DNA from: Saccharopolyspora spinosa NRRL 18395
GTDB taxonomy: Bacteria; Actinomycetota; Actinomycetes; Mycobacteriales; Pseudonocardiaceae
Direction of reading: 5' to 3'
Length of the DNA: 64,000 nucleotides
Assembly (NCBI RefSeq): GCF_000194155.1
Contig: NZ_GL877881.1
Span: 274,611 to 338,610, forward strand
Position numbers and translations under genes: made by a program. This document shows positions 1-64,000 of the stretch, in pieces. The notes under the pieces are model-generated. The model ran no database searches. It had not been told where the DNA came from and saw only the letters and a list, made by a program, of their open reading frames with translations. Position 1 is the stretch's first letter. Every line of letters starts with the position of its first letter.

Positions 1-2233
<2,233 letters not shown>

Positions 2234-2252
2234 CCGCCTGCCGGCTCAGCCC

Positions 2253-2294
2253 GCGAGTACCGCCGACGCCGTTTCAAGGCTCGGCGGTACTCGC
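2253..2294. terminator. bidirectional terminator hairpin
   Basis: Perfect 14-bp inverted repeat (2253-2266 with 2281-2294) around a 14-nt loop. It lies between the convergent exporter (+) and aldehyde oxidoreductase (-) genes, 19 bp past one stop codon and 9 bp past the other, so it can serve both transcripts. Confidence 0.85.
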
Positions 2295-2303
2295 AGGCGT
2301 CTC

Positions 2304-4463
2304 CTAGTCCAGGAGGTCCTCGATCGTGATCGGGATGTGGCGGACCCGGATGCTCGTAGCGTTGTAGACGGCGTTGGCGACGGCCGCTGCCATGCCGACC
2401 GCGCCGATCTCGCCCAGTCCCTTCGCGCCGACGGCGTTGTGCAGCGTGTCCGGGTATTTGACGAAGTGGACGTCGACATCGGGGATGTCCGCGTTCACCG
2501 GGACCAGGTAGCCGGCGAAGTCGGCGTTGGCCAGCCGGCCGCTCTCCTCGATCTCCAGGGCCTCGTGCAGCGCGGCGGACACGCCCCAGATCATCCCGCC
2601 GATGGCCTGGCTGCGAGCCGCCTTCTCGTTGATGATCCGGCCGCAGTCGAACACGCCGAGCATCCGCGACAGCCTGGTCTCGCGCGTCCACTTGTGCACG
2701 CGGACCTCGCAGAACTGGGCGCCGAACGAGCTGAACGAGTGCTTCGTCAGTTCCTCGCCGGGCGCCGAGGAACCGGTCGCGGAGATCGACGAGCGGCCCA
2801 CTGCCCGCAGCACCTCGCCGAACGTCATCACGCGGCCGTCTTCGGCCAGCACGCGCCCGTCCTCGTAGGAGAGCTCCGCGCCCTCGAACGGTGCGCCCGG
2901 TGACGACGTCAGCGCGAGCAGCGCGTCGATCACCTCGGTGGCGGCGATCATGACGGCCGAACCCGCGCTCGCCGTACCCGTCGACCCGCCGGACATGCCA
3001 CCGGAGGGCAACGCCGAGTCGCCCAGCTTCGGCGTGATCCGGTCCGCCGGGATGGCCAGCGATTCCGCCCCCACCAGGGCGAGCACCGTCAGCAGGCCGG
3101 TCCCCGGGTCCGAACCGCTGGTCGCCACCACGGCCGTGTCGTCTTCGTGCAGGGTGATCTCGACGGTGGCGGGAAACCGCAGGGCCGGGAACATGGCGGT
3201 GGCCACACCCATGCCCACGAGCCAGTCGCCGTCGGCGCGACCGCGCGGCGAGCGGTTCGCCCAGCCGAACCGCTCCGCGCCGAGCTGGAAGCACTCGTCG
3301 AGGTGCTTGCTGGACCACTGCAGGTCCTTGCCGGGCGGCGCGATCGAGTTGTTCCGCAGGCGCAGCTCGATCGGGTCCATGTTCAGCGCGACCGCCAGTT
3401 CGTCGATCGCGCTCTCCAACGCGAAGGACCCGGGTGCCTCCCCCGGTGCCCGCATGTACGTGGTCGGCGGGATGTTCAGCGGCACGATCTGCTGGCTGAT
3501 CGACAGGTTCTGGGTGGCGTACCACTCCCGCGAGGTGCCGTGCGAGGTCGGCTCCACGAAGGACCGGTCCGCCGGTGTGCTGCACCACGAGTCGTGGCGC
3601 AGCGCGATCAGCGTGCCGCCGGCATCCGCGCCGAGGGAAATCTTCTGCACCGTCGCGGCGCGGGTAGCCGTCGCGGTGAAGACCTGCTCCCTGGTGAGCG
3701 CGGCCTTGACCGGCCGACCGAGGGCCTTGGCCACGGCGGCCGCCAGGAATGCCGGTGCGGAGGTGCGGGCCTTGCCGCCGAAAGCCCCGCCCACGAAGGG
3801 GTTCAGCGCGCGGACCGACGAACCCTCCAGGCCCAGCGCAACGGCCAGTTCGCCCGCCTGCAGATCGGAGCCCTGGTTCCCGCTGTAGACGGTCAGGCCG
3901 CCGGCGTCCCACACCGCGACCGCGGAGTGCGGCTCCATCGCGGCGTGGTTCTGGGTCGCGGTGCGGTAGGTGGCCTCGACGACCACCGGGCTCGCGCCCA
4001 GAGCGTCCTCAATGGACTCGACGTCGTCCGCGAGGACCGTGATGTCTTCGTTGGAGGGTGCAGGTTCGGCCGAAGCCAGGCCGTCCGGTAGCGAGGTCAG
4101 CGCGGGCCGGGCGTGGTAGGTGACCTCGATGAGCAGCGCCGCGTCCCTGGCCTGCTCGAAGGTCCCGGCCACCACGAAGCCGATCGGCTGGCCGTAGTAG
4201 GTGACCTCCCGGTCCTGCAGCGGAACCCAGGTTTCGCCGAAGACCGGGGAGCTCGGCTTGCGCAGTTCCAGCGGGTCGAACGGCGTGTACACGCCGAGCA
4301 CGCCGGGAGCGCTCTTCGCGGCCGTGACATCCATGTCCTCGATTTCGCCGTGCGCGATCGTGCTGAGCACGACGTACCCGTACACCATGCCGGGAAAGTT
4401 GTTGTCCGCCCCGTACTTTGCCTGGCCGGTGACTTTCAGTGGGCCGTCCAGCCGACTGGTCAC
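2304..4463 (-). CDS. Xanthine dehydrogenase/aldehyde oxidoreductase family, molybdopterin-binding subunit (PaoC/YagR-like)
   Basis: A 719-residue large subunit of a molybdenum hydroxylase. The GTG start (4463) is chosen because the family N-terminus 'RLDGPLKVTGQAKYGAD' begins there and it overlaps the FAD-subunit stop by 4 bp (GTGA). Cofactor-binding motifs are visible: 'NPFVGGAFGGKA', 'RAPGEAPG', and C-terminal 'GAKGLGEIGAVG' that carries the catalytic Glu. With the 320-aa FAD subunit and small Fe-S subunit the order matches PaoABC (YagTSR) of Escherichia coli, an aldehyde oxidoreductase. PaoABC needs the molybdenum cytosine dinucleotide cofactor and a dedicated chaperone (PaoD/XdhC type), which is not in this window. 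The Fe-S partner is frameshifted, so the complex may be non-functional. Confidence 0.9.
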   Translation of the reverse strand: MTSRLDGPLKVTGQAKYGADNNFPGMVYGYVVLSTIAHGEIEDMDVTAAKSAPGVLGVYTPFDPLELRKPSSPVFGETWVPLQDREVTYYGQPIGFVVAGTFEQARDAALLIEVTYHARPALTSLPDGLASAEPAPSNEDITVLADDVESIEDALGASPVVVEATYRTATQNHAAMEPHSAVAVWDAGGLTVYSGNQGSDLQAGELAVALGLEGSSVRALNPFVGGAFGGKARTSAPAFLAAAVAKALGRPVKAALTREQVFTATATRAATVQKISLGADAGGTLIALRHDSWCSTPADRSFVEPTSHGTSREWYATQNLSISQQIVPLNIPPTTYMRAPGEAPGSFALESAIDELAVALNMDPIELRLRNNSIAPPGKDLQWSSKHLDECFQLGAERFGWANRSPRGRADGDWLVGMGVATAMFPALRFPATVEITLHEDDTAVVATSGSDPGTGLLTVLALVGAESLAIPADRITPKLGDSALPSGGMSGGSTGTASAGSAVMIAATEVIDALLALTSSPGAPFEGAELSYEDGRVLAEDGRVMTFGEVLRAVGRSSISATGSSAPGEELTKHSFSSFGAQFCEVRVHKWTRETRLSRMLGVFDCGRIINEKAARSQAIGGMIWGVSAALHEALEIEESGRLANADFAGYLVPVNADIPDVDVHFVKYPDTLHNAVGAKGLGEIGAVGMAAAVANAVYNATSIRVRHIPITIEDLLD

Positions 4464-5422
4464 AGGCGGCTCCCTTCGGTCAGTTCGAGCAGTGCGCGGA
4501 CGACGGTCCGCTTCAGCAAGGACACCTTGAAACCGTTGCCGGACAACGGCCGAGCACCGTCGGCCGCCACGGAAGCCGCGTCCTCGAAGGACGCCAGGGT
4601 CGCGGGTGCACCGCGCAGGGCATCCTCGACCGCGGGCAGCCGCCACGGCACGGTCGCCACGCCGCCGGCCGCCACCCGGGCGTCGACGATGCGGGAGTCC
4701 TGGACGTCCAGCGCGACCGCGACGGAGCACAGCGCGAACTCGTAGGACTGCCGGTCCCGCACCTTGACGTAGGTGGAACGCGCCGCCCAGTCCAGCCGCG
4801 GCACCAGGACCTCGCCGATCAGTTCGCCGGGGCGCAGATCGGTTTCCACCTCGGGCGTTTCCCCCGGCAGGCGGTAGAAGTCGGCCAGTTTGACCGTGCG
4901 GCTCCCGGTGGCGCTGACCAGCCGGAGCTCCGCATCGAGCGCGACCAGCGCGACCGCCAGGTCGCTGGCGTGCGTCGCGACGCACGAGTCACTGGTGCCC
5001 AGCACGGCGTGCATCCGGTTCGCCCCCGAGATCGCGGGGCAACCGCTGCCGGGTTCCCTGCGGTTGCAGGGCGTGGCGACGTCGCGGAAGTACGTGCAGC
5101 GGGTGCGCTGCAGCAGGTTCCCGCCGATGCTGGCCATGTTCCGCAACTGCTGGGAAGCGCTCTGCAGCAGGGCGCGGGAGATCGCCGGGTACACACCGGC
5201 GTGCTCGGCGACGTCGCTCATCCGCTCCAACGCGCCGATCCGCAACCCGTCACTCGTGTCGATGCCGCGCAGCGGCAACTCGTTGATGTCCAGGACTTGT
5301 TGCGGCTTGAGGACGTTGAGCTTCATCAGGTCGACGAGGGTGGTCCCGCCGGCCAGGAACGTGCCGGGTGAAGCGAGCGCGGCTTCGACGGTCGGCGGTG
5401 CCGTGAGTTCAAAGGGACGCAT
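4460..5422 (-). CDS. Aldehyde oxidoreductase FAD-binding subunit (PaoB/YagS-like)
   Basis: A 320-residue FAD-binding subunit of the CoxM/XdhB family. The FAD pyrophosphate loop is near residue 33 ('AGGTTLVDLMK') and a second FAD motif 'ASIGGNLLQRTRC' follows. Between about residues 107 and 150 lie four cysteines (TRC, TPC, SGC, DSC). These match the [4Fe-4S] insertion of PaoB, which distinguishes this subgroup from plain CoxM. Its start (5422) is embedded in the end of the Fe-S subunit's ancestral frame, indicating coupled translation, and its stop overlaps the molybdopterin subunit. Confidence 0.9.
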   Translation of the reverse strand: MRPFELTAPPTVEAALASPGTFLAGGTTLVDLMKLNVLKPQQVLDINELPLRGIDTSDGLRIGALERMSDVAEHAGVYPAISRALLQSASQQLRNMASIGGNLLQRTRCTYFRDVATPCNRREPGSGCPAISGANRMHAVLGTSDSCVATHASDLAVALVALDAELRLVSATGSRTVKLADFYRLPGETPEVETDLRPGELIGEVLVPRLDWAARSTYVKVRDRQSYEFALCSVAVALDVQDSRIVDARVAAGGVATVPWRLPAVEDALRGAPATLASFEDAASVAADGARPLSGNGFKVSLLKRTVVRALLELTEGSRL

Positions 5423-5871
5423 CAGCCTGCCTCGCTTGTTCGACTGCCGCGACGATGTTCGGGTAGGCCGCGCAGCGGCAGATGTTGCCGGACATGAACT
5501 CTCGGACGTCCTCGACGCCCTGCTCGACCGCGGCTACGGCCGACATGACCTGCCCGGACGTGCAGAACCCGCACTGCAGGGCGTCCTGGTCGACGAACGC
5601 TTGCTGAACCTTGCTGAACCGGGTGCAGCCGATCCCCGTCGGACAGGCCCTCCACCGTGGTCACCGCCCGCTTCACGGTGGCGGCCAGGGTGAGGCACGA
5701 AAGCACGGGCCTGCCGTCGACGTGCACGGTGCAGGCGCCGCACTGCCCACGGTCGCAGCCCTTCTTCGGGCCGGTGACGCCGAGGTGTTCCCGCAAGGCG
5801 TCCAGCAGCGTCACGCCGGGATCGACGGTCAGCTGTTCCGTCCTGCCATTGATTTCGAGTGAGATGTCCAC
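5409..5871 (-). pseudogene. Aldehyde oxidoreductase [2Fe-2S] subunit, frameshifted by a 10-bp tandem duplication
   Basis: Starts at GTG 5871 behind a GGGAAAGAG ribosome site. The N-terminal plant-type ferredoxin domain is intact (C-x4-C-x2-C-x11-C in 'CDRGQCGACTVHVDG'). After 'DRLHPVQQ' the frame is lost because the 10-bp unit at 5601-5610 is exactly repeated at 5611-5620. Removing one copy restores 'QAFVDQDALQCGFCTSGQ' and 'SGNICRCAAY', the second [2Fe-2S] domain, ending at 5409 within the FAD-subunit start region. As sequenced, translation instead ends at 5422 with an unrelated tail of about 70 residues, losing the second cluster. It is either a real recent knock-out or an assembly artefact. 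Confidence 0.85.
5601..5620. repeat. 10-bp exact tandem duplication disrupting the Fe-S subunit
   Basis: The decamer TTGCTGAACC occurs twice in immediate succession. One copy is enough to encode the conserved protein; the second shifts the frame by +1 (net 10 nt). Confidence 0.97.
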
Positions 5872-5960
5872 TGGATCTCTTTCCCGCAGATCGTTCGGAT
5901 GGGACGGGCATGGCGGCGTGGGTTGTCGTGGTGGGAACTGCGGCGATAGAATCACCGAAC

Positions 5961-6015
5961 CGGATAATTATCCGTTTCAGTGCCCGGAAACCACGCTAGC
6001 GGATTCTTATCCGCT
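5961..6015. promoter_or_regulatory. Two palindromic operators in the pao/TetR divergent promoter region
   Basis: Two related palindromes lie in the 239-bp divergent intergenic region: CGGATAATTATCCG (5961-5974, perfect) and AGCGGATTCTTATCCGCT (5998-6015, 7-bp arms around 4 nt). Both share CGGAT-N4-ATCCG, and their centres are 39 bp apart, close to four helical turns. Position and symmetry fit binding sites for the adjacent TetR regulator controlling both directions. Confidence 0.7.
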
Positions 6016-6110
6016 CTGCAACGAGAGCGCTCGCCCGAAGGTTGCCCCAGGTAGAGCGCGGTCGGTGTATTACATTCCGGGGAGGACGCGGCAGCCAACC
6101 GGGAGGGACG

Positions 6111-6698
6111 ATGACGACGGGCGCGGTAAGTCCCCGACGGGCGGACACCCGGCGCAACCACGAGCGCATCCTCACCGCGGCGGCGAAGTCGCTGGCCGAC
6201 TCTGGCGAGATCTCGTTCAACGCCATCGCGAAGCAGGCCGGCGTGGGCGTCGGCACGGTGTACCGGCACTTCCCCGCTCCCGAAACGCTCATCCTGGCGG
6301 TCTACCAGCGCGAATTGCGGCACCTCGTCGACGTCGTGCCGCCCCTGCTCGAGCAGCACTCCCCGGAACAGGCGTTCCAGATCTGGGTCTCCGACCACCT
6401 GACGCACTACATGATGACCAAGCGAGGCCTGGCCAGGGCCCTCGGCGCCGCCAGGTCGTCGCACGGCGAACTGCCCGCCAACGCCCACGAGGTGATGGTC
6501 GGCGCGGTCGCCATGCTGCTGGAGGCCAACGTCGAGGCCGGAACCGTCCGCGCCGACCTGGATCCGGAAACGGTCCTGCGCGGGCTGGGCGGCCTGTTCT
6601 ACCTCGATCCCAGCGGCGACTGGCAGGGCCCGACCGCCCGGCTCATCGACCTGCTGTGGCGAGGTATGTGCGCGGACGAAAGCCGCCGGGAAAGCTGA
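6111..6698 (+). CDS. TetR/AcrR-family regulator of the aldehyde oxidoreductase operon
   Basis: A 195-residue regulator. ATG 6111 is chosen for the GGGAGGGA ribosome site 3 bp upstream of it; an in-frame GTG at 6042 lacks one. The N-terminal HTH is clear: 'ILTAAAKSLADSG', then 'AIAKQAGVGVGTVYRHFPAPE' in its conserved core. The C-terminal part resembles the SbtR/TetR-C group ('GLARALGAARSS', 'GLGGLFYLDPS'). It is divergent from the molybdenum oxidoreductase genes and faces two palindromes, so it likely represses that operon in response to an aldehyde or aromatic ligand (inference). Confidence 0.88.
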   Translation: MTTGAVSPRRADTRRNHERILTAAAKSLADSGEISFNAIAKQAGVGVGTVYRHFPAPETLILAVYQRELRHLVDVVPPLLEQHSPEQAFQIWVSDHLTHYMMTKRGLARALGAARSSHGELPANAHEVMVGAVAMLLEANVEAGTVRADLDPETVLRGLGGLFYLDPSGDWQGPTARLIDLLWRGMCADESRRES

Positions 6699-6750
6699 CC
6701 GACCGCGAGCATCCGCTCCCGTCCCGGACACGGCTTGCGATGATCGAGCC

Positions 6751-7332
6751 ATGACTGAAGGAACCGGACGCACCACCGTCCCGAACGGTCCCAACGCGTG
6801 GGACGGCAACGACTACCAGCGGCACTTCGACGCACTGGCCGCTTCCGGGGTGGACGTGCACGGCGAAGCCGACTTCGTCCGCTCCTACTCCCCCGCGAAC
6901 GTCCTCGACGCCGGCTGCGGGACGGGCCGCGTGGCCATCGAACTGGCCCGGCACGGCATCGAGGTCTACGGAACCGACCTCGACAGCTCGATGCTGGCCA
7001 CCGCCCGGCAGCTGGCCCCGGAAATTCGGTGGACCCAGGCCAATCTTGCCGAACTCAACCTCGGGCGGACCTTCGACGTGGTCGTGATGGCCGGAAACGT
7101 ACCGCTGTTCACCCCGGTCGGCACCCAGGAAGCACTCGTGGCGGGCGTGGCCCGCCACGTGCGCCCCGGGGGAAGGCTCATCGCCGGCTTCAGCCTCGAC
7201 CGAGGCTACCGGATCACCGACTACGACGCGCACGCCGCAGCGGCCGGGCTCACGCTGACCGACCGGTTCGCCACGTGGGAACGAGCCACCTTCACCGACG
7301 GCGACTACGCGGTATCGGTCCACACCCGCTGA
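6751..7332 (+). CDS. Class I SAM-dependent methyltransferase
   Basis: A 193-residue Rossmann-fold methyltransferase. Motif I 'VLDAGCGTGRVAIELA' (about residues 51-66), the acidic end of beta-2 ('VYGTDLDSSML'), and 'FDVVVMAGN' for motif II/post-I are all present. It matches the short Methyltransf_25/11 type without a specific substrate domain. It lies 52 bp downstream of the TetR gene on the same strand and may be co-transcribed. Substrate unknown. Confidence 0.85.
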   Translation: MTEGTGRTTVPNGPNAWDGNDYQRHFDALAASGVDVHGEADFVRSYSPANVLDAGCGTGRVAIELARHGIEVYGTDLDSSMLATARQLAPEIRWTQANLAELNLGRTFDVVVMAGNVPLFTPVGTQEALVAGVARHVRPGGRLIAGFSLDRGYRITDYDAHAAAAGLTLTDRFATWERATFTDGDYAVSVHTR

Positions 7333-7350
7333 CCACCGCCACCATCCACC

Positions 7351-7378
7351 GAGCACCGAGCACCGAGCACCGAGCACC
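7351..7378. repeat. Four perfect 7-bp tandem repeats (GAGCACC)
   Basis: GAGCACC occurs four times head to tail directly after the methyltransferase stop, in non-coding DNA. It is a simple slippage-type repeat with no evident function. Confidence 0.9.
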
Positions 7379-7567
7379 GCAACCGTCCACAAGAGACGTT
7401 GAGAGGCAACGTCGGCGAACGTGGGATCCGTCGGGTTGGCAGGTGGCGGTCACGACCATCAGGCTCGACGCGCTCCGCAGTTTTGAAGAAGACAATGCAT
7501 CGGCGATTGCACGGGCCGATCCGCCGCGCTGTGGCGCGGCGGCAGTAGGCTCGTCGACACTCGGGGC

Positions 7568-8074
7568 ATGCACCTGCTGCTGATCGCCGACACTCACCTC
7601 CCGAAACGCGCCAAGGCCCTGCCGGGCGAGGTCTGGGACGCGGTGTCAGCCGCCGACGTCGTCATCCATGCCGGTGACTGGGTCGATGTCGCGCTGCTGG
7701 ACGAGCTGGAGGCGCGCAGCGCGCGGACGATCGGGGTGTATGGCAACAACGACGGCGCACAACTGCGGAACCGGCTTCCCGAGATCGCCCGCGCCGAGCT
7801 GGACGGCGTCCGGCTCGCGGTGATCCACGAGACCGGCCCCGCTCAGGGACGGGAGGCCCGGTGCGACCGGTGGTTCCCGGACACCGATGTGCTCGTGTTC
7901 GGGCACAGCCACATCCCGTGGGACACCACGACGCCCGGCGGTCTCCGACTGCTCAACCCCGGTTCGCCCACCGATCGCCGACGCCAGCCGCACCGCACGT
8001 ACCTGACCGCTGAGATCTCCGGCGAGCAGATCGGCAACGTCGTGCTCCACCGCCTACCGCCGCGCACGGCTTGA
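7568..8074 (+). CDS. Calcineurin-like metallophosphoesterase (YfcE/MJ0936 family)
   Basis: A 168-residue phosphodiesterase with all five metallophosphatase motifs: 'ADTH' (D8, H10), 'HAGDW', 'GNND', a His in 'VIHETG', and 'FGHSHIP', plus the family C-terminal 'LLNPGSPTD'. These small enzymes hydrolyse simple phosphodiesters with two bound metals in the cytosol; the physiological substrate is usually unknown. It stands alone and is convergent with the beta-branching operon, from which it is separated by 247 bp holding no recognisable gene. Confidence 0.9.
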   Translation: MHLLLIADTHLPKRAKALPGEVWDAVSAADVVIHAGDWVDVALLDELEARSARTIGVYGNNDGAQLRNRLPEIARAELDGVRLAVIHETGPAQGREARCDRWFPDTDVLVFGHSHIPWDTTTPGGLRLLNPGSPTDRRRQPHRTYLTAEISGEQIGNVVLHRLPPRTA

Positions 8075-8321
8075 ACGCCCAACGCTGCTCGGATCTCGCA
8101 CCCGGTCGCCGGACTCCGCCGGCGTGTCCTGGGGCGACTTGCGCCGCCCGTCCAGCATCAGCCCCCGCAGATACAAACCCCATTCGCCCGCTGCTCACTA
8201 CGGACGCCGTGATCAATATTCCGATCGTTGACATCTTGACGGTCAGCACAGAGCAGTGCTGCGAGGTCGCCCTCGAAGTAGCTGCTCAGCCAGGCAACTT
8301 CGGCATCCGTTGAAGGGGAAA

Positions 8322-10160
8322 TCATGAGTGCTCTAAATTCGTCTGGTCATCTTCAGATGATTTTCCGAGTGGGCCTGCTACTTCGGGCCAGCAGGCCCTC
8401 CGATCGAACGGGTACGGAACGAGGGCGACACGACGTGGCCGTTGGTCTACCGGCCAGAAGACGGACCAGTCGACCGTGTCTCCCGCCAGCCACCGCTCGG
8501 CCGAATCTATTTCAGCGGCAGGCATGCCAACGTCTCGGAGACGGGTCTGGTTCTCACCTGCGGAGCCCGTGTGAAGCAACGGGTGATCCTTTTCTTGGAC
8601 AAACGCCTGCGCCGCCTCAACGAACTCGTCAGAGTCGTGGGCAGTGATTATTATCCGGCTGTCCAGTTGTTCTCGACCCACGCACAGCGTCCATACAGCC
8701 GCGGCGAAATCGGGAGCTGGGAGGCCGGTAGTGTCATTAGGCGTCCGGTGACCGTGCTGTATAAACGATGCGAGCTTATCGACTAGTCGGGTCAGACTCT
8801 TCGTGGTGCGAGCACTTACCGGGATTGTCCAGCGGGCTTTTCTGGATACGGCTAAGGAGGGGAACAGCGGAGCCTCCTCCAAAACAGCATGCGCATTCGC
8901 GCCGCCCACGCCGAGTGCGGTTACTCCGACCCGTCGTGGCTTGCCGTCGGGCCAAGAGAGAGTCGTCGTAGCAATCTCGACCGGGTGGCGATCGACGGGC
9001 ACATCGCGATGTAGATCGGACACACCAGGCGTCATAGGGATGGTCCGGTATCGCAAAATTTGAATCGCCTTGGCAAGGCTGGCTGATCCCGCTCCGCCCT
9101 CTAGGTGCCCGATATTCGCTTTTGCTGACCCCAGCCAAAGCTTTCCGTCCGGCCCGGCGGCTGTACTGCTGGACGCCCGGGTCAAGTCTCGTAAAGCCTG
9201 AACCTCAATGGGATCACCCTTTGGGGTACCCGCAGCGTGGCACTCCACGTAGCCTAGATCATTAGGCGTCAACCCCGCCTGTGTGAGAGCGCGGTTGATG
9301 AGTTCTCGTTGAGATTCTGGGTCAGATCGGGTCAAACCGCCACGCCGGCCATCATGGTTGACCGAGCTTCCGCGAACAATCGCGAGCACGGGATCGCCGT
9401 CCGCTATTGCGTCATCGAGCAATTTTACGACGAAACAAAATACGCCTTCGCCGCGGACGTAACCGTCCGCGTCCGCACTGAAACACCGAGCCTCGCCGCT
9501 CGGCGTTACAGCACCGAACCGCTGCATGACAGCCTGCATATGCCCGTGAAGATAGACGTTAGGACTGCCAACGAGTGCCATGCGGAACTCGCCCGCCCGC
9601 AGGCCCGACACTGCCTGACTCAGTGCCGTCAGCCCACCGGCACAAGCAGTGTCGAGAGTGATGCTGGGTCCACGTAGGTCGAAATGATGCGAGATCCTGG
9701 CGGAGACAAAGGTAAGGAGCAGCCCGACAGCGCTGTAGCGGTCGACCACGTGCCGAAAAGCCATGCGGTCACGCATGTCTGAGCAAGTGGTCGATACAAA
9801 AACCCCGACATCCTCGCCGGCGAGGGACCGGGGCGGGATCCCCGCGGATTCCAGGGCCTGCCAAGCTGCTTCCAGCATCAGCCTCTGCTGAGGATCCATC
9901 CACACCGCCATCCGGTACGTGATACCGAAGAGGGCGGGCTCAAACCCAACTACATCCGAAAAGAATGAAACCGTAGGTTCCTCAATGTCCCCGATATCGG
10001 CGCGGTAGTCGTCCAAGCGACCCGCAGGCGGATGTGACATGGTCCGCTTGCCACACGCGAACAAGTCCCAGAATTCGTCAGCGTCGTCCGCGCCAGGAAC
10101 CCGCGCCGACATCCCGATTACAGCCACCGGCGCCTGCCGCCGCACGCCGTCCGGGCTCAT
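8322..10160 (-). CDS. Single polyketide ketosynthase with C-terminal linker/docking region (KS-LD)
   Basis: A 612-residue stand-alone type I ketosynthase. The catalytic triad is complete: C173 in DTACAGG, H308 in 'ECHAAGTPKGDP', H352 in 'AKANIGHLEGGAG'. After the KS (about residue 430) comes a linker ending near residue 595 in 'RRVALVPYPFDRRACW'. This is the post-AT-type linker that flanks trans-AT KS domains, with no AT, reductive or carrier domain. The family's 'P-x-E-A' region before MDPQQR is altered (ITYRMAVW). It overlaps the trans-AT gene by 4 bp and is last in the left operon. It would perform the single extension giving the beta-ketoacyl-ACP substrate of the HMGS. Its chain specificity is unknown. 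Confidence 0.88.
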   Translation of the reverse strand: MSPDGVRRQAPVAVIGMSARVPGADDADEFWDLFACGKRTMSHPPAGRLDDYRADIGDIEEPTVSFFSDVVGFEPALFGITYRMAVWMDPQQRLMLEAAWQALESAGIPPRSLAGEDVGVFVSTTCSDMRDRMAFRHVVDRYSAVGLLLTFVSARISHHFDLRGPSITLDTACAGGLTALSQAVSGLRAGEFRMALVGSPNVYLHGHMQAVMQRFGAVTPSGEARCFSADADGYVRGEGVFCFVVKLLDDAIADGDPVLAIVRGSSVNHDGRRGGLTRSDPESQRELINRALTQAGLTPNDLGYVECHAAGTPKGDPIEVQALRDLTRASSSTAAGPDGKLWLGSAKANIGHLEGGAGSASLAKAIQILRYRTIPMTPGVSDLHRDVPVDRHPVEIATTTLSWPDGKPRRVGVTALGVGGANAHAVLEEAPLFPSLAVSRKARWTIPVSARTTKSLTRLVDKLASFIQHGHRTPNDTTGLPAPDFAAAVWTLCVGREQLDSRIIITAHDSDEFVEAAQAFVQEKDHPLLHTGSAGENQTRLRDVGMPAAEIDSAERWLAGDTVDWSVFWPVDQRPRRVALVPYPFDRRACWPEVAGPLGKSSEDDQTNLEHS

Positions 10161-11047
10161 GACTTTGCCCTCGCGATCTGTGCCCGGCTAACACCAGGAA
10201 TCTGGACGAGCATACGAGCAAGTACCTGACTATTTCCAGGCTGCAGGAACCGAATATCGGGATACTGACTTGCCACCCAGCTCACTGATTCGTGCCAGCG
10301 CACTGGCTTGACCAAATGAGCGACCAATATATCGGCGATCTCAGAGACGATATGAGGACGAGCTGTTACGTTAGCTACCACTGGGATAACTGGCGGACTC
10401 GGCACGAAGCTGGCGATAGCCTTCGCGAACCGTTCAGACGCCTGAAGCATATGCCTGCTGTGGAAGGCGCCAGTGACCCGAAGGCGTCTTACATCAATTG
10501 CCTTCAGGCTATGCATAATGGCTTCTGCTTTGACCATTTCGCTCGCCGTGCCAGCTAGAACGATCTGTTTCGGCGTATTTATGTTGGCTATTTCCACCGC
10601 ATTCAGATCGGCGTCGAGCAACGCTGCTCTTATGACCTGCTCATCAATGCCGACTACCGCTACCATGACTCCATCAGCGTACTCACTTGTAATGGAGGCG
10701 CGGATCCGGACCATTTCAAGAGCGGTGCGGAAGTCAAAAACGCCGGCGGCTTCAAGAGCGTTGTATTCGCCGAGACTGTGCCCCAAAACCACATCGGGTG
10801 CGAAGCCTTGCTCGCGTACTGCTCGCAGGGCAAATGCATTCAAGATATAAGTGATAGGCTGAGCGTATTGAGTTTGCGAAAGTGTCTCCTGATCGGCGCC
10901 CGCGCAGAACTCGGGCACGTCATAGCCGAGCGCCTCCGATGCGACATTCGTCAGATCGTGATACCGAAAGAGAAGTTCGAATCCCTCCTGTGCCTTCAGG
11001 ACTCCTTGCCCGGGAAAGAGTAAGGCGACATTCGTCGAATCGATCAT
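10157..11047 (-). CDS. Discrete (trans-acting) malonyl-type acyltransferase
   Basis: A 296-residue FabD/trans-AT protein. The nucleophile S91 lies in GHSLGEY, catalytic H196 in 'GAFHSRHM', and the N-terminal 'LLFPGQG' forms the oxyanion region. GAFHS is the signature usually associated with malonyl specificity. It overlaps neighbours on both sides (ATGA). It would charge the two separate carrier proteins of this cassette with malonyl, for the extension and for the donor ACP. Confidence 0.9.
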   Translation of the reverse strand: MIDSTNVALLFPGQGVLKAQEGFELLFRYHDLTNVASEALGYDVPEFCAGADQETLSQTQYAQPITYILNAFALRAVREQGFAPDVVLGHSLGEYNALEAAGVFDFRTALEMVRIRASITSEYADGVMVAVVGIDEQVIRAALLDADLNAVEIANINTPKQIVLAGTASEMVKAEAIMHSLKAIDVRRLRVTGAFHSRHMLQASERFAKAIASFVPSPPVIPVVANVTARPHIVSEIADILVAHLVKPVRWHESVSWVASQYPDIRFLQPGNSQVLARMLVQIPGVSRAQIARAKS

Positions 11048-11820
11048 TGAGTCGAACTCCGAAGCACGCCGTAGCTTTGCTGTGCCAGTCCTGCGACTTC
11101 CGGAAGCGTTCGCGAGCGCATATGCGGGTCAAGTTCGCGTTGCATTGCGGCATCGGACGCTTCAAGGCATTTGCGGGACAACTCTTCCTTGAGTAATTCC
11201 AGGCTTGCACGAGGCGCACGTGCGATCATCAAGGCGATGTTCCTGGCCTCTGCGGGTACCTGATCATGTGGCACTACCGTGGGCCCACAGCCGCGTTGCT
11301 TTAGCTCGCGCCCTCGATAACCTCGAGCTGTCAGCAGCATCTCCGTTCCCAGCGTCTCCCCAAGTTTTGCTGGGACTACATACGTTGCGCCGACGTAGGG
11401 GGCAATCCCATACTGCATAAAGTTCGCTGCATAGTAAGACCGTTCACTCAGCACTACCACATCAGCATATAAGCCGAGTACGAGTCCGCCGCCGAGAGCG
11501 TGGCCTTGCATCTCTGCCACAACCGGCAATGGGCAACTGGCGAACACTCGCGCGAAGCGTCGATACTCGTCCAATGGCAGGCCATCTGCAATGCCAACTA
11601 GGGTGTCTCTAGTTGCGCCTGCGCAGAAGATATCCGGCATTCCTGCAGCGACGACAACACGCGTTTGGTCATCTGCTGTCGCGGCTTGAACTGCGGCAAG
11701 AAGATTGTCAAGCCATTCGCGGCGAAACGTATTTCCTTGCTCCCGATCAGCGAAACGGACGATCGCCAGTGGACTTTCCAGCTTCACGGAAATCGGCCCG
11801 AAATCCATATCTTTCTTCAC
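11044..11820 (-). CDS. Enoyl-CoA hydratase-like decarboxylase ECH2 (PksI/MupK/CurF-ECH2 type)
   Basis: A 258-residue crotonase-fold protein with a GTG start overlapping the preceding stop (GTGA). The stretch 'YYAANFMQYGIAPYVGAT' and 'AMQGHALGGGLVLGLYAD' is the hallmark of ECH2 proteins of beta-branching cassettes such as PksI. These decarboxylate 3-methylglutaconyl-ACP to the beta-methyl alkene. The oxyanion region is preserved. It lies directly after the ECH1 gene, the order known from characterised cassettes. Confidence 0.88.
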   Translation of the reverse strand: MKKDMDFGPISVKLESPLAIVRFADREQGNTFRREWLDNLLAAVQAATADDQTRVVVAAGMPDIFCAGATRDTLVGIADGLPLDEYRRFARVFASCPLPVVAEMQGHALGGGLVLGLYADVVVLSERSYYAANFMQYGIAPYVGATYVVPAKLGETLGTEMLLTARGYRGRELKQRGCGPTVVPHDQVPAEARNIALMIARAPRASLELLKEELSRKCLEASDAAMQRELDPHMRSRTLPEVAGLAQQSYGVLRSSTQ

Positions 11821-12563
11821 AGCATGCCCTTCGCGGCGAACGAGTTGATGCTGGCAACAACATCAGGTTGGTTGACGCGAGCACCAAAGACGCGTTCGGC
11901 GAGTTTCGCGTACCTGTTATCTACTGGGAAGAGCACACGATGCGCTTCCTTCAGGTCTGCAATGGTGTCGCGTTCAGAGCGACGCAGTGCGAGCAAAATA
12001 GGGCGCACAGCAGCGCGAGGATCCTCAACGACCTGATCGGCCCAGCCTGTTTTGACCGCGTCGTGGGCGCTGACTTCCTCGGCAAGAATTGCCGTTCTTA
12101 GTGCGCGGTGTTCCCCGAGCCTGCGGGCTATTGCCGGCATAATGATAGTCGGCAACATACCGAAACAGACCTCGGTGAGGCGGAACGAAGCCTCAGGCCC
12201 AGCAACAACTATGTCGCACGCGGCGGCCAGCCCGGCACCGCCGCCGATAGCTTGCTTCTCGACCACGGCGATTGTTACCACTGGCGTCGTCGCGAGCCGA
12301 TCAAGCAAACGCGAAAACTTAGCTGCGGCCTCGCCGCCCGGACTTTGCGCGAACTCTTTCAGATCAGCACCGGAGCAAAAGTCGTTTCCTGCTGCGGTCA
12401 GCACGAACGCCCGACAGTCTGCGTCGGTCTCGGCTTTGTCGAGCGCAGCGGTCAACTGGTCGACGACCTCCGCGGTGAGGCGGTTCGCTAGCGTCGGTGA
12501 AGCGAGTTCGACGACCAGGTGCGCTGGTTTCGACGTTACTGTCAAGACTTGACTGACTGCCAC
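11817..12563 (-). CDS. Enoyl-CoA hydratase-like dehydratase ECH1 (PksH/CurE type)
   Basis: A 248-residue crotonase-fold protein. The GTG start follows GGAGGAATC. 'CSGADLKEFA', 'GGGAGLAAACDIVVAGPEASF' and 'EVCFGMLPTIIMPAIARRLG' match the ECH1 dehydratases that convert HMG-ACP to 3-methylglutaconyl-ACP. It overlaps the HMGS C-terminal codons by 22 bp, so translation is coupled. A second ECH1-like gene at 17240-17986 is its closest relative in the window (shared FGMLPTI and RS-RDTIA motifs). Confidence 0.88.
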   Translation of the reverse strand: MAVSQVLTVTSKPAHLVVELASPTLANRLTAEVVDQLTAALDKAETDADCRAFVLTAAGNDFCSGADLKEFAQSPGGEAAAKFSRLLDRLATTPVVTIAVVEKQAIGGGAGLAAACDIVVAGPEASFRLTEVCFGMLPTIIMPAIARRLGEHRALRTAILAEEVSAHDAVKTGWADQVVEDPRAAVRPILLALRRSERDTIADLKEAHRVLFPVDNRYAKLAERVFGARVNQPDVVASINSFAAKGML

Positions 12564-13885
12564 GATTCCTCCGTGGTTCTGCTCCTGGGTAGGCTCGGCG
12601 CCGGTGTGCGACGAGACCTGTCAACAGTGGACCGCGGGACTGGCAGGCTAGGAACGCCGCGGTACCAGCGGTAATCCCGGTGGTACTCATCGATCCTATC
12701 GAGGAGCAGAAGTGGTCCCGCAGGCAATGCGTTAGTCAAGAGGTCCATGTAATTGTGCACCTGGGGCTCTGAGTACCGAGTGCCAAACACTGTCTTGCTT
12801 GCGCTATCCAGGATGTCGTCATAGCGGCTAGGTGCTACACGAGTCCGTACATCAAGAGCGCTGTCTAGTCCTTGCATAGCTGCAAGTGCAGAATGGCCGG
12901 GTGAGACAGTGAGTCCGAGGAACTCCGAGGAACATCCACCACCATAAGAGTAGATACCTAGTTCATATCTTCCGTTATCCGGGTAGTGCCTTAGAGAGCT
13001 GGTCAGGGCCATCAGCGTACAACCCGCATAGATGTTGCCGACCTGCCGTGGGACCTCCAAGGAAGGAGTTACCCGCTGGCCGAAATCTTCATCGGCGAGC
13101 GAAGGCTTGAGCCCAACTAGCTTACGCAACGCCGTTCGATGTGCGCCTTTCACCATTCCAGGAAAGGGTGTGTGCATGGCTAGCGCATCGAAGCTCTTTT
13201 CGAAATCTTGCCCGGTGTTGTCTGCGTAGCATTGAAAGGAGCCGAGTAGGCAGTCAATGTATGACATGATTGATAGATCGACGTTGATTAGATCTACGTC
13301 GATCTTGGGGCGCGAAAAGTCGTCGTTGTCGAAACTAAAGGAGCCGTACGAATATGGATTCCATGTTGCAATACGCGGATCGCCGAGGAGTAGCGCTACG
13401 GCCCCTGCGCCCTGACTGGGCTCAGCCATGCTACCTCGAAGTGGCACGGGTAGGTCTCCGGCGATGACCAGCGCTTTTGCGCCTTCCCTGCCCGCTGTTA
13501 GCGATCCGGCAACCATCTGTAGTGCGGCTACACCACCGTGGCAAGCCTGTTTTACTTCAAAGACCCTGCACGTCCGGGGTAGCCCTAGTAGCCGGTGCAC
13601 CGTGGCCGCAGCGGATTTAGCGAGGTCGATTCCGCTTTCGGTTGCGACTGCCAGGGTCTCGATTTGTGCGACTTCGTCTTCGTGTAACCGCTCGAGCACC
13701 GGGCGTGCGGCGTTGACCGCAAATGTGACGATGTCCTCACAGGGAAGAGCTACGCTCTTGCGGTACATCATCAAGTTACCCATGCGAGTGGTGTCGAGGT
13801 TTCGCGCTTCGAAAAGTTCCTCAACGTCCACGTAAACGGACCCGAAGTACGCGCCAAAATCCTCGATACCAATAGTTCTAGCCAC
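12542..13885 (-). CDS. HMG-CoA synthase-like enzyme for polyketide beta-branching (PksG/MupH type)
   Basis: A 447-residue HMG-CoA synthase family protein. Catalytic residues are visible: E83 in 'ATESGID', C115 in 'EVKQACHGG', H238 in 'AMHTPFPGM'. The length and the 'VFEVKQACHGG' form match the ACP-dependent HMGS of beta-branching cassettes rather than the mevalonate enzyme. It would condense acetyl-S-ACP (donor) with a beta-ketoacyl-ACP to give an HMG-type ACP thioester. GTG start behind AAAGGGG. The last ~25 residues run into ECH1 and look unconserved. Confidence 0.92.
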   Translation of the reverse strand: MARTIGIEDFGAYFGSVYVDVEELFEARNLDTTRMGNLMMYRKSVALPCEDIVTFAVNAARPVLERLHEDEVAQIETLAVATESGIDLAKSAAATVHRLLGLPRTCRVFEVKQACHGGVAALQMVAGSLTAGREGAKALVIAGDLPVPLRGSMAEPSQGAGAVALLLGDPRIATWNPYSYGSFSFDNDDFSRPKIDVDLINVDLSIMSYIDCLLGSFQCYADNTGQDFEKSFDALAMHTPFPGMVKGAHRTALRKLVGLKPSLADEDFGQRVTPSLEVPRQVGNIYAGCTLMALTSSLRHYPDNGRYELGIYSYGGGCSSEFLGLTVSPGHSALAAMQGLDSALDVRTRVAPSRYDDILDSASKTVFGTRYSEPQVHNYMDLLTNALPAGPLLLLDRIDEYHRDYRWYRGVPSLPVPRSTVDRSRRTPAPSLPRSRTTEESWQSVKS

Positions 13886-13934
13886 GACGAGAGGCCCCTT
13901 TCAGGAGATTGGCGCCAGGCTTGTTAATGTGCGA

Positions 13935-14228
13935 TCACGCACTCTTCGAAGTGGCGTCTGCGGTCATCGAAGTGGCGTCTGCAGTCAAGTATTCGGCAAG
14001 TTTCGGAACCGTCGGATTATCGTAAATGTCTTCCAGGGTGAGATCTCTTCCGAACTCACCGCGAAGATTCTCAACAAATTCGACTGCAAGGATAGAATCC
14101 AGGCCGATGTCAGCGAATTTGCGTTCATCGATTTCTTCGGCGTCGACCAGCAGGAGGTTCGACAGTATACCCACGATCGCACTACTAGCGTTTTCGGTAA
14201 TTGTGCTCGGCGAGTCCTGGTTGTGCAT
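13935..14228 (-). CDS. Acyl carrier protein, probable acceptor ACP of the beta-branch
   Basis: A 97-residue free-standing PKS-type ACP. The phosphopantetheine site is S45 in 'GLDSILAVEF'. Helix III 'IYDNPTVPKLAEYL' resembles ACPs that accept beta-branching. These typically carry a flag Trp six residues after the Ser; here it is F51. GAGG ribosome site upstream. The C-terminal tail is a repeated heptad from a 21-bp tandem duplication (13946-13987). It is first in the left operon, 49 bp before HMGS. Confidence 0.88.
   Translation of the reverse strand: MHNQDSPSTITENASSAIVGILSNLLLVDAEEIDERKFADIGLDSILAVEFVENLRGEFGRDLTLEDIYDNPTVPKLAEYLTADATSMTADATSKSA
13946..13987. repeat. 21-bp tandem duplication in the ACP 3' end
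   Basis: Two 21-bp units (13946-13966 and 13967-13987) differ at one base. They add seven codons in frame to the disordered tail after the last ACP helix, so function should be unaffected. Confidence 0.9.
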
Positions 14229-14346
14229 AATCAGCCTCGTAGCAGTGTTAGGCGGGAGATAATTCGCGGGGCGGCAAGTTGCCGTCGAAACGGCAATTTA
14301 GCAACACCGTAGGCAACGTGATGCACACTACGCAATACTCCATTCG

Positions 14347-14507
14347 GGTGACCAGGGGGGCCTGGGTGGCCCACGTGACCAGGGATGCTGGGGTTGCCTG
14401 GGTGCCCAGGGTGCCCTGCGCGGGTGGCCGGCGTGGCCAGGGGGGCCTGCGTGGGTTGCCCGCGTGACCAGGGTGTCCTGCGCGCCCAGGGTTGCCTGCG
14501 TGACCTG
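14347..14507. repeat. 9-bp degenerate tandem array between the divergent beta-branching operons
   Basis: About 16 imperfect copies of a 9-bp unit of form (G/C)GTG-NCC(A/T)G. Examples: GGTGACCAG, GGGGGCCTG, CGTGACCAG, GGTTGCCTG, GGTGCCCAG, with runs such as 14463-14507 perfectly in 9-bp register and one or two spacers. It fills the middle of the 351-bp divergent region and is much GC-richer than the flanking island genes. Read on the minus strand it would encode a Gly-X-Pro collagen-like stretch in a 97-codon TTG-started frame ending 2 bp before the ACP. I regard it as non-coding, possibly an array of binding sites. Confidence 0.8.
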
Positions 14508-14540
14508 CTGTGTCTTACGATCAAACTATTCGGACGTCTG

Positions 14541-14572
14541 TTGACTTTATAAGCAAAAAGTTATGATCGGAG
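14541..14572 (+). promoter_or_regulatory. Probable promoter and ribosome site of the right-hand operon
   Basis: TTGACT (14541-14546) and TATGAT (14562-14567) with a 15-bp spacer lie just upstream of the P450 start at 14580; GGAG (14569-14572) is 7 bp before that ATG. The spacer is shorter than optimal. If this promoter is used the leader is only a few bases and the GGAG would be at or before the transcript start. Confidence 0.45.
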
Positions 14573-14579
14573 ATCGCCC

Positions 14580-15806
14580 ATGCCGCTGTGCTGCGGCGAA
14601 TGCGCCGACGTTGTCGAAGATTTCGGTTCTGTCACGCTGTACGAACGTGGCCACCCATATGACGTTTTGGCGCGTCTGAGAGACGCGGGACCAGTGCACA
14701 AGTTGTCATCCGCCGCTCTCGGGCATGACTTCTGGGGCGTCTTCACGGCTAGTGAGGCACAGCAAGTACTGGTTGACGATGATACCTTTCTATCTGGCTA
14801 TGGCGTCTTTCCGTGGAACGGCGTGCATAATCCAGATCCGTTGCGAGGAAGCATTGTAATCGCGTCCGACGGCGACCACCGCAAGACTACTCGAACCGTG
14901 ATGAACGGCTTGTTCACCAATGGTGCTGTTGCCGCGAGGAAGTCCCGGCTTGCTGCGGTGATCGAGAAGCCGGTTCTAACGCGTGTCAACAATGGCGTGT
15001 TTGATTTTGGTACCGAGATTGCCTGGCCGGCGGCTATGCGGATCATGAGCGATCTCGCAGGAACGGGATCGGGGTACACGGACCAACTCGGGCCACACGT
15101 CCTCGGTGTCCTCGGCAACATGGCACCGGAGATAGCACAAGATCGTCAAGAGGCCAGCACGTCTTATGCGGCTGTGGCGGCTATTCTCGATGAGGCGATT
15201 GGAAGCCAGGATAAGCTAGCGCCGGACAACCTTATCGGACGGTTGGAGACAGCTCGTCTTAGTGGTGAGCTGTCTCGGCGAGACGTTCTGGCGAATTTGA
15301 TCGCGACTATCGTCGGCGGTACCGAGGCGCCGCGGCTGGTACTCACAAGTGTGGCCGTGCTCCTCGCGCGTGAACCAATGTGGCTGGAAGCCGTGTCCAG
15401 TGGACGTGTGACGTTGCCGGGTCTTGTGACCGAGTTGCTTCGCTGGACCTCCCCAACCACCATGATCGGCAGGACGGTTGCAAAACGTGTCCGGCTGGGA
15501 GGCGTTGACCTTCTTCCAGGAGAGACCGTCAGGATCATGGTTGGCGCCGTTTGCCGTGATCCTGCATGGTATCCCGATCCGGATGTGTTCAACCCGTCGA
15601 GGCCGAATCGGAGCGGGCTTGTCTTCGGACATGGCCCGCACCGTTGCATCGGTGCGGCGGTAGCCCGTGAGCAAATTGCAATTCTGGTGGATTTACTCGT
15701 GCGTGAACGACTGGTCGTTGAACTGGCCGGGCAGCCGACATTGTCACAATCTAATGCTTTCGTTGGACATCTTTGTGCACCAGTGCGCGTGATACGAAAG
15801 AATTGA
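14580..15806 (+). CDS. Cytochrome P450 with atypical I-helix
   Basis: A 408-residue bacterial P450. The haem-thiolate loop 'FGHGPHRCIGAAVAR' (Cys near residue 355) and K-helix 'ELLRW' are canonical. The I-helix reads 'VGGTEAPR' where most P450s have (A/G)Gx(D/E)TT. The oxygen-activating Thr is replaced by Ala and the next residue by Pro, a change also known from some substrate-assisted P450s (EryF has Ala). It heads the right operon, 13 bp before the donor ACP. It probably oxidises an ACP-bound or released product of the cassette (inference). Confidence 0.92.
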   Translation: MPLCCGECADVVEDFGSVTLYERGHPYDVLARLRDAGPVHKLSSAALGHDFWGVFTASEAQQVLVDDDTFLSGYGVFPWNGVHNPDPLRGSIVIASDGDHRKTTRTVMNGLFTNGAVAARKSRLAAVIEKPVLTRVNNGVFDFGTEIAWPAAMRIMSDLAGTGSGYTDQLGPHVLGVLGNMAPEIAQDRQEASTSYAAVAAILDEAIGSQDKLAPDNLIGRLETARLSGELSRRDVLANLIATIVGGTEAPRLVLTSVAVLLAREPMWLEAVSSGRVTLPGLVTELLRWTSPTTMIGRTVAKRVRLGGVDLLPGETVRIMVGAVCRDPAWYPDPDVFNPSRPNRSGLVFGHGPHRCIGAAVAREQIAILVDLLVRERLVVELAGQPTLSQSNAFVGHLCAPVRVIRKN

Positions 15807-15819
15807 GAAAGGCAATTTA

Positions 15820-16062
15820 ATGACCGAAGAAAATCTTTTGGAGGCGGTGCGTGATGCAATCCTGCGAACGCTGCCGGAACTCGACCCTGAAGTAATCACG
15901 CCTGACTCCACGCTGTCCGGCCTGGGCGCGAACTCGCTTGACCGAGTCGACATCCTGATGGATGTGAACGAAGCACTTGGTTGTGCGCTGACCTCCCAGG
16001 ACCTGACGGCTGGTGCAAACCTGCGGGCGCTTGTTGCCGCGTTGCACGAGCACGTACGATGA
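15820..16062 (+). CDS. Donor acyl carrier protein (AcpK/CurB type)
   Basis: An 80-residue ACP. 'LGANSLDRVDILMDVNEALG' with S39 as attachment site matches the donor ACPs of beta-branching cassettes (AcpK, CurB), which have L-G-A-[ND]-S-x-D-R instead of the module-type G-L-D-S-L. It would carry malonyl, then acetyl after decarboxylation by the adjacent KS, and hand acetyl to HMGS. Its stop overlaps the next ATG (ATGA at 16059). Confidence 0.9.
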   Translation: MTEENLLEAVRDAILRTLPELDPEVITPDSTLSGLGANSLDRVDILMDVNEALGCALTSQDLTAGANLRALVAALHEHVR

Positions 16063-17240
16063 AAATAGCTATTACTGGAGCGTCGGTTCTCAGCGGTCTC
16101 GCCGACGGCTTGGACGAGTTCACGACACTCTTGAGCACTGGGCGGTCTTGTACCGCTAATACGATGGGGACCTTCTCTTTGCGAGAGTGGTCGCAGCGCT
16201 GGCTTCGCGATGACGCGAAGACGATCGGAGCGTTGACGAGTTCCGCAGGACGCGCGGCCTTACCTGCTAAGACGGCCGCATGCGTAGCGGTGGCCGCCAC
16301 TCGCATGGCGGGGTGGAGTGAGGCTGAGTGTGATGAGGCTGGGCTGCTGGTTGCTGGTAACAACCTCGCTATGGCATATCAGGCCGAAGCACATTCTCAC
16401 TATCTGCATGGACGATTCCGTGCTGGACATATCGTGAACTATCTGGATACAGACGCAGTGGGGACGGTCAGTCAGACACTGGGGATACGAGGCGAAGGCT
16501 GGAATGTAGGTGCTGCCTCTGCGAGCGGTGCTGTTGCTGTCGTTCAAGCCGCGAGGCTTATAGAGCAGGGTGAGGTGAAACGCTGTCTCGTAGTTGCGCC
16601 AGCGGTAGAGCTATCTCCGATGGAGACGGCCTCGTTCACTGTTGCTGGCGCAATGGCGGGCGATTCGACCGATTTTTGTCGGCCGTTTGATCGAGAGCGA
16701 TGCGGTTTTGTATTCGGGCAAACCGCGGCAGCGGTCACATTGGAACGTGCCGACCTGACGGTTGACCGGGCTTTGGCGCACATAGTCGGATACGGCCAGC
16801 GGCTCGATGGTTACCGGGGCTCGGAGCCGCACGCCGATGGGCAAGTGGCGGCAATGCGCACAGCTCTCGCGAGGGCTGATGTGATTCCAGCTGAAATCGA
16901 CTTGGTCAGCGCGCATGCTACTGGATCGAAGCGGGGTGACCCGACTGAAGCGGCCGCATTGGCTGAGGTGTTCGAGGAGTCGCAGCCGGTCATTAACGCA
17001 ACTAAGGCTATAACAGGGCACGCTTTGAGCGCTGCTGGCATGCTGTCGTTAATCGCGGTGATCCAGCAGATGCGTCGTGGTTTCGTGCATGGAAATCCTC
17101 TTCTTCAGAATCCAATTGGGCCGCCATTAGCCCACGTTGGCCCAGATAAAGTCGATGCCAATATTCGTTTGTCGCTGTGTAATAGTTTTGCTTTTAGTGG
17201 TATCAATGCCAGTTTGCTGGTCGCGTCGGGAGATGCGTAA
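16059..17240 (+). CDS. Decarboxylase-type ketosynthase (Cys to Ser) of the beta-branching cassette
   Basis: A 393-residue free-standing KS starting at ATG 16059. The nucleophile position reads A-A-S154-A-S-G in place of A-C-A-S-G, while both catalytic histidines remain ('SAHATGSKRGDP' and 'TKAITGHALSAAG'). This is the known signature of the KS that decarboxylates malonyl-S-ACP to acetyl-S-ACP without condensing. It sits between donor ACP and an ECH, as in characterised cassettes, and its TAA overlaps the next ATG (TAATG). Confidence 0.92.
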   Translation: MKIAITGASVLSGLADGLDEFTTLLSTGRSCTANTMGTFSLREWSQRWLRDDAKTIGALTSSAGRAALPAKTAACVAVAATRMAGWSEAECDEAGLLVAGNNLAMAYQAEAHSHYLHGRFRAGHIVNYLDTDAVGTVSQTLGIRGEGWNVGAASASGAVAVVQAARLIEQGEVKRCLVVAPAVELSPMETASFTVAGAMAGDSTDFCRPFDRERCGFVFGQTAAAVTLERADLTVDRALAHIVGYGQRLDGYRGSEPHADGQVAAMRTALARADVIPAEIDLVSAHATGSKRGDPTEAAALAEVFEESQPVINATKAITGHALSAAGMLSLIAVIQQMRRGFVHGNPLLQNPIGPPLAHVGPDKVDANIRLSLCNSFAFSGINASLLVASGDA

Positions 17241-17986
17241 TGCCTGCCGAAGGGTTCGTCACAGTCACGCGTGACGAAGGAAGCACGATTGCCGAATTGA
17301 ATCGTCCAGACGAGGGAAACATTCTCACGCTCGAGATGCTTGACGCTTTGTCCACGGCGTTGCATGAGGCTGAGCATGACCCGAACTGCTCGGCGTTCGT
17401 ACTTTGTGCGGCCGGCGATAGCTTCTGCATGGGTGACGATTTGCGGAAATTGGCCAGTGAGAATATTGACGTGTTCCTAAGTTCCTATTGGCGGTTTGTG
17501 GCTAACTTGGCTAGCGCGGCAGTTCCCACGGTAGCCGTTGTGACTGGGCCGGCCGTTGGCGGCGGCGTTGGACTAACGGCAGCTTGCGATATAGCTATTT
17601 GTGGCCCAAAGGCAACATTTCAGTTGCCAGAAGTATTCTTTGGCATGCTGCCAACGATCTTGCTGCCGCCCCTCGCTTGGAGAATTGGCCCGCAGCGCGC
17701 GTTAAGGCTGGCCGCACTGGGTGAAATAGTGAGCGCCGAGATGGCGCCTGAACTGGGTCTGGTGGATCTGCTCAGTTCAAATCCTGTGGCGGCTAAACGT
17801 GAGGTGCTTGAAGTTTTGCACCGTTCGGATAGGGATACTATAGCGGTAGTCAAGCGTATACATCGAGCCGAGTTCTCTCTCGATACTTGGTTCAAAGAAT
17901 ATCGCAAGCTACTGTTGGATGTGCGCTGGAATGATCCAAAGGTGGTTGATCGAGTTCAGCGCATGATCAGAGAAGGCGTACTGTAG
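17240..17986 (+). CDS. Second ECH1-like crotonase-fold protein
   Basis: A 248-residue crotonase-fold protein, same length as the ECH1 at 11817-12563 and clearly its paralogue: 'GGGVGLTAACDIAICGP', 'LPEVFFGMLPTILLPPLAWRIG', then 'RSDRDTIAVVKRIHR'. The residue pattern is dehydratase-like (ECH1), not ECH2. 'CMGDDLRKLA' replaces the usual C-x-GAD-L-K, so one oxyanion-hole residue differs. Known cassettes need one ECH1 and one ECH2; this third enzyme may act as isomerase, as hydratase on a later step, or as a partner subunit (inference). Confidence 0.85.
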   Translation: MPAEGFVTVTRDEGSTIAELNRPDEGNILTLEMLDALSTALHEAEHDPNCSAFVLCAAGDSFCMGDDLRKLASENIDVFLSSYWRFVANLASAAVPTVAVVTGPAVGGGVGLTAACDIAICGPKATFQLPEVFFGMLPTILLPPLAWRIGPQRALRLAALGEIVSAEMAPELGLVDLLSSNPVAAKREVLEVLHRSDRDTIAVVKRIHRAEFSLDTWFKEYRKLLLDVRWNDPKVVDRVQRMIREGVL

Positions 17987-18018
17987 AGATATGACACTCG
18001 CTAATTAAGGAATTTGAC

Positions 18019-19215
18019 ATGATAGAGGAGCTTGGAAAAGATTTCGTCAAAGATCCGCATAAGTACTACGAGCGGATGCGTTTATCTGGTCCGGTTTCTG
18101 AAGTTGTGCTTCCGCGCGGCCTTAAGGTTTGGATAGTAACGGGGAGTGCCGAGGCACGTTCGGTATTAATGGACCGAAGGTTGTGTAAGGATATTTGGTT
18201 CGGGACGGCGTTCGCCGGAAAGCATCTGCGTCCCAATGCGGTTCGTACTGCATGGCATCCTGATCTTGTTCGGTACAATCTACTTAACGTCGATCCTCCC
18301 GTGCATAGCCGACTGCGTCGCGCAATGGCGCGGGCACTTGACGCTGATTTGCTGAATCGGGTTGGCGAGCGTGTTGAAGTGACCACGAATGAGCTCGCAA
18401 GTAGGGTTCCGGTGGGTGAAACCATTGATCTAGTCGAGGCATTCGCTGCGCCGCTGGCATTCTCAGGCGTAGCCGAGTTGGTTGGAATCCCAGAACCTAA
18501 TCGTGAAGATGTGCATCGATGGACGATCCCATTGGTTTACTTTAGACCCGCCGAGGAGGTTTCAGAAGGTGGCGAGAATCTACTAGCACTCTTGAGGGGC
18601 CTGCTGGAGGATAGGCGAAGCCAACCTGGAGATGATCTCTTGTCTCGGCTAGCCCATCCGTCTGATCCCTCTGATGTGCTTAGTGATCAGGAATTAATTT
18701 CGCTGGTCAGCAACATGGTGATGGCAGGTTATGAAACAACCCAGCAGTTGATTTCCGTGGGTGTTCTCGGACTTATTGAACACCCTGAACAGCTGGCGAT
18801 CTTGCGTAGCGATCCGACCCGGGTTCCGAAGGCGTTAGACGAACTTCTGCGATGGGTGAGCCCTGCTCCTTTCAGCACGCCAAGATACACTACGGAAGAG
18901 ATCGAAATTGGTGGCGTGCGGGTGCCGAGAGGTGAGATTGTGCTCGTCGCTGTGGATGCAGTCAATCATGATCCCGAAGTTCGGTCTTGTCCACATGCGA
19001 TTGATTTCGATAGTTCACCCACGCATATCGCTTTCGGGCGAGGTATTCACTTTTGCGCTGGTGCTTCGTTGGCGCGCATGCAAGGAGAGTTGGCGTTTGC
19101 TGCGCTTCTTGAGCATTTCAAAGAATGGGAATTGATTTCCACCGTTGAAGATCTTGAATGGACACACACGCATATCACTAGAAGTCTTGAAAGTTTGCTG
19201 GTGCGACTGTCGTGA
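18019..19215 (+). CDS. Cytochrome P450 (CYP107-like, canonical)
   Basis: A 398-residue P450 with a canonical I-helix 'MAGYETT', K-helix 'ELLRW', and haem loop 'FGRGIHFCAGASLAR' (Cys near residue 344). It is last in the right operon, 32 bp after the ECH. The gene uses TTA leucine codons (for example 18082-18084) and has low third-position GC, which differs from the surrounding chromosome. Together with the first P450 it suggests two oxidations of the beta-branched acyl product. Confidence 0.92.
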   Translation: MIEELGKDFVKDPHKYYERMRLSGPVSEVVLPRGLKVWIVTGSAEARSVLMDRRLCKDIWFGTAFAGKHLRPNAVRTAWHPDLVRYNLLNVDPPVHSRLRRAMARALDADLLNRVGERVEVTTNELASRVPVGETIDLVEAFAAPLAFSGVAELVGIPEPNREDVHRWTIPLVYFRPAEEVSEGGENLLALLRGLLEDRRSQPGDDLLSRLAHPSDPSDVLSDQELISLVSNMVMAGYETTQQLISVGVLGLIEHPEQLAILRSDPTRVPKALDELLRWVSPAPFSTPRYTTEEIEIGGVRVPRGEIVLVAVDAVNHDPEVRSCPHAIDFDSSPTHIAFGRGIHFCAGASLARMQGELAFAALLEHFKEWELISTVEDLEWTHTHITRSLESLLVRLS

Positions 19216-19543
19216 AACACTGCGTTGTGGCGCTTGTGCCTTTCAGTATTTCGGCCCATTAAGACGTGCACATTAGTTGCCGCAGCGCAGTCCACACCAG
19301 ACTATTCACCCGGCAAACCGCACAAATGGTGGGCTGTTCCTGGACTTCAGTTCCAGTGGCAACACCGCCTTCCGCACAGCAGCCGACGTCCGAGGTTGAT
19401 TCGACGGGGCTCCGCGACCGGTGCTCGGCGGCCGCGCCGAGAGCCACGGTTGAACCGGTCCTAGGGCGGGTACGGCATCGGCAACGGCCTGTTCACCCCA
19501 CGTGACCGGCCCGGTCAGTACGTGCTGCCAACGGGAAGCGGAA
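19216..19543. other. Non-coding right border of the low-GC island
   Basis: 328 bp in which base composition returns from the island to the GC-rich chromosome. I see no gene, tRNA, inverted repeat or integrase site here. Confidence 0.6.
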
Positions 19544-20677
19544 ATGGTCAGGCCAGGCGATCAGCCAACCCTGCTCACCCTGGGAGTCGAGGAGGAATTC
19601 CTCCTCGTGGACCCGGAGACCTTGCAGCCTGCGGGCAGCGGGGTGGCTGTTTCGCGCGTCCGGCACGGCGGCGATGAAGGTGAGGTGCACCCCGAGTTGG
19701 CTCCCGCCCAGATCGAGGCGGCGAGCTCGGTGTGCCGCGACCTCCACGAACTGCGCCGGACGTTGATCCAGCTGCGCATGGAGCTCGCCACCGCCGCCGC
19801 CGAGCACGGCTGGCGACTGGCCGCCATCGGGGCGGCGCCGACCGGGCAGCCAGGGCCACCGCCGGTCACCGACACGCCCCGATACCGGCGGATATACGCC
19901 GAGTACGGCCCGATCGTCGAGGAGCAAGGGGTGTGCGGGTGCCACGTGCACGTGGGCACTCCGGACCTGGAATCGTCACTGCGCGCGAGCAACTGGCTGC
20001 GCCCGTGGCTGCCGGCCCTTCTGCTGGTCACCACGAATTCGCCGTTCTACCGCGGTGTCGACACCGGCTACGCGAGCTGGCGCTTCGCCCTGTGGTCCCG
20101 GTTGCCGACCGCGCGCCCGGCGCCCCACGTCACCTCGGTGGCTCACTACCGCGGCATCCTCGACTGTCTCCTGGCATCCGGCATGGTGATCGACCCCGGC
20201 ATGCTCTACTGGTACGCGCGACCTTCCGCGCACGTGCCGACCCTGGAGGTTCGGGTCGCCGACGCCGCCGCGACCGTGGACGAGGCCGTGCTGCTCGCCG
20301 GGCTCACCCGCGCATCGGTGACCGCCGCGCTCGCACCGGACGACCGGCTGCGCGGCCCCGAAAACGTCGATGACCAGATGCTGTGGGCCGCGTGCTGGCG
20401 TGCCGCTCGGGACGGGCTCGAGGGAGATGCCCTGGACGCCACCACCGGTCGGCTGATCCCCGCCTGGCAACTTCTGACCGGTCTGGTCGAACACCTGCGC
20501 CCGGTGCTCGAAGACAACGGCGATCTCGAGTTGGTCACCCAGCTGTTGCAGACCTTGCGGGCGCGCGGCAGCGCCGCGAGCCGCCAGCGTTCGGTGTACG
20601 GCCGGCGCTTCGACATCAGGGATGTCGTCGACCACGCCGTGACCGAGACGTGCCGCACCCGAGCCTCAAGGCCCTGA
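19544..20677 (+). CDS. Glutamate-cysteine ligase-like carboxylate-amine ligase (YbdK/GCS2 family)
   Basis: A 377-residue GCS2-family ATP-dependent carboxylate-amine ligase. 'TLGVEEEFLLVD' opens the fold, followed by 'ELAPAQIEAAS' and 'GCHVHVG' with metal-binding residues, and 'YWYARPSAHVPTLEVRVAD' near residue 225. ATG 19544 is chosen because the family motif begins within 12 residues and a purine-rich GGAAGCGGAA precedes it; a GTG at 19502 is possible. In actinomycetes such paralogues often make gamma-glutamyl amides of unknown partner, whereas EgtA/GshA are distinct. Substrate not predictable. Confidence 0.85.
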   Translation: MVRPGDQPTLLTLGVEEEFLLVDPETLQPAGSGVAVSRVRHGGDEGEVHPELAPAQIEAASSVCRDLHELRRTLIQLRMELATAAAEHGWRLAAIGAAPTGQPGPPPVTDTPRYRRIYAEYGPIVEEQGVCGCHVHVGTPDLESSLRASNWLRPWLPALLLVTTNSPFYRGVDTGYASWRFALWSRLPTARPAPHVTSVAHYRGILDCLLASGMVIDPGMLYWYARPSAHVPTLEVRVADAAATVDEAVLLAGLTRASVTAALAPDDRLRGPENVDDQMLWAACWRAARDGLEGDALDATTGRLIPAWQLLTGLVEHLRPVLEDNGDLELVTQLLQTLRARGSAASRQRSVYGRRFDIRDVVDHAVTETCRTRASRP

Positions 20678-20774
20678 ACAGCCATTTCGACTTCGCTCCC
20701 GGTGGGGGGCGGATCACGTGTTTTCGGCGGATCTTCCGGGTAAGTCCCGGTATATGACTCGGACAGGAGATGCC

Positions 20775-21878
20775 ATGAGGACACCACTGCACGCCTTGGC
20801 AGAGCATGGACAGAGCCCCTGGGTCGACTACTTGTCCCGGCGGTTCGTCCGCGACGGTGACTTGGCCGAGCTCGTGGAGCGGGGACTGGCCGGGGTGACG
20901 TCGAATCCCACGATCTTCCAGGGCGCCATCGCGGAAGGCGACTACTACGATGACCAGCTCCGCGAGGTGCTGGCCACGGAGACCGACCCCAAGGAGGTCT
21001 TCCTGGCCATCGCGCGCGAGGACATCCGGTACGCGTGCGACGTGCTCCGCCCGGTCTTCGACCGCAGCAAGGACACCCGGGACGGATGGGTCTCCTTGGA
21101 AGTCGATCCGCAACTGGCGAACGACACGCAGGCCACCATCGACGAGGCCGCTCGCCTGCACCGGATGATCGATCGCCCGAATCTGTTCGTGAAGATCCCC
21201 GGTACGCAGGCCGGCCTGCCGGCGATCGAGGAAACGATCGCCAGCGGGATCCCGGTCAACGTGACGCTGCTGTTCTCCCTGGAGCGGCACCGCAGCGCCG
21301 CCGAGGCTTACTTGCGGGGGTTGCGGCGACTCCGCGACAACGGCGGGGACCTGCGGTCGGTGACGTCCGTGGCGTCGTTCTTCGTCTCGCGGGTGGATAC
21401 CGAAGCCGACCGCCGACTGGACGCGATCGGTGGGCACGACGAGATCAAGGGCACCCTCGCTATCGCGAACGCCAAACTCGCTTACCGGACCTACGAGGAG
21501 TTGTTCACAGGTGCCGACTGGGAGGAACTCGCGGCGGCCGGCGCGAGCCCGCAGCGCTGCCTCTGGGCCTCCACTTCGACCAAGAACCCGCAGTACAGCG
21601 ACGTTCTCTACGTCGAAGAGCTCATCGGTCCCCAGACGGTGAACACCATGACGAGGGAGACGCTGCAGGACTTCCAGGACCACGGGCGCGTCGCGTACAC
21701 GCTGGAGCGCGATGTGGACGAGGCCCGCCGCACCTTCGACCGGTTCGCCGCTGCTGGTGTCGACTACGACGACGTGACCGCCGTGCTGGAACGCGAAGGA
21801 GTGGACAAGTTCGCCGCCTCGTTCCAGAAATTGTTCGACGAGATCACGCACAAACGCGACCAACTGGTGCGGACGTGA
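20775..21878 (+). CDS. tal: Transaldolase
   Basis: A 367-residue transaldolase of the long actinobacterial type. It transfers a dihydroxyacetone unit between sedoheptulose-7-phosphate and glyceraldehyde-3-phosphate in the pentose phosphate pathway. 'GVTSNPTIFQGAI' and 'NLFVKIPGTQAG' (Schiff-base Lys) and 'CLWASTSTKNPQYSD' are diagnostic. ATG 20775 is preceded by AGGAGA with 4-bp spacing, favouring it over upstream in-frame starts. The gluconate permease follows on the same strand, consistent with gluconate feeding the pentose phosphate pathway. Confidence 0.95.
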   Translation: MRTPLHALAEHGQSPWVDYLSRRFVRDGDLAELVERGLAGVTSNPTIFQGAIAEGDYYDDQLREVLATETDPKEVFLAIAREDIRYACDVLRPVFDRSKDTRDGWVSLEVDPQLANDTQATIDEAARLHRMIDRPNLFVKIPGTQAGLPAIEETIASGIPVNVTLLFSLERHRSAAEAYLRGLRRLRDNGGDLRSVTSVASFFVSRVDTEADRRLDAIGGHDEIKGTLAIANAKLAYRTYEELFTGADWEELAAAGASPQRCLWASTSTKNPQYSDVLYVEELIGPQTVNTMTRETLQDFQDHGRVAYTLERDVDEARRTFDRFAAAGVDYDDVTAVLEREGVDKFAASFQKLFDEITHKRDQLVRT

Positions 21879-21971
21879 CCGCCCTCGGTCGAACTGCGCG
21901 GTAAGACGACGCCGCAGTGGAGTGGAGTCCGTGCTGGCCCCACCATTGGAGGTGGCGCGAAGGAGCGCGAC

Positions 21972-23427
21972 ATGTTCGACTCGGCCACTTTCGCCGCAGC
22001 TGACGCGATCCACCAGCCGTGGACCGGTCACGACACCCAGACCCTGGTGGTGGCGGCGATCGGGATCGCCATCGTGGTGCTGCTGATCGTCGCGGCGAAG
22101 GTGCACGGCTTCCTCGCCCTGACCATCGGATCCCTGTTCGTCGGGATCGGGTCCGGCATCGGACTGGGCAAGGTCGCCCTCTCGTTCGAGAAAGGCGTCG
22201 GCGACGTGCTCGGCGGCGTCGGCGTGCTGATCGTCCTCGGTGCGATGCTCGGCAAGCTGCTCGCGGACTCCGGCGGGGCCGACGAGATCGTGGACAAGAT
22301 CCTGACCGGCGCACGCCACGGCTTGCCGTGGCGGATGGCGCTGATCGCCTTCATCATCGGCATCCCGATGTTCTTCGAGATCGGTCTCGTGCTGCTGATC
22401 CCCGTCATCATGCTGACGATCCGCCGGTCGAGGCTGCCCGCGATGTACCTGGCGATCCCGGCCCTCGCCGGCCTATCCGTCCTGCACGGCTTCGTTCCCC
22501 CGCATCCCGGGCCGCTGGTGGCGATCGCGAACGTGCACGCCAACGTCGGCATCACCCTGGCCATCGGCCTGATCATCGCGGTGCCCGCCGTGATCATCGC
22601 CGGACCGCTGTACGCCGCGGTGGCGGCGCGCCTGGTGCCCATCGGCGCCCTCGGTGCGGGCGGAGACCTCATCGCGCGCGGGTCGGGCGCGGGGTCTCCC
22701 GGGCGGTGCCGGGGGTGGCGAGGCGTCTGGGGCGGCGTCGGCCGAGGGCGAGCGCACGCGCCGCCCGAGCTTCACCTGGACGCTCGTCACGGTCCTCACC
22801 CCCGTGGTGCTGATGCTGGTCCGCGCCGCAGCCGACGTGTGGATGAGCAAGACCGCGTGGATCTACCCGTTCCTGCAGTTCATCGGGGACCCGATGGTGG
22901 CGTTGCTGATCGCCGTGCTGCTGGCGATGGTGACGTTCGGGACCAGTGTTGGCTTCACGCCACTCACCCTGACGACGAAGGTCGGCGAGAGCCTGCTGCC
23001 GATCGTCGGCGCCACGATGATCGTCGGGGCCGGTGGTGGCTTCAAGCAGGTGCTCGTGGACGGCGGCGCAGCCATCGCGATCGGTAAGGTCGCCGTTGCG
23101 TTGAGCCTGTCCACACTCGTGCTGGGCTGGCTGGTGGCTGTGATGGTGCGGCTTGCGACCGGGTCGGCCACGGTCGCAACCGTTACGGCGTCGGGCATCG
23201 TGGCCCCGTTCGCCGCCGACCTGCCGCCGACGCACCTTGCGCTGGTCGTGCTGGCAATCGGTGCCGGCTCGCTGTTCTTCTCCCACGTCAACGACGCCGG
23301 CTTCTGGATGGTCAAGAAGTACTTCGGCATGACCATCGGCCAGACCATCAAGTCCTGGTCGGTGATGGAGACGATCATCTCCGTGGTCGGCCTCGCCCTG
23401 ACGCTGCTGGTGTGGACCTTCTTCTAG
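21972..23427 (+). pseudogene. gntP: Gluconate:H+ symporter (GntP family), frameshifted
   Basis: The first frame from ATG 21972 (GAAGGAG upstream) gives about 235 residues of a GntP permease: 'GSLFVGIGSG', 'GAMLGKLLADSGGAD', 'HGFVPPHPGPLVAIANVHAN'. The rest of the protein ('TLVTVLTPVVLM', 'GAGSLFFSHVNDAGFWMVKKYFG') is in the next frame, to 23427. The switch lies within the cytosolic loop at about 22685-22720, which contains G runs of 4, 3 and 5; one base too many there would explain it. Joined, the protein would be about 485 residues, slightly longer than usual GntP. Either a real knock-out or a homopolymer sequencing error. Confidence 0.85.
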
Positions 23428-23612
23428 CGCCAGGTCAGAAGCAACGAAATTCGATCTCGAAGGAGCCCGCCGGGCTGACAGGGTTCGAACCTGCTCCCCT
23501 GCCCCGGCCAGATCCGCAACAGACGGTCAGTTGCGAAAACCTCGCAGCCGCAGGACAAACCCCGTGCGGCATCGGGTTCGCCGGTGACGGACGGGCCGTC
23601 ACCAGGCGGTGA

Positions 23613-24758
23613 TCAGAGCCAGCCGCGGCGTTTGAAGATGGCGTGCAGGCCGAGGCACACGGCGGCCATGAGGACGAGGGCGAAGGGATAGCCGAGGGCC
23701 CAGTGCAGTTCGGGCATGGCATCGAAGTTCATCCCGTACACCGTGCCGATCAGGGTGGGGGCGAACAGGATCGCGGCCCACGCGGAGATCTTCTTGATCT
23801 CCTCGTTCTGCGCATAGCTGGCCTCGGTCATCTTCTTCATCTCTTCGTTCTGGGCCTGGGTGACCAGCGTGGCGTTGACCGTGAGGATGTTGTCCAGCAT
23901 CTGCCGGAACCCGTCGACCCGCTCGGCGACGGTGGTGGCGTGGTCGGTGACGTCCCGCAGGTACCGCTGGAGCTCCTCGTCGATGCCGTACTTCTCGAAA
24001 CCCGCCTCCAGGCTGCGCAGGATCCCCAGCAGCGGACCGGTGGCCCGCTGGAACTCGATGACCTCGCGCGAGAGCTCGTAGATCCGCCGCGACACGTGCG
24101 GATCGGCGCCGAAGACCTCGGTCTCGATCTCGTCGATGTCGTTCTGCAGCCCGGCGATAACCGGCGCGTAACCGTCGACGACGTTGTCCAGCACCGCGTA
24201 GAGCACCGCCTCCGGCCCCCGGCCCAGCAGGTCCGGGTCGGCCTCCATCCGGTGGCGCACCGCCGCCAGGTCCGGGGCCTGGCCGTGGCGGACCGTGAGG
24301 ACGAAGTTCGGGCCGATGAACAGGTGCAGTTCGCTGAAGCTGACTTCCTCGGGCTCGTCCAGGTAGCGGGCGGCCCGCAGCACCACGAACAGCGTTTCGC
24401 CGTAGCGCTCGATCTTGGGCCGCTGGTGGGCGACGATCGCGTCCTCCACCGAGAGCTTGTGCAGGTCGAATTCCTCGGCCGCGGCCAGCAGTTCTTCCTC
24501 CGCGGGCCGGTAGAGCCCGATCCAGGCCATCGTGCCGTCGGCGCCGGGCAGGTGCCGGTACGTCTCGGCGAGGCTGGACGGCGTCGCCACCCGGCGGCCA
24601 TCCCGGTAGATCGCGGTGTCCACCAACGGCCGATCCGCCAACGGCACCTCTTCGGCCACGTGCGGATCCATCGACCGCTCCGGCGCCCGTGCCCGATCCC
24701 CCGGGTTCGTCGCCTCCCGGACGCGCTTGGCCCGGCGCAACGGCCGCCACTCGGACAT
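23613..24758 (-). CDS. corA: CorA-family Mg2+/Co2+ transporter
   Basis: A 381-residue CorA protein. ATG 24758 follows AGGAGGTG. A long cytosolic N-terminal alpha/beta domain is followed by the stalk helix and two C-terminal TM helices joined by the pore-loop signature GMN ('TVYGMNFDAMPE'). The stalk carries two 'AQNEE(M/I)KK' segments, a form I also associate with other actinobacterial CorA proteins. It is a pentameric inner-membrane channel. It is convergent with the permease gene; the 185-bp gap between them holds no clear terminator. Confidence 0.93.
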   Translation of the reverse strand: MSEWRPLRRAKRVREATNPGDRARAPERSMDPHVAEEVPLADRPLVDTAIYRDGRRVATPSSLAETYRHLPGADGTMAWIGLYRPAEEELLAAAEEFDLHKLSVEDAIVAHQRPKIERYGETLFVVLRAARYLDEPEEVSFSELHLFIGPNFVLTVRHGQAPDLAAVRHRMEADPDLLGRGPEAVLYAVLDNVVDGYAPVIAGLQNDIDEIETEVFGADPHVSRRIYELSREVIEFQRATGPLLGILRSLEAGFEKYGIDEELQRYLRDVTDHATTVAERVDGFRQMLDNILTVNATLVTQAQNEEMKKMTEASYAQNEEIKKISAWAAILFAPTLIGTVYGMNFDAMPELHWALGYPFALVLMAAVCLGLHAIFKRRGWL

Positions 24759-25107
24759 CGCACACCTCCTGGACGATCGCGGGCGAGCGTTGGCCACGGG
24801 ACGGAAGCGCGTCCCGGTCGCCATCGCGCTGAGCGTACCCAGTGCCATCCGTGGTTCGTCGAAGTCGGCCCGTCAACCCGGCCCGTTCGTCAGCTGTGCT
24901 TGCGCCAGCCTGCTCGATGATCGCGCGAAGGCGTGGAACGAGATCGTCCGCATTGGGCGCGTTGTCGGATCGGGCAGCCACTGGAACAACAGGACACGGC
25001 CACCTACTCGCAGCCGTGGGCGCTGACCGAGGGAAAGCACCATCTCGGCGACCCTTCCGGCCACGCCAGCACCGGCGCGCGCCCCCGAACGGCGGGCGCC
25101 ACCGTGC
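24759..25107. other. Intergenic region upstream of corA
   Basis: 349 bp holding the corA ribosome site (24760-24775) and presumably its promoter. I see no gene or structured repeat. Confidence 0.5.
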
Positions 25108-25449
25108 TCACTCGGGACGGTCGAGTTGCTCGCCGTGGTGTTCCAGCAGCGCCGCCAGTCGCCGCACCTCGGCCGCCACCGTCGGATCTTGGTCGCAAAT
25201 CCGGTCCGCGAGGTGTCCAACGCAAGCCACCACCGCTGCGCAGCACCGCAGGATGTGCCCCCGCGCTTCCGGGGAAGACCAGCACTCCTCGCGCTCCAGG
25301 CAGTTGCCGACCAGCCAGCACGCCAGGCTGAGCTCGTGGACGATCTGGTTGTGCAGTCCAGACACTTCTTCGTCGTACATGCGTGGAGGGTGCGGGATGT
25401 CGCTGGCTTCGGCCCGCCGAATCGGCGGCCTGCCCGGCAACCGGATCAT
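25108..25449 (-). CDS. Small hypothetical cysteine-containing protein
   Basis: 113 residues, not recognised. The start is set at ATG 25449 because it overlaps the stop of the upstream gene (TGATG), implying coupled translation; an internal Met at 25380 is an alternative. From residue 24 on it looks genuinely coding: 'YDEEVSGLHNQIVHELSLA' helical, cysteines at 'ACWLVGNC' and 'RCCAAVVACVG', then an acidic helix. It is co-transcribed with the NAD-binding/DUF2867 protein. Confidence 0.55.
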   Translation of the reverse strand: MIRLPGRPPIRRAEASDIPHPPRMYDEEVSGLHNQIVHELSLACWLVGNCLEREECWSSPEARGHILRCCAAVVACVGHLADRICDQDPTVAAEVRRLAALLEHHGEQLDRPE

Positions 25450-26936
25450 CAACAGTGTCGATCGAGCGCACCTCGCGAGGCTGCGCCGAGGATTCTGCGC
25501 ACCATGCCACCGAAGACCAAGCCGTGGAAGGGCGCGACACCCCACCAGTACACGTGTCCGAGCAGCCCCCTCGGGATGAAGACCGCGCACTGCCGGTAGC
25601 GCGCGCCGCCGCACGCGGGTTCGACGGACAGCTCCAACCACGCCCGCCCAGGCACCTTCATCTCGGCGCGCAGCCGGAGAAAACGGCCCTCCTCCATTCT
25701 CTCGACGCGCCACCAGTCCAGCGCGTCTCCGGTGCGCAGTCGTCGCGGATCCCGCCGGCCGCGGCGCAGGCCGACGCCACCGGCCAGTCGGTCCATCCAC
25801 CCCCGCACCGCCCACGCGAGCGGGAACGAGTACCAACCGTTGCGACCGCCGATGCCCTCGACGACCCGCCAGACGTCCTCCGGGGACGACTTCGACGCAC
25901 CCTCGCGCACATCCCGGTAGACCGTGCCGCCGGACCACGGTGGGTCCGTTGGAAGCGCCTCCCACGGGGCACCGGTCGGCGAGGCGTCCGCCCACCGCGT
26001 CTCCACCTCGCCACGCTGAATCTTGCGCAACGCCATCGCGACGGCGTCCCGGAAGCAGGTCAATCCGCCCTCGGGTGGCGGGAGTTGATCTCCGACGTCG
26101 TGGTCGGAGCAGACCGCCTCGTTGATCAACGACTGGATGAGCGGCGCGCCGATGCTGCGCGGCACGGGCGTGACGATGTTGATCCAGTGGGAGCTGAGCT
26201 CGGGCGAGAGGACCTTGACCGGCAGCATCCGCCGCCGCGGCAACCCGGCCACCGCCGCATAGGTGTTCATCATGTCCGCATAGGTCAGCACGTCCGGGCC
26301 GCCGATGTCGAAGCTCCGGTTGACGTCGGCCGGCAGGTCTGTGGCGGCGGCAAGGTAGTGCAGCACGTCCCGCACGGCGATCGGCTGGACCCGGTTGCGC
26401 ACCCAGCGCGGCGTGACCATCACCGGCAGGCGCTCGGTGAGGTAGCGCAGCATCTCGAAGCTCGCGGAGCCGGAGCCGATGATCACCGCCGCCTGCAGCA
26501 CCGCGGTGGGCACGCCGCTGCCCAGCAGGATCTCACCGACTTCGGCACGCGAGCGGAGGTGCTCGGAAAGCTCCCCGGAAGCGGGATGCACACCACCCAG
26601 GTACACGATCCGCGAAATCCCGACCCGCTCGGCCTCTCGAGCCGCGATGGACGCCGAACGCCGGTCCAGATCGCTGAAGCCCTTCTGCTGCAAGGAATGC
26701 ACGAGGTAGAACAGGACATCGGCGCCGTCGCAGGCGGCCCGCACCGCGTCGGCGTCGAGCAGGTCCCCGCGCGCCACCTCAACCTGGTCCCGCCACGGCA
26801 CGTCGCGGAGCTTCTCCGGCGAACGGACCAGGCAGCGCACTCGGTGGCCATCGGCGAGCAGACGCGGCACCAGCCGACCGCCGACGTAGCCGGTCGCTCC
26901 GGTCACCAGGCACAACTTCGATGCACCAGCCGCCAT
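25449..26936 (-). CDS. NAD(P)-binding SDR protein with C-terminal DUF2867 domain
   Basis: A 495-residue two-domain protein. Residues 1-300: atypical/extended short-chain dehydrogenase with the nucleotide motif 'LVTGATGYVGGRLVPRLL' and 'YLGGVHPASGELSEHLRSR'. Residues 340-490: DUF2867 lipid/ligand-binding-like domain ('YSFPLAWAVRGWMDRLAGG', 'RAWLELSVEP', 'RGLLGHVYWW'). The Tyr-x3-Lys of classical SDRs is not evident. It is divergent from the photolyase, an arrangement common for this family in actinobacteria, which suggests light or DNA-damage regulation; its reaction is unknown. Confidence 0.82.
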   Translation of the reverse strand: MAAGASKLCLVTGATGYVGGRLVPRLLADGHRVRCLVRSPEKLRDVPWRDQVEVARGDLLDADAVRAACDGADVLFYLVHSLQQKGFSDLDRRSASIAAREAERVGISRIVYLGGVHPASGELSEHLRSRAEVGEILLGSGVPTAVLQAAVIIGSGSASFEMLRYLTERLPVMVTPRWVRNRVQPIAVRDVLHYLAAATDLPADVNRSFDIGGPDVLTYADMMNTYAAVAGLPRRRMLPVKVLSPELSSHWINIVTPVPRSIGAPLIQSLINEAVCSDHDVGDQLPPPEGGLTCFRDAVAMALRKIQRGEVETRWADASPTGAPWEALPTDPPWSGGTVYRDVREGASKSSPEDVWRVVEGIGGRNGWYSFPLAWAVRGWMDRLAGGVGLRRGRRDPRRLRTGDALDWWRVERMEEGRFLRLRAEMKVPGRAWLELSVEPACGGARYRQCAVFIPRGLLGHVYWWGVAPFHGLVFGGMVRRILGAASRGALDRHC

Positions 26937-26949
26937 CCCGCCAACCCTA

Positions 26950-26964
26950 AGGACCGCTGGTCCT
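26950..26964. promoter_or_regulatory. Inverted repeat in the SDR/photolyase divergent promoter
   Basis: AGGACC-GCT-GGTCCT, 6-bp arms around 3 nt, 14 bp upstream of the SDR start and about 105 bp from the photolyase start. It is a candidate operator for a shared regulator. Confidence 0.35.
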
Positions 26965-27068
26965 ACCGCAAGTCGCGCTGGTCTTGCCGTGCGGTACAGG
27001 CCCATCCGCGATCCGGCCGACTGGTAGCCTCCGTCAGATTCCGGTGTAGACAGACGAGGCCGAAGCCA

Positions 27069-28430
27069 TTGCGCACGACGATCTGCCTTTTCACCCGCGA
27101 TCTGCGGGTGCACGACAACCCCGTCCTGCGCCACGCCGCGCGGGCCGATCGCGTGGTTCCCCTTTTCGTCTTCGACGAAACGTTGCTCCAGCTGCCCTTC
27201 ACCCGGCCGAACCGGATCGCGTTCCTGCTGGGTTGCCTGCGGGACCTACGGAGATCGCTGGGCGAGGCCGGCGGCGGCCTGGTCGTCCGGCACGGCACCC
27301 CGGCCATCGAGGTCGCTCGGCTGGTCGACGAGGTGGGTGCGACGGAGGTACACGTCGCCGCGGACGTCAGCGCCTACGCGCGGTCCCGGGAGAACGGGCT
27401 GCGGCTTGCCCTGGCCGAACACGGCTGCACGCTGCACGTCCACGAAGCCGTAGTCACCGCGCACCCGCCGGGCCGCGTCACGCCAGCCGGTAAGGACCAC
27501 TTCGCGGTGTTTACCCCGTACTTCCGGCGCTGGGTGGAAACGCCGCCGCGGCGCATCGCTGCGGCACCGGAGGCGCTGCGGATGCCCGATGGCGTGCGGA
27601 CCGGGCCGATGCCGGCCCGCGAGGACCTCTGCCCGGGCGCGCTGTCCCCCGAACTGCCCCGCGGCGGGGAAACCACGGCTCGGCAGCAGATGCTGCGGTG
27701 GTTCGAACAGGGCGTTGCCGATTACGACGAGGGGCACGACGACCTCGCGGGGGACGCGACGTCACGGCTGTCGCCCTACCTGCACTTCGGCTGCCTGTCG
27801 CCGGTGGAAATCGTCGCGCGCGCCGGCCGCAGCGAACCCGAACGCGCTTTCGTCCGCCAGCTCGCCTGGCGGGATTTCCACCACCAGATGCTGGCCGCGC
27901 GGCCGGGGTGCAGCCACCTCGACTACCGGTCCCGGGGCGACCGGTGGCGCGACGACCCGGAGGCGTTCCGGGCGTGGCGGGACGGGCGCACCGGCATACC
28001 CATCGTCGACGCCGGGATGCGCCAGCTCAGCAGAGAGGGCTGGATGCACAACCGAGCGCGGCTGATCACCGCCAGTTTCCTCACCAAAACCCTCTACCTC
28101 GACTGGCGGCTCGGCGCGCAACACTTCTTCGACCTGCTCGTCGACGGGGACGTCGCCAACAACGACATGAACTGGCAGTGGGTCGCTGGCACCGGGGCCG
28201 ACACCCGACCCAACCGGGTGCTGAACCCGATGCGCCAGGCCGAGCGGTACGACCCGAGCGGCAACTACATCCGCCGGTACGTGCCGGAACTCGCTAGCCT
28301 CCCAACGGCCGCCCTGCACGACCCCCGGCGCATGGATCCCACTGAACGCGACCGGCTCGGCTACCCCGCGCCGCTCGTCGACGTCGATGAGGCCAACGCG
28401 CACTTCCGCAACACGCGGGGGAGGTCCTGA
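27069..28430 (+). CDS. phrB: Deoxyribodipyrimidine photolyase
   Basis: A 453-residue class I CPD photolyase. N-terminal antenna-binding alpha/beta domain starts 'TICLFTRDLRVHDNPVL'. The FAD domain has 'RLSPYLHFGCLSP', 'AWRDFHHQML', 'GIPIVDAGMRQL', 'GWMHNRARL' and 'DMNWQWVAGTGADTRPNR'. The only start that fits is TTG 27069 (GAGG 11 bp upstream), because the family begins at 'LRTTICLFTRDLR'. It repairs UV cyclobutane dimers using blue light. Confidence 0.93.
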   Translation: MRTTICLFTRDLRVHDNPVLRHAARADRVVPLFVFDETLLQLPFTRPNRIAFLLGCLRDLRRSLGEAGGGLVVRHGTPAIEVARLVDEVGATEVHVAADVSAYARSRENGLRLALAEHGCTLHVHEAVVTAHPPGRVTPAGKDHFAVFTPYFRRWVETPPRRIAAAPEALRMPDGVRTGPMPAREDLCPGALSPELPRGGETTARQQMLRWFEQGVADYDEGHDDLAGDATSRLSPYLHFGCLSPVEIVARAGRSEPERAFVRQLAWRDFHHQMLAARPGCSHLDYRSRGDRWRDDPEAFRAWRDGRTGIPIVDAGMRQLSREGWMHNRARLITASFLTKTLYLDWRLGAQHFFDLLVDGDVANNDMNWQWVAGTGADTRPNRVLNPMRQAERYDPSGNYIRRYVPELASLPTAALHDPRRMDPTERDRLGYPAPLVDVDEANAHFRNTRGRS

Positions 28431-28639
28431 CGCCGGAGCCGCGCGAAGAGGCCCGCCGAATCTTCCATTCCGTTCAGCGAGCCTCCACCAACATCGAGAT
28501 CCGAACCTGCGCCCCCTCGCCCCCGGCGAAGTCCACAAGAGACAATTACCGGCGAAACCCGGTAAACCACAGCAACAAACCGACGCTGGACGCACGAAAT
28601 GCCCAGCCGGGACTGGCAGACATCGCACGTGTTGTCGGG

Positions 28640-28867
28640 TCATTTCGCGCGAGCGGTGCTCCGCTGTCGGCCGCGCTTGGCGGTGTACGGCAGCACGAAC
28701 AAGTACACGCCGGTGAACAGGAGCAGGGCGAGCGGGAGCAGCGGCACGTAGGACACCCAGATGACGGGCTCTTCCTGTGCCAAGGCGACGGTGGTGATGA
28801 TCACGGTCGCCGTGAAGGCGACGGCCAGCCAGCGGTGGCTCTGCCGAATCCACTTGTTCAAATTCAT
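28640..28867 (-). CDS. Small two-TM membrane protein
   Basis: 75 residues with an AGGAG ribosome site at ideal spacing. 'SHRWLAVAFTATVIITTVALA' and 'YVPLLPLALLLFTGVYLFVL' form two TM helices, ending in a basic tail (KRGRQRSTARAK), N-terminus probably inside. The 'R-x-SHRWLA' start resembles the first helix of PepSY-type membrane proteins. Function unknown. Confidence 0.75.
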   Translation of the reverse strand: MNLNKWIRQSHRWLAVAFTATVIITTVALAQEEPVIWVSYVPLLPLALLLFTGVYLFVLPYTAKRGRQRSTARAK

Positions 28868-29189
28868 CGGGAACTCCTCTGAAGACGGGCGGCCCCGGAC
28901 ACCGGCGACCTACCGGGGTGGGGACGTTCGGTTGCTGTGGACGTTGGTGATGGCGATCGACGGCAGCAGCGCCGCGCCTTCGGCCACCTCGGACGGCGAT
29001 TTCGCCGTTGGCCGTTCACGATGTCCACGGCAGTCACGCTAGGCGCGGCTCGGGGGCCGACGCTTCTCGATTCCTGACCGGTCTGGTCGCGACGCCGTAA
29101 TCCCCTCCGTCGCACGCGCCGCCTAGCACCTTGCACAGGTTCGGCGAAGCTGCGCAGCAGCGGCGCAGCGGCGCATCGCGATGTCCTGG
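28868..29189. other. Intergenic, no gene seen
   Basis: 322 bp between two minus-strand genes. It contains the ribosome site of the small membrane protein. No credible reading frame or strong hairpin. Confidence 0.5.
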
Positions 29190-30245
29190 TCAGCCGACGG
29201 GCTCTCGTTCCAGCAGGGCCGGGTGGCCGCTCGTTCCGCTGGGCACGGGGTAGTAGCTGTGGTGGGTGGTGGGGTCCACGGTGACCACATGCGCGTTGTC
29301 GGCGAGATGCCCGGAGCCCCTCACCTCCAGCTGGTGGTCGTGCTGGTCCAGCACCGTCAGCCAGCCGCTTTTGGCTGCCACGTACAGCCGCCGCGCGCTC
29401 GGGTCGTAGGCGAGCACGTCGGGTTGGTGGCCGACCGGTGCGGTCGCGGCGACCGCACCGGTGTCGATGTCGACGGTCAGCAGCTCGTCGTTGCCGTCGC
29501 AGGCTACGAACGCCAGTCGTTGCGGTGGGTCCAGCGCCAGCCCGTGGTCGTGGTCGCAGCCGTGCAGCGGGATCGTTCTGGTGACGGTGAGCTTGGTGGG
29601 GTCGATGACGGCGAGCTCGTCACGGGCTTGGACGTCCACCAGCATCTGATCCGCGACCGGGTCGTAGGCGACGTTGCCGACCTCGCCGCCCAGAGTGACG
29701 GTGCCCCGTGCGGTGCCGCTGGAGGCGTCGATGACGGTCTCCGAACCACCGCGTTCGTCGGTGGTCCACACGGCGTTCCGGCGCGGGTCGAACGCCAAGC
29801 CGTCGGGGTACGCGCCGGTCGGGGTCTGGTTGATCACCTGACCGGTTTCCTCGTCGATCGTGACCATCGCGTTGCTGCCGGTTGCCGTGGCGTACACCCG
29901 GTGAAGCGCGGGAACTACGAGCACACCGTGCGCTTGTGGCACGTTCGGGATCACACGCACCACGCGGTGCGCGCGAACGTCGATCTCGACGACCTCACCG
30001 GCTCCGAGATGCGCCGCGAAGAGCAGTCCGCGTTCCGAATCCAGGCTGGCGTAGTCGAATCGCGAGCTGCTCCCGGGTAGCTCCACCTCGCCCACGGCGC
30101 GCAGCGGCAGGGCCACCGTCGTTGGCGCCGGTGAACAGGCCGCGGCCAGTGCTACCACCAACACTGCGACGAAGGCCCCGATCGACGACAGCGTCCAACG
30201 TGCGCGCCGCCATGCGGCGCCGTGAGCTGATCGCATTCCAGCCAT
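29190..30245 (-). CDS. Secreted beta-propeller lipoprotein (YVTN/NHL-type repeats)
   Basis: About 351 residues from ATG 30245, chosen so that a normal lipoprotein signal follows (basic start, 'AFVAVLVVALAAAC' with a lipobox Cys); the ribosome site is weak and ATG 30236 is an alternative. The rest is a run of about 7 blades with repeating 'DPxxxxxxxxD/A' and 'V(A/V)TAPVGHQPD' type loops, as in surface YVTN propellers. Such proteins bind ligands outside the membrane; no catalytic residues are recognisable. Confidence 0.75.
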   Translation of the reverse strand: MAGMRSAHGAAWRRARWTLSSIGAFVAVLVVALAAACSPAPTTVALPLRAVGEVELPGSSSRFDYASLDSERGLLFAAHLGAGEVVEIDVRAHRVVRVIPNVPQAHGVLVVPALHRVYATATGSNAMVTIDEETGQVINQTPTGAYPDGLAFDPRRNAVWTTDERGGSETVIDASSGTARGTVTLGGEVGNVAYDPVADQMLVDVQARDELAVIDPTKLTVTRTIPLHGCDHDHGLALDPPQRLAFVACDGNDELLTVDIDTGAVAATAPVGHQPDVLAYDPSARRLYVAAKSGWLTVLDQHDHQLEVRGSGHLADNAHVVTVDPTTHHSYYPVPSGTSGHPALLEREPVG

Positions 30246-30373
30246 GCGTTTCAGGGCCGTCGACAACGCCGTGGCACTCGCCCACGCACTGCGGACGGTA
30301 GTCGACGCCACCAACGCCAAAACAGCAAAGTAGCGACACTGCGGCGAAGGTGGCCGGATTCGCCGGAGTAGGG

Positions 30374-30541
30374 TCATTCGCCTTCTGTTGCGGTATCCGC
30401 GTGGAGGCGCAGTTCGGCCTCCACGGTGGAAGCCTTCGCCCCCTGCTCACCAGGAGTCGGTTTCCTGATGTCTGCTTGCTGCTGCGGTCCCTCAGCCGGT
30501 TCGGAGGAATGTTCCCGTGGTGTCTGCTTTCCCTGCGCCAT
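30374..30541 (-). CDS. Small hydrophilic protein
   Basis: 55 residues, rich in E, Q, P and T, without hydrophobic core ('EGPQQQADIRKPTPGEQGA'). GAAGG lies at suitable spacing before ATG 30541. Similar small disordered acidic proteins are common in actinomycetes, but coding status is not certain. Confidence 0.4.
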   Translation of the reverse strand: MAQGKQTPREHSSEPAEGPQQQADIRKPTPGEQGAKASTVEAELRLHADTATEGE

Positions 30542-30964
30542 GACATCCGCCTTCGGACATGATGCAACGATCGGATGACGGAGCATCCGTCCCCTCCGCA
30601 TTCCCCCGTGGCCAGTACGGCAAACCACGGCTACCGGCCGGACGCGACGCGGGCCGCGCTGGTCTGGCGGGCCGGGAGCGCACCTGGCGCGCACTGTCCA
30701 ATGTGAACAAAAGATCCCGTTGTTCACAGCACCCAGAACGTGGACCAGCGAAGAATGGACGGTGGTGCCGGGAGATGGTGGTGCCGGGAGTCGTAGCCGC
30801 ACGGCGTGGCGGTAGCACCGCAGCCCGCCACGGTCTGGTGGAACTTGACGGTTCCGCTTCCACCGGCTCGCACCACGAGGCGAGCACGCGAAGGGCTTCT
30901 CCGGGTTGCAACTGCCGACGGCTGGGCGACGATGGAGTCGTCCTCGTGAGAGGCCGAGGAGGGC
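30542..30964. other. Divergent intergenic region
   Basis: 423 bp between the small minus-strand gene and the plus-strand gene at 30965. Base composition is GC-rich but no frame shows protein-like composition. A GAGGAGGGC ribosome site for the next gene lies at its end. Confidence 0.5.
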
Positions 30965-32255
30965 GTGGTGAGCTTCGAGCAGACGATCAGCACCAGGGCC
31001 GAGGCGCTCCAGGAACTCGCGGCCTTCCCCCTGGTCGAGACGCTCTTTCGCCCTAGGCGACGAGATCCCCGATGGCCCGCTTGCCTACCGGTCCAAGCAC
31101 GAGCCGCTTCCCCTCACAGAGCTCGAACAGATGCTCGTGCTGAGTGCGATGGGCGGGACGACGGGCTGGCACTACTCGATCACCCGCCACGCCCGCTACG
31201 CCCCGCACGTCTCGAACTACGCCGGTGCGGCCGCCGGACGCACCTTCCCCTCCGCGGCCGGGTTCCACACCTCCGAACTGTTCTTCACCGACGACTCCGG
31301 GCTCTACTTCTTCCCGACCCGCGACGCGGGCGCGCTCGTCGACCCGGCGGCCGAAGAGCTCACGCCCGAGCTGATGGTCGAGCGCCACCGCGAGCGCGTG
31401 CACCGGCTCTCCCCCGGACGGCTCTACCTCCCCGCGGAGGAGCCCTACCTCGAAGGGCACAACACCTGGTGCGTCAACGTGCCCGGCTCGCTGCTGGTGA
31501 TTCCGGTGGCCGACATCGCCCAGCACCTGATCGCAGTCCTGTGCTTCTTCGCCCAGAACGGCTACGCGATCTACGACGACGTCAACGACCGCAAGATCCC
31601 TGGACTGGAGAAGTTCAGCGGCCTGGTCGACGTCGAGGAGCCGTTCCCGCTCACCTTCAGCGAGCAGTACGCGCTCACCGAGGCCACCGCGGAACTCGGC
31701 ACCGCCTGCTACGCCGGCGTGCTCATGCTCCAAGCGATGGGGCTCGGCGGGTGGATGTTCGACGGGATCGACCGCTTCTCGATGCTCGGCGCCTCCGGGA
31801 ATCCCGACGTGCCCGGCCTCGGCTTCCGCTACGACGAGGACGAACGCTGGTCCACCCCCAACCCCACCGGCCGGGAAGGGGTTTTCGAGGCATACTGCCC
31901 ACCGCACCACCCCGACATGGCCGCCGCGGTGGAGGCGTTCGCCCAACGCAAGTTCGGGCCCGGCGGCCCGTTTCACCGCAACACCCCGGGCGCCTGGACC
32001 GACACGCCCCGGGTCCGCGGAAGCGCCCTAGTCCACGACGACGAGTTCAAGGCGTGCGTCGCGCTCCAGGCCCAGTACGTCTTCGACACCTTCGGGAAGT
32101 TCCCGGCAACGGTGCCGACGGTGTTCATCCTGAACTACGTCCAGGCGCACCACCTCGACCTCGACTTCTACGACCGCTTCTTCAAGCCCGGGGCGTACTT
32201 GCGCACACACGCCACGCACATGCAGAAGTGGCACGGCTGCGGAGAGGGCGCGTGA
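30965..32255 (+). pseudogene. Conserved hypothetical protein (possibly nitroreductase-like), frameshifted near the N-terminus
   Basis: The GTG start (30965, GAGGAGG upstream) gives 'FEQTISTRAEALQELAAFPL' and about 30 residues, then the protein continues in another frame with 'ALGDEIPDGPLAYRSKHEPL' and 'LSAMGGTTGWHYSITRHARY' to 32255. The change falls at about 31043-31055 (CTCTTTCGCC), one base too many. The joined product would be about 429 residues. 'EQMLVLSAMGGTTGWH' and paired active-site-like motifs recall nitroreductase-fold proteins, but I cannot assign the family securely. Confidence 0.6.
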
Positions 32256-32293
32256 CGCCCCCATCCGCGCCGGTGGTCTCGATATCCGGGCCG

Positions 32294-32626
32294 CTACACC
32301 CCCGATGGGCCTTGCGGGTGCGGAATGCAGATCGTCTGTCCAATCTGGATGACGTTCGGGTTGGCGATGTGGTTGTAGTGCCCCAGGAGCTGCCACCTCA
32401 CGTGGTTCTGCTCGCCGATCTCGGAGAGCGTGTCCCCATCCTGCACGGTGTAGGTCTTGCAAACGTTCCCGTTCTTCAAAAGGCGCAGAACTTGGCCGGG
32501 GAAGATGAGGTTCGCGTTCTCGATGTTGTTGATGCGCTGGAGCTCCTGCCAGGGGACGTGGAACCATTGGCCGATCTCGGAGAGCGTGTCGCCCTCCTGC
32601 ACCGTGTAAGTGTTGCAGTTGGTCAT
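32294..32626 (-). CDS. Double-LysM protein without signal peptide
   Basis: 110 residues consisting almost wholly of two LysM repeats: residues 5-49 ('YTVQEGDTLSEIGQWF', 'NLIFPGQVLRL') and 59-105 ('YTVQDGDTLSEIGEQN', 'NVIQIGQTICIP'). GAGGAGG ribosome site. There is no secretion signal, which is unusual for a peptidoglycan/chitin-binding module. Intracellular LysM proteins occur in contractile injection systems and phage-like particles, but no other such gene is nearby. Two Cys-x-Thr starts ('CNTYTV', 'CKTYTV') reflect internal duplication. Confidence 0.85.
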   Translation of the reverse strand: MTNCNTYTVQEGDTLSEIGQWFHVPWQELQRINNIENANLIFPGQVLRLLKNGNVCKTYTVQDGDTLSEIGEQNHVRWQLLGHYNHIANPNVIQIGQTICIPHPQGPSGV

Positions 32627-32782
32627 TGCTACGCCTCCTCGTGGTCAGCTGCGCGCTCGGCGCACAGACATTCCGTGTCCATGTAAGGCGCAGCCCGCGT
32701 GCTGCGGCAATGAGCAGCGGGATCCATTGAGGATCCATCTGGCCACGAACCTGACCGGTGCGCCGAGCGATCCTGGCATTGC

Positions 32783-33079
32783 TCAACCTGTTACCAACGG
32801 TTCGGCCGCATCGATACTCGTCCGCACGTCGTTCAGGAATTTCTCGTCATTGCCGACCAACGCCCTGCCGCCAGCTGCGAGGCCGCTCTGCAACAACTCC
32901 AGGTAGTTGTAGGCCTCGGCGACCTTGCGGAACGCGTCATCCGCCATGCGTCCCGCCAAAGCCGACCAGTAGACCGACCACGACTGAGCCCAAGCCTTGT
33001 CGTTCCAGCCCAGCGGCCATTCCCGGCCTTCCAGCGCTACGACCACCGCAGTGCGCGCGTCTTTGAGCTGGGACCGCAC
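32783..33079 (-). CDS. Hypothetical protein, possibly 5'-truncated
   Basis: At least 98 residues with protein-like composition: 'RSQLKDARTAVVVALEGREW', 'YWSALAGRMADDAFRKVAEA'. The frame stays open upstream into 'RERRERNDARAASKLV', which looks like the juxtamembrane start of larger actinobacterial proteins whose preceding TM helix is missing here. No good ribosome site exists; GTG 33079 is only a guess. Probably a remnant. Confidence 0.4.
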   Translation of the reverse strand: MRSQLKDARTAVVVALEGREWPLGWNDKAWAQSWSVYWSALAGRMADDAFRKVAEAYNYLELLQSGLAAGGRALVGNDEKFLNDVRTSIDAAEPLVTG

Positions 33080-33170
33080 GAGCTTGCTCGCTGCTCGGGC
33101 ATCATTGCGCTCCCTGCGCTCCCGAGGCCGGGCGGGACGCGAACCGACCGGATGGCTCCGCCGAAGGCCG

Positions 33171-33756
33171 TCAGTGCCGAAGGCTTTCGCCCGGTAGTTC
33201 CAGCGGGATCGTGGGCAGCATGATGCCCGAGTCGATCGGGGTCGCGTGCGTGACCAGCGCCCCCTCCTCGGCAAGCTCCAGCAGGTTCGGGAGCGACCAC
33301 ACCAGGCCGCCGACGCCGACTACATGGCCCATCTCGTAAGTGATGACGTCGTTGAGCGTGCCCTCTTCTTCCATCTTCGCCAGGTCGGCGGTGTCGAACG
33401 ACATCGCGCCCTTCGCGGGCAGGAAGGCCGAGGCGCCTGCGCCCGCCGTCGGTACGTGCGTCGGGCCGGCCTGACCGAGGATCCTGCCGGGACCATCGAT
33501 GCTCACCCCTTGGGCGAGGATGAGGAGGTCGTCGATGACGTCACCATCGATTTCGACCTCCGGCAGATCACCCACGATGACGCGAGCCCACCGGTCCGCG
33601 GCCTGGGCGAACGCGGCCTGCTGCACCTCCGTCAGCCCACCGAGGAACCGGACCTCGATGGTGAACGAGGACTCGGTCGCGGCAATCGCCTTCGCTTGAC
33701 CCGCATCGGCACGGGCGGTGTAGACGGTGGGGGGTGCGCGTCGCGGTTTTCGCCAT
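33171..33756 (-). pseudogene. Leishmanolysin-like metalloprotease homologue, frameshifted and lacking the first zinc His
   Basis: ATG 33756 (GGAGG upstream) gives 'MAKTATRTP', then a C6 run (33729-33734, G on the plus strand) throws the frame. With five C the protein continues as 'TVYTARADAGQAKAIAATES' and through 'EVQQAAFAQAADRWARVIVG'. It resembles the leishmanolysin-related family ('AFLPAKGAMSFDTADLAKME'), but the zinc motif HExxHxxG reads Y-E-M-G-H-V-V-G, so the first zinc ligand and with it activity is lost. Frameshift plus lost ligand suggest decay. Confidence 0.65.
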
Positions 33757-34066
33757 GATGAACACATCCTCCGCGAACAGAAAACGGAACAACATCTGGA
33801 ATATTCCCTCCCGGTCCAGATGCGTTTCGAACATGACACCGCCCCCTGCGCAATCGCAACAGCCGAAGGGCCTGGCGCCCTTACCCAAAAGCCGTTGCGG
33901 GCTAATGCTAAGCACATTCCCATCTGCGGCAGATCGAACGGTCGACGAACTAGGACCAATTGCCGTACCCACAACGGTCCTCGGCTCGGTAACGTGAACA
34001 CGAGCCGGGCGACCAGCTGGAGGCGAGGCGCCGAGTGCCGATGGCGCGGTGCCGGGGTGGTTCACA
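33757..34066. other. Divergent promoter region before the hydrolase cluster
   Basis: 310 bp, slightly more AT-rich than its surroundings, between the metalloprotease remnant and the LuxR-type gene. No reading frame of interest; it probably holds the promoter of the 34-40.5 kb gene set. Confidence 0.5.
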
Positions 34067-34783
34067 ATGATCGAGCTCATAATCATTGGCGCGACGAGGT
34101 TCTACCGGGAGGGATTGGCCCTCGTCCTGCAGAACACCGACGGATTCGTGGTCGTCTCCACCCATGCGCAGCCCGAGGAACTCGAACCCGATCTGACCGC
34201 GCGCAAGCACCCGGTGGTACTGCTTGACATCGCCGACTTGCCGGACGGCCCCAGCGCCGTGATCGCCTTGCTGGCAAGGAATCCCGGGCTGCGGATCATC
34301 ACCTTGGGCGTTTCCGACCAAGAATATGACATCCTTGCGTACGCCGAGTTGGGCGCGGCCGGTTACCTGACACGGGAACATTCGATCTCCGAACTGATTC
34401 GGACGATAAGCAGCGTTGCCAATGGGGAGTTGCGTTGTTCGCCGCGCGTTGCCGCTGCCCTGTGCCGCAGGGTGGCCGAACTGTCGGCGGAGTTACAACC
34501 CAGTCCGAGCGCGAGGGTCCTGAGTCGCAGGGAAGCGGAAGTCGCCGTGCTGCTGGAGCAGGGATTGTCCAATCAGGAGATCTCCCGGCGGTTGTGCATC
34601 GCCTTGGCGACAGTAAAGAACCACGTGCACAACATCCTGGACAAGCTGGGATTGCAGGGCCGTGCCGCGGCCGCTGCTTGGGCCCGGCAGCAACGCTTGG
34701 ACCACTCCGTCCTTGTCCGTTCCACGCTGCACCACGCCCTCCCGCCCAATAACAGACCGCACTCCAACTGCCGCCCGGATTAG
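34067..34783 (+). CDS. Orphan LuxR/NarL-type response regulator with atypical receiver
   Basis: 238 residues. The N-terminal domain has the receiver fold, with 'VVLLDIADLP' holding an Asp at the phosphorylation position and 'AAGYLTREHSISELIRTI' typical of alpha-4/5. The acidic pair after beta-1 is missing (IIIGATRF instead of I-x-D-D), so phosphorylation is doubtful. The C-terminal LuxR HTH is complete: 'LSRREAEVAVLLEQGLSNQEI' core and 'ATVKNHVHNILDKLGLQGR'. No histidine kinase is adjacent. It heads the co-directional hydrolase set and is its likely regulator. Confidence 0.85.
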   Translation: MIELIIIGATRFYREGLALVLQNTDGFVVVSTHAQPEELEPDLTARKHPVVLLDIADLPDGPSAVIALLARNPGLRIITLGVSDQEYDILAYAELGAAGYLTREHSISELIRTISSVANGELRCSPRVAAALCRRVAELSAELQPSPSARVLSRREAEVAVLLEQGLSNQEISRRLCIALATVKNHVHNILDKLGLQGRAAAAAWARQQRLDHSVLVRSTLHHALPPNNRPHSNCRPD

Positions 34784-34853
34784 CCCGCGGGAGGTAATTG
34801 CATGGCGCAGCTGGTTACCGCCGGACCACGGATGTTGGCTGATATGAGGGGGA

Positions 34854-35927
34854 ATGATGTCCGGGCATGAGGTCGTAGCAGAAGCACTGCGCCACGAACG
34901 CGATCTGCCACGGATCGAAGAAGAGTTGAACGACGACAACGCAGTTGTCGTCCGCAAGATCGCCCCCGGGCGCTCGCAGTACGTGACGAAGCCAGTCGTC
35001 GGTGCCGAGCCGGGCGAGCTGCCACGACTCGAGGCGGAATCGCGCGGGCACCTGGAGGAGTTGGTCCCGGCCGGACGCACCGCTGTCCGGAAGCTGCTGC
35101 GCGATGGCGCCCGCGCCGACGTCGATGCGGACGAGCGCGCGGCGCTGGAGGCGATCGTCCTGCTCATGGCCAGGCCCGCGATTCTGGTGCAGGACAGTCA
35201 GTTCTTCCCGGCGCCACAACCCTGGACCGACGAACTCGAAAACCACCGGGCCGCCATCGAGGACGTCCTGCCCCGCGTCGGACGGATCGAGGTCGAGGGG
35301 CATCCGGACATCGATTGGGTGGGGACGGGTTGGTTGGCGGCAGCGGACGTCGTGATGACCAACCGGCACGTCGCAACCGAGTTCGCCAGCAACGATGGTC
35401 GCGCGTGGTCGTTCGCCCCCGGCATGACGGGACGGGTGGACTACAACGAGGAACTGTCGGCTTCGCATCCCCGAGAGCTGCGGCTGACCGAGATCATCGG
35501 CATGCACGACGCCGTCGACCTGGCCTTGCTGCGGTGCGCGCCGGACGGCCCTGGCGGAACGCCTCGCATCGATCCCCTGCCCATCGCCCGCGCCCCCGGT
35601 GTTCGCAGCGGGACCAAGGTGTACGTCGTCGGTTATCCGGCCGCCGACTCCAGGCGCAACGATCCGGAGGATATGCAGCGGATCTTCGCCGGCGTCTACA
35701 ACGTCAAGCGACTGCAGCCGGGCGAGGTTCGTTCCGCATCGGGCAACGTCATCCACGACTGCTCGACCCTCGGCGGCAATTCAGGATCGTGCCTGCTCGA
35801 CCTCGAAACGTCGATGGTCATCGGCCTGCACTTCGGAGGTCGATACCTCCAGGGCAACGAGGCGGTGCCGCTGTGGCGGTTTGCGGACGACCCGCTACTC
35901 CAGCGGGCCGGGGTGGAATTCTCCTGA
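34854..35927 (+). CDS. Trypsin-like serine protease without signal peptide
   Basis: 357 residues; ATG 34854 follows GAGGGGGA. The C-terminal 220 residues are an S1/S46-like chymotrypsin-fold protease with full triad: H172 in 'TNRHVA', D222 in 'DAVDLALL', S310 in 'GGNSGS'. Residues 1-110 are a separate charged, helical N-terminal domain of unknown type, in the position where effector-associated domains sit in bacterial conflict proteases. There is no secretion signal, so the enzyme should be cytosolic. 41 bp separate it from the endonuclease gene. Confidence 0.88.
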   Translation: MMSGHEVVAEALRHERDLPRIEEELNDDNAVVVRKIAPGRSQYVTKPVVGAEPGELPRLEAESRGHLEELVPAGRTAVRKLLRDGARADVDADERAALEAIVLLMARPAILVQDSQFFPAPQPWTDELENHRAAIEDVLPRVGRIEVEGHPDIDWVGTGWLAAADVVMTNRHVATEFASNDGRAWSFAPGMTGRVDYNEELSASHPRELRLTEIIGMHDAVDLALLRCAPDGPGGTPRIDPLPIARAPGVRSGTKVYVVGYPAADSRRNDPEDMQRIFAGVYNVKRLQPGEVRSASGNVIHDCSTLGGNSGSCLLDLETSMVIGLHFGGRYLQGNEAVPLWRFADDPLLQRAGVEFS

Positions 35928-35968
35928 AGAGCACCCGACGAGTCGACCACGACACGAAAGGCCCGATC

Positions 35969-36934
35969 ATGCAGCACAAGCTGTCCGTTCCGCTCAACAT
36001 CACGGTAGAAGTGGGGGAATCGACCGCTGCCGGAATCGCTCAGGTCGAGTACCTCGATGGCGCGCCGCTCGAAATCGCCCGCCCCCGCACCTACTACGAG
36101 GGCTACACCGGGTACGACCCGGAGTTCCTCGGGCCCGAATTACCGCTGCCGGAACTCTCCGAGGAACAGCGCCGCAACGCCGCGAAGGCCAACAACGGCC
36201 CGCCCGGCGGAGATCCCACTGTCCTCGCCTACACACACTTCAGCATTGTCGTGAACCGGCGCCGCCAACTCGCCTACTACACAGTGGTGAACATCGACGG
36301 CAGCAGGAGCATCGATTTCCAGCGACAGGCGGACAAGTGGTACTTCGACTCCCGCATCGCAGAATCGGAGCAGATCGGCGAGGCCCTCTACCGGCGCAAC
36401 GCGCTGGACCGGGGGCACCTCGTCCGGCGGCTCGATCCGGTCTGGGGAGACGACCTGGCACGAGCCAACGACGACACGTTCCACTTCACGAACTGCGCGC
36501 CGCAGCACGAGAAGTTCAACCAGGGGAAAGAGCTCTGGCAGGGTCTTGAGAACTTCATCCTCGACAACGCCGACCTGACGGACAAGAAGATGACCGTGTT
36601 CACCGGCCCGGTCATGACCGATGACGACCCGCTGTACAAGGGCGTCCGGCTCCCGCTGGCGTACTGGAAGGTCGTCGGCTACTGCAAACCCGCTGGTGCG
36701 CTGCGCGTTTCCGGGTACCTGCTCGAGCAAACGCAACTTATCGAAGACATGCTCCCCTTCGAAGCCGTTTTCGATGCCGGGACGTACCGCGTCTCGCTGG
36801 AACAACTTCGAGAACGCGTGGGTCTTGATTTCCAGTACCTCGAACCGCACGAAACCCCCTTGACATCCGACGGGCTCGAAGCACGACTGGACCGGGTGCC
36901 GTTGAAGGACGACTACTCGAACTTGGTGCTCTAG
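35969..36934 (+). CDS. DNA/RNA non-specific endonuclease (NUC1/EndoG family)
   Basis: 321 residues from ATG 35969. The catalytic DRGH (147-150, H150) is followed by the metal-binding 'FNQGKELWQGLENFI' (N184, E193), and 'FTNCAPQHEKFNQG' matches the beta-beta-alpha-metal nuclease core. About 85 residues precede the catalytic domain, with no signal peptide. Together with the upstream protease this gives a protease-nuclease pair in one transcription unit. An intracellular sugar-nonspecific nuclease must be held inactive or its release controlled. Confidence 0.9.
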   Translation: MQHKLSVPLNITVEVGESTAAGIAQVEYLDGAPLEIARPRTYYEGYTGYDPEFLGPELPLPELSEEQRRNAAKANNGPPGGDPTVLAYTHFSIVVNRRRQLAYYTVVNIDGSRSIDFQRQADKWYFDSRIAESEQIGEALYRRNALDRGHLVRRLDPVWGDDLARANDDTFHFTNCAPQHEKFNQGKELWQGLENFILDNADLTDKKMTVFTGPVMTDDDPLYKGVRLPLAYWKVVGYCKPAGALRVSGYLLEQTQLIEDMLPFEAVFDAGTYRVSLEQLRERVGLDFQYLEPHETPLTSDGLEARLDRVPLKDDYSNLVL

Positions 36935-37250
36935 AAGCCGTTTGCAATCTAGTCCTGATTGATGGTGCAGGTAACGGAACGTTAGTTTTCGCCGCAGGCG
37001 TAGTACCGCCAGACGAGGGCATCGGGTGGATTTGTCCTCGACCCGGCACACGATCAACCGGCAAGTCACGCGGTGCTGCCGCCTCTGGCGGCTCGAGCGG
37101 CGGGCACCGACTGGTTCGCCGATGGGTGGACCGCCTGGATCCTGTTTGGATCGATGTGCTCATTGCTGCCGCCCGCGCGCCACCGGCTTACTGGTCTTGC
37201 CCGCCCGCGTTCCAGCGAACGGGCAGCTGCGCAGCGAGAGTGGAGGAGCC
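36935..37250. other. Intergenic gap within the hydrolase cluster
   Basis: 316 bp. Nothing protein-like on either strand. It ends with the GGAGGAGCC ribosome site of the next gene; it may hold a second promoter. Confidence 0.5.
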
Positions 37251-38015
37251 ATGCGGTACCGCCCGATCGATCGAGATCCAGATGATCAGCGCCTGGGGCG
37301 TTTCCTCCCCGACGATTGGCGCCACGTCGAGCAATACCCGTTGACCGCTGCAAGCCAACCCGCAGAAGTACCGGTGGTGATCGGTGTCAACTGGTACACC
37401 GAATTCGACCGCCCCCAAGCGGGCCAGGACGGTGTTCCGTTCGTGGCCCGGGAGGGGGCGAAGTCGCTGACCAGGATTCGGGGCGGGCACGCCGTGTGCC
37501 TGGAACCCGGCGGGGAACCCGACCGCGAGGAGTGGTGGAAGTTCTACGACCAGGGCAGCGAGGGCGCCTGCGTCGGATTCGCCTGGACCCGGTGCATGAC
37601 GATCCTCAACGAGGAGATGTACACGGCCTGGTGGTTGTGGGATCGGGGCAAGGAACGCGATCAGTGGCCCGAGACCAAACCGGGCGATTCCAACGGGACG
37701 TCCTGCCGCGCCGCGGCCGAGGTCTTGGCCTCGACAGGGCACGTCGACTGGGCGAACTCCTACGCCAACGACGACTACACCGAGCGCACCCACTACGCCG
37801 CCGACGCGGCCGCCGGCATCAAGGTGTTCCGCTGGGCAGTATCGGTTGATGACGTACATGCCGTGCTCGGCAACACTCGCGCGGACGAGCTGGGTGCCGT
37901 GCCGATCCTGAACTCCTGGGGCACCGACTACCCGCACCGGGTGTGGATGCCAGACGAGGTCCTGGATCGGCTCATGCGGGAAGACGGCGAAATCGCCGTA
38001 CCGACCGACCGCTAG
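37251..38015 (+). CDS. Papain-like (C1-type) cysteine peptidase homologue with permuted residue order
   Basis: 254 residues, ATG 37251 behind GGAGGAGCC. 'YDQGSEGACVGFAWTR' is the papain Cys motif (C107) and 'ILNSWGTDYP' the Asn motif (N221). The 'GGHAV' His motif (H80), which in papains lies between them, is before the Cys, so the linear order is H-C-N. This suggests a circularly permuted or re-purposed fold. No signal or pro-region is seen. Small proteins of this kind occur in many actinomycetes as hypotheticals. It could be a protease or an inactive scaffold. Confidence 0.7.
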   Translation: MRYRPIDRDPDDQRLGRFLPDDWRHVEQYPLTAASQPAEVPVVIGVNWYTEFDRPQAGQDGVPFVAREGAKSLTRIRGGHAVCLEPGGEPDREEWWKFYDQGSEGACVGFAWTRCMTILNEEMYTAWWLWDRGKERDQWPETKPGDSNGTSCRAAAEVLASTGHVDWANSYANDDYTERTHYAADAAAGIKVFRWAVSVDDVHAVLGNTRADELGAVPILNSWGTDYPHRVWMPDEVLDRLMREDGEIAVPTDR

Positions 38016-38126
38016 CCGGGCCCAGCCCTTGCGAGCGATGAGCCTCGTCCGGAACCTGCCGGATCCTCTTTGGTCCATGCAGAACCGTCTTTTCGCGGTG
38101 CAGTGTCTGCGATCTGGGGAGGAGAG

Positions 38127-39440
38127 ATGGAGTCACATCTCGGCGATGTGCCGTACTGGGAGGTCGAGTTCGACGCTGCGGGCGTGCTCCGCCAGGGTGG
38201 AAACCTGCCCGAGACGACAGCGGGGCTGCGCGAGCTATTCGTCTTCAGCCACGGCTGGAACAGCTCCTTCGACGGGGCACGTGACCTGAACGCGGCGATG
38301 TTCGGGCTCATCGCGGGGATGCTCTCGGCCGAGCAGCGGGCGAATACGGCGTTCGTCGGCGTGCTGTGGCCCGCACTGCTGTTCCCCGAGGATGCCCCGG
38401 GAGATACCGGTCCGCCGGTCCCGCGATCATCGGCGACGCAGGACCTAGGAGCTCTGGCGTCCCCACAACGCACCGGGGAAACGTCCACCGGTGCCGACCT
38501 CGCGAAGGCGCTCGCGCCTGCCTTCCCGGCCCAGGAGGAGCGGCTGGACGAGATCGGCCAGCTGCTCGACCGGCAGCCGCAGGACCGGGACCGGCTCTTG
38601 GAGTTCCTCCGCCTCACGAGAGGACTCGTGACCACTTCCAGCAACGCCCCGGAGGACGCGGGCGAAGCAGCGGTGCTCAGCGCACCACCGGGACGAGTGT
38701 TCGACGCGATGGCGGCCCTCGCACCCGTCGACGGTGGAAGCGAGCGGGCGCTCAGCCCGTTCGGGCGGATGTGGCGGGGAGCGCGAGAGACGTTGCGGGT
38801 CCTCAGCTACTACGAGATGAAGGAACGCGCCGGGGTGGTCGGCCGCGACGGCCTCGGCCCCCTGCTCGGGCAGATGGCGCACACCATCCCCGGTGTGCGC
38901 GTGCATCTCCTCGGCCACAGCTTCGGCGCCCGGCTCGTTTCGTTCGCCCTCAGCGGGCTCCCGCCTGAGCTGCGTGGCGCGAACAGCCCGGTCAAGTCCC
39001 TGTACCTGCTGCAGGGCGCTTTCAGCCACTTCGCGTTCGCACCGCGAGCTCCGGTGCGGGACGGCGCGGGTGTGCTGGCCGATTGCGTCGACCGGGTCGA
39101 CGGCCCGCTCGTGTGCACGTTCAGCGAGGCCGACCGCGCAGTCGCCTGGTTGTATCCCAACGCCAGCAGGCTGGCCTGGCATGACGCCGAGTTGGTGGAC
39201 CGGATCAACTACCGCTGGGGAGCGATGGGCTACGACGGCTACCAGCAGAGCGGGGCCCAGACCCTCAAGATGGGCCAGCAGGGCACGGACTACGGGTTCC
39301 AGCCGGACGTGTTCTACCGCCTCGACGCCAACGACGTCATCAACCGGAACCTGTCCCGGTTCGCCCAGGCCCACTCCGACATCCGGCATCCAGAGGTGGC
39401 GTGGGCCGCGGTGTCGGCTGCTCGATCGCTGCGCAGGTGA
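38127..39440 (+). CDS. Alpha/beta hydrolase
   Basis: 437 residues, ATG 38127 behind GGGGAGGAG. 'ELFVFSHGWNSSFDGAR' is the oxyanion strand-turn and 'VHLLGHSFGARLVSFAL' (near residue 263) the nucleophile elbow, as in lipase/esterase-like proteins. A 170-residue insertion between them is proline- and glutamate-rich and may be a lid. No signal peptide. It overlaps the following membrane protein gene by 4 bp (GTGA), so the two are likely functional partners. Confidence 0.8.
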   Translation: MESHLGDVPYWEVEFDAAGVLRQGGNLPETTAGLRELFVFSHGWNSSFDGARDLNAAMFGLIAGMLSAEQRANTAFVGVLWPALLFPEDAPGDTGPPVPRSSATQDLGALASPQRTGETSTGADLAKALAPAFPAQEERLDEIGQLLDRQPQDRDRLLEFLRLTRGLVTTSSNAPEDAGEAAVLSAPPGRVFDAMAALAPVDGGSERALSPFGRMWRGARETLRVLSYYEMKERAGVVGRDGLGPLLGQMAHTIPGVRVHLLGHSFGARLVSFALSGLPPELRGANSPVKSLYLLQGAFSHFAFAPRAPVRDGAGVLADCVDRVDGPLVCTFSEADRAVAWLYPNASRLAWHDAELVDRINYRWGAMGYDGYQQSGAQTLKMGQQGTDYGFQPDVFYRLDANDVINRNLSRFAQAHSDIRHPEVAWAAVSAARSLRR

Positions 39441-40552
39441 GAGCCGTGAACTCCCCACGAACCGCTTCGCGCCGAGACTCCGATTGGCGATGGCCTTGGG
39501 GGTACAGGGCACTCGCCCGCATAGACGAGCTGAGGGCATTCGTGGACTGGGCGGAGAACTGCTCCGCGCCGAGCGGGCTGTGCACCGAGAAGTTGGCGGC
39601 CAATGCCCGCGACCACCTCGAGTGCGCTCACAGCGATGTCCTCGGCACTCAGTGGCCGCGGCGGGCGCACGGGGTGGACAGCGCGCTCGCCCACATCCAC
39701 GCGGCCCACGTCCTCGCGCTCCAGATGGTTTCGCTCGAAGATCTCCACGGCATGCTGGCCGACCTCCTCATGCTGCTCGAGGCGAGCCTGCTGCCCGAGG
39801 ACAGGCGCCGTTTGGCCGTCGAGCAGATCTTCAAGAGCTCCGAGGGCGGCAGACTCGTCCAGGCTCAACGACAGACCGTGATCGACGCCGTGCGTGAGGC
39901 GTACCGGGCTCAAGAGCGCGAGGTCGTCCGCGAGCGCAGTTTCTCCCAACTGGTGTGGTGTTGGGCCATCGGCCTGCTGGGCATAGCTGTCACGATCGCG
40001 ATTTTCAGCGCCCTCATTCCGACACTGCTGCCGATCTGCTTCGGGCCCACCCCCAACGTGCCGTCAGCACAGGTTCTCGAACCACCTCGCGGACTGATAG
40101 TCGTGTGTCCGCTCGACCAACACCCGTTCACCGGAAATATGAACGTGAGCGCGGCGTTGGCCGCGTCGAGTGGCGACTACGCAGTCGTCGAAACCGCCGG
40201 GTTCGTTGCGGCGGCGGTGACCGCTGCCGCAACGCTACACCAGCTCAGAGGTAACCCGACCGCATCCAACGTGCCGCTCGCGCTCGCGTGCCTCAAGCTC
40301 CCGGCCGGTGCCTTGACAGCCGTGCTCGGGCTCCTTCTCATGCGCGGCGATTTCGTACCCGGTTTGACGTCCCTCGATTCATCGGCGCAGATCATCGGCT
40401 GGGCCGTCATCTTCGGAGCTGCACAACACCTGTTCACCAAGGTCGTCGACGCCCGAGGCCAAGAAGTCATGGAGGCGGCACCAAGTCCGCAACCCGCGTC
40501 GGCGCCCCGAGGGGCACCGGCGCAACGAGAATCTCTCCACAGCCGAGCGTGA
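39437..40552 (+). CDS. Membrane protein paired with the alpha/beta hydrolase
   Basis: 371 residues with GTG start in the 4-bp overlap (39437). A soluble helical N-terminal domain of about 165 residues is followed by a TM ('LVWCWAIGLLGIAVTIAIFSALI'-type segment near residue 175), a roughly 45-residue extracytoplasmic loop with two Cys, and two or three further TM helices; the C-terminal tail is Pro/Ser/Arg-rich. Family not recognised. It could be the membrane anchor, pore or immunity component of the preceding hydrolases. Confidence 0.7.
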   Translation: MRAVNSPRTASRRDSDWRWPWGYRALARIDELRAFVDWAENCSAPSGLCTEKLAANARDHLECAHSDVLGTQWPRRAHGVDSALAHIHAAHVLALQMVSLEDLHGMLADLLMLLEASLLPEDRRRLAVEQIFKSSEGGRLVQAQRQTVIDAVREAYRAQEREVVRERSFSQLVWCWAIGLLGIAVTIAIFSALIPTLLPICFGPTPNVPSAQVLEPPRGLIVVCPLDQHPFTGNMNVSAALAASSGDYAVVETAGFVAAAVTAAATLHQLRGNPTASNVPLALACLKLPAGALTAVLGLLLMRGDFVPGLTSLDSSAQIIGWAVIFGAAQHLFTKVVDARGQEVMEAAPSPQPASAPRGAPAQRESLHSRA

Positions 40553-40833
40553 CGCCAACGCCTCGGGTACCTCGCCCGACGCTCGGAGCACGGTGGAACC
40601 CGGAGCTGGCTGCGCCTCCGGCCCCGGCGCCGTCAGATCCAGCCGGCGAGTAAGAAGATCGCCCACGACAGCACCGACGCGACCAGGATCACGCTCATCC
40701 GTTCTAAAAGTTTCGCTGGATCTCTAGGCGCGCATACAAACGATCTGGACTCGTCGACTCCCATTGCGTTCCGCTTCTGCCCAAGGGATTCCGCAACAGC
40801 CCCCCCCTCGGACGCCTTCCGGCGTCGACCCCA

Positions 40834-41008
40834 GTTTTCGACGTCACCCAGCTCGTCCAATATAGACACGGTTGAACGCGTACTCCCGCGCCGGGATACG
40901 AGGTGAGGGGCACCCTTGAGCGGCACAGTCGCCCAAGGGTGCCCCTCACCTGTTTCGACATCACCAATATCGGCCAATATCGACACCGATTGAACGCGTT
41001 CTCCCGCG
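40834..41008. repeat. Direct repeat - 18-bp hairpin - direct repeat element
   Basis: Two imperfect 57-bp direct repeats (40834-40890 and 40952-41008) flank a perfect 18-bp inverted repeat (40901-40918 with 40934-40951, 15-nt loop). On the minus strand each repeat contains GGGAG followed by a GTG and codons for VSIL(D/A)-x-(L/I)GDVE, so it looks like a duplicated gene start. The downstream frame (GTG 40873 to 40633) ends in a hydrophobic helix 'MSVILVASVLSWAIFLLAGW'. The hairpin would be a strong terminator in either direction. Confidence 0.75.
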
Positions 41009-41089
41009 TCTCCCGCGCGTAGGGGGTGAATTCTCGATCGGCTCGTTGCGTAGCGCCGGGTGACGGTTCCGGGAACCGGCCGCCCTTCC

Positions 41090-41278
41090 TCACCGGGAAA
41101 GCGAGCTGCTGACCGCGCCCAGGATTAGCACCGAACGGTCCACCTCGGTGCGGGTGCCGTTCTCGATGACGTAGCTCGTCACCTTCACCCGCCAACCGGA
41201 AGCGACGTTGACCTCACCGGTCCGCCACTGGTCGGTGTCGACCAGGTCCGCCGGTCCGGTCGCGCGGCGCACCGACAC
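41090..41278 (-). pseudogene. 3' remnant of a hypothetical protein gene
   Basis: 'PADLVDTDQWRTGEVNVASG' and 'WRVKVTSYVIENGTRTEVDR' read as an authentic protein end of 62 residues. The frame upstream soon meets a TAG (about 41317) and no ribosome site is found. GTG 41278 could start a short protein, but it looks like a truncated gene. Not assigned to a family. Confidence 0.35.
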
Positions 41279-41481
41279 GTGCGCGAACTGCAGCAGAGCC
41301 TGCTGCTGCCGCGTCTACGAACCTTGATCGGCCTATTGATCATCATGCGCTCGCAGCCCACCCACCATCCCGGCCGCCTTGGGGAGGTGGCAATTTCGTG
41401 CGAAATGGGCCATGAAACAGTGGCCCTCTCTGCGAGATCCGCCACAGCTTAGCCGGAACATTCTAAACCTTCAGACACAAC

Positions 41482-41511
41482 GGTGGCCCCGGTGAAACGA
41501 CCGGGGCCACC
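41482..41511. terminator. Terminator of the XRE regulator gene
   Basis: Perfect 12-bp stem GGTGGCCCCGGT/ACCGGGGCCACC with a GAAACG loop, 3 bp past the stop codon of the minus-strand XRE gene. Confidence 0.85.
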
Positions 41512-41514
41512 ATG

Positions 41515-42825
41515 TCATGCGGCGACGCCTACAAAATCGGAAAGCTCCCGCAGGTCAGTCTTAATAGATCTTCTCTCTCGCTGAAGAATTCCGCGCAACA
41601 TGCTGTGCACACGACTGGTAAAGATCAATTGTTCGGGAGCGACTTCTTTTGCTTCCTTGAGCAGGTCCAGCGCTTCGCGGTATTTCCTGCGGAGGTAGAA
41701 AGACCATGCCACGGTAATCAAATGCGACGTGCGTCGTTCCGCTAGTTCAGGTGGCAGGCGGCCCATTGGGACCGAATCCGACAGATCGATCGCGCGAGAA
41801 GGGTCGCCCATTTCCAGGGCGAGCCATACTCGATGAATCGCGACGTTCGTAGGTCCAAATGCTAGCCAGAAATCGTTGCGATCCTGCCCGATGCGTTCTG
41901 CGGTACGTTCAATCTCACGAAGGTAATCCCGTGCCGCTGAATGGTCGTTCATGGTCGCCGCTCCAACCGCACCCTTTAGCAACAAAGAACCGTACATGCT
42001 GAGGTGCTCAGGACTAGCATTTTTGTCGTTTCTGCGGAGTGCGTCCGCTGCCGCAATGGGCACATCAGTGGATTCGGCTAGACGTCCAGCGTGGCGCAGA
42101 ACAACGGCTAATCTCCATGCCCCCCCCGCGATCAACAGTGGATCTCCGGTTTGTTCCGCTGCTGCCATAGATCGTTCTGCGGCAACCCACGGCAAGCGTG
42201 TTTCGCCGAGACGATCCAGCATTCCGCTCGTTACGCGATAGACGAGAGCTTCCAAAGTCTTCGCCTCGCGCTTACTTGCGTCGCTGTCGGCTTGGCGGAC
42301 CGCGTGATAGCTGTCCGTGATCATCTCGGGCACCAGAGGTGCCATGCGTGACCACTGCTCAGTCTGAGAACAGACAAAAGCGAACGAGATGGACCTTCTG
42401 AGCTCGTCTGTGTTTACCGGACCACGATCGGGAACCCCAATAAGTGACGCGATTCCGTCATACCTGAGCATTGCGGTTTCAATCGCTGGCACCACTTCGG
42501 GCGCGGTGCCCAACGTTGCGCCATTAGCACCCAGACGCGGCGTAGAATGGAATGGTCCCGGCAGTAGTTTCGTTGGCTCTAATTTTAGCGCTTCCGCGAC
42601 TCGCAGAATCGTTGATAGCTTGTCCAGGTCGCGAGCACCACGCTCGATCTGCGACAACCATTCTTCGGAACGCCCAAGCAAACCGGACAGAACCGCCTGG
42701 CTGTAGCCGCGTCGCCGCCGGAAGTAGGCGATGCGTTCGCCGACTGTCGCTTCATCGTCCAACCGCATACCTATCAGGGTACGGTGCGTCCGATCGGGTT
42801 CCCCAAACAAAACGTTGGGGTTCAT
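41515..42825 (-). CDS. XRE-family HTH regulator with TPR-like C-terminus
   Basis: 436 residues. HTH at about 25-85: 'GERIAYFRRRRGYSQAVLSG' and 'SEEWLSQIERGARDLDKLST'. The remaining 350 residues are helical repeats of the kind found in the many actinomycete-specific XRE/TPR regulators. The lower GC and AT-rich stretches (for example 41570-41650) suggest weaker codon bias than the flanks. ATG 42825 has AGGGGGC upstream; ATG 42768 is an alternative. Divergent from small genes at 42.9-43.9 kb, a usual arrangement. Confidence 0.88.
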   Translation of the reverse strand: MNPNVLFGEPDRTHRTLIGMRLDDEATVGERIAYFRRRRGYSQAVLSGLLGRSEEWLSQIERGARDLDKLSTILRVAEALKLEPTKLLPGPFHSTPRLGANGATLGTAPEVVPAIETAMLRYDGIASLIGVPDRGPVNTDELRRSISFAFVCSQTEQWSRMAPLVPEMITDSYHAVRQADSDASKREAKTLEALVYRVTSGMLDRLGETRLPWVAAERSMAAAEQTGDPLLIAGGAWRLAVVLRHAGRLAESTDVPIAAADALRRNDKNASPEHLSMYGSLLLKGAVGAATMNDHSAARDYLREIERTAERIGQDRNDFWLAFGPTNVAIHRVWLALEMGDPSRAIDLSDSVPMGRLPPELAERRTSHLITVAWSFYLRRKYREALDLLKEAKEVAPEQLIFTSRVHSMLRGILQRERRSIKTDLRELSDFVGVAA

Positions 42826-42936
42826 CGAGCTTTCGCCCCCTAACTTCGAGGCCAGGGCGGTCCCCGTCGTTGGAAGCCCCCCGACATCGGCGGGGACTGC
42901 TCCACCAACACCAAGCGGTGCGGAAGGAAAACGGGC

Positions 42937-43245
42937 GTGGAAGCGAGAAGTTCAGCGGGCAGTACGCAACTGTTTGCGGACCAAGCGGAACCGTCCGGTG
43001 CCGTCCGGGATGTATGGACTGATCATCTTGGGACCGTCCACGAGCGAAAGCCTGGCACGAAACAAACGAGATGTGGGCTCGTCATGGGCGTTGTCTCCAA
43101 CCGGCTGCTCTCCGCCCGACCTTGCGAGGTATGCGTAAGCGATGCACTCGCCGAGTACACCCGTAACCACGACTGCCGAGCGAGCGGTTGCGGCCTCTTG
43201 TGCGCACCGGAGTTCGTCGGGGGCGTTCACCCGCAGTCAGGTTGA
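42937..43245 (+). CDS. Small cysteine-containing hypothetical protein
   Basis: 102 residues from GTG 42937 with AAGGAAA seven bases upstream. The central part 'HERKPGTKQTRCGLVMG' and 'LLSARPCEVCVSDALAEYTR' looks like a small zinc-ribbon-type protein (C and CxxC). The overlapping minus frame is equally open, so coding status is moderate. It is divergent from the XRE regulator. Confidence 0.4.
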   Translation: MEARSSAGSTQLFADQAEPSGAVRDVWTDHLGTVHERKPGTKQTRCGLVMGVVSNRLLSARPCEVCVSDALAEYTRNHDCRASGCGLLCAPEFVGGVHPQSG

Positions 43246-43395
43246 TCTCAGACGCGGCTCGGTTCGTATGTGTGCTGCGCCCCGACACGCGGCGCACTCC
43301 TCCCCTGTTGGAACCGGGCCGTCGCGGCCGGTTGGCAAGTTGTTTGGGTCCTTCCGGGCTTGCCAACCGGCCGCTCCCGCCTCACCGGCAGACCC

Positions 43396-43442
43396 CCGGA
43401 CGGTCGATTGACCTGATACGGCCTGTCCGGACGATCGATCAC
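43396..43442. promoter_or_regulatory. Pair of direct repeats upstream of the small-gene pair
   Basis: CCGGACGGTCGATTGAC (43396-43412) and CCGGACGATCGATCAC (43427-43442) are spaced 31 bp start to start, three helical turns, and end about 54 bp before ATG 43496. They could be tandem operator half-sites for the neighbouring XRE regulator. Confidence 0.4.
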
Positions 43443-43495
43443 GTAAAGTGAGGGGAGGTGTTCAACCATCGTGCCGAGCCGAGGAGTAACCGAGT

Positions 43496-43771
43496 ATGGC
43501 AACCGTCCGCGTGCACCCGATCCAGCTTGAGTACAGCGTTGCGAAAGACGACACACAGACATGCAACCTGTGCGGTGCCGAAGAGCGTTGGACGTCGAAG
43601 CAACAGCCTACGGTGTTCGGGGACGCATTGAAACGATCGCTGCACCTGGTGCACCTGGTGAAGGCACACCTGCCTGACGTCCAAAACACCTTCACGCCCG
43701 CTGAGCGGAAGAAGGAGAAGGACATCGATGCGGGGCAGACGACAGCCACTGTCGGGCAAGCCGAAGGATGA
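43496..43771 (+). CDS. Small CxxC hypothetical protein
   Basis: 91 residues, ATG 43496 behind GAGGAG. 'DTQTCNLCGAEERW' contains a single CxxC, followed by 'LHLVHLVKAHLPDVQ' and a charged tail. It may bind zinc with the two histidines in the helix (H-x2-H). Its last 44 bp overlap the next small gene. Unassigned. Confidence 0.65.
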   Translation: MATVRVHPIQLEYSVAKDDTQTCNLCGAEERWTSKQQPTVFGDALKRSLHLVHLVKAHLPDVQNTFTPAERKKEKDIDAGQTTATVGQAEG

Positions 43772-43850
43772 GTTCGAGCGGGACATCGATCACTGGTCGC
43801 AGGGTGACGACAAGGTAGAGGACCTGGTTAACACCGACAACGACGACTGA
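43728..43850 (+). CDS. 40-residue acidic peptide gene
   Basis: ATG 43728 with AAGGAGAAGG immediately upstream. The product begins with a basic segment (MRGRRQPLSGKPKDEFERD) and ends strongly acidic (NTDNDD). It overlaps the preceding gene in another frame and is followed by a strong terminator, which supports a real two-gene operon. Function unknown; size and charge pattern fit small regulatory or antitoxin-like peptides or a peptide precursor. Confidence 0.55.
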   Translation: MRGRRQPLSGKPKDEFERDIDHWSQGDDKVEDLVNTDNDD

Positions 43851-43867
43851 TCAAGCCCGGACAGCAG

Positions 43868-43909
43868 CGAGGCCCCGCACCCACGGATAACCCACGGTGC
43901 GGGGCCTCG
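43868..43909. terminator. Terminator of the small-gene operon
   Basis: Perfect 14-bp stem CGAGGCCCCGCACC/GGTGCGGGGCCTCG around a 14-nt loop, 18 bp after the stop of the 40-residue gene. Confidence 0.85.
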
Positions 43910-44178
43910 TCGCATCAACAGCCTTGCTCGCAACGACTACAGGCAGTATCGACGGTCCAGCAGCGTTTTTTGATCATGGGTATCATCGGCGGATCTCGCC
44001 AGGAGGGCCACTACTTCATAGCCGATTTCGCCCGAAATCGGCGGCAGCCTCAATATCCGATCAACGTTGCTTGATGCGGCACAAGCCGGCGGTCTGCCGA
44101 CGCCGACATCAGGCTCCGAGAGCGTCGGAGATCTGCGATGTGGAACGGCGCGCTTCCCCGCACCGCCGGAGCCTGTTC

Positions 44179-46218
44179 TCATACGGCTGAGCAGAGCCGG
44201 AATGCGTCCAGCACAGCGGCGTGCACGTTGCGGCTGCTGACCGCGTCGCCGATGCGGAACAGCTGGAACCTGCCGTCCTCGTTGCGCAGCCGGTCCTGCG
44301 GTGTTCGGTCGAGGAGCTTCGTGTAGTCGATCTCGCCTTCGTTCGTCGAGTGCGGTTTGAGCTGCTCGTAGAGCTCGGCGTTGGGCAGCGTTCCGTGCTC
44401 GACGACGACGTGGTCGAAGCGACGGGTGAACGAGCGGCGGATCGGATCGCTGGTGAAGGTGGCCAGCAGCGCGTCTCCGTCGCGCTCCACGCCGACCAGC
44501 CGGTGCATCAGGCTGATGCGGACGTCGTGGTTGAGCATGGTGCGGAGGTACGGCGGTGCGTTGACGCTGCCGACGTCGACCGCGACCGTCCGTTCCGGGC
44601 TGGCCCACTCCACCTGCGCCGCGCTGCCGGCCAGCAACTCCACGACGTCCAAGCCGGGATGCCCGCCGTGGTCGTCGTAGACCAGCACCGAACCGGTCGG
44701 GAGCACGGCACCGGAGATGACGTCCCACGTGTCGTGCACCAGATCCGCCCCGAAGTCCAGGAAATCGGTGTTCGGCACTCCCCCGGTCGCGATGATCACC
44801 ACATCGGTATCCGGCCCGCGGAGCTCATCGGCTTCGACGAGGTGGTTGAACTGGAACCGCACCCCCGCGCGGGTACATTCGGCCACCCGCCAGTCCACGA
44901 TGCCGATCAGATCCCGCCGCCGCTGCACCCGGGACGCCAAGCGCAGTTGGCCACCGGGCCCGGGAGCAGCCTCGAACACCGTGACGTGGTGGCCGCGTTC
45001 GGCCAGCACCCGTGCGGCCTCCAGGCCAGCAGGCCCGGCACCGACCACCACCGTGTTCTTGGCTTGCGGCGCTGCGCTGATCCGGTGCGGGAGGCGGAGC
45101 TCCCGACCGGTTGACGGGTTGTGGATGCAGGAGGCGGGTTCTCCGATGTAAGCGGCGTCGATGCACAGGCTGGCCCCTACGCAAGGACGGATCCGTTCTT
45201 CTTGCCCGGCCTCGATCTTGGCGACCAGGTGCGGGTCGGCGATCAGGGCACGCGTCATGCCGACGAGGTCGAGCAGCCCGTCGTCGATGGCGTGCCGCGC
45301 GGTGGCCACGTCCGCGATCTTGGCCGCGTGCATGATCGGCACGTCGATCTTGCGCTTCACCCGGGCGGCGAGGTCCAAGTGCGGTGCCGAGGCCTCGCCC
45401 ATTGGCGGAATCACGTCGGACAGACCGCTTTCGGTGGCGATGTGGCCGCGGATGACGCTGATGAAGTCGATCCCCGCGTCCACCACCACCTGAGCGATGG
45501 CCAGGCCCTCGTCCTCGTCGACACCACCGGGGAGCTGTTCGTCGACGGCCATGCGGATGCCGACGACGAACTCATCGCTGACCGCGGCGCGGATCGCGGC
45601 GATGACCTGGAGGGGGAAGCGCATCCGGTTGTCGAAGGAACCGCCGTAGTCGTCGGTGCGGTTGTTCAGCGCGGGAGACCAGAAGCTGTCGAGCAAATGC
45701 CCGTAGGCCTGGATCTCGATGCCGTCGAGGCCGCCCGCCTCGCAGCGCGCGGCGCCGGCCGCGTAGTCGGCTGCGATGCGTTCCAGGTCGGCGATCTCGG
45801 CCTGCTTGGTGAATGCGCGGTGCGCCGGTTCCCGGAGGTTGCCGACCGACACCGTGGGGAGCCACGACTCGGTGTAGTTGCTGGTGCGGTGGCCGAGGTG
45901 CGTGATCTGGCACATAACCGCCGCGCCCTCGGCATGCACCTCGTCGGACAACTGCCGCAGCCACGGCACGATCTCGTCGGAGTACAGGTGCAGGTTGCCG
46001 AACGACGGCGGACTGTCAACGCTCACCACCGAGCTGCCGCCGATCATGGTCAGGCCAACCCCACCGCGCGCCTTCTCCACGTGGTAGGCCCGGTACCGCT
46101 CGGTGGGCATGCCGTCCTCGCCGTAGCCGGGCTCGTGCGAGGTGCTCACCATCCTGTTGCGCAGGACGAGGTTCTTGATCCGGAACGGGGTCAGCAGCGG
46201 GTCGCGGGTGACTGACAT
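44179..46218 (-). CDS. Trimethylamine dehydrogenase-like FMN/Fe-S/FAD oxidoreductase
   Basis: 679 residues. Residues 1-360 form an old-yellow-enzyme TIM barrel ('ITHLGHRTSNYTESWLPTVS', 'YGHLLDSFWSPALNNRTDDY', 'GGSFDNRMRFPL'). Near 345-370 is the Fe-S linker 'RPCVGASLCIDA...C', where the usual CxxC second Cys is Ala. From 395 follows a Rossmann FAD/NAD domain ('VVVGAGPAGLEAARVLAERG'). This is the TMADH/2,4-dienoyl-CoA reductase family; members of the N-methylproline demethylase branch share the VGA-x-x-C form (from memory, needs alignment). It lies in an operon with an MFS permease, so a small imported substrate, perhaps a methylated amine, is likely. Confidence 0.85.
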   Translation of the reverse strand: MSVTRDPLLTPFRIKNLVLRNRMVSTSHEPGYGEDGMPTERYRAYHVEKARGGVGLTMIGGSSVVSVDSPPSFGNLHLYSDEIVPWLRQLSDEVHAEGAAVMCQITHLGHRTSNYTESWLPTVSVGNLREPAHRAFTKQAEIADLERIAADYAAGAARCEAGGLDGIEIQAYGHLLDSFWSPALNNRTDDYGGSFDNRMRFPLQVIAAIRAAVSDEFVVGIRMAVDEQLPGGVDEDEGLAIAQVVVDAGIDFISVIRGHIATESGLSDVIPPMGEASAPHLDLAARVKRKIDVPIMHAAKIADVATARHAIDDGLLDLVGMTRALIADPHLVAKIEAGQEERIRPCVGASLCIDAAYIGEPASCIHNPSTGRELRLPHRISAAPQAKNTVVVGAGPAGLEAARVLAERGHHVTVFEAAPGPGGQLRLASRVQRRRDLIGIVDWRVAECTRAGVRFQFNHLVEADELRGPDTDVVIIATGGVPNTDFLDFGADLVHDTWDVISGAVLPTGSVLVYDDHGGHPGLDVVELLAGSAAQVEWASPERTVAVDVGSVNAPPYLRTMLNHDVRISLMHRLVGVERDGDALLATFTSDPIRRSFTRRFDHVVVEHGTLPNAELYEQLKPHSTNEGEIDYTKLLDRTPQDRLRNEDGRFQLFRIGDAVSSRNVHAAVLDAFRLCSAV

Positions 46219-46227
46219 CTTTTTCTC

Positions 46228-47586
46228 CTAGCTGGCTCGTACTTCGGACTGCGGCGGGACGGCAGCGGATTCGTGCAGCGCCTGCCCCTTGGTCTCCGGG
46301 GCCCAGGCCACGCACATCGCGGTTCCGATGACCGAGAGCCCAGCCCCGACGAGCATGGTCGGACCGAGCCCGATCGCTTCCAGCCCGACCGGGAGCAGGT
46401 AAGTGCCCGCAGCCGCACCGACGCGGCTGATCGCGCTGGCCACGCCGACCGCGGACGCCCTGATGTCGGTGGGGAACAGCTCTGTCGGATAGATCCACTG
46501 CAGGATGTTGCCGCCGCCCTGGGCGAGGGCGTTGACGACGAACAGCAGGATGGCCAGTGCGGCGGCCATACCGGGGAACGAACCCAGCGCAGCCATCGAC
46601 GCGGACACGCCCACGAAGGTCCAGATGATGACGGGTCTGCGCCCGTAGGTCTCCACCCACCTGATGCACGGCACGCAGCCAGCCAGGGTGACCAGGCTGA
46701 CCACCATTGACCACAGCAGCGCGGTGTCGCCCGCTTCGAACCCGTAGGCACCGAGGATCACCGGGTAGAAGGTCCAGATGGCGAACGCGGGCGCGACCTG
46801 GCAGAACCAGAACCCGCCGACGAACAAGGTGCGCCGCAGGTAACCTCCGGTGAACACATCGGACAGTCGAGAGTTCTTCGCCGGTTCGGTCTCCGCCAAG
46901 CGCGCGAGTTCCTGCTCCGTCGGGTAGCGGCCGAACGCCGTACGAATCGCTTCCGCCGCGTCCTGCGGGCGGTCGTGGCGCAGCAGCCAGCGAGGAGATT
47001 CCGGTGTTCCGATGCGGGCCAGCAGGATGATCAAGCCCGGCACCGCCGCACTGGCCAGGACCCAGTTCCACAGGTCCTCCCCACCGGCCGCAGCCACGAG
47101 GTAGCCCACCGCGTAGGACGCGGATGCACCCACGAACCACGCGGCGACCAGGGCCCCCATCGTGCGGCCCCGTCGGTGCACGGGCAGCCATTCGGCGAGC
47201 AACGACGTGGCGATCGGGTAGTCGGCCCCCACCGCCACCCCGGCGATGAAGCGCAGCAGGACGAGTTGCCACGCCTCAGTCACGAACAACGACAGCGCCG
47301 AAGCGGCGACGAGGGCGATCAAGTCGATGGTGTACATGACCTGCCGGCCGACCCGGTCGGTCACCCAACCGAACACGAAACCGCCGACCAGCACGCCGAC
47401 CAGCGCCGCGGCACCGACCAAGCCCTCGGCGAGGGACGTCAGCCCCAGCTCGCGCGTCGCCCCGGTGATGGCCACGCCGATGACGCTGAGGATGTAGCCG
47501 TCGAGGAACGGCCCGCCAGCGGAGAGGAAGAAGAGCTTGCGGTGGAAGCGCCCGTAGGGCTGGTCATCAATGATGGAACTACTCAC
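46228..47586 (-). CDS. MFS transporter (sugar/organic-acid porter type)
   Basis: 452 residues, 12 TM helices. GTG 47586 is preceded by GAGGAG. Motifs: 'GWVTDRVGRQVMYTIDL' (loop 2-3), 'PESPRWLLRHDRP' after TM6, 'PTELFPTDIRASAVG' and 'APETKGQAL' at the end, characteristic of the sugar-porter/AAHS group. Nine bp upstream of the flavoenzyme gene, so it probably imports that enzyme's substrate. Confidence 0.9.
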   Translation of the reverse strand: MSSSIIDDQPYGRFHRKLFFLSAGGPFLDGYILSVIGVAITGATRELGLTSLAEGLVGAAALVGVLVGGFVFGWVTDRVGRQVMYTIDLIALVAASALSLFVTEAWQLVLLRFIAGVAVGADYPIATSLLAEWLPVHRRGRTMGALVAAWFVGASASYAVGYLVAAAGGEDLWNWVLASAAVPGLIILLARIGTPESPRWLLRHDRPQDAAEAIRTAFGRYPTEQELARLAETEPAKNSRLSDVFTGGYLRRTLFVGGFWFCQVAPAFAIWTFYPVILGAYGFEAGDTALLWSMVVSLVTLAGCVPCIRWVETYGRRPVIIWTFVGVSASMAALGSFPGMAAALAILLFVVNALAQGGGNILQWIYPTELFPTDIRASAVGVASAISRVGAAAGTYLLPVGLEAIGLGPTMLVGAGLSVIGTAMCVAWAPETKGQALHESAAVPPQSEVRAS

Positions 47587-47863
47587 GACGAGCTCCTCAT
47601 CGCGGGCCCTGCTCGGGCGCGGCGGACGCGCAGAGCACCGACTGCGGGGTCCGGAACCTCCGGGCCTCGCAGACTGCGTCCCGTGCGTTCGCACCGCCGG
47701 AGCGGGCGGTGTCGTTGTGGTCGAAGCGAGCTCGCGGTGCCTTGTGGGTGCCGGCGGCGTGGCCACCGAAGTATGCGAACGGTCCGAGTTGTCAACAATG
47801 CCCCGTGGGCATCTGTGGAGCACGGTTGTTCACCTGAACCAGAAATTCGCCTACTCTTCAACC

Positions 47864-49711
47864 GTGGTCGGCAGGCCCCGCAACCCCGTGGTCCTCACCG
47901 ATACCGAACGGGCCGCACTGCTGAAGTGGACCCGCAGCCGCACCTGCTCGCAGGCCCTCGCGCTGCGGGCCCAGATCGTGCTGTGCTGCGAGCACGAGAG
48001 CACCAACACCGCGGTGGCCCAAAGCCTCGGCATCTCCCGGGACGTGGTCGGCAAGTGGCGGTCCCGCTTCCTCGACCAACGGCTGGACGGCCTGCACGAG
48101 CAACCCCGTCCAGGACGGCCACGCGCGGTCGATGACGACGCGGTCGCGACCGTTCTCGTCCGCACGCTCGCACCAGCCCCGGGTGCCAGACACGCCTGGT
48201 CGACGCGTTCGATGGCGGCCGAGACCGGTCTGAGCCAGACCACCGTGAACCGCATCTGGAGCGCCCACCGCATCCACCCGGCACCCGGTTCCTCGCCGCG
48301 GCGCGCCGGCCAGGTTTCGCTGCTACCGGCGGAGATCCACGACGTGGTCGGCCTGTTCCTCGACCCCCCGATGCGGGTGCTAGCCGTCTCGGCCACCCCG
48401 CACAGCACACCCCTACGCGATCAACGGCCCGCCGGACGCAGCGTGGACCGGCGGCGCGCCGAAACGCGCAACCTGTTCGCCGTGGCGAACGCCTTCGCCT
48501 CGCTCCGGGGCGTGACCACCGGAACGTCCGGGAGTCACGCTCCCCTGCGCGAATTCCTCGAGCACCTCGACCGCACAGTGGCTGCCAGCATGAACGTCCA
48601 CCTGCTCGCCGGCGGCCTGGACGAGTCGGCGCTGCGAACGGTCGACGAGTGGCAGCACGGGCACCCGCGCTTCCGCTGCGACAACGCACCCGACCCGTCG
48701 TCCTGGATCGACGAGATCGACTTCCTCCTGGCGAACAACCCGCTGCCCGGCCACGAGAACCTGTTCGGTTTCGCCGCGTCGCTGACCAAGGTCCGCAACG
48801 ACGTCCGGGCCTGGTGCAGCACCTGGACCCCGCGCACGAGCCCATACTCGTGGGCGAAGAGCCCTCGCGCCCTGTGGAGCGGCGCCGCCAACCGCGGCAT
48901 TAATAACGACTCGAAATCTGTGAGCGAGACTGCGTCGGAGCAAACGGGACACGACCTGGAGCCCACCAGCGCGATACCGGACGATTCGGCCACGGCGTCC
49001 GGAACCACGGACCGGGTCGTGCATCTGGTGCGTGAAGCACTCGCCACGGGCCAGTACCACGCCGGAGAGCGCGTCAAGGAAGCGCCGCTGGCCGCCAGGC
49101 TGGGGGTTTCGCGGGGTCCGATCCGCGAAGCCCTGCGCGTCCTGGCCGAGGAAGGAATGCTCGAGCGGCTCCCAAACCGCGGAGCCGCAGTCCCCGACGT
49201 CAGCGCGACGAACATCCTCGACCTCTACGCGGTGCGCGCCTCGCTGGGAGCGCTGGTGATGCGCCGGGTCGCGGTGCTCGGCCACGCCCATCTTCAACCG
49301 GTCAACGCGGCCCTCGCCGAGGTCCGCGCCGCGGCGCGCAACAGCGACGACGTGCGCATCGGCGAAGCCGACCTGTGCTTCCAGGACGCGATCGCGCGGA
49401 CCGCGAACTTGCCGCAAGCCTCCTCGTTCTTCGAACGCCTCACCATGCGCCTGCGGATGTTCATCTCCGTCCTGCGACTGGGCTATGCCGAAGCCGGTGA
49501 CTTGATCGCCCGCGAAAACGCCACGATCTTCGACGCGCTCCGCAACGGCGACGGCAACGAAGCCGCGCGCCTCTGGCGCGTGAAAGTCGAACGCAGCGTC
49601 CGCTATATGGTCGCGCAGCTACCGCGGGACCACTTCGACCCGGACCTCTGGATCACCATCGCGGGCAAGCCGAACCCGCGCCCGGGCGACCCGCGAAACT
49701 TGCCGCGCTAG
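47864..49711 (+). CDS. IS630 transposase-like protein (DDE lost) continuous with a GntR/FCD regulator
   Basis: 615 residues in one frame. Residues 1-150 match the DNA-binding part of IS630 transposases ('GRPRNPVVLTDTERAALLKW', 'SRDVVGKWRSRFLDQRLDGL', 'HAWSTRSMAAETGLSQTTV'). Residues 155-345 follow the DDE domain but the catalytic positions are gone: VLCVDEKSQ is replaced by VLAVSATPHS, HLVLDNYATH by HLLAGGLDES, and Q-V-E-R-W by E-I-D-F-L. After a polar linker (about 350-385), residues 386-600 are a GntR winged helix ('AARLGVSRGPIREALRVLAE') with an FCD ligand domain. It is divergent from the flavoenzyme/permease operon. GTG 47864 fits the IS630 N-terminus; an in-frame GTG at 48920 could start the GntR alone. 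Confidence 0.75.
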   Translation: MVGRPRNPVVLTDTERAALLKWTRSRTCSQALALRAQIVLCCEHESTNTAVAQSLGISRDVVGKWRSRFLDQRLDGLHEQPRPGRPRAVDDDAVATVLVRTLAPAPGARHAWSTRSMAAETGLSQTTVNRIWSAHRIHPAPGSSPRRAGQVSLLPAEIHDVVGLFLDPPMRVLAVSATPHSTPLRDQRPAGRSVDRRRAETRNLFAVANAFASLRGVTTGTSGSHAPLREFLEHLDRTVAASMNVHLLAGGLDESALRTVDEWQHGHPRFRCDNAPDPSSWIDEIDFLLANNPLPGHENLFGFAASLTKVRNDVRAWCSTWTPRTSPYSWAKSPRALWSGAANRGINNDSKSVSETASEQTGHDLEPTSAIPDDSATASGTTDRVVHLVREALATGQYHAGERVKEAPLAARLGVSRGPIREALRVLAEEGMLERLPNRGAAVPDVSATNILDLYAVRASLGALVMRRVAVLGHAHLQPVNAALAEVRAAARNSDDVRIGEADLCFQDAIARTANLPQASSFFERLTMRLRMFISVLRLGYAEAGDLIARENATIFDALRNGDGNEAARLWRVKVERSVRYMVAQLPRDHFDPDLWITIAGKPNPRPGDPRNLPR

Positions 49712-49807
49712 TCGACCGATCCGCACCCGCCGGAGTGTCCTTCTCCTGTCCCGTCAATCCAACTCGAAGAGTCCTGGTGGACTCGCGCTGCCGTCCGATC
49801 AGCAGCG

Positions 49808-50030
49808 ATGATCGTTCGAGCCCACAGATCGCCGGAGGAGGTCCTGGCCGCGCCGGAGCTGCGAGACCTGCTCGACCTCGACCGGCCCAGTGGCCCGCTG
49901 ATGATCGCGGTTACGAGCGCTCGGTGGCCCAGGTGAGCCTGTGCTCGCAGCCGGAGGTCGAGGCGATGTTCGCCGGTTTCGACCTGGTCAGCCCTGGCAT
50001 GGTCGGGCTGCCGGCTTGGCGCCCCACCAA
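49808..50030 (+). pseudogene. Remnant of a DUF574-type SAM methyltransferase gene
   Basis: Two pieces in different frames resemble parts of the S-adenosyl methyltransferase family (Methyltransf_19): 'SPEEVLAAPELRDLLDLDRP' then 'GPLMIAV' from 49808, and about 60 bp later 'CSQPEVEAMFAGFDLVSPGM' with 'WRPT' at the end. The N-terminal SAM-binding half and the middle are missing. A decayed gene. Confidence 0.55.
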
Positions 50031-50535
50031 CGGCGAGACCCCGAGGACAGCGCGGCGCCGAACGCTGGCTACGGCGGAGCCGGCCGCAAGCCCCGGACGA
50101 ATCGTCCACAGTAGCCTCCCCGGTTCCCGCTGCAGCAGTTCATCGCCGCGAATGATCAGCTCGAATGCCTCGCCGTCCCCAGCAACCGCGAGGTGCGCGG
50201 TGTTCGCCATGACTCGTGCTCCACTCGGGTTGCCCCGAACGTTCGCCGTTCGGTGTCGCTCCGCAGGCAGGGGGAAGCACACCTGCGGAGCGACACACGT
50301 GCTGGTACCCAGGTACGCCAGTTCCCGAACAACATCGGGCGGACGGGTACTGGATCTCGCTGCGGAATTCGTTGTCGTGCGGCAACCAAGCTGGTCTCGC
50401 GTCGCCGCGGCCGGGAGGCAGGAGCCGTGCCCCGGACGGGATCGCGGCAACATGCTGGCCTTGCAGGCCGCATCGGTATCCGTAGTAAGGTCGCGGCGAA
50501 GCGACGGCGCGCGTGACTCAACGGGGTGATCGAGA
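50031..50535. other. Intergenic, no gene seen
   Basis: 505 bp between the methyltransferase remnant and the anti-sigma gene. Several weak inverted motifs but no convincing frame. The promoter of the anti-sigma/sigma operon should lie near its right end. Confidence 0.45.
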
Positions 50536-50958
50536 ATGACCGAGGGCGCAGCAGCCAGCCCTGAAGAGTCCACAGTGGTCGAAATCCGCATCGCGGCCCG
50601 GCCCGGACAGCTCCCGGTGCTGCGTGCCGTGGTCGGCGATCTGGCCATGCGCTCGGACTTCGACGTCGATGCGATCGCCGACCTCCGGTTGGCCGTCGAG
50701 GAAGCGTGCGCATCGCTGGTGCAACTGGCCCAGCCGGGCTCGTGGCTGTCCTGCCAGCTCTCCAGCGATGCCGTCCAATTCGCCATGACCGCCGAAGTCG
50801 AGTCGGCGGACGGTGCCGGGCCTCGCACCGATACGTTCAGCTGGAGGGTGCTCACAGCCTTGGCGGACAAGGTGTCGACCGAGGTGGTAGCCGTTCACCC
50901 CGGAAGCGACCATCTGGTGCGGATCGAATTGATCAAGACACGGACGGTCGGGCCATGA
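50536..50958 (+). CDS. RsbW-like anti-sigma factor (HATPase)
   Basis: 140 residues with the GHKL-type anti-sigma layout: 'IAARPGQLPVLRAVVGDLAM', then 'IADLRLAVEEACASLV', where the N-box Asn is replaced by Ala-Ser (EEACASL rather than EAxxN). The degraded ATP site suggests sigma binding without kinase function. Its stop overlaps the sigma factor ATG (ATGA), the classic cognate pair. Confidence 0.85.
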   Translation: MTEGAAASPEESTVVEIRIAARPGQLPVLRAVVGDLAMRSDFDVDAIADLRLAVEEACASLVQLAQPGSWLSCQLSSDAVQFAMTAEVESADGAGPRTDTFSWRVLTALADKVSTEVVAVHPGSDHLVRIELIKTRTVGP

Positions 50959-51755
50959 GATCCTCGATCCGAACCGGCACGCGGCCGGATCCCGACGACG
51001 ATGCGCTGGCCGCGATGTTCGCCGAGTTAGTCGCCTTGGACGACAGCGATCCACGCCGCCAGGTACTTCGGGATGAGCTGATCGAGGCGTACCTCCCGGT
51101 GGCCGAGCGCATCGCGCGCCGGTTCAGCCGCCGAGGCGAACCGCTGGAGGACCTCACCCAGGTCGCGAGGCTCGGCCTCATCAACGCCGTCGACCGGTTC
51201 GACCCCGAGCTCAGAACCGACTTCTTGGCGTACGCGGTCCCCACCATCACCGGCGAGGTGCGCAAGTACTTCCGCGACTCCGCGTGGGCGGTGCGAACTC
51301 CGCGACGGGTGAAGGAACTGTACCTGTTGGTCTCCTCCGGCATCTCCACCCTCGCGCAGGAACTCGGACACGCGCCAACGCCCAGCGACCTCGCGCAGCG
51401 CCTGGGAATCAGCGTCGACGAGGTGTACGAGGGCTTGGAGGCGGCCAACGCCTACCGCAGCGCCTCGCTGGACGAGATGTTCACCCACGCGGACGGGGTC
51501 GCGAAGGTCGACGCGCTCGGTGAGCTCGACAAAGATCTGCACGGCGTCGAGGATCGCGAAACGATCCGCCCGCTGCTGGAGGAGCTCGCGGACCGCGACC
51601 GGCGAATCGTGCTGCTCCGGTTCGTCCACGGCCTCACCCAGACGCAAATCGCCGACCAGGTCGGTGTGTCGCAGATGCAGGTGTCCCGCATCCTCAGCCG
51701 CACCCTCGGACACCTGCGGAAGAGGCTGGACAAGCCGGCTCAACCGGACGAGTAG
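50955..51755 (+). CDS. SigB/SigF-family stress sigma factor
   Basis: 266 residues. Region 2: 'AERIARRFSRRGEPLEDLTQ', 'VDRFDPELRTDFLAYAVPTI', 'GEVRKYFRDSAWAVRTPRRV'; region 3: 'LAQELGHAPTPSDLAQRLGI'; region 4: 'QTQIADQVGVSQMQVSRILS'. Group 3 sigma factor of the SigB/F/G class, controlled by partner switching. The upstream gene is its anti-sigma factor, and the many STAS, PP2C and HATPase proteins downstream could feed into it. Confidence 0.93.
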   Translation: MRSSIRTGTRPDPDDDALAAMFAELVALDDSDPRRQVLRDELIEAYLPVAERIARRFSRRGEPLEDLTQVARLGLINAVDRFDPELRTDFLAYAVPTITGEVRKYFRDSAWAVRTPRRVKELYLLVSSGISTLAQELGHAPTPSDLAQRLGISVDEVYEGLEAANAYRSASLDEMFTHADGVAKVDALGELDKDLHGVEDRETIRPLLEELADRDRRIVLLRFVHGLTQTQIADQVGVSQMQVSRILSRTLGHLRKRLDKPAQPDE

Positions 51756-51818
51756 GAACTCCAGGCGCTTGGCCGGCCTGGTGCTTTCGCGGCGGACGCT
51801 CGTCGAGTTGCATCGAGT

Positions 51819-51852
51819 GCTGGTCGACTGCCGCGGTCGGCAGTCGACCAGC
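51819..51852. terminator. Bidirectional terminator
   Basis: Perfect 15-bp stem (51819-51833 with 51838-51852) and a CGGT loop, between the convergent sigma factor and PP2C phosphatase genes. Confidence 0.85.
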
Positions 51853-51856
51853 TCGG

Positions 51857-53017
51857 TCACAGATCCGTCCCGTTCCAGTCCAAGCACACCGCTACGGCGT
51901 CGTCGTCCAGATCGTGGTCTGCCAAGAAGACGCGGATGTCGCTCATCAGCGCGCGGACGGCTTCGGCCGGCGGCAGCAGGCGACTGGCGCGCAGTGTCCG
52001 CTGCAGCGAGGCGACGTCGTAGTTCCGCGACGCCCGGGCTGCCGCATAGACGCCGTCGGTGAGCACGAAGAGCCGGTCGCCGGGTTCGAGTTGGAACTCC
52101 TGGGCCTGGTATTCGGTCTCCTCCAGCATCCCGAGCGGGAGCTGGGCGTCGAGCTCGATGCGCTCGATCTCGTCACCTCGCACCCGCCACATGCGCGGCG
52201 ACCCGGCATCGACCACCCGCAGCCGACCACTGCGCAGGTCGAGCTCGATCAGCAACGTGGACACGTACTGCTTGCCGACGTGGTACGACCAGATGGCCTG
52301 ATCGGCGAGGGCGGCCTGGTCCACCAAGTCCGCTCCGCCGCGCCGGGCGTTCCGCAACGCGGTGATGGCGAGCGTCGTCAGCATGGACGCCGTCAGGCTC
52401 TCCCCCATCCCGTTGGTGACCGCGACGCTGAGCGTCCGCCCGTCCTGGCTCCAATCGAAGTTGTCGCCTCGCACGGCGTACGCCGGTTCCAACTGCCCGG
52501 CAAGCCGGAAGGAACGCGTCTCGACCGAGCGCACCGGCAGCAGCTGCCATTGCATCTCGGCGGCCAGCGTCAGCCGATGCCGCCGGCGCACCTGTCGGTA
52601 GCGGTCCGTGACCACCTCGGCGGTGAGCACCAGCCCGGCGACGACTTCCGCGATGTCCAGCAGCTCCGCGCGAATCTCGGCGGACAGGTCCTCATCGGTC
52701 ACCAGCTGCAGCACTCCCATCCGGTCGCCGCGGACGGCGAGCGGGAGGTGCAGGGCAGTTCGGCCTTCGTGCTCTCCGACGATCGCGGCCTGGTCGCGAT
52801 AGGCACGTCCGGCGGCAGTTCCGGCGAGCGGGATACTGGGAGCATCGCGGTGCACGACCGGCTCCAGCACCACGAGTCGGAGATCGACGAGGAACATCTC
52901 GCAGTCCCGGACCCCGTAGTTCTCCCGCAGGGCCTCGCCCAGGACCTCGACCACTTCCTCGGGATCCGCCTCCCGCAATGCGCGTTCCACCAGCTCCCAG
53001 CGCGTGGGTGTGCTCAC
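51857..53017 (-). CDS. GAF-PP2C (RsbU/SpoIIE-type) phosphatase
   Basis: 386 residues, GTG 53017 behind AGGAGGTG. Residues 1-150 form a GAF-like sensor; 170-380 the SpoIIE PP2C domain with 'VRGDNFDWSQDG' (metal Asp pair), 'TNGMGESLTASML', 'LFVLTDGVYAAA' and 'DDDAVAVCLDW'. The second motif has Asn-Gly-Met-Gly in place of the usual D-V-x-G-H, so one metal ligand may differ. Predicted to dephosphorylate a STAS anti-anti-sigma factor and thus activate a stress sigma factor. Divergent from a MarR gene. Confidence 0.88.
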   Translation of the reverse strand: MSTPTRWELVERALREADPEEVVEVLGEALRENYGVRDCEMFLVDLRLVVLEPVVHRDAPSIPLAGTAAGRAYRDQAAIVGEHEGRTALHLPLAVRGDRMGVLQLVTDEDLSAEIRAELLDIAEVVAGLVLTAEVVTDRYRQVRRRHRLTLAAEMQWQLLPVRSVETRSFRLAGQLEPAYAVRGDNFDWSQDGRTLSVAVTNGMGESLTASMLTTLAITALRNARRGGADLVDQAALADQAIWSYHVGKQYVSTLLIELDLRSGRLRVVDAGSPRMWRVRGDEIERIELDAQLPLGMLEETEYQAQEFQLEPGDRLFVLTDGVYAAARASRNYDVASLQRTLRASRLLPPAEAVRALMSDIRVFLADHDLDDDAVAVCLDWNGTDL

Positions 53018-53136
53018 CGCACCTCCTGCTTCCGGCCCGGCAAGATGCCGGGCGACCTCGTTCCTCGACGTGAGAAGATGGCACCGAGCCGGGACGCACG
53101 CCGATGCAGCCTGCCCGCAGGAGGGAGTACGACATA

Positions 53137-53604
53137 GTGCGCCAGTCCGACCCGCTGCCGGACGAATTCCTCGATGACGTCGAAACCGCCGCTCGCGCAC
53201 TCGTCGTGGTGTGGGGACGCAGCGCGGAACGGTTGCGCCCGAAGGTGTCGCCGTCCCAGCTGCGAGCGCTGATCGTCGTGGACCGCCACGCGACCATCAA
53301 CCTGATGAGCCTGGCCGACGAGCTCGGTTCGATCCCCTCCGTGACGAGCCGGTTGTGCGATCGCCTCCAGGCGGCCGGACTGCTCGTGCGCGAAGTCAGC
53401 GTCGGCGACCGCCGGGAAATCGTCCTGAAGCTGTCGAAGGACGGACGGCGGCTGTTGCGCCAGTTCCGCCGCGACCGCAAGGCCGACTTGGAGGCCGTGC
53501 TCCAGCAGATGAACCCGCGCAGCAGGAGCGCACTGCGCACCGGCCTGGAAGCCTTCTACTCCGCCGCCAACGAACTCGGGCTCCCGGACCAGGAGCTCGC
53601 CTGA
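53137..53604 (+). CDS. MarR-family regulator
   Basis: 155 residues from GTG 53137 (AGGAGGG 11 bp upstream; ATG 53104 also possible). Winged HTH: 'INLMSLADELGSIPSVTSRL', 'CDRLQAAGLLVREVSVGDRR', then 'EIVLKLSKDGRRLL'. Divergent from the PP2C phosphatase, a pairing also seen elsewhere in actinomycete stress loci, and possibly its regulator. Confidence 0.88.
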   Translation: MRQSDPLPDEFLDDVETAARALVVVWGRSAERLRPKVSPSQLRALIVVDRHATINLMSLADELGSIPSVTSRLCDRLQAAGLLVREVSVGDRREIVLKLSKDGRRLLRQFRRDRKADLEAVLQQMNPRSRSALRTGLEAFYSAANELGLPDQELA

Positions 53605-54828
53605 CGCTTCGGCCGGCAAGGCCCCTCGTCGCCAGCGGGCGCGATCAGACGTGCCGGACTCATCGACCACAACCTCACGTCCATGCCATTCGCTTGTCTC
53701 CCGGCAAAGAAGTTACCCTGCGCACCCAACGAGCCCGCGCGCAGGGCCTGCCGATACGGCCCTTTTCGGCTCCCCTAGTTCAGCGGGACGCCCCACCAGA
53801 CCCGCGTCGCAGAAAGCGCCAATCGGCCCACGAGGGTGCGCAGTTGGTCCTGCCCGACGCCGCCCCACACCGTACGGCGTCCGCACGGTAGCGCGTGCTG
53901 GAGACACCACTCCCCACCGGGCGTTCCGAGCAGATCTGCCGGGCATGTCGTTCACGGCGCGCACGCGCAGATCCCCGCTCGTTCTCCGGATGGTGTCACT
54001 CGCCATTCCTCGACACGTGGCGCATCGGTTCTGCTTCCGCTCCGGGGACGGCGCCCTTCGTTCGGCGTCGCAGTTCACAATCCGGCCTCGTCGGCGGGCG
54101 ACTCGCGCGGACAGCGGCGTGCCACGCCGATCGCCGTTCGAGCAGGGTCACCGCCTGTTCGGAGTGCGGCGCCGAACCTTGATGAGCAGCAAGGACAAGC
54201 AGGTTCCCGCGAAGCCAGCGAGCAGGTAGTCCAACGCGCATTGCATACCTCGACGACTCCCGCCTGCAGCCCTCACCACGGGAAGGGCAGGCCATCGGGC
54301 CTGCCGCCGGCGGCGACCGCGCTCGACCATTTATTTGCTGTTGGACAAACATATACACGGACCCCTACCAGGCACCAGATCCGGTAGCGCACGCACGGCC
54401 GCCGAAAGCGCATCGCGCCAAGCGCAGAACCGCAGCGGTCGCCCCGCCGACCAGCGATTTCAGGATTGAATTCCCTTGCCATATGGCATCCAATCCGAGC
54501 CCTTGACGCTGCTGAACGACGACTACAACCTTCGGGCGACCAACAAAGCCCAAGGCAGATCGGTGCATTCGCAACATCTTTGAAGAAGTCGCGCTGTTGG
54601 TTGAAATCGGTACTTCGGCGGCCTCAAAACCCAGCCTTTCGCGGGCGATCGAAGCGTACATCTCGTTCTAGCGCCAGCAAACAGGAAGAGTGCGTTCGCA
54701 GTGCCTGCCCACGGTGTGCGCGACAACCGCCGCAGCTCCCACCACGGGAAGCCGCCGACAGCTGCGGCGTCCTTCCCGATCCGCCACGCGATGTCGGCCC
54801 ATTCGAATCCGACGGAACGGTCGCACAT
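53605..54828. other. 1.2-kb region without recognisable genes
   Basis: GC-rich to 54.3 kb, then more mixed. Long frames are open on several strands but none has protein-like composition. A 15-codon ATG frame at 54181 (MSSKDKQVPAKPASR) and a minus-strand frame encoding a hydrophobic 'ALDYLLAGFAGTCLSLLLI' peptide near 54150-54245 lack ribosome sites. Probably eroded DNA. Confidence 0.5.
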
Positions 54829-55466
54829 CAGGGCGTGTGCAAGGTTGACCTATCCGGTTTAGGTAGTTTCGGGCGGGAAGGTGGGTGGCAGGTTGCCCAG
54901 GTGGTGGACAGGTTGCCCAGGTGGTGGACCGTTTCGATACCGGCGGCTGTGCCGTTCGGTCGGCGCCAGCGCCATATCCGGTTCGCAAGTTTCCGTCCAG
55001 AACAAAGACCTTCCAGGCTGCGGGTCCTGGCACGTCCGTACCCGCCCACGATTTCCATTGAAATTGCGGAGGTTGTCCACAGGCATCGGCGTGTCGGGAT
55101 GCGACACGCCGACGGTCCGCAAGTTCCATTGAAATCGAAGGTTCGATTTCAATGGAACTTGCGCCGAAAGGGCCGGCAGCACCGAAAGGGCCGGCAGCAG
55201 CCGCTGCCCATATAGGATTCCCCGTCCACCGCCTCCAGCGCCCGCCAGAGACCGTCCACACGACCCCGCAAGGACTCGACTGTGGGGGTGGGCCGGTCAA
55301 GCACAACCCGAACCAGGGAAGCCAAGAACACAAGAGCGCGGCTCCTGGACAGACCGTCACGGCTTGAACAACCCGATGATCTCCCACCGGAAACCGCGCC
55401 CTCGTCTCGCGTCCTACCTGGACAAAAACCCGCCGCAACCCTCAGATCAACCTTGCACACGCCCTG
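54829..55466. repeat. Repeat-rich element bounded by 20-bp inverted repeats
   Basis: The 20-bp sequence at 54829-54848 recurs inverted at 55447-55466. Inside are an exact 2 x 20-bp tandem repeat (54890-54929), a perfect palindrome with 21-bp arms and a 2-nt centre (55119-55162), further copies of TTCCATTGAAAT (near 55053 and on both palindrome arms), and an exact 2 x 18-bp repeat (55164-55199). No transposase or long protein-like frame. It resembles a non-autonomous mobile element or a chain of slippage/inversion products. Confidence 0.6.
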
Positions 55467-55958
55467 GGTCGCGCATCCTCGCCGAGATGTCCCGGTATTC
55501 GATTCTCCGGGCGGGGCTGCGATCACGCGGTTGCCGACTGCTCAGGTGGGGTCGCCCAGTTGGCTCCTCGTCGTCGGCCAGCACCGCCGGTGGGCTGAAG
55601 TGCTTCTGCCGGCACGCCCCAATGCCGCCGCCGGATCGACCTTCCAAGATCGAACAAGCAAACGAAGAAGAACTCCGATGGCTACTTGACGGTGACAGCG
55701 GTGCACTGGCCGACGTCGGTCCCGGGGAACCTGCCCGTGCCCCCCGACGACGGCTCCCCCCCCCCGGGGAGCGCCGGGCACCCGCAGTCCGGCGCTCCCC
55801 GCACCCGTACGCGCCCGTTCGCGGCGCATTCGGCGCAATTTCGCGGGGAGGGGTTTGGGCCTCGCCGTCCCCGGGTAGAGATCATCTGGCCAACAGGTCG
55901 AACGGCATGGATCGCTGGGCTGCAGACCGTGCACCCAGGAGCGAGAAAGGACCGCAGC
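55467..55958. other. Intergenic with one hairpin
   Basis: 492 bp. A 12-bp inverted repeat (55766-55777 with 55789-55800), preceded by a run of 10 C, could terminate transcription. No gene recognised. The ribosome site of the STAS gene lies at its right end. Confidence 0.5.
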
Positions 55959-56411
55959 ATGACCGTTCCGGACTCCACCTTCGAAGACCCGGGGCAAGCG
56001 AGACCACTTCAACTGCTGGAGCGGTCGGCGACGGCCACCGCGCCGCACGTCCAGCTCTCGAGTCCGCGCAGCGGCGCACTCGTGGTGACCGTCAGCGGGC
56101 AGTTCGACGCGAGCTCGGGACCTTCACTCGAAGAGGTCCTCGTTTCGCGGTTGACCTCCGACGTCGAGGTGCTCGTGGTGGATCTGGACGAGGTCGACGA
56201 ACTCGACCTCCCGGGCTTGCAGATGCTCACCAGCGCGTACATGACGATGAGCGCGGAATTCCGGGAAATCGCCTTCCGCGTGGTCGTGGCCAGCGAGGCG
56301 CTCATGGACGAGTTGCGCGCGGCCGGTCTCGACGTCGTGCTGGACTGCCGGCCGAACTTGGACGCCGCGCTCGAACCACCAGCGCTCGAATCACCGGGCC
56401 GGGCTCGGTGA
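55959..56411 (+). CDS. STAS-domain anti-anti-sigma factor homologue without phosphorylatable Ser
   Basis: 150 residues, AAAGGA before ATG 55959. STAS fold: 'GALVVTVSGQFDASSGPSLE', 'VEVLVVDLDEVDELDLPGLQ', 'ALMDELRAAGLDVVLDC'. The regulatory position that is D-S-S/T-G-L in SpoIIAA/RsbV reads D-L-P-G-L, so kinase phosphorylation is not possible. It may act constitutively or as a decoy. Confidence 0.85.
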   Translation: MTVPDSTFEDPGQARPLQLLERSATATAPHVQLSSPRSGALVVTVSGQFDASSGPSLEEVLVSRLTSDVEVLVVDLDEVDELDLPGLQMLTSAYMTMSAEFREIAFRVVVASEALMDELRAAGLDVVLDCRPNLDAALEPPALESPGRAR

Positions 56412-56583
56412 CGGGCGCTCTGATTCGCGGTGCGCAGCCGCGCTGTTGCGCACCGCGAATCACCGCGTCCACCCGTGGGGCAGGCCGACCACCGCGCCGG
56501 ATCGGCTCGCGCGCCGCTCTCCGACACGTCCGGTCGAAGGGATCAACCACGTCCACGAGATCGGCTGCTCGTCGGACCGCAGG

Positions 56584-56979
56584 TCAGGACCGCCCGCCCT
56601 GGAGGGCGTTCTCGAGCGAGTCGAAGATCGGGATCTTCCGGTCGAGCGCGGTGATCTGCAGCGGTCGGATGGTGGCGCTGCTGGTGGCCACCACTCGCAG
56701 CTCGGCACCCCGCTCGTTGGCCAGGGTGTAGCCGTTGACCAGAGCCGACAAACCGGCCGACGCGAAGAAGCTGACCCCGGAGAGGTCCACGACGAGGGCC
56801 GCAACCTCGTCGGCGACCGCTTTGGTCAGCTGTTCCTGGAGCTTCGGGGCGGTGACCATGTCGATCTCACCCGAGACGGTCAGCACCGCGGCCGAACCGC
56901 GCTGCTCCACGGCGAACGACGCGGCCTGGATCGGCGTCGAGGTGGTCGATTCCGGCGAAGACGATTCGAACCTAGTCAC
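56584..56979 (-). CDS. STAS-domain anti-anti-sigma factor (RsbV-like)
   Basis: 131 residues from GTG 56979 (start uncertain; other GTG codons lie just upstream). 'GSAAVLTVSGEIDMVTAPKL', 'AALVVDLSGVSFFASAGLSA' with Ser in the phosphorylation turn, 'LDRKIPIFDSLENAL'. Typical substrate of an RsbW-type kinase and of the PP2C phosphatases nearby. Divergent from an HATPase anti-sigma factor. Confidence 0.85.
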   Translation of the reverse strand: MTRFESSSPESTTSTPIQAASFAVEQRGSAAVLTVSGEIDMVTAPKLQEQLTKAVADEVAALVVDLSGVSFFASAGLSALVNGYTLANERGAELRVVATSSATIRPLQITALDRKIPIFDSLENALQGGRS

Positions 56980-57315
56980 AGCGGCCACTATCTCATACAC
57001 CGTCGCTGGATCGTGGCAGCCTGCGGCAGCACTGACCTGCTGCGTGGACCTAAATCTTTGCCCGAGGGCAAACAACTGCGGCGGGTCCGCGCACCGACCT
57101 CCAGCTGATCGCCGGAACACCGGTGTTACCGTGGCGTCCCGCCCCGATGTTGCCGCCTGCGCACCGGGGTCACGGGTCTCACTCCCGAATGCCGACCCCG
57201 CCGTTCGCGCAGGCAGTTGGACCTTCACGGCAGGCAGTTGGAACTTCACGGCGGGCGACGCGCATCGTTCAGCGGTTCAACGGGTACTGGCCGGATCGAG
57301 GACGAGCGAGCAGAG
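56980..57315. other. Divergent promoter region with a 21-bp tandem repeat
   Basis: 336 bp between the STAS (-) and HATPase (+) genes. Two 21-bp units, 57209-57229 and 57230-57250, differ at one base. Nothing else recognisable. Confidence 0.6.
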
Positions 57316-57810
57316 ATGTCGAAACACGAGGCCTGGACCATGAGCGTGAACGGAAGCGCCAATCGAGTCGCGGCGGCCCCTCCCGATCCCCCGCACTGGC
57401 ACGAGGTACCCGCGGAGCCCGGACGACTGCGGCCGATCTGCCGAGCGCTGACCGATTGGGCCAGCGGAAACGGGTTCACCGACAACCGCGCCGAAGCGGT
57501 CGCGCTCGCCGCTTACGAGGCGATGGCCAACGTCGTCACGCACGCCTACCCCGACGGCGGTGGCGTGCTGAGCGTCCGGGCCGCCTTCCGCATCGAGGCC
57601 GCCCGCATCGAGATCGCGGTCCAGGACCGCGGCCGGTGGCTGATCCGCGCGGCGCCGGAGGACTCCGGCGAGCACGGCGGACGCGGCCTGGTGCTGATCC
57701 GGTCCCTCGCGGACCACGTCGAGGTCCTCCTGGAAGAGGTCGGCACGACCGTTCGGATGGCCTGGGACGTGGCGGAGCGCGCCAAGCCCCAGCCACATCC
57801 AAGTGCCTGA
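57316..57810 (+). CDS. RsbW-like anti-sigma factor / serine kinase (HATPase)
   Basis: 164 residues from ATG 57316 (ATG 57340 possible). GHKL ATPase with 'VALAAYEAMANVVTHAYPDG' (N-box Asn), 'VQDRGRW' (G1-like) and 'GGRGLVLIRSLADHVEV' (G2). A complete ATP site suggests an active kinase on STAS partners, unlike the degenerate homologue at 50536. It stands opposite the RsbV-like gene. Confidence 0.88.
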   Translation: MSKHEAWTMSVNGSANRVAAAPPDPPHWHEVPAEPGRLRPICRALTDWASGNGFTDNRAEAVALAAYEAMANVVTHAYPDGGGVLSVRAAFRIEAARIEIAVQDRGRWLIRAAPEDSGEHGGRGLVLIRSLADHVEVLLEEVGTTVRMAWDVAERAKPQPHPSA

Positions 57811-58013
57811 TCAGCTCGCCGCTGCGCGTCTCCGCGCCCGGCTGCGGCGGCGCCGCGCGGGTCTCGGCGCGAACAGGATTGCGCCGGAACCGGTCCGACC
57901 GGCAGGATGATCGACGGCGCCCACCCCCGGTGGATCCGGCCGGTGGACGTGGTTTACGTTTGCCACAGGGCAAGAAAAAGCGGTGCGCGTTCCCGGTGCC
58001 GGTTGGGAGTTGA

Positions 58014-58087
58014 CCAGATGAGCGTCGTGACGAATGACGAGGTTCGCCGCCCAGATGAGCGTCGTGACGAATGACGAGGTTCGCCGC
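58014..58087. repeat. 37-bp exact tandem duplication at the rsbR start
   Basis: Bases 58014-58050 are repeated exactly at 58051-58087. The unit includes the start codon. The only good ribosome site (GGGAG, 58005-58009) now serves ATG 58018, which opens an 18-codon frame ending at 58074; the RsbR frame starts at ATG 58055 (or 58034). Confidence 0.97.
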
Positions 58088-58891
58088 GAACTCGTTGAAT
58101 TCCTCGACCAGCGGCAGCCCGACGTGGTGCGCGAATGGTCGCTATTGCGGACGTTCGCCGAGCAGCGGACGGTCGACGCGGTGGGTGGGTGCACCGAGCT
58201 GCTGAACAGCCTCCGCCGGGCGGCCCGGGACGGGCAGGAGCAAAACCCGGCGGCCGCAGGGTTCGACGACGTGCGACCGATGTTGCGGGCCTCCGCTGGT
58301 GGCGGCGCCAGCCGACGGCTGGACCTCCTGTCACTGAAGGAACCCCTGCTGCGTCTCTGGTGGGAGCACCGCGCCGGAACACCTGCCGTCACGGATGGTG
58401 CTTTGGCGCTGTCGTCCGCGGTGGACGCGCTGCGGATGGTCCAGCTCGAGGAGGAGCTGACCGCAGGGACCGAGACCATCTCGATGCAGCGCCAGCAGCT
58501 CACCGAGCTGTCCACACCGGTGATCAAGCTGTGGGACGGGGTGCTGGCCGTCCCGCTCATCGGCACGCTCGACAGCACCCGCAGCCAATCCGCGACGGAA
58601 AGCCTGCTGGAGCAGGTCGTCGTGCAGCAGGCGAAGGTGGCGATCCTGGACATCACCGGCGTCCCGACCGTCGACACTATGGTCGCGCAACACCTGCTCA
58701 AGACCACGATGGCCGCGCGCCTGATGGGTGTCGAGTGTGTCCTCAGCGGAATCCGGCCGCAGATCGCGCAGACGATGGTCCAGCTGGGCATCGACCTCGG
58801 TGACCTGGTGACCAAGGCGTCGCTGGCCGACGCCCTGAGTTACGCGCTGCAAAAAACCGGCCTCGCCGTCGTTTCGGCGGACCAGGGGTAA
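58055..58891 (+). CDS. rsbR: RsbR-like stressosome protein (STAS co-antagonist)
   Basis: 278 residues. The N-terminal globin-like/helical sensor domain (residues 1-150) and linker 'TETISMQRQQLTELSTPVIK' lead into a C-terminal STAS domain ('VPLIGTLDSTRSQSATESLL', 'QAKVAILDITGVPTVDTMVA', 'GIRPQIAQTMVQLGIDLG'). T/S residues at the RsbT phosphorylation positions are present (ITGVPTVDT). First gene of the rsbR-S-T operon. The start is at ATG 58055; because of the 37-bp duplication, the ribosome site is separated from it by a short upstream frame, so expression probably depends on reinitiation. Confidence 0.88.
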   Translation: MSVVTNDEVRRELVEFLDQRQPDVVREWSLLRTFAEQRTVDAVGGCTELLNSLRRAARDGQEQNPAAAGFDDVRPMLRASAGGGASRRLDLLSLKEPLLRLWWEHRAGTPAVTDGALALSSAVDALRMVQLEEELTAGTETISMQRQQLTELSTPVIKLWDGVLAVPLIGTLDSTRSQSATESLLEQVVVQQAKVAILDITGVPTVDTMVAQHLLKTTMAARLMGVECVLSGIRPQIAQTMVQLGIDLGDLVTKASLADALSYALQKTGLAVVSADQG

Positions 58892-58896
58892 CCGTC

Positions 58897-59274
58897 GTGG
58901 CCTCGGTGTCGATCCTGGAGCTCGACGGGGCGCTGGTCGCCACGCTCCAGGGCGAGCTCACCGACGGTGCCGCGGTCGGCCTCCAGCAGGACCTCGCCGA
59001 GGCGGTCGTCGGCGTCGGCGCGCGCGGAGTGCTGATCGACATCTCCGGGCTGGAACTGGTGGATTCCTTCCTGGCCCGCACCATCTACGACATCGCTGCG
59101 GCGACTTCGTTGCTGGCGGCGGAAACGGTCGTGGTCGGCATGCGTCCCGAGGTCGCCATCACCCTGGTCGAGCTCGGCCTCACGCTGCCCGGGTTGCGCA
59201 CCGCGCGAACAGTCGCGGACGGCATGGCGCTGCTGGGCATCGCCTCGCCGAACCGGTCAGCGGAGGGTAGATGA
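58897..59274 (+). CDS. rsbS: RsbS-like stressosome STAS protein
   Basis: 125 residues from GTG 58897, 5 bp after rsbR. 'GALVATLQGELTDGAAVGLQ', 'GVLIDISGLELVDSFLARTI' with the phosphorylatable Ser (S-F-L-A-R), 'VVGMRPEVAITLVELGL'. It forms the stressosome core with RsbR and holds RsbT until phosphorylated. Overlaps rsbT by 4 bp. Confidence 0.93.
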   Translation: MASVSILELDGALVATLQGELTDGAAVGLQQDLAEAVVGVGARGVLIDISGLELVDSFLARTIYDIAAATSLLAAETVVVGMRPEVAITLVELGLTLPGLRTARTVADGMALLGIASPNRSAEGR

Positions 59275-59699
59275 GCGCGCCCCGCGCGGCCCACGAGGTC
59301 CGGATCGCTGCGGAGCGCGACATCGTGCAGGTCCGGCAGGTGGTGCGAGAGCTCGCCCTGTCCGCCGGTTTCTCCCTGGTGGCGCAGACAAAGACGGTGA
59401 CCGCCGCGAGCGAGTTGGCGCGCAACACCTTGATGTACGGTGGCGGCGGCACGGCCACCGCCACGCTCGACGAGGCTCCGGGCGGACCGGCGCGGCTGCG
59501 GATCACCTTCCGCGACGCGGGGCCCGGGATCAGCGATGTCGACCTCGCCCTCCAGGACGGTTACAGCACCGGCGGCGGGTTGGGCCTCGGTCTCAGCGGA
59601 GCTCGGAGGCTCGCCGACGAGTTCGGCATCGAAACCGGCCCCGGCGCGGGAACTGCCGTGACCGTGGTGTTCATCGCCCGCGAGGCGGTGCGGCGGTGA
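59271..59699 (+). CDS. rsbT: RsbT-like serine/threonine kinase
   Basis: 142 residues. GHKL kinase with 'TAASELARNTLMYGGGG' (N-box), 'FRDAGPGISDVDLALQDGYS' (G1) and 'GGLGLGLSGARRLADEFGIE' (G2), near-identical in layout to RsbT. Phosphorylates RsbR/RsbS and then activates the RsbU-type phosphatase. Overlaps neighbours on both sides by 4 bp. Confidence 0.93.
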   Translation: MSAPRAAHEVRIAAERDIVQVRQVVRELALSAGFSLVAQTKTVTAASELARNTLMYGGGGTATATLDEAPGGPARLRITFRDAGPGISDVDLALQDGYSTGGGLGLGLSGARRLADEFGIETGPGAGTAVTVVFIAREAVRR

Positions 59700-60694
59700 G
59701 GAGCACAGCCCTGGCCATCGCGGCGGAAGCACACGTCGCCCACGCTCGCCAGCTCGCCACCCATGCGGCCCAGGCCGCCCAGTTGCCGCAGCGATCGGTC
59801 GACCAGGTCGCCGTCGTGGCCTCGGAACTCGCCAGCAACCTGCGCAAGCACGCGTCCGACGGCCTGTTCTCCGCCGTGCCGCAACCCGGGCGCTTGGACC
59901 TGGTGGCGTGCGATCGAGGTCCCGGCATCGACCGGGTCGCGGACAGCCTGCGCGACGGCCATTCGACTGCGGGGACGCTCGGCACCGGGCTGGGTGCGGC
60001 CCGCCGGCTTGCCGACGAATTCGACATCTTCTCCAACGAGGGCGTCGGCACGGCAGTGCTCGCACGCTGGGGCGCGACCGACGGCTGGCCCGGCGCGCTG
60101 CGGATCGGCGCCGCCCAGTACACCTGCCCCGGTGAGGTCGTGACCGGCGACGGGTGGTGCGCGACCGCCACGAGCGACCGGGTCGTCGTCGTGGTCAGCG
60201 ACGGGCTGGGCCACGGGCCCGCAGCGGCGGCGGCCACCGCCGCTGCCGTCGATTTCGCCAGCACGCACCCGGAGCTCAAGCCGGCCACGCTGCTGGCGGA
60301 GCTGTGCGGCGAGCTCGCCCCCACCCGCGGCGCCACGGTTGCGGTCGCGGAGGTGGACCTGGCGCGCGGAGCCCTGCGGTTCTGCGGGATCGGCAACGTC
60401 ACCGCCCGGTTGCACTCCGAACCTGGGGGGACCAGCGAGCAATTGCCGTCCCTGCCCGGGATCGTGGGCCACCGGTCGCCTCGGCTGCGCCCCGGTCGGG
60501 AGTACGAGCGGCCGTGGACCGGGGCCGAACGGCTGATCCTCCACACCGACGGCGTCACGCAGCGCTGGACCCCCGAGGACCGACCCGACGTGTTCGGCCA
60601 CGACCCGTCGGTCGTCGCAGGTTGGCTGCTCGGGCAGCACTGCCGACGGCGGGACGACGCGTGCGTGGTGGTGCTCGGCGGAAGCAGGACCTGA
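59696..60694 (+). CDS. HATPase-PP2C fusion (RsbT-like + RsbX-like)
   Basis: 332 residues. Residues 1-125: a second RsbT-like ATPase ('VAVVASELASNLRKHAS', 'CDRGPGIDRVADSLRDGHST', 'GLGAARRLADEFDIFSNEG'). Residues 135-330: an RsbX/SpoIIE-type PP2C phosphatase ('VVVVVSDGLGHGPAAAAATA', 'CGIGNVTARL', 'LILHTDGVTQRW', 'RRDDACVVVL'). RsbX dephosphorylates RsbR/RsbS to reset the stressosome. Kinase-like and phosphatase domains in one chain suggest a bifunctional reset switch. Confidence 0.88.
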   Translation: MRSTALAIAAEAHVAHARQLATHAAQAAQLPQRSVDQVAVVASELASNLRKHASDGLFSAVPQPGRLDLVACDRGPGIDRVADSLRDGHSTAGTLGTGLGAARRLADEFDIFSNEGVGTAVLARWGATDGWPGALRIGAAQYTCPGEVVTGDGWCATATSDRVVVVVSDGLGHGPAAAAATAAAVDFASTHPELKPATLLAELCGELAPTRGATVAVAEVDLARGALRFCGIGNVTARLHSEPGGTSEQLPSLPGIVGHRSPRLRPGREYERPWTGAERLILHTDGVTQRWTPEDRPDVFGHDPSVVAGWLLGQHCRRRDDACVVVLGGSRT

Positions 60695-62046
60695 TGGACT
60701 TCCGCGAGCAGCTGGAACCGATTCTGCGGGCACTGCGGAGTTCGGCCCCGCCGCGCTGGCAGGACGTGGCGGTGCGACTCGCCGCGGCGGAGCCGGACGA
60801 CGTCGTTGTGCAGACCTTGGGCGAGCTCGTGGAACAGCTCGAGCAGCAGCAGGAAGAGCTGAGCTGGCACCGCGCGGAACTCTCGCAGACCAACGCTGGT
60901 CTCCTAGCGCTGCACAGTGAGCTCGACCAGGAACGTCGGCACAACGCGTTCCTCGACGACGTCAGCCGGGCATCGGCTACGTCCTTGGACAGCACCGAGA
61001 TGTGCGCTGCGCTGGTGCAGCTGCTGCGGGCGCGCGGTGTCGCCGACGCGATCACCATGTGGACGCTGGAGGACGGCAACCTCCAGGCGATCGGCGATGA
61101 AGACGCGGAACCAGCGCAGAGCACCCGCCGCGCGTTGGCGACCGGCGAAGCGGCAGGCGTGGACACGGCCCGGTTGAGCGTGCCGCTCACCGCTGGCCCA
61201 CGAAGCCTCGGCGTGCTCGACTTCCACCGGGTGGACGGCATCTTCGGGGAATCCGACCTGGCCACCAGCAGTTCGGTCGCGGTGCGCGTCGCTGTCGGGC
61301 TGCGCAACATCAACGACTACAAGCGGGAACACGAACTCGCTGAACGGCTACAGCGGGCGATGCTGCCGCGGCTCATGGTCCCGGACGAGCTGGACGTGGT
61401 CGCCAGGTACCGCTCGGCAACCAGCGGCGTGCAGGTGGGAGGCGACTGGTTCGACGCGGTGACGCGACCGGACGGCAGTGCGGTGCTTACCGTTGGCGAC
61501 GTCACGGGACACGGCTTGGACGCGGCGGTGGTCATGGGCAGGCTCCAGAACGCCCTCAACGCCTACGCGTTGGAGGGGCACCGCCCAGCGCTTTCGCTGC
61601 AACTCGTGCACGATCTCCTCCGCTCTTGGGACATCCGCTCCTACGCCACCGCCGTGGTGGTCGAGGTCGATGTCGCCGAGAACGTGATGCGCTGGGCAAG
61701 CGCCGGTCATCCGCCGCCGTTGCTGGACGATCCACACGGAGGCGTCAGGTATCTCGAAGGCGAGAACGCCTCGATGCTCGGCGTTCCGTTCCACCAGGAA
61801 GTTCCCGAACACGAGGTGGAGCTCTCGCCGAGATCCTCCGTAGTGCTCTACAGCGACGGCCTGATCGAGCGCCGCACCGAGGACATCGACACGGGGCTGG
61901 CGCGGCTGGCCGCGGCCTATGAAGCGGCGCGGACCCGTTCGCCGCAGAAACGCGCGGAGCACCTGCTGAGCACGCTACTCAACGGCGAGGCGCACGAGGA
62001 CGACGTGTGCCTGCTGATCTGCCAACTGCTCGAAACGTCGGACTAG
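60694..62046 (+). CDS. RsbU-type PP2C phosphatase with coiled-coil and GAF-like sensor
   Basis: 450 residues; ATG 60694 overlaps the previous stop (TGATG). Residues 1-85: a helical RsbT-binding-like domain with a coiled coil ('LGELVEQLEQQQEELSWHRA'). 90-205: GAF-like domain. 215-445: PP2C with 'VGGDWFDAVTRPDG', 'VGDVTGHGLDAAVVMG', 'ASAGHPPPLL', 'LYSDGLIERR' and 'HEDDVCLLI', all metal ligands present. It is the output phosphatase of the stressosome operon, acting on a STAS antagonist. Confidence 0.92.
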   Translation: MDFREQLEPILRALRSSAPPRWQDVAVRLAAAEPDDVVVQTLGELVEQLEQQQEELSWHRAELSQTNAGLLALHSELDQERRHNAFLDDVSRASATSLDSTEMCAALVQLLRARGVADAITMWTLEDGNLQAIGDEDAEPAQSTRRALATGEAAGVDTARLSVPLTAGPRSLGVLDFHRVDGIFGESDLATSSSVAVRVAVGLRNINDYKREHELAERLQRAMLPRLMVPDELDVVARYRSATSGVQVGGDWFDAVTRPDGSAVLTVGDVTGHGLDAAVVMGRLQNALNAYALEGHRPALSLQLVHDLLRSWDIRSYATAVVVEVDVAENVMRWASAGHPPPLLDDPHGGVRYLEGENASMLGVPFHQEVPEHEVELSPRSSVVLYSDGLIERRTEDIDTGLARLAAAYEAARTRSPQKRAEHLLSTLLNGEAHEDDVCLLICQLLETSD

Positions 62047-62121
62047 CAACGCCGTCCGCAAGCTGAGATCGCGGCCGCGGTGCGTGGTCAGCGCGCCGGT
62101 CGGGGTATAGCCTCGATCAGC

Positions 62122-63999
62122 GTGGGCGATGATCTCAACGAGCACAGCGGACCTGGTGCCATCGAGGACTTCGCGCTGCTCTCCGACCTCCGCACCGCGG
62201 CGCTGGTCGGCAAGGACGGATCTGTCGACTGGCTGTGCCTTCCGCGATTCGACTCCCCGTCGTGCTTCTCGCGCATCCTCGGCGACGAACGAGACGGTCA
62301 TTGGCGGATCGCACCGAGCGGCCAAGTGCGGGAGGTGCGGCGCCGCTACCGCGACAACTCCCTCGTCCTGGAAACGGAATTCCACACCGCCGACGGCGTC
62401 GTGCGGCTGGTCGACAGCATGCCGCCGCACGAGAAGAACCAGGGCGACGAGCCGTGCCTGGTGCGGATGGTCGAAGGCGTCTCCGGGGACGTGGAGCTCA
62501 CGATGCGGTGGGCGGTGCGGTTCGCCTACGGCGACTCGATGCCCTGGGTGCACCAGCGTGAGGGGAGCGATCCCGTCGCGGACCGGTGCGTCGTGGCGGT
62601 CGCGGGACCGCAAACCGTTGTGCTGCGTGGTGATCTGCTGCCGCAGCGGGTACCGGAGGAACGCGCCCACGAGCTGGTGTTCCGCGTCCGTGCCGGCGAG
62701 CGGTACTCCTGGGTGATGCAGTGGTCGCCCGATCCCGAGGACTTGCCCGCGCCGATGGATCCGCTGCAGGAGACCCAGGACAGCGAGGACTTCTGGCGCG
62801 AGTGGACCGAGCGGATCGACTACCGCGGTCCGCACGCCGAAGCCGTGTACCGGTCGCTGGTCACCCTGAAGGCCCTGACCTACGCGCCCACCGGCGGAAT
62901 GGTCGCCGCTGCGTCGACATCGCTGCCCGAAGCTCTCGGCGGCGACCGGAACTGGGACTACCGGTACTGCTGGCTGCGCGACGCCACGCTCGTGCTGCTG
63001 GCGCTGGACAACTTCGGCTGCATGTCCGAAGCGGCGGCCTGGCGGTCCTGGCTGCTGCGCGCGGTGGCAGGCGACCCGTCGGAGCTGCAGATCATGTACG
63101 GCGTCAACGGGGAGCGGCACCTGCTGGAGTGGGAAGCGGACTGGTTGCCGGGCTACCAGGGCGCCAGCCCGGTGCGCATCGGCAACGCGGCTTACCGGCA
63201 GCTCCAGCTCGACGTATACGGCGAGGTCATGGACGTGCTGCACCTGGCGCGCGAACGCGGCGCGCCGGAGTCCGCCCAGTCCTGGGCCATGCAGGTCGGC
63301 ATGCTGCGCCACCTGGAGACGATCTGGGAGAAGCCGGACAAGGGCCTGTGGGAGGTTCGCGGCCCCGACCGGTACTTCACCCATTCCCGGGTGATGGTCT
63401 GGGTCGCGTTCGACCGCGCCGTGCGCGCCGCCGAGGAGGACGGGCTGCCGGGCCCTGCGGACCGGTGGCGGGAGATCAGGGACGCCGTGCACGCCGAAGT
63501 GCTGGCCAAGGCGTGGAACGAAGACCTGGAGTCGTTCACGCAGTACTACGGCGGTGCCACTCTCGACGCCGCCACGCTGCTGCTCCCCGCGGTCGGTTTC
63601 CTGCCCGGTAACGACGAGCGGGTCCGCAGCACGATCCGCGCGGTCCAGGAGAACCTCCAGCATGGCGTGCTCGTCGACCGGTACTCGACGGAGGCCGAGA
63701 ACGGGCATTCGGTCGACGGGCTCAACGGCCGGGAAGGGGCGTTCCTGGCGTGCTCGTTCTGGATGGTCGACGCGCTCGCCCTCAGCGGCAGGCGCGGCGA
63801 AGCCGAGGCGATGTTCGCCGAACTCGTGGGTCTGGCCAACGACGTCGGGCTCTACGCCGAGGAGTACGACTCCACCACGGGGCGCTTCACCGGGAACTTC
63901 CCCCAAGCGTTCAGCCATCTCGCGCTGGTCAATTCGGCCTCCGTCCTTTACGGAGGGCACACGCGGGGCCAGAGCAGCCGGCGCAACACCGCCCGCTGA
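62122..63999 (+). CDS. Glycoside hydrolase family 15 (trehalase/glucoamylase-like)
   Basis: 625 residues from GTG 62122. N-terminal beta-sandwich ('AIEDFALLSDLRTAALVGKD', 'GSVDWLCLPRFDSPSCFSRI') and C-terminal (alpha/alpha)6 barrel ('LGGDRNWDYRYCWLRDATLV', 'GNAAYRQLQLDVYGEVMDVL', 'HSVDGLNGREGAFLACSFWM'). This layout and length match actinobacterial GH15 trehalases and related glucan hydrolases. No signal peptide, thus cytosolic. The tail ends 'NTAR' and the stop is 1 bp before the window end. It lies just after the stress operon; trehalose turnover is a common target of stress sigma factors (inference). Confidence 0.9.
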   Translation: MGDDLNEHSGPGAIEDFALLSDLRTAALVGKDGSVDWLCLPRFDSPSCFSRILGDERDGHWRIAPSGQVREVRRRYRDNSLVLETEFHTADGVVRLVDSMPPHEKNQGDEPCLVRMVEGVSGDVELTMRWAVRFAYGDSMPWVHQREGSDPVADRCVVAVAGPQTVVLRGDLLPQRVPEERAHELVFRVRAGERYSWVMQWSPDPEDLPAPMDPLQETQDSEDFWREWTERIDYRGPHAEAVYRSLVTLKALTYAPTGGMVAAASTSLPEALGGDRNWDYRYCWLRDATLVLLALDNFGCMSEAAAWRSWLLRAVAGDPSELQIMYGVNGERHLLEWEADWLPGYQGASPVRIGNAAYRQLQLDVYGEVMDVLHLARERGAPESAQSWAMQVGMLRHLETIWEKPDKGLWEVRGPDRYFTHSRVMVWVAFDRAVRAAEEDGLPGPADRWREIRDAVHAEVLAKAWNEDLESFTQYYGGATLDAATLLLPAVGFLPGNDERVRSTIRAVQENLQHGVLVDRYSTEAENGHSVDGLNGREGAFLACSFWMVDALALSGRRGEAEAMFAELVGLANDVGLYAEEYDSTTGRFTGNFPQAFSHLALVNSASVLYGGHTRGQSSRRNTAR

Positions 64000-64000
64000 C

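Follow-up and report, generated by a model that had tools for sequence, protein, structure and literature searches.

A stand-alone HMGS cassette with its own ketosynthase, acyltransferase and acceptor ACP in Saccharopolyspora spinosa

The window analysed here, a 64 kb stretch of the genome of Saccharopolyspora spinosa NRRL 18395, holds eleven genes at 8322-19215 that are arranged in two divergent operons, with all 11 reading frames open. The minus-strand operon encodes a discrete ketosynthase (KS), an acyltransferase (AT), ECH2, ECH1, HMG-ACP synthase (HMGS) and the acceptor ACP, and the plus-strand operon encodes a P450, the donor ACP, a predicted Ser-KS decarboxylase, a second ECH1-like protein and another P450 (Table 1). 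The genes form a complete HMGS cassette that stands alone and includes a KS, an AT and an acceptor ACP of its own. We name the acceptor and donor ACPs ACPa and ACPd, and the crotonases ECHa (ECH2), ECHb (ECH1) and ECHc (the second ECH1-like protein). The initial annotation, made from the letters and open reading frames, had described a complete HMGS cassette in two divergent operons without PKS modules. Every gene it named was found in place, and the absence of modules extends to the entire window, where the home-made gene caller found no KS gene longer than 800 aa. Its crotonase list, ECH1 and ECH2, was correct as far as it went, but it overlooked the third crotonase, ECHc, at 17240-17986 on the plus strand.

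Table 1. Features of the cassette and of the surrounding block (positions in the window)
Feature	Position	Strand	Evidence
Discrete ketosynthase, 612 aa, PKS-type C-terminal linker	8322..10160	-	Pfam PF00109/PF02801/PF22336; C173, H308, H352 kept; KS trees
Discrete acyltransferase	10157..11047	-	PF00698; TIGR00128 228 bits, under cut-off 260.9; motifs
ECH2-type decarboxylase (ECHa), PksI/CurF-like	11044..11820	-	NF005496 above cut-off; PksI 155 bits; H233 at PksI His230
ECH1-type dehydratase (ECHb), VirD-like	11817..12563	-	8AHQ 153.7 bits; E131/R128 at VirD E128/R125
HMG-ACP synthase homologue	12542..13885	-	8s81, CurD, PksG matches; E83, C115, H238 kept
Acceptor ACP (S45), Phe51 at beta-branching flag position	13935..14228	-	PF00550; ACP alignment
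Cytochrome P450a, heme Cys356	14580..15806	+	PF00067; group I alignment
Donor ACP (LGANSLDR, S39)	15820..16062	+	PF00550; PRK07117 46.8 bits, under cut-off 79; alignment
Predicted condensation-inactive Ser-KS, putative malonyl-ACP decarboxylase	16059..17240	+	PRK07103 337 bits, under cut-off 445; active-site alignment
Second ECH1-like crotonase (ECHc)	17240..17986	+	VirD match and alignment; distribution
Cytochrome P450b, CYP107-like (EryF/PikC kin)	18019..19215	+	52% ortholog in G016
Imported block	8087..19347	.	blastn of window vs L119; GC, GC3; absent from sister genome G381

In regard to the individual enzymes, HMGS matches CurD (2e-85) and PksG (1e-84), and its E83, C115 and H238 are conserved in the window and in 16/16 compared loci, while ECH2 matches PksI (2e-44) and ECH1 matches VirD (8AHQ; 6e-44). 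In the NCBIfam scan, ECH2 was the only one of the scanned cassette proteins to pass a beta-branching-type model at its curated cut-off (252.8 bits, cut-off 215); HMGS, Ser-KS, AT, ECH1 and the donor ACP fall short of the cut-offs set for their best-scoring models. Chance resemblance was set aside because of the HMGS, ECH2 and ECH1 matches and the recurrence of the gene set in other genomes. In the active-site alignment, Ser replaces Cys in the Ser-KS and both His are retained, and the most likely start of this gene is 16059 rather than the longer ORF start at 15981. ECHc is 43% identical to ECH1 (11817-12563) and retains E131, with Gln128 at the position of VirD R125, and gene calling gave no separate ortholog in the remaining three group I loci. 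The AT motifs GHSLG and GAFHS are what we take to be malonyl-type. P450a, kept in 4/4 group I loci, has the I-helix motif GGTEAP without the usual Thr. Its best single-sequence match is 3mgx, presumably OxyD, but a profile search puts CYP125-type chains first, which leaves the idea of a recognisable carrier-protein P450 weak. The AlphaFold model of P450a is poor (mean pLDDT 65.3). Phe51 of ACPa appears as the aromatic flag in the ACP alignment, placed there by a spacing that we assume from general knowledge, and it replaces the Trp flag in the same way as the Phe at the beta-branching flag position of Vir ACP5a and ACP5b (PMC10006238, section 8). The latter work also names 8AHQ as the VirD deposition; the correspondence of ECHb E131/R128 to VirD E128/R125 was matched in this analysis, and PksI catalysis with His230 is described in PMC7501309.

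All 11 genes lie inside a block of 11.26 kb whose GC content is 0.571, compared with 0.689 and 0.676 in the adjoining 5 kb on either side, and GC3 is 0.49-0.64 within the block and 0.86-0.92 in four flanking genes. In the sister genome G381, blastn found both flanks at 94-97% identity, the block missing and a different 1.9 kb in its place. Its low GC and its absence from a sister genome with matching flanks indicate that the block was imported, and, as a single block of 57% GC absent from that genome, it probably brought the 11 genes together. No clear terminal repeat was seen between 7980-8400 and 19180-19560, which share one 10-base direct match and zero inverted matches, and a tRNA gene search of the window was negative.

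Similar cassettes occur in other genomes. Among 390 Pseudonocardiaceae genomes, the 14 inspected matches at E <= 1e-95 that are discrete KS genes all lie inside HMGS cassettes (14/14); the other matches at this threshold lie in open frames of at least 819 aa, two of which (G182 and G057) were inspected. Searches scored few candidates per genome (6 or 3), so that misses are possible. We collected 17 cassettes with a related discrete KS, fetching 16-64 kb of DNA per locus, and 15/17 have no KS gene longer than 800 aa in the fetched DNA. Genes of these loci come from the home-made caller, which missed some (e.g. the Saccharothrix AT), and the Catellatospora and Lentzea loci sit at contig ends. 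Homologous cassettes standing always beside a multimodular PKS would have counted against the initial annotation, and this count contradicts that; the module-free gene set also turned up elsewhere, in several subtypes, so that the locus is no single case. In two relatives, G263 (266 bits) and G232 (256 bits; cut-off 100 for both), an LnmK-family protein lies beside HMGS, ECH1 and ECH2, as does one judged by eye in a third (G388). In YIM 121038, Thr stands at the Ser position of the Ser-KS, and no aligned counterpart of the His was seen in ECH2.

In the KS tree, the 17 discrete KSs together with three first KSs of assembly lines split from 30 other KSs at 100/99. Weak matches and domains covering <300 model positions were left out of the KS trees, in which L091 and L135 form long branches. 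Each of the three first KSs (3/3) is preceded by a lipoyl and a 2-oxoacid-dehydrogenase-acyltransferase domain, and for this reason they probably accept a starter. From gene content and general knowledge we take their assembly lines to be virginiamycin-like, and since the virginiamycin starter is presumably isobutyryl, these KSs would take a branched one. The earlier idea that the window KS extends acetyl is partly supported, in that extension of a short starter fits a clade with starter-accepting first KSs, while acetyl itself is not favoured over other starters. A special tie between the window KS and the final KS in 7zma, suggested by a score of 496 bits, was discarded, as that score summed two domains (241 and 251 bits).

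With a probability of roughly 60%, we consider the locus to encode a pathway that is self-contained, built of discrete proteins and acquired horizontally, and that leads to a short beta-methyl-branched acyl-ACP. As judged by sequence, the cassette enzymes are all present with the expected residues, the block probably moved as a unit, and most relatives are module-free in the DNA fetched. According to this reading, AT would charge ACPa and ACPd with malonyl, and malonyl-ACPd would become acetyl-ACPd through decarboxylation by the Ser-KS. From malonyl-ACPa and a short starter, which is most likely acetyl, the discrete KS would form acetoacetyl-ACPa, to which HMGS would transfer acetyl from ACPd, giving HMG-ACPa. 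Removal of water by ECH1 and then of CO2 by ECH2 would probably yield C5 3-methylcrotonyl-ACPa, and this chain could be oxidised by P450a, possibly also by P450b, perhaps while still bound to ACPa. Because no thioesterase was recognised at the locus, release would be to some further acceptor or by self-lactonisation. We infer the starter, the single extension, the product size, the role of ECHc, the P450 site and the release mode; a butenolide product is possible but unsupported.

Instead of a C5 unit, a larger and perhaps repeatedly beta-methylated chain could arise if the KS were iterative or used a longer or branched starter. The nearest assembly-line KSs, positioned behind a branched-acyl-type loading region, would suit such a chain, as would the KAS III added in some relatives (G016 and Lentzea, both of group I), but a ketoreductase, a dehydratase domain, a loading enzyme and a chain-length factor were not recognised in the window cassette, and we consider this outcome unlikely, if plausible.

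It is also conceivable that the cassette acts in trans, beta-methylating the chain on another PKS or NRPS of the genome or supplying it with a starter. Many modular PKS genes elsewhere in the genome are potential recipients; a large KS gene lies near the cassette in G016 (an AT-less KS-NRPS gene ~16 kb away) and adjoins it in YIM 121038 (a one-module cis-AT PKS), and the Lentzea cassette is surrounded by more biosynthetic genes, namely those for an additional pair of discrete KSs, for an AMP-binding enzyme and for a glycosyltransferase. Given the extra KAS III in G016 and Lentzea, and these further genes in the latter, the cassette may supply a longer pathway there. Such a role for the window cassette is nevertheless rather improbable, considering that it comes with a KS, an AT and a discrete acceptor ACP of its own, that it was imported as a block and that the set lacks a large KS gene in 15/17 loci. 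Moreover, of the 30 PKS-type KS matches chosen from 46 in the genome, after FabF-like and weak ones were dropped, 28 (the cassette KS included) have an AT match within ~2 kb. The remaining two are a KS bordering a 1.6 kb N run (C2:820945) and a discrete KS (C2:2223049), so that no AT-less module array was seen among the 30. A non-functional leftover from a once larger trans-AT PKS cluster stripped of its modules, to which the imported low-GC block and an eroded-looking Saccharothrix version (its AT looks degenerate, and a Cys-type KS takes the place of the Ser-KS of the others) might point, is very improbable in view of the open frames, the residues kept, the recurring module-free set and the identity of KS (64-68%) and P450a (48-60%) to those of three other genera.

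The proposed pathway can be compared with several known systems. Myxobacteria have an HMG-CoA-based route to isovaleryl-CoA in which an HMG intermediate is converted into a 3-methylcrotonyl thioester; that route is CoA-based, whereas the window chain would be assembled from malonate on an ACP. A type II (aromatic) PKS would have a KS/chain-length-factor pair, while here a single condensing KS is accompanied by a second KS of the Ser decarboxylase type. The discrete AT (10157-11047) is a feature of multimodular trans-AT PKSs, and a multi-module megasynthase is absent. Among the closest is the virginiamycin M cassette (VirC-E), which is likewise from an actinomycete, has in VirD the nearest PDB match of the window ECH1 and shares the Phe flag; PKSs taken to be of its type contribute first KSs to the window KS clade. 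Its acceptor ACP, however, belongs as a domain to module 5 of a multimodular PKS-NRPS (PMC10006238), whereas the window has KS, AT and acceptor ACP as separate small proteins and no megasynthase. Bacillaene (Pks/Bae) and curacin/jamaicamide cassettes have the same five activities, with HMGS resembling PksG/CurD and ECH2 resembling PksI/CurF, but their chains are carried by tandem ACPs within modular PKSs (PMC3252866; PMC10006238, section 11). Leinamycin-type cassettes resemble the three relatives with an LnmK-family donor protein and differ from the window, which has a Ser-KS decarboxylase instead of LnmK and no PKS modules. The haliangicin hli cluster also includes a cassette of HMGS, ACP and ECH genes for beta-methyl branching, but this acts once module 2 of its type I PKS has worked (PMC4768178).

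HMGS cassettes are accordingly described as helpers of giant assembly lines (PMC10006238, PMC3252866 and PMC4768178), and no module-free beta-branching cassette was found in listings of the open-access literature. If true, the present set would represent a new class of pathway, one that supplies KS, AT and acceptor ACP itself in the form of small proteins, moves between species as one block and recurs module-free. More broadly, and only tentatively, we propose a mobile, module-free polyketide branch, in which a discrete-KS clade bound to HMGS cassettes would turn malonate into beta-branched acyl-ACPs of C5 or similar size, as an ACP counterpart of the early mevalonate route. Its subtypes would carry P450s, ThDP/aminotransferase/radical SAM enzymes, or a type II KS/chain-length-factor pair together with an LnmK donor. 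In the window subtype, the atypical P450 without the I-helix Thr would act on the ACP-bound chain. Such a set could also be a compact system for rebuilding beta-branching in vitro without megasynthases, in which the choice of acceptor ACP by the cassette, a question posed in PMC10006238, could be studied. Finally, PUFA-synthase-like genes lie ~49 kb upstream and were judged to be outside the cassette.

A reading in which discrete proteins would make a short beta-methyl-branched acyl-ACP has its sequence-level basis in the parts of the cassette, their residues, their location on one imported block and the largely module-free recurrence of related cassettes. The cassette is real and, apart from ECHc, was well assembled by the initial annotation; its 11 proteins are encoded by two divergent operons. 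The remark on missing functions also holds: the block shows no recognisable thioesterase, transporter or regulator, and the two matches to the PPTase family in this genome both lie outside the cassette. In the KS, C173, H308 and H352 are retained, as are E83, C115 and H238 in the HMGS; in the Ser-KS the Cys is replaced by Ser, with both His retained. H233 of ECHa aligns with PksI His230, which is catalytic (PMC7501309). ECHb has VirD as its closest PDB match and retains the equivalents of VirD R125 and E128 (numbering matched in this analysis, with an offset of four), and ECHc, in the same comparison, retains the Glu and carries Gln at the Arg position. The acceptor ACP has Phe where the Trp flag is usual, like ACP5a and ACP5b of virginiamycin (PMC10006238, section 8).

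Coordinates of the cassette, its surroundings and related loci (G, surveyed genome, G000 being the window's own; L, fetched locus)
Feature	Location	Strand	Remarks
Cassette block	window:8322-19215		left: metallophosphoesterase-, methyltransferase- and TetR-like genes; right: glutamate-cysteine-ligase- and transaldolase-like genes (named by eye)
Operon, middle outward		minus	acceptor ACP (ACPa), HMGS, ECH1 (ECHb), ECH2 (ECHa), AT, KS
Operon		plus	P450a, donor ACP (ACPd), Ser-KS, second ECH1-like protein (ECHc), P450b
P450a	window:14580-15806	plus
Flanks matched in G381	window:1-8086, 19348-27444		in pieces, 93.8-96.6% identity, small gaps
Stretch replaced in G381	window:8087-19347		different 1.9 kb
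Short repeat	window:55049-55163		recurs in the 1.9 kb of G381 at the cassette site
Two large PUFA-synthase-like KS genes (by eye)	L051:6124-18509 (G000:C4:221-234 kb)		upstream, about 49 kb from the cassette
Second discrete PKS-type KS (591 aa)	L092:7801-10844 (G000:C2)		accompanied by KAS III-like and ACP-like genes; not in the clade of the cassette KSs
AT-less hybrid gene of G016	L079:1004-8587		about 16 kb from the cassette, past other genes
Group II	L060:2946-16170; L037, L038, L039, L041, L045, L085, L135
Group III (G263, G388)	L133:7943-18525, L134:9830-19506
Streptomyces globisporus plasmid (1.05 Mb)	L090:14437-25613		module-free; P450, MDR reductase and SDR, among transposase-like genes
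G232	L084:4866-14510		HMGS, ECH1, ECH2, donor and acceptor ACP, LnmK-family protein beside FabF-type KSs, MDR-like reductase; no window-clade KS seen

With the window KS as query, matches were obtained in 39 of 390 genomes of the family, Pseudonocardiaceae (E <= 1e-95). The 14 inspected matches that are discrete KS genes all lie within HMGS cassettes, while the remaining ones fall in open frames of at least 819 aa, among which the two inspected (G182 and G057) are first KSs of virginiamycin-like PKSs. Catellatospora coxensis and two Streptomyces plasmids bring the number of cassettes to 17, and in 15 of these the 16-64 kb of fetched DNA contains no KS gene longer than 800 aa. The other two are G016, which has an AT-less KS-ACP-aminotransferase-luciferase-condensation-adenylation (NRPS) gene, and YIM 121038, where a one-module cis-AT PKS adjoins the cassette; the S. 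globisporus plasmid record holds a single KS place at E <= 1e-40. The discrete-KS cassette is not unique to the window, and is more general than the initial annotation could know. Where HMGS cassettes are treated in PMC10006238, PMC7501309, PMC4768178, PMC3252866, PMC11425284 and PMC11907408, they are placed on modular PKSs, and no module-free example was found in open-access literature listings.

Such cassettes occur in several subtypes. Group I (ECH2 at least 76% identical), in which P450a is present, comprises the window, G016, Saccharothrix algeriensis and Lentzea jiangxiensis, that is 4 of 390 family genomes; among 22 genomes of the genus, this level is reached only in the window's own, with group II in two and group III in one. 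HMGS relatives overall were found in 21 of 200 family genomes (E <= 1e-20) and 5 of 394 class genomes (E <= 1e-60). In group II, KAS III-like and ThDP-type genes were recognised by eye in all eight loci (Pfam support in L060, L045 and L135), an aminotransferase in seven (none seen in L045; Pfam support in L060 and L135) and a HemN-like radical SAM gene in six (none seen in L045 and L135; Pfam support in L060, L041 and L085). Most also hold a P450, and no large PKS gene is present in the fetched DNA. Group III combines the HMGS cassette and a discrete KS of the window clade with an LnmK-family protein, which replaces the Ser-KS and was identified by a scan in G263 and by eye in G388, and with two FabF-type proteins, one having Cys and the other Gln at the active site. 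We take these two for a type II KS and its chain-length factor, and the cassette may here serve beta-alkylation in a type II PKS. The Catellatospora locus and the S. globisporus plasmid version are further members outside these groups.

By its composition and context, the window cassette is an imported block. Its GC content is 0.571, whereas the 5 kb on either side have 0.689 and 0.676, and its GC3 is 0.49-0.64, compared to 0.86-0.92 in four flanking genes; in G381, of the same genus, both flanks are matched around a different 1.9 kb. In the other three group I hosts, cassette GC is near that of the surroundings.

In regard to the mechanism, the KS would condense a short starter with malonyl-ACPa. 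In a 50-row tree, a split with support of 100/99 separates the 17 discrete KSs, together with three first KSs, from 30 further KSs that include one discrete KS of the window's own genome, and a 43-row tree agrees (midpoint rooting serves drawing only, and the branches of L091 and L135 are long). Each of the first KSs, from L089, L136 and L137, lies downstream of a lipoyl and a 2-oxoacid-dehydrogenase-acyltransferase domain, and would therefore receive a starter directly; their host PKSs are presumably virginiamycin-like, since their gene content includes a ThDP enzyme and ScbA/ScbR-type regulators. This placement agrees with, but does not prove, a role of the discrete KSs in the first extension of a short starter, and speaks for the condensation step rather than for acetyl specifically. 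We hypothesise that the starter is acetyl, from acetyl-ACPd or acetyl-CoA, and that a single extension round would give a C5 product; the role of ECHc, the order of P450 action and release would be further, putative parts of the scheme. A gamma-hydroxy product could, speculatively, lactonise to a methylbutenolide, which would explain the missing thioesterase.

Alternatively, the cassette could be used in trans by another PKS of the same genome. We consider this unlikely, yet worth retaining, because the Lentzea cassette belongs to a larger cluster of discrete KSs, where AMP-binding, glycosyltransferase, MaoC-like and carboxyltransferase genes also occur, the Saccharothrix cassette seems to lack parts, two catalytic positions deviate in YIM 121038, and other PKSs are present in the window genome, although 28 of the 30 KS matches compared there are paired with ATs.

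P450a retains its heme Cys356, and in each of the four group I members Ala takes the place of the usual I-helix Thr (GGTEAP in the window and two others, GGTVAP in Lentzea). Such a replacement points to a possibly unusual oxygen handling or help from the substrate, for which EryF and OleT are parallels. The N-terminus of P450a carries a CCxxC cluster (C4, C5, C8), invariant across the four group I loci.
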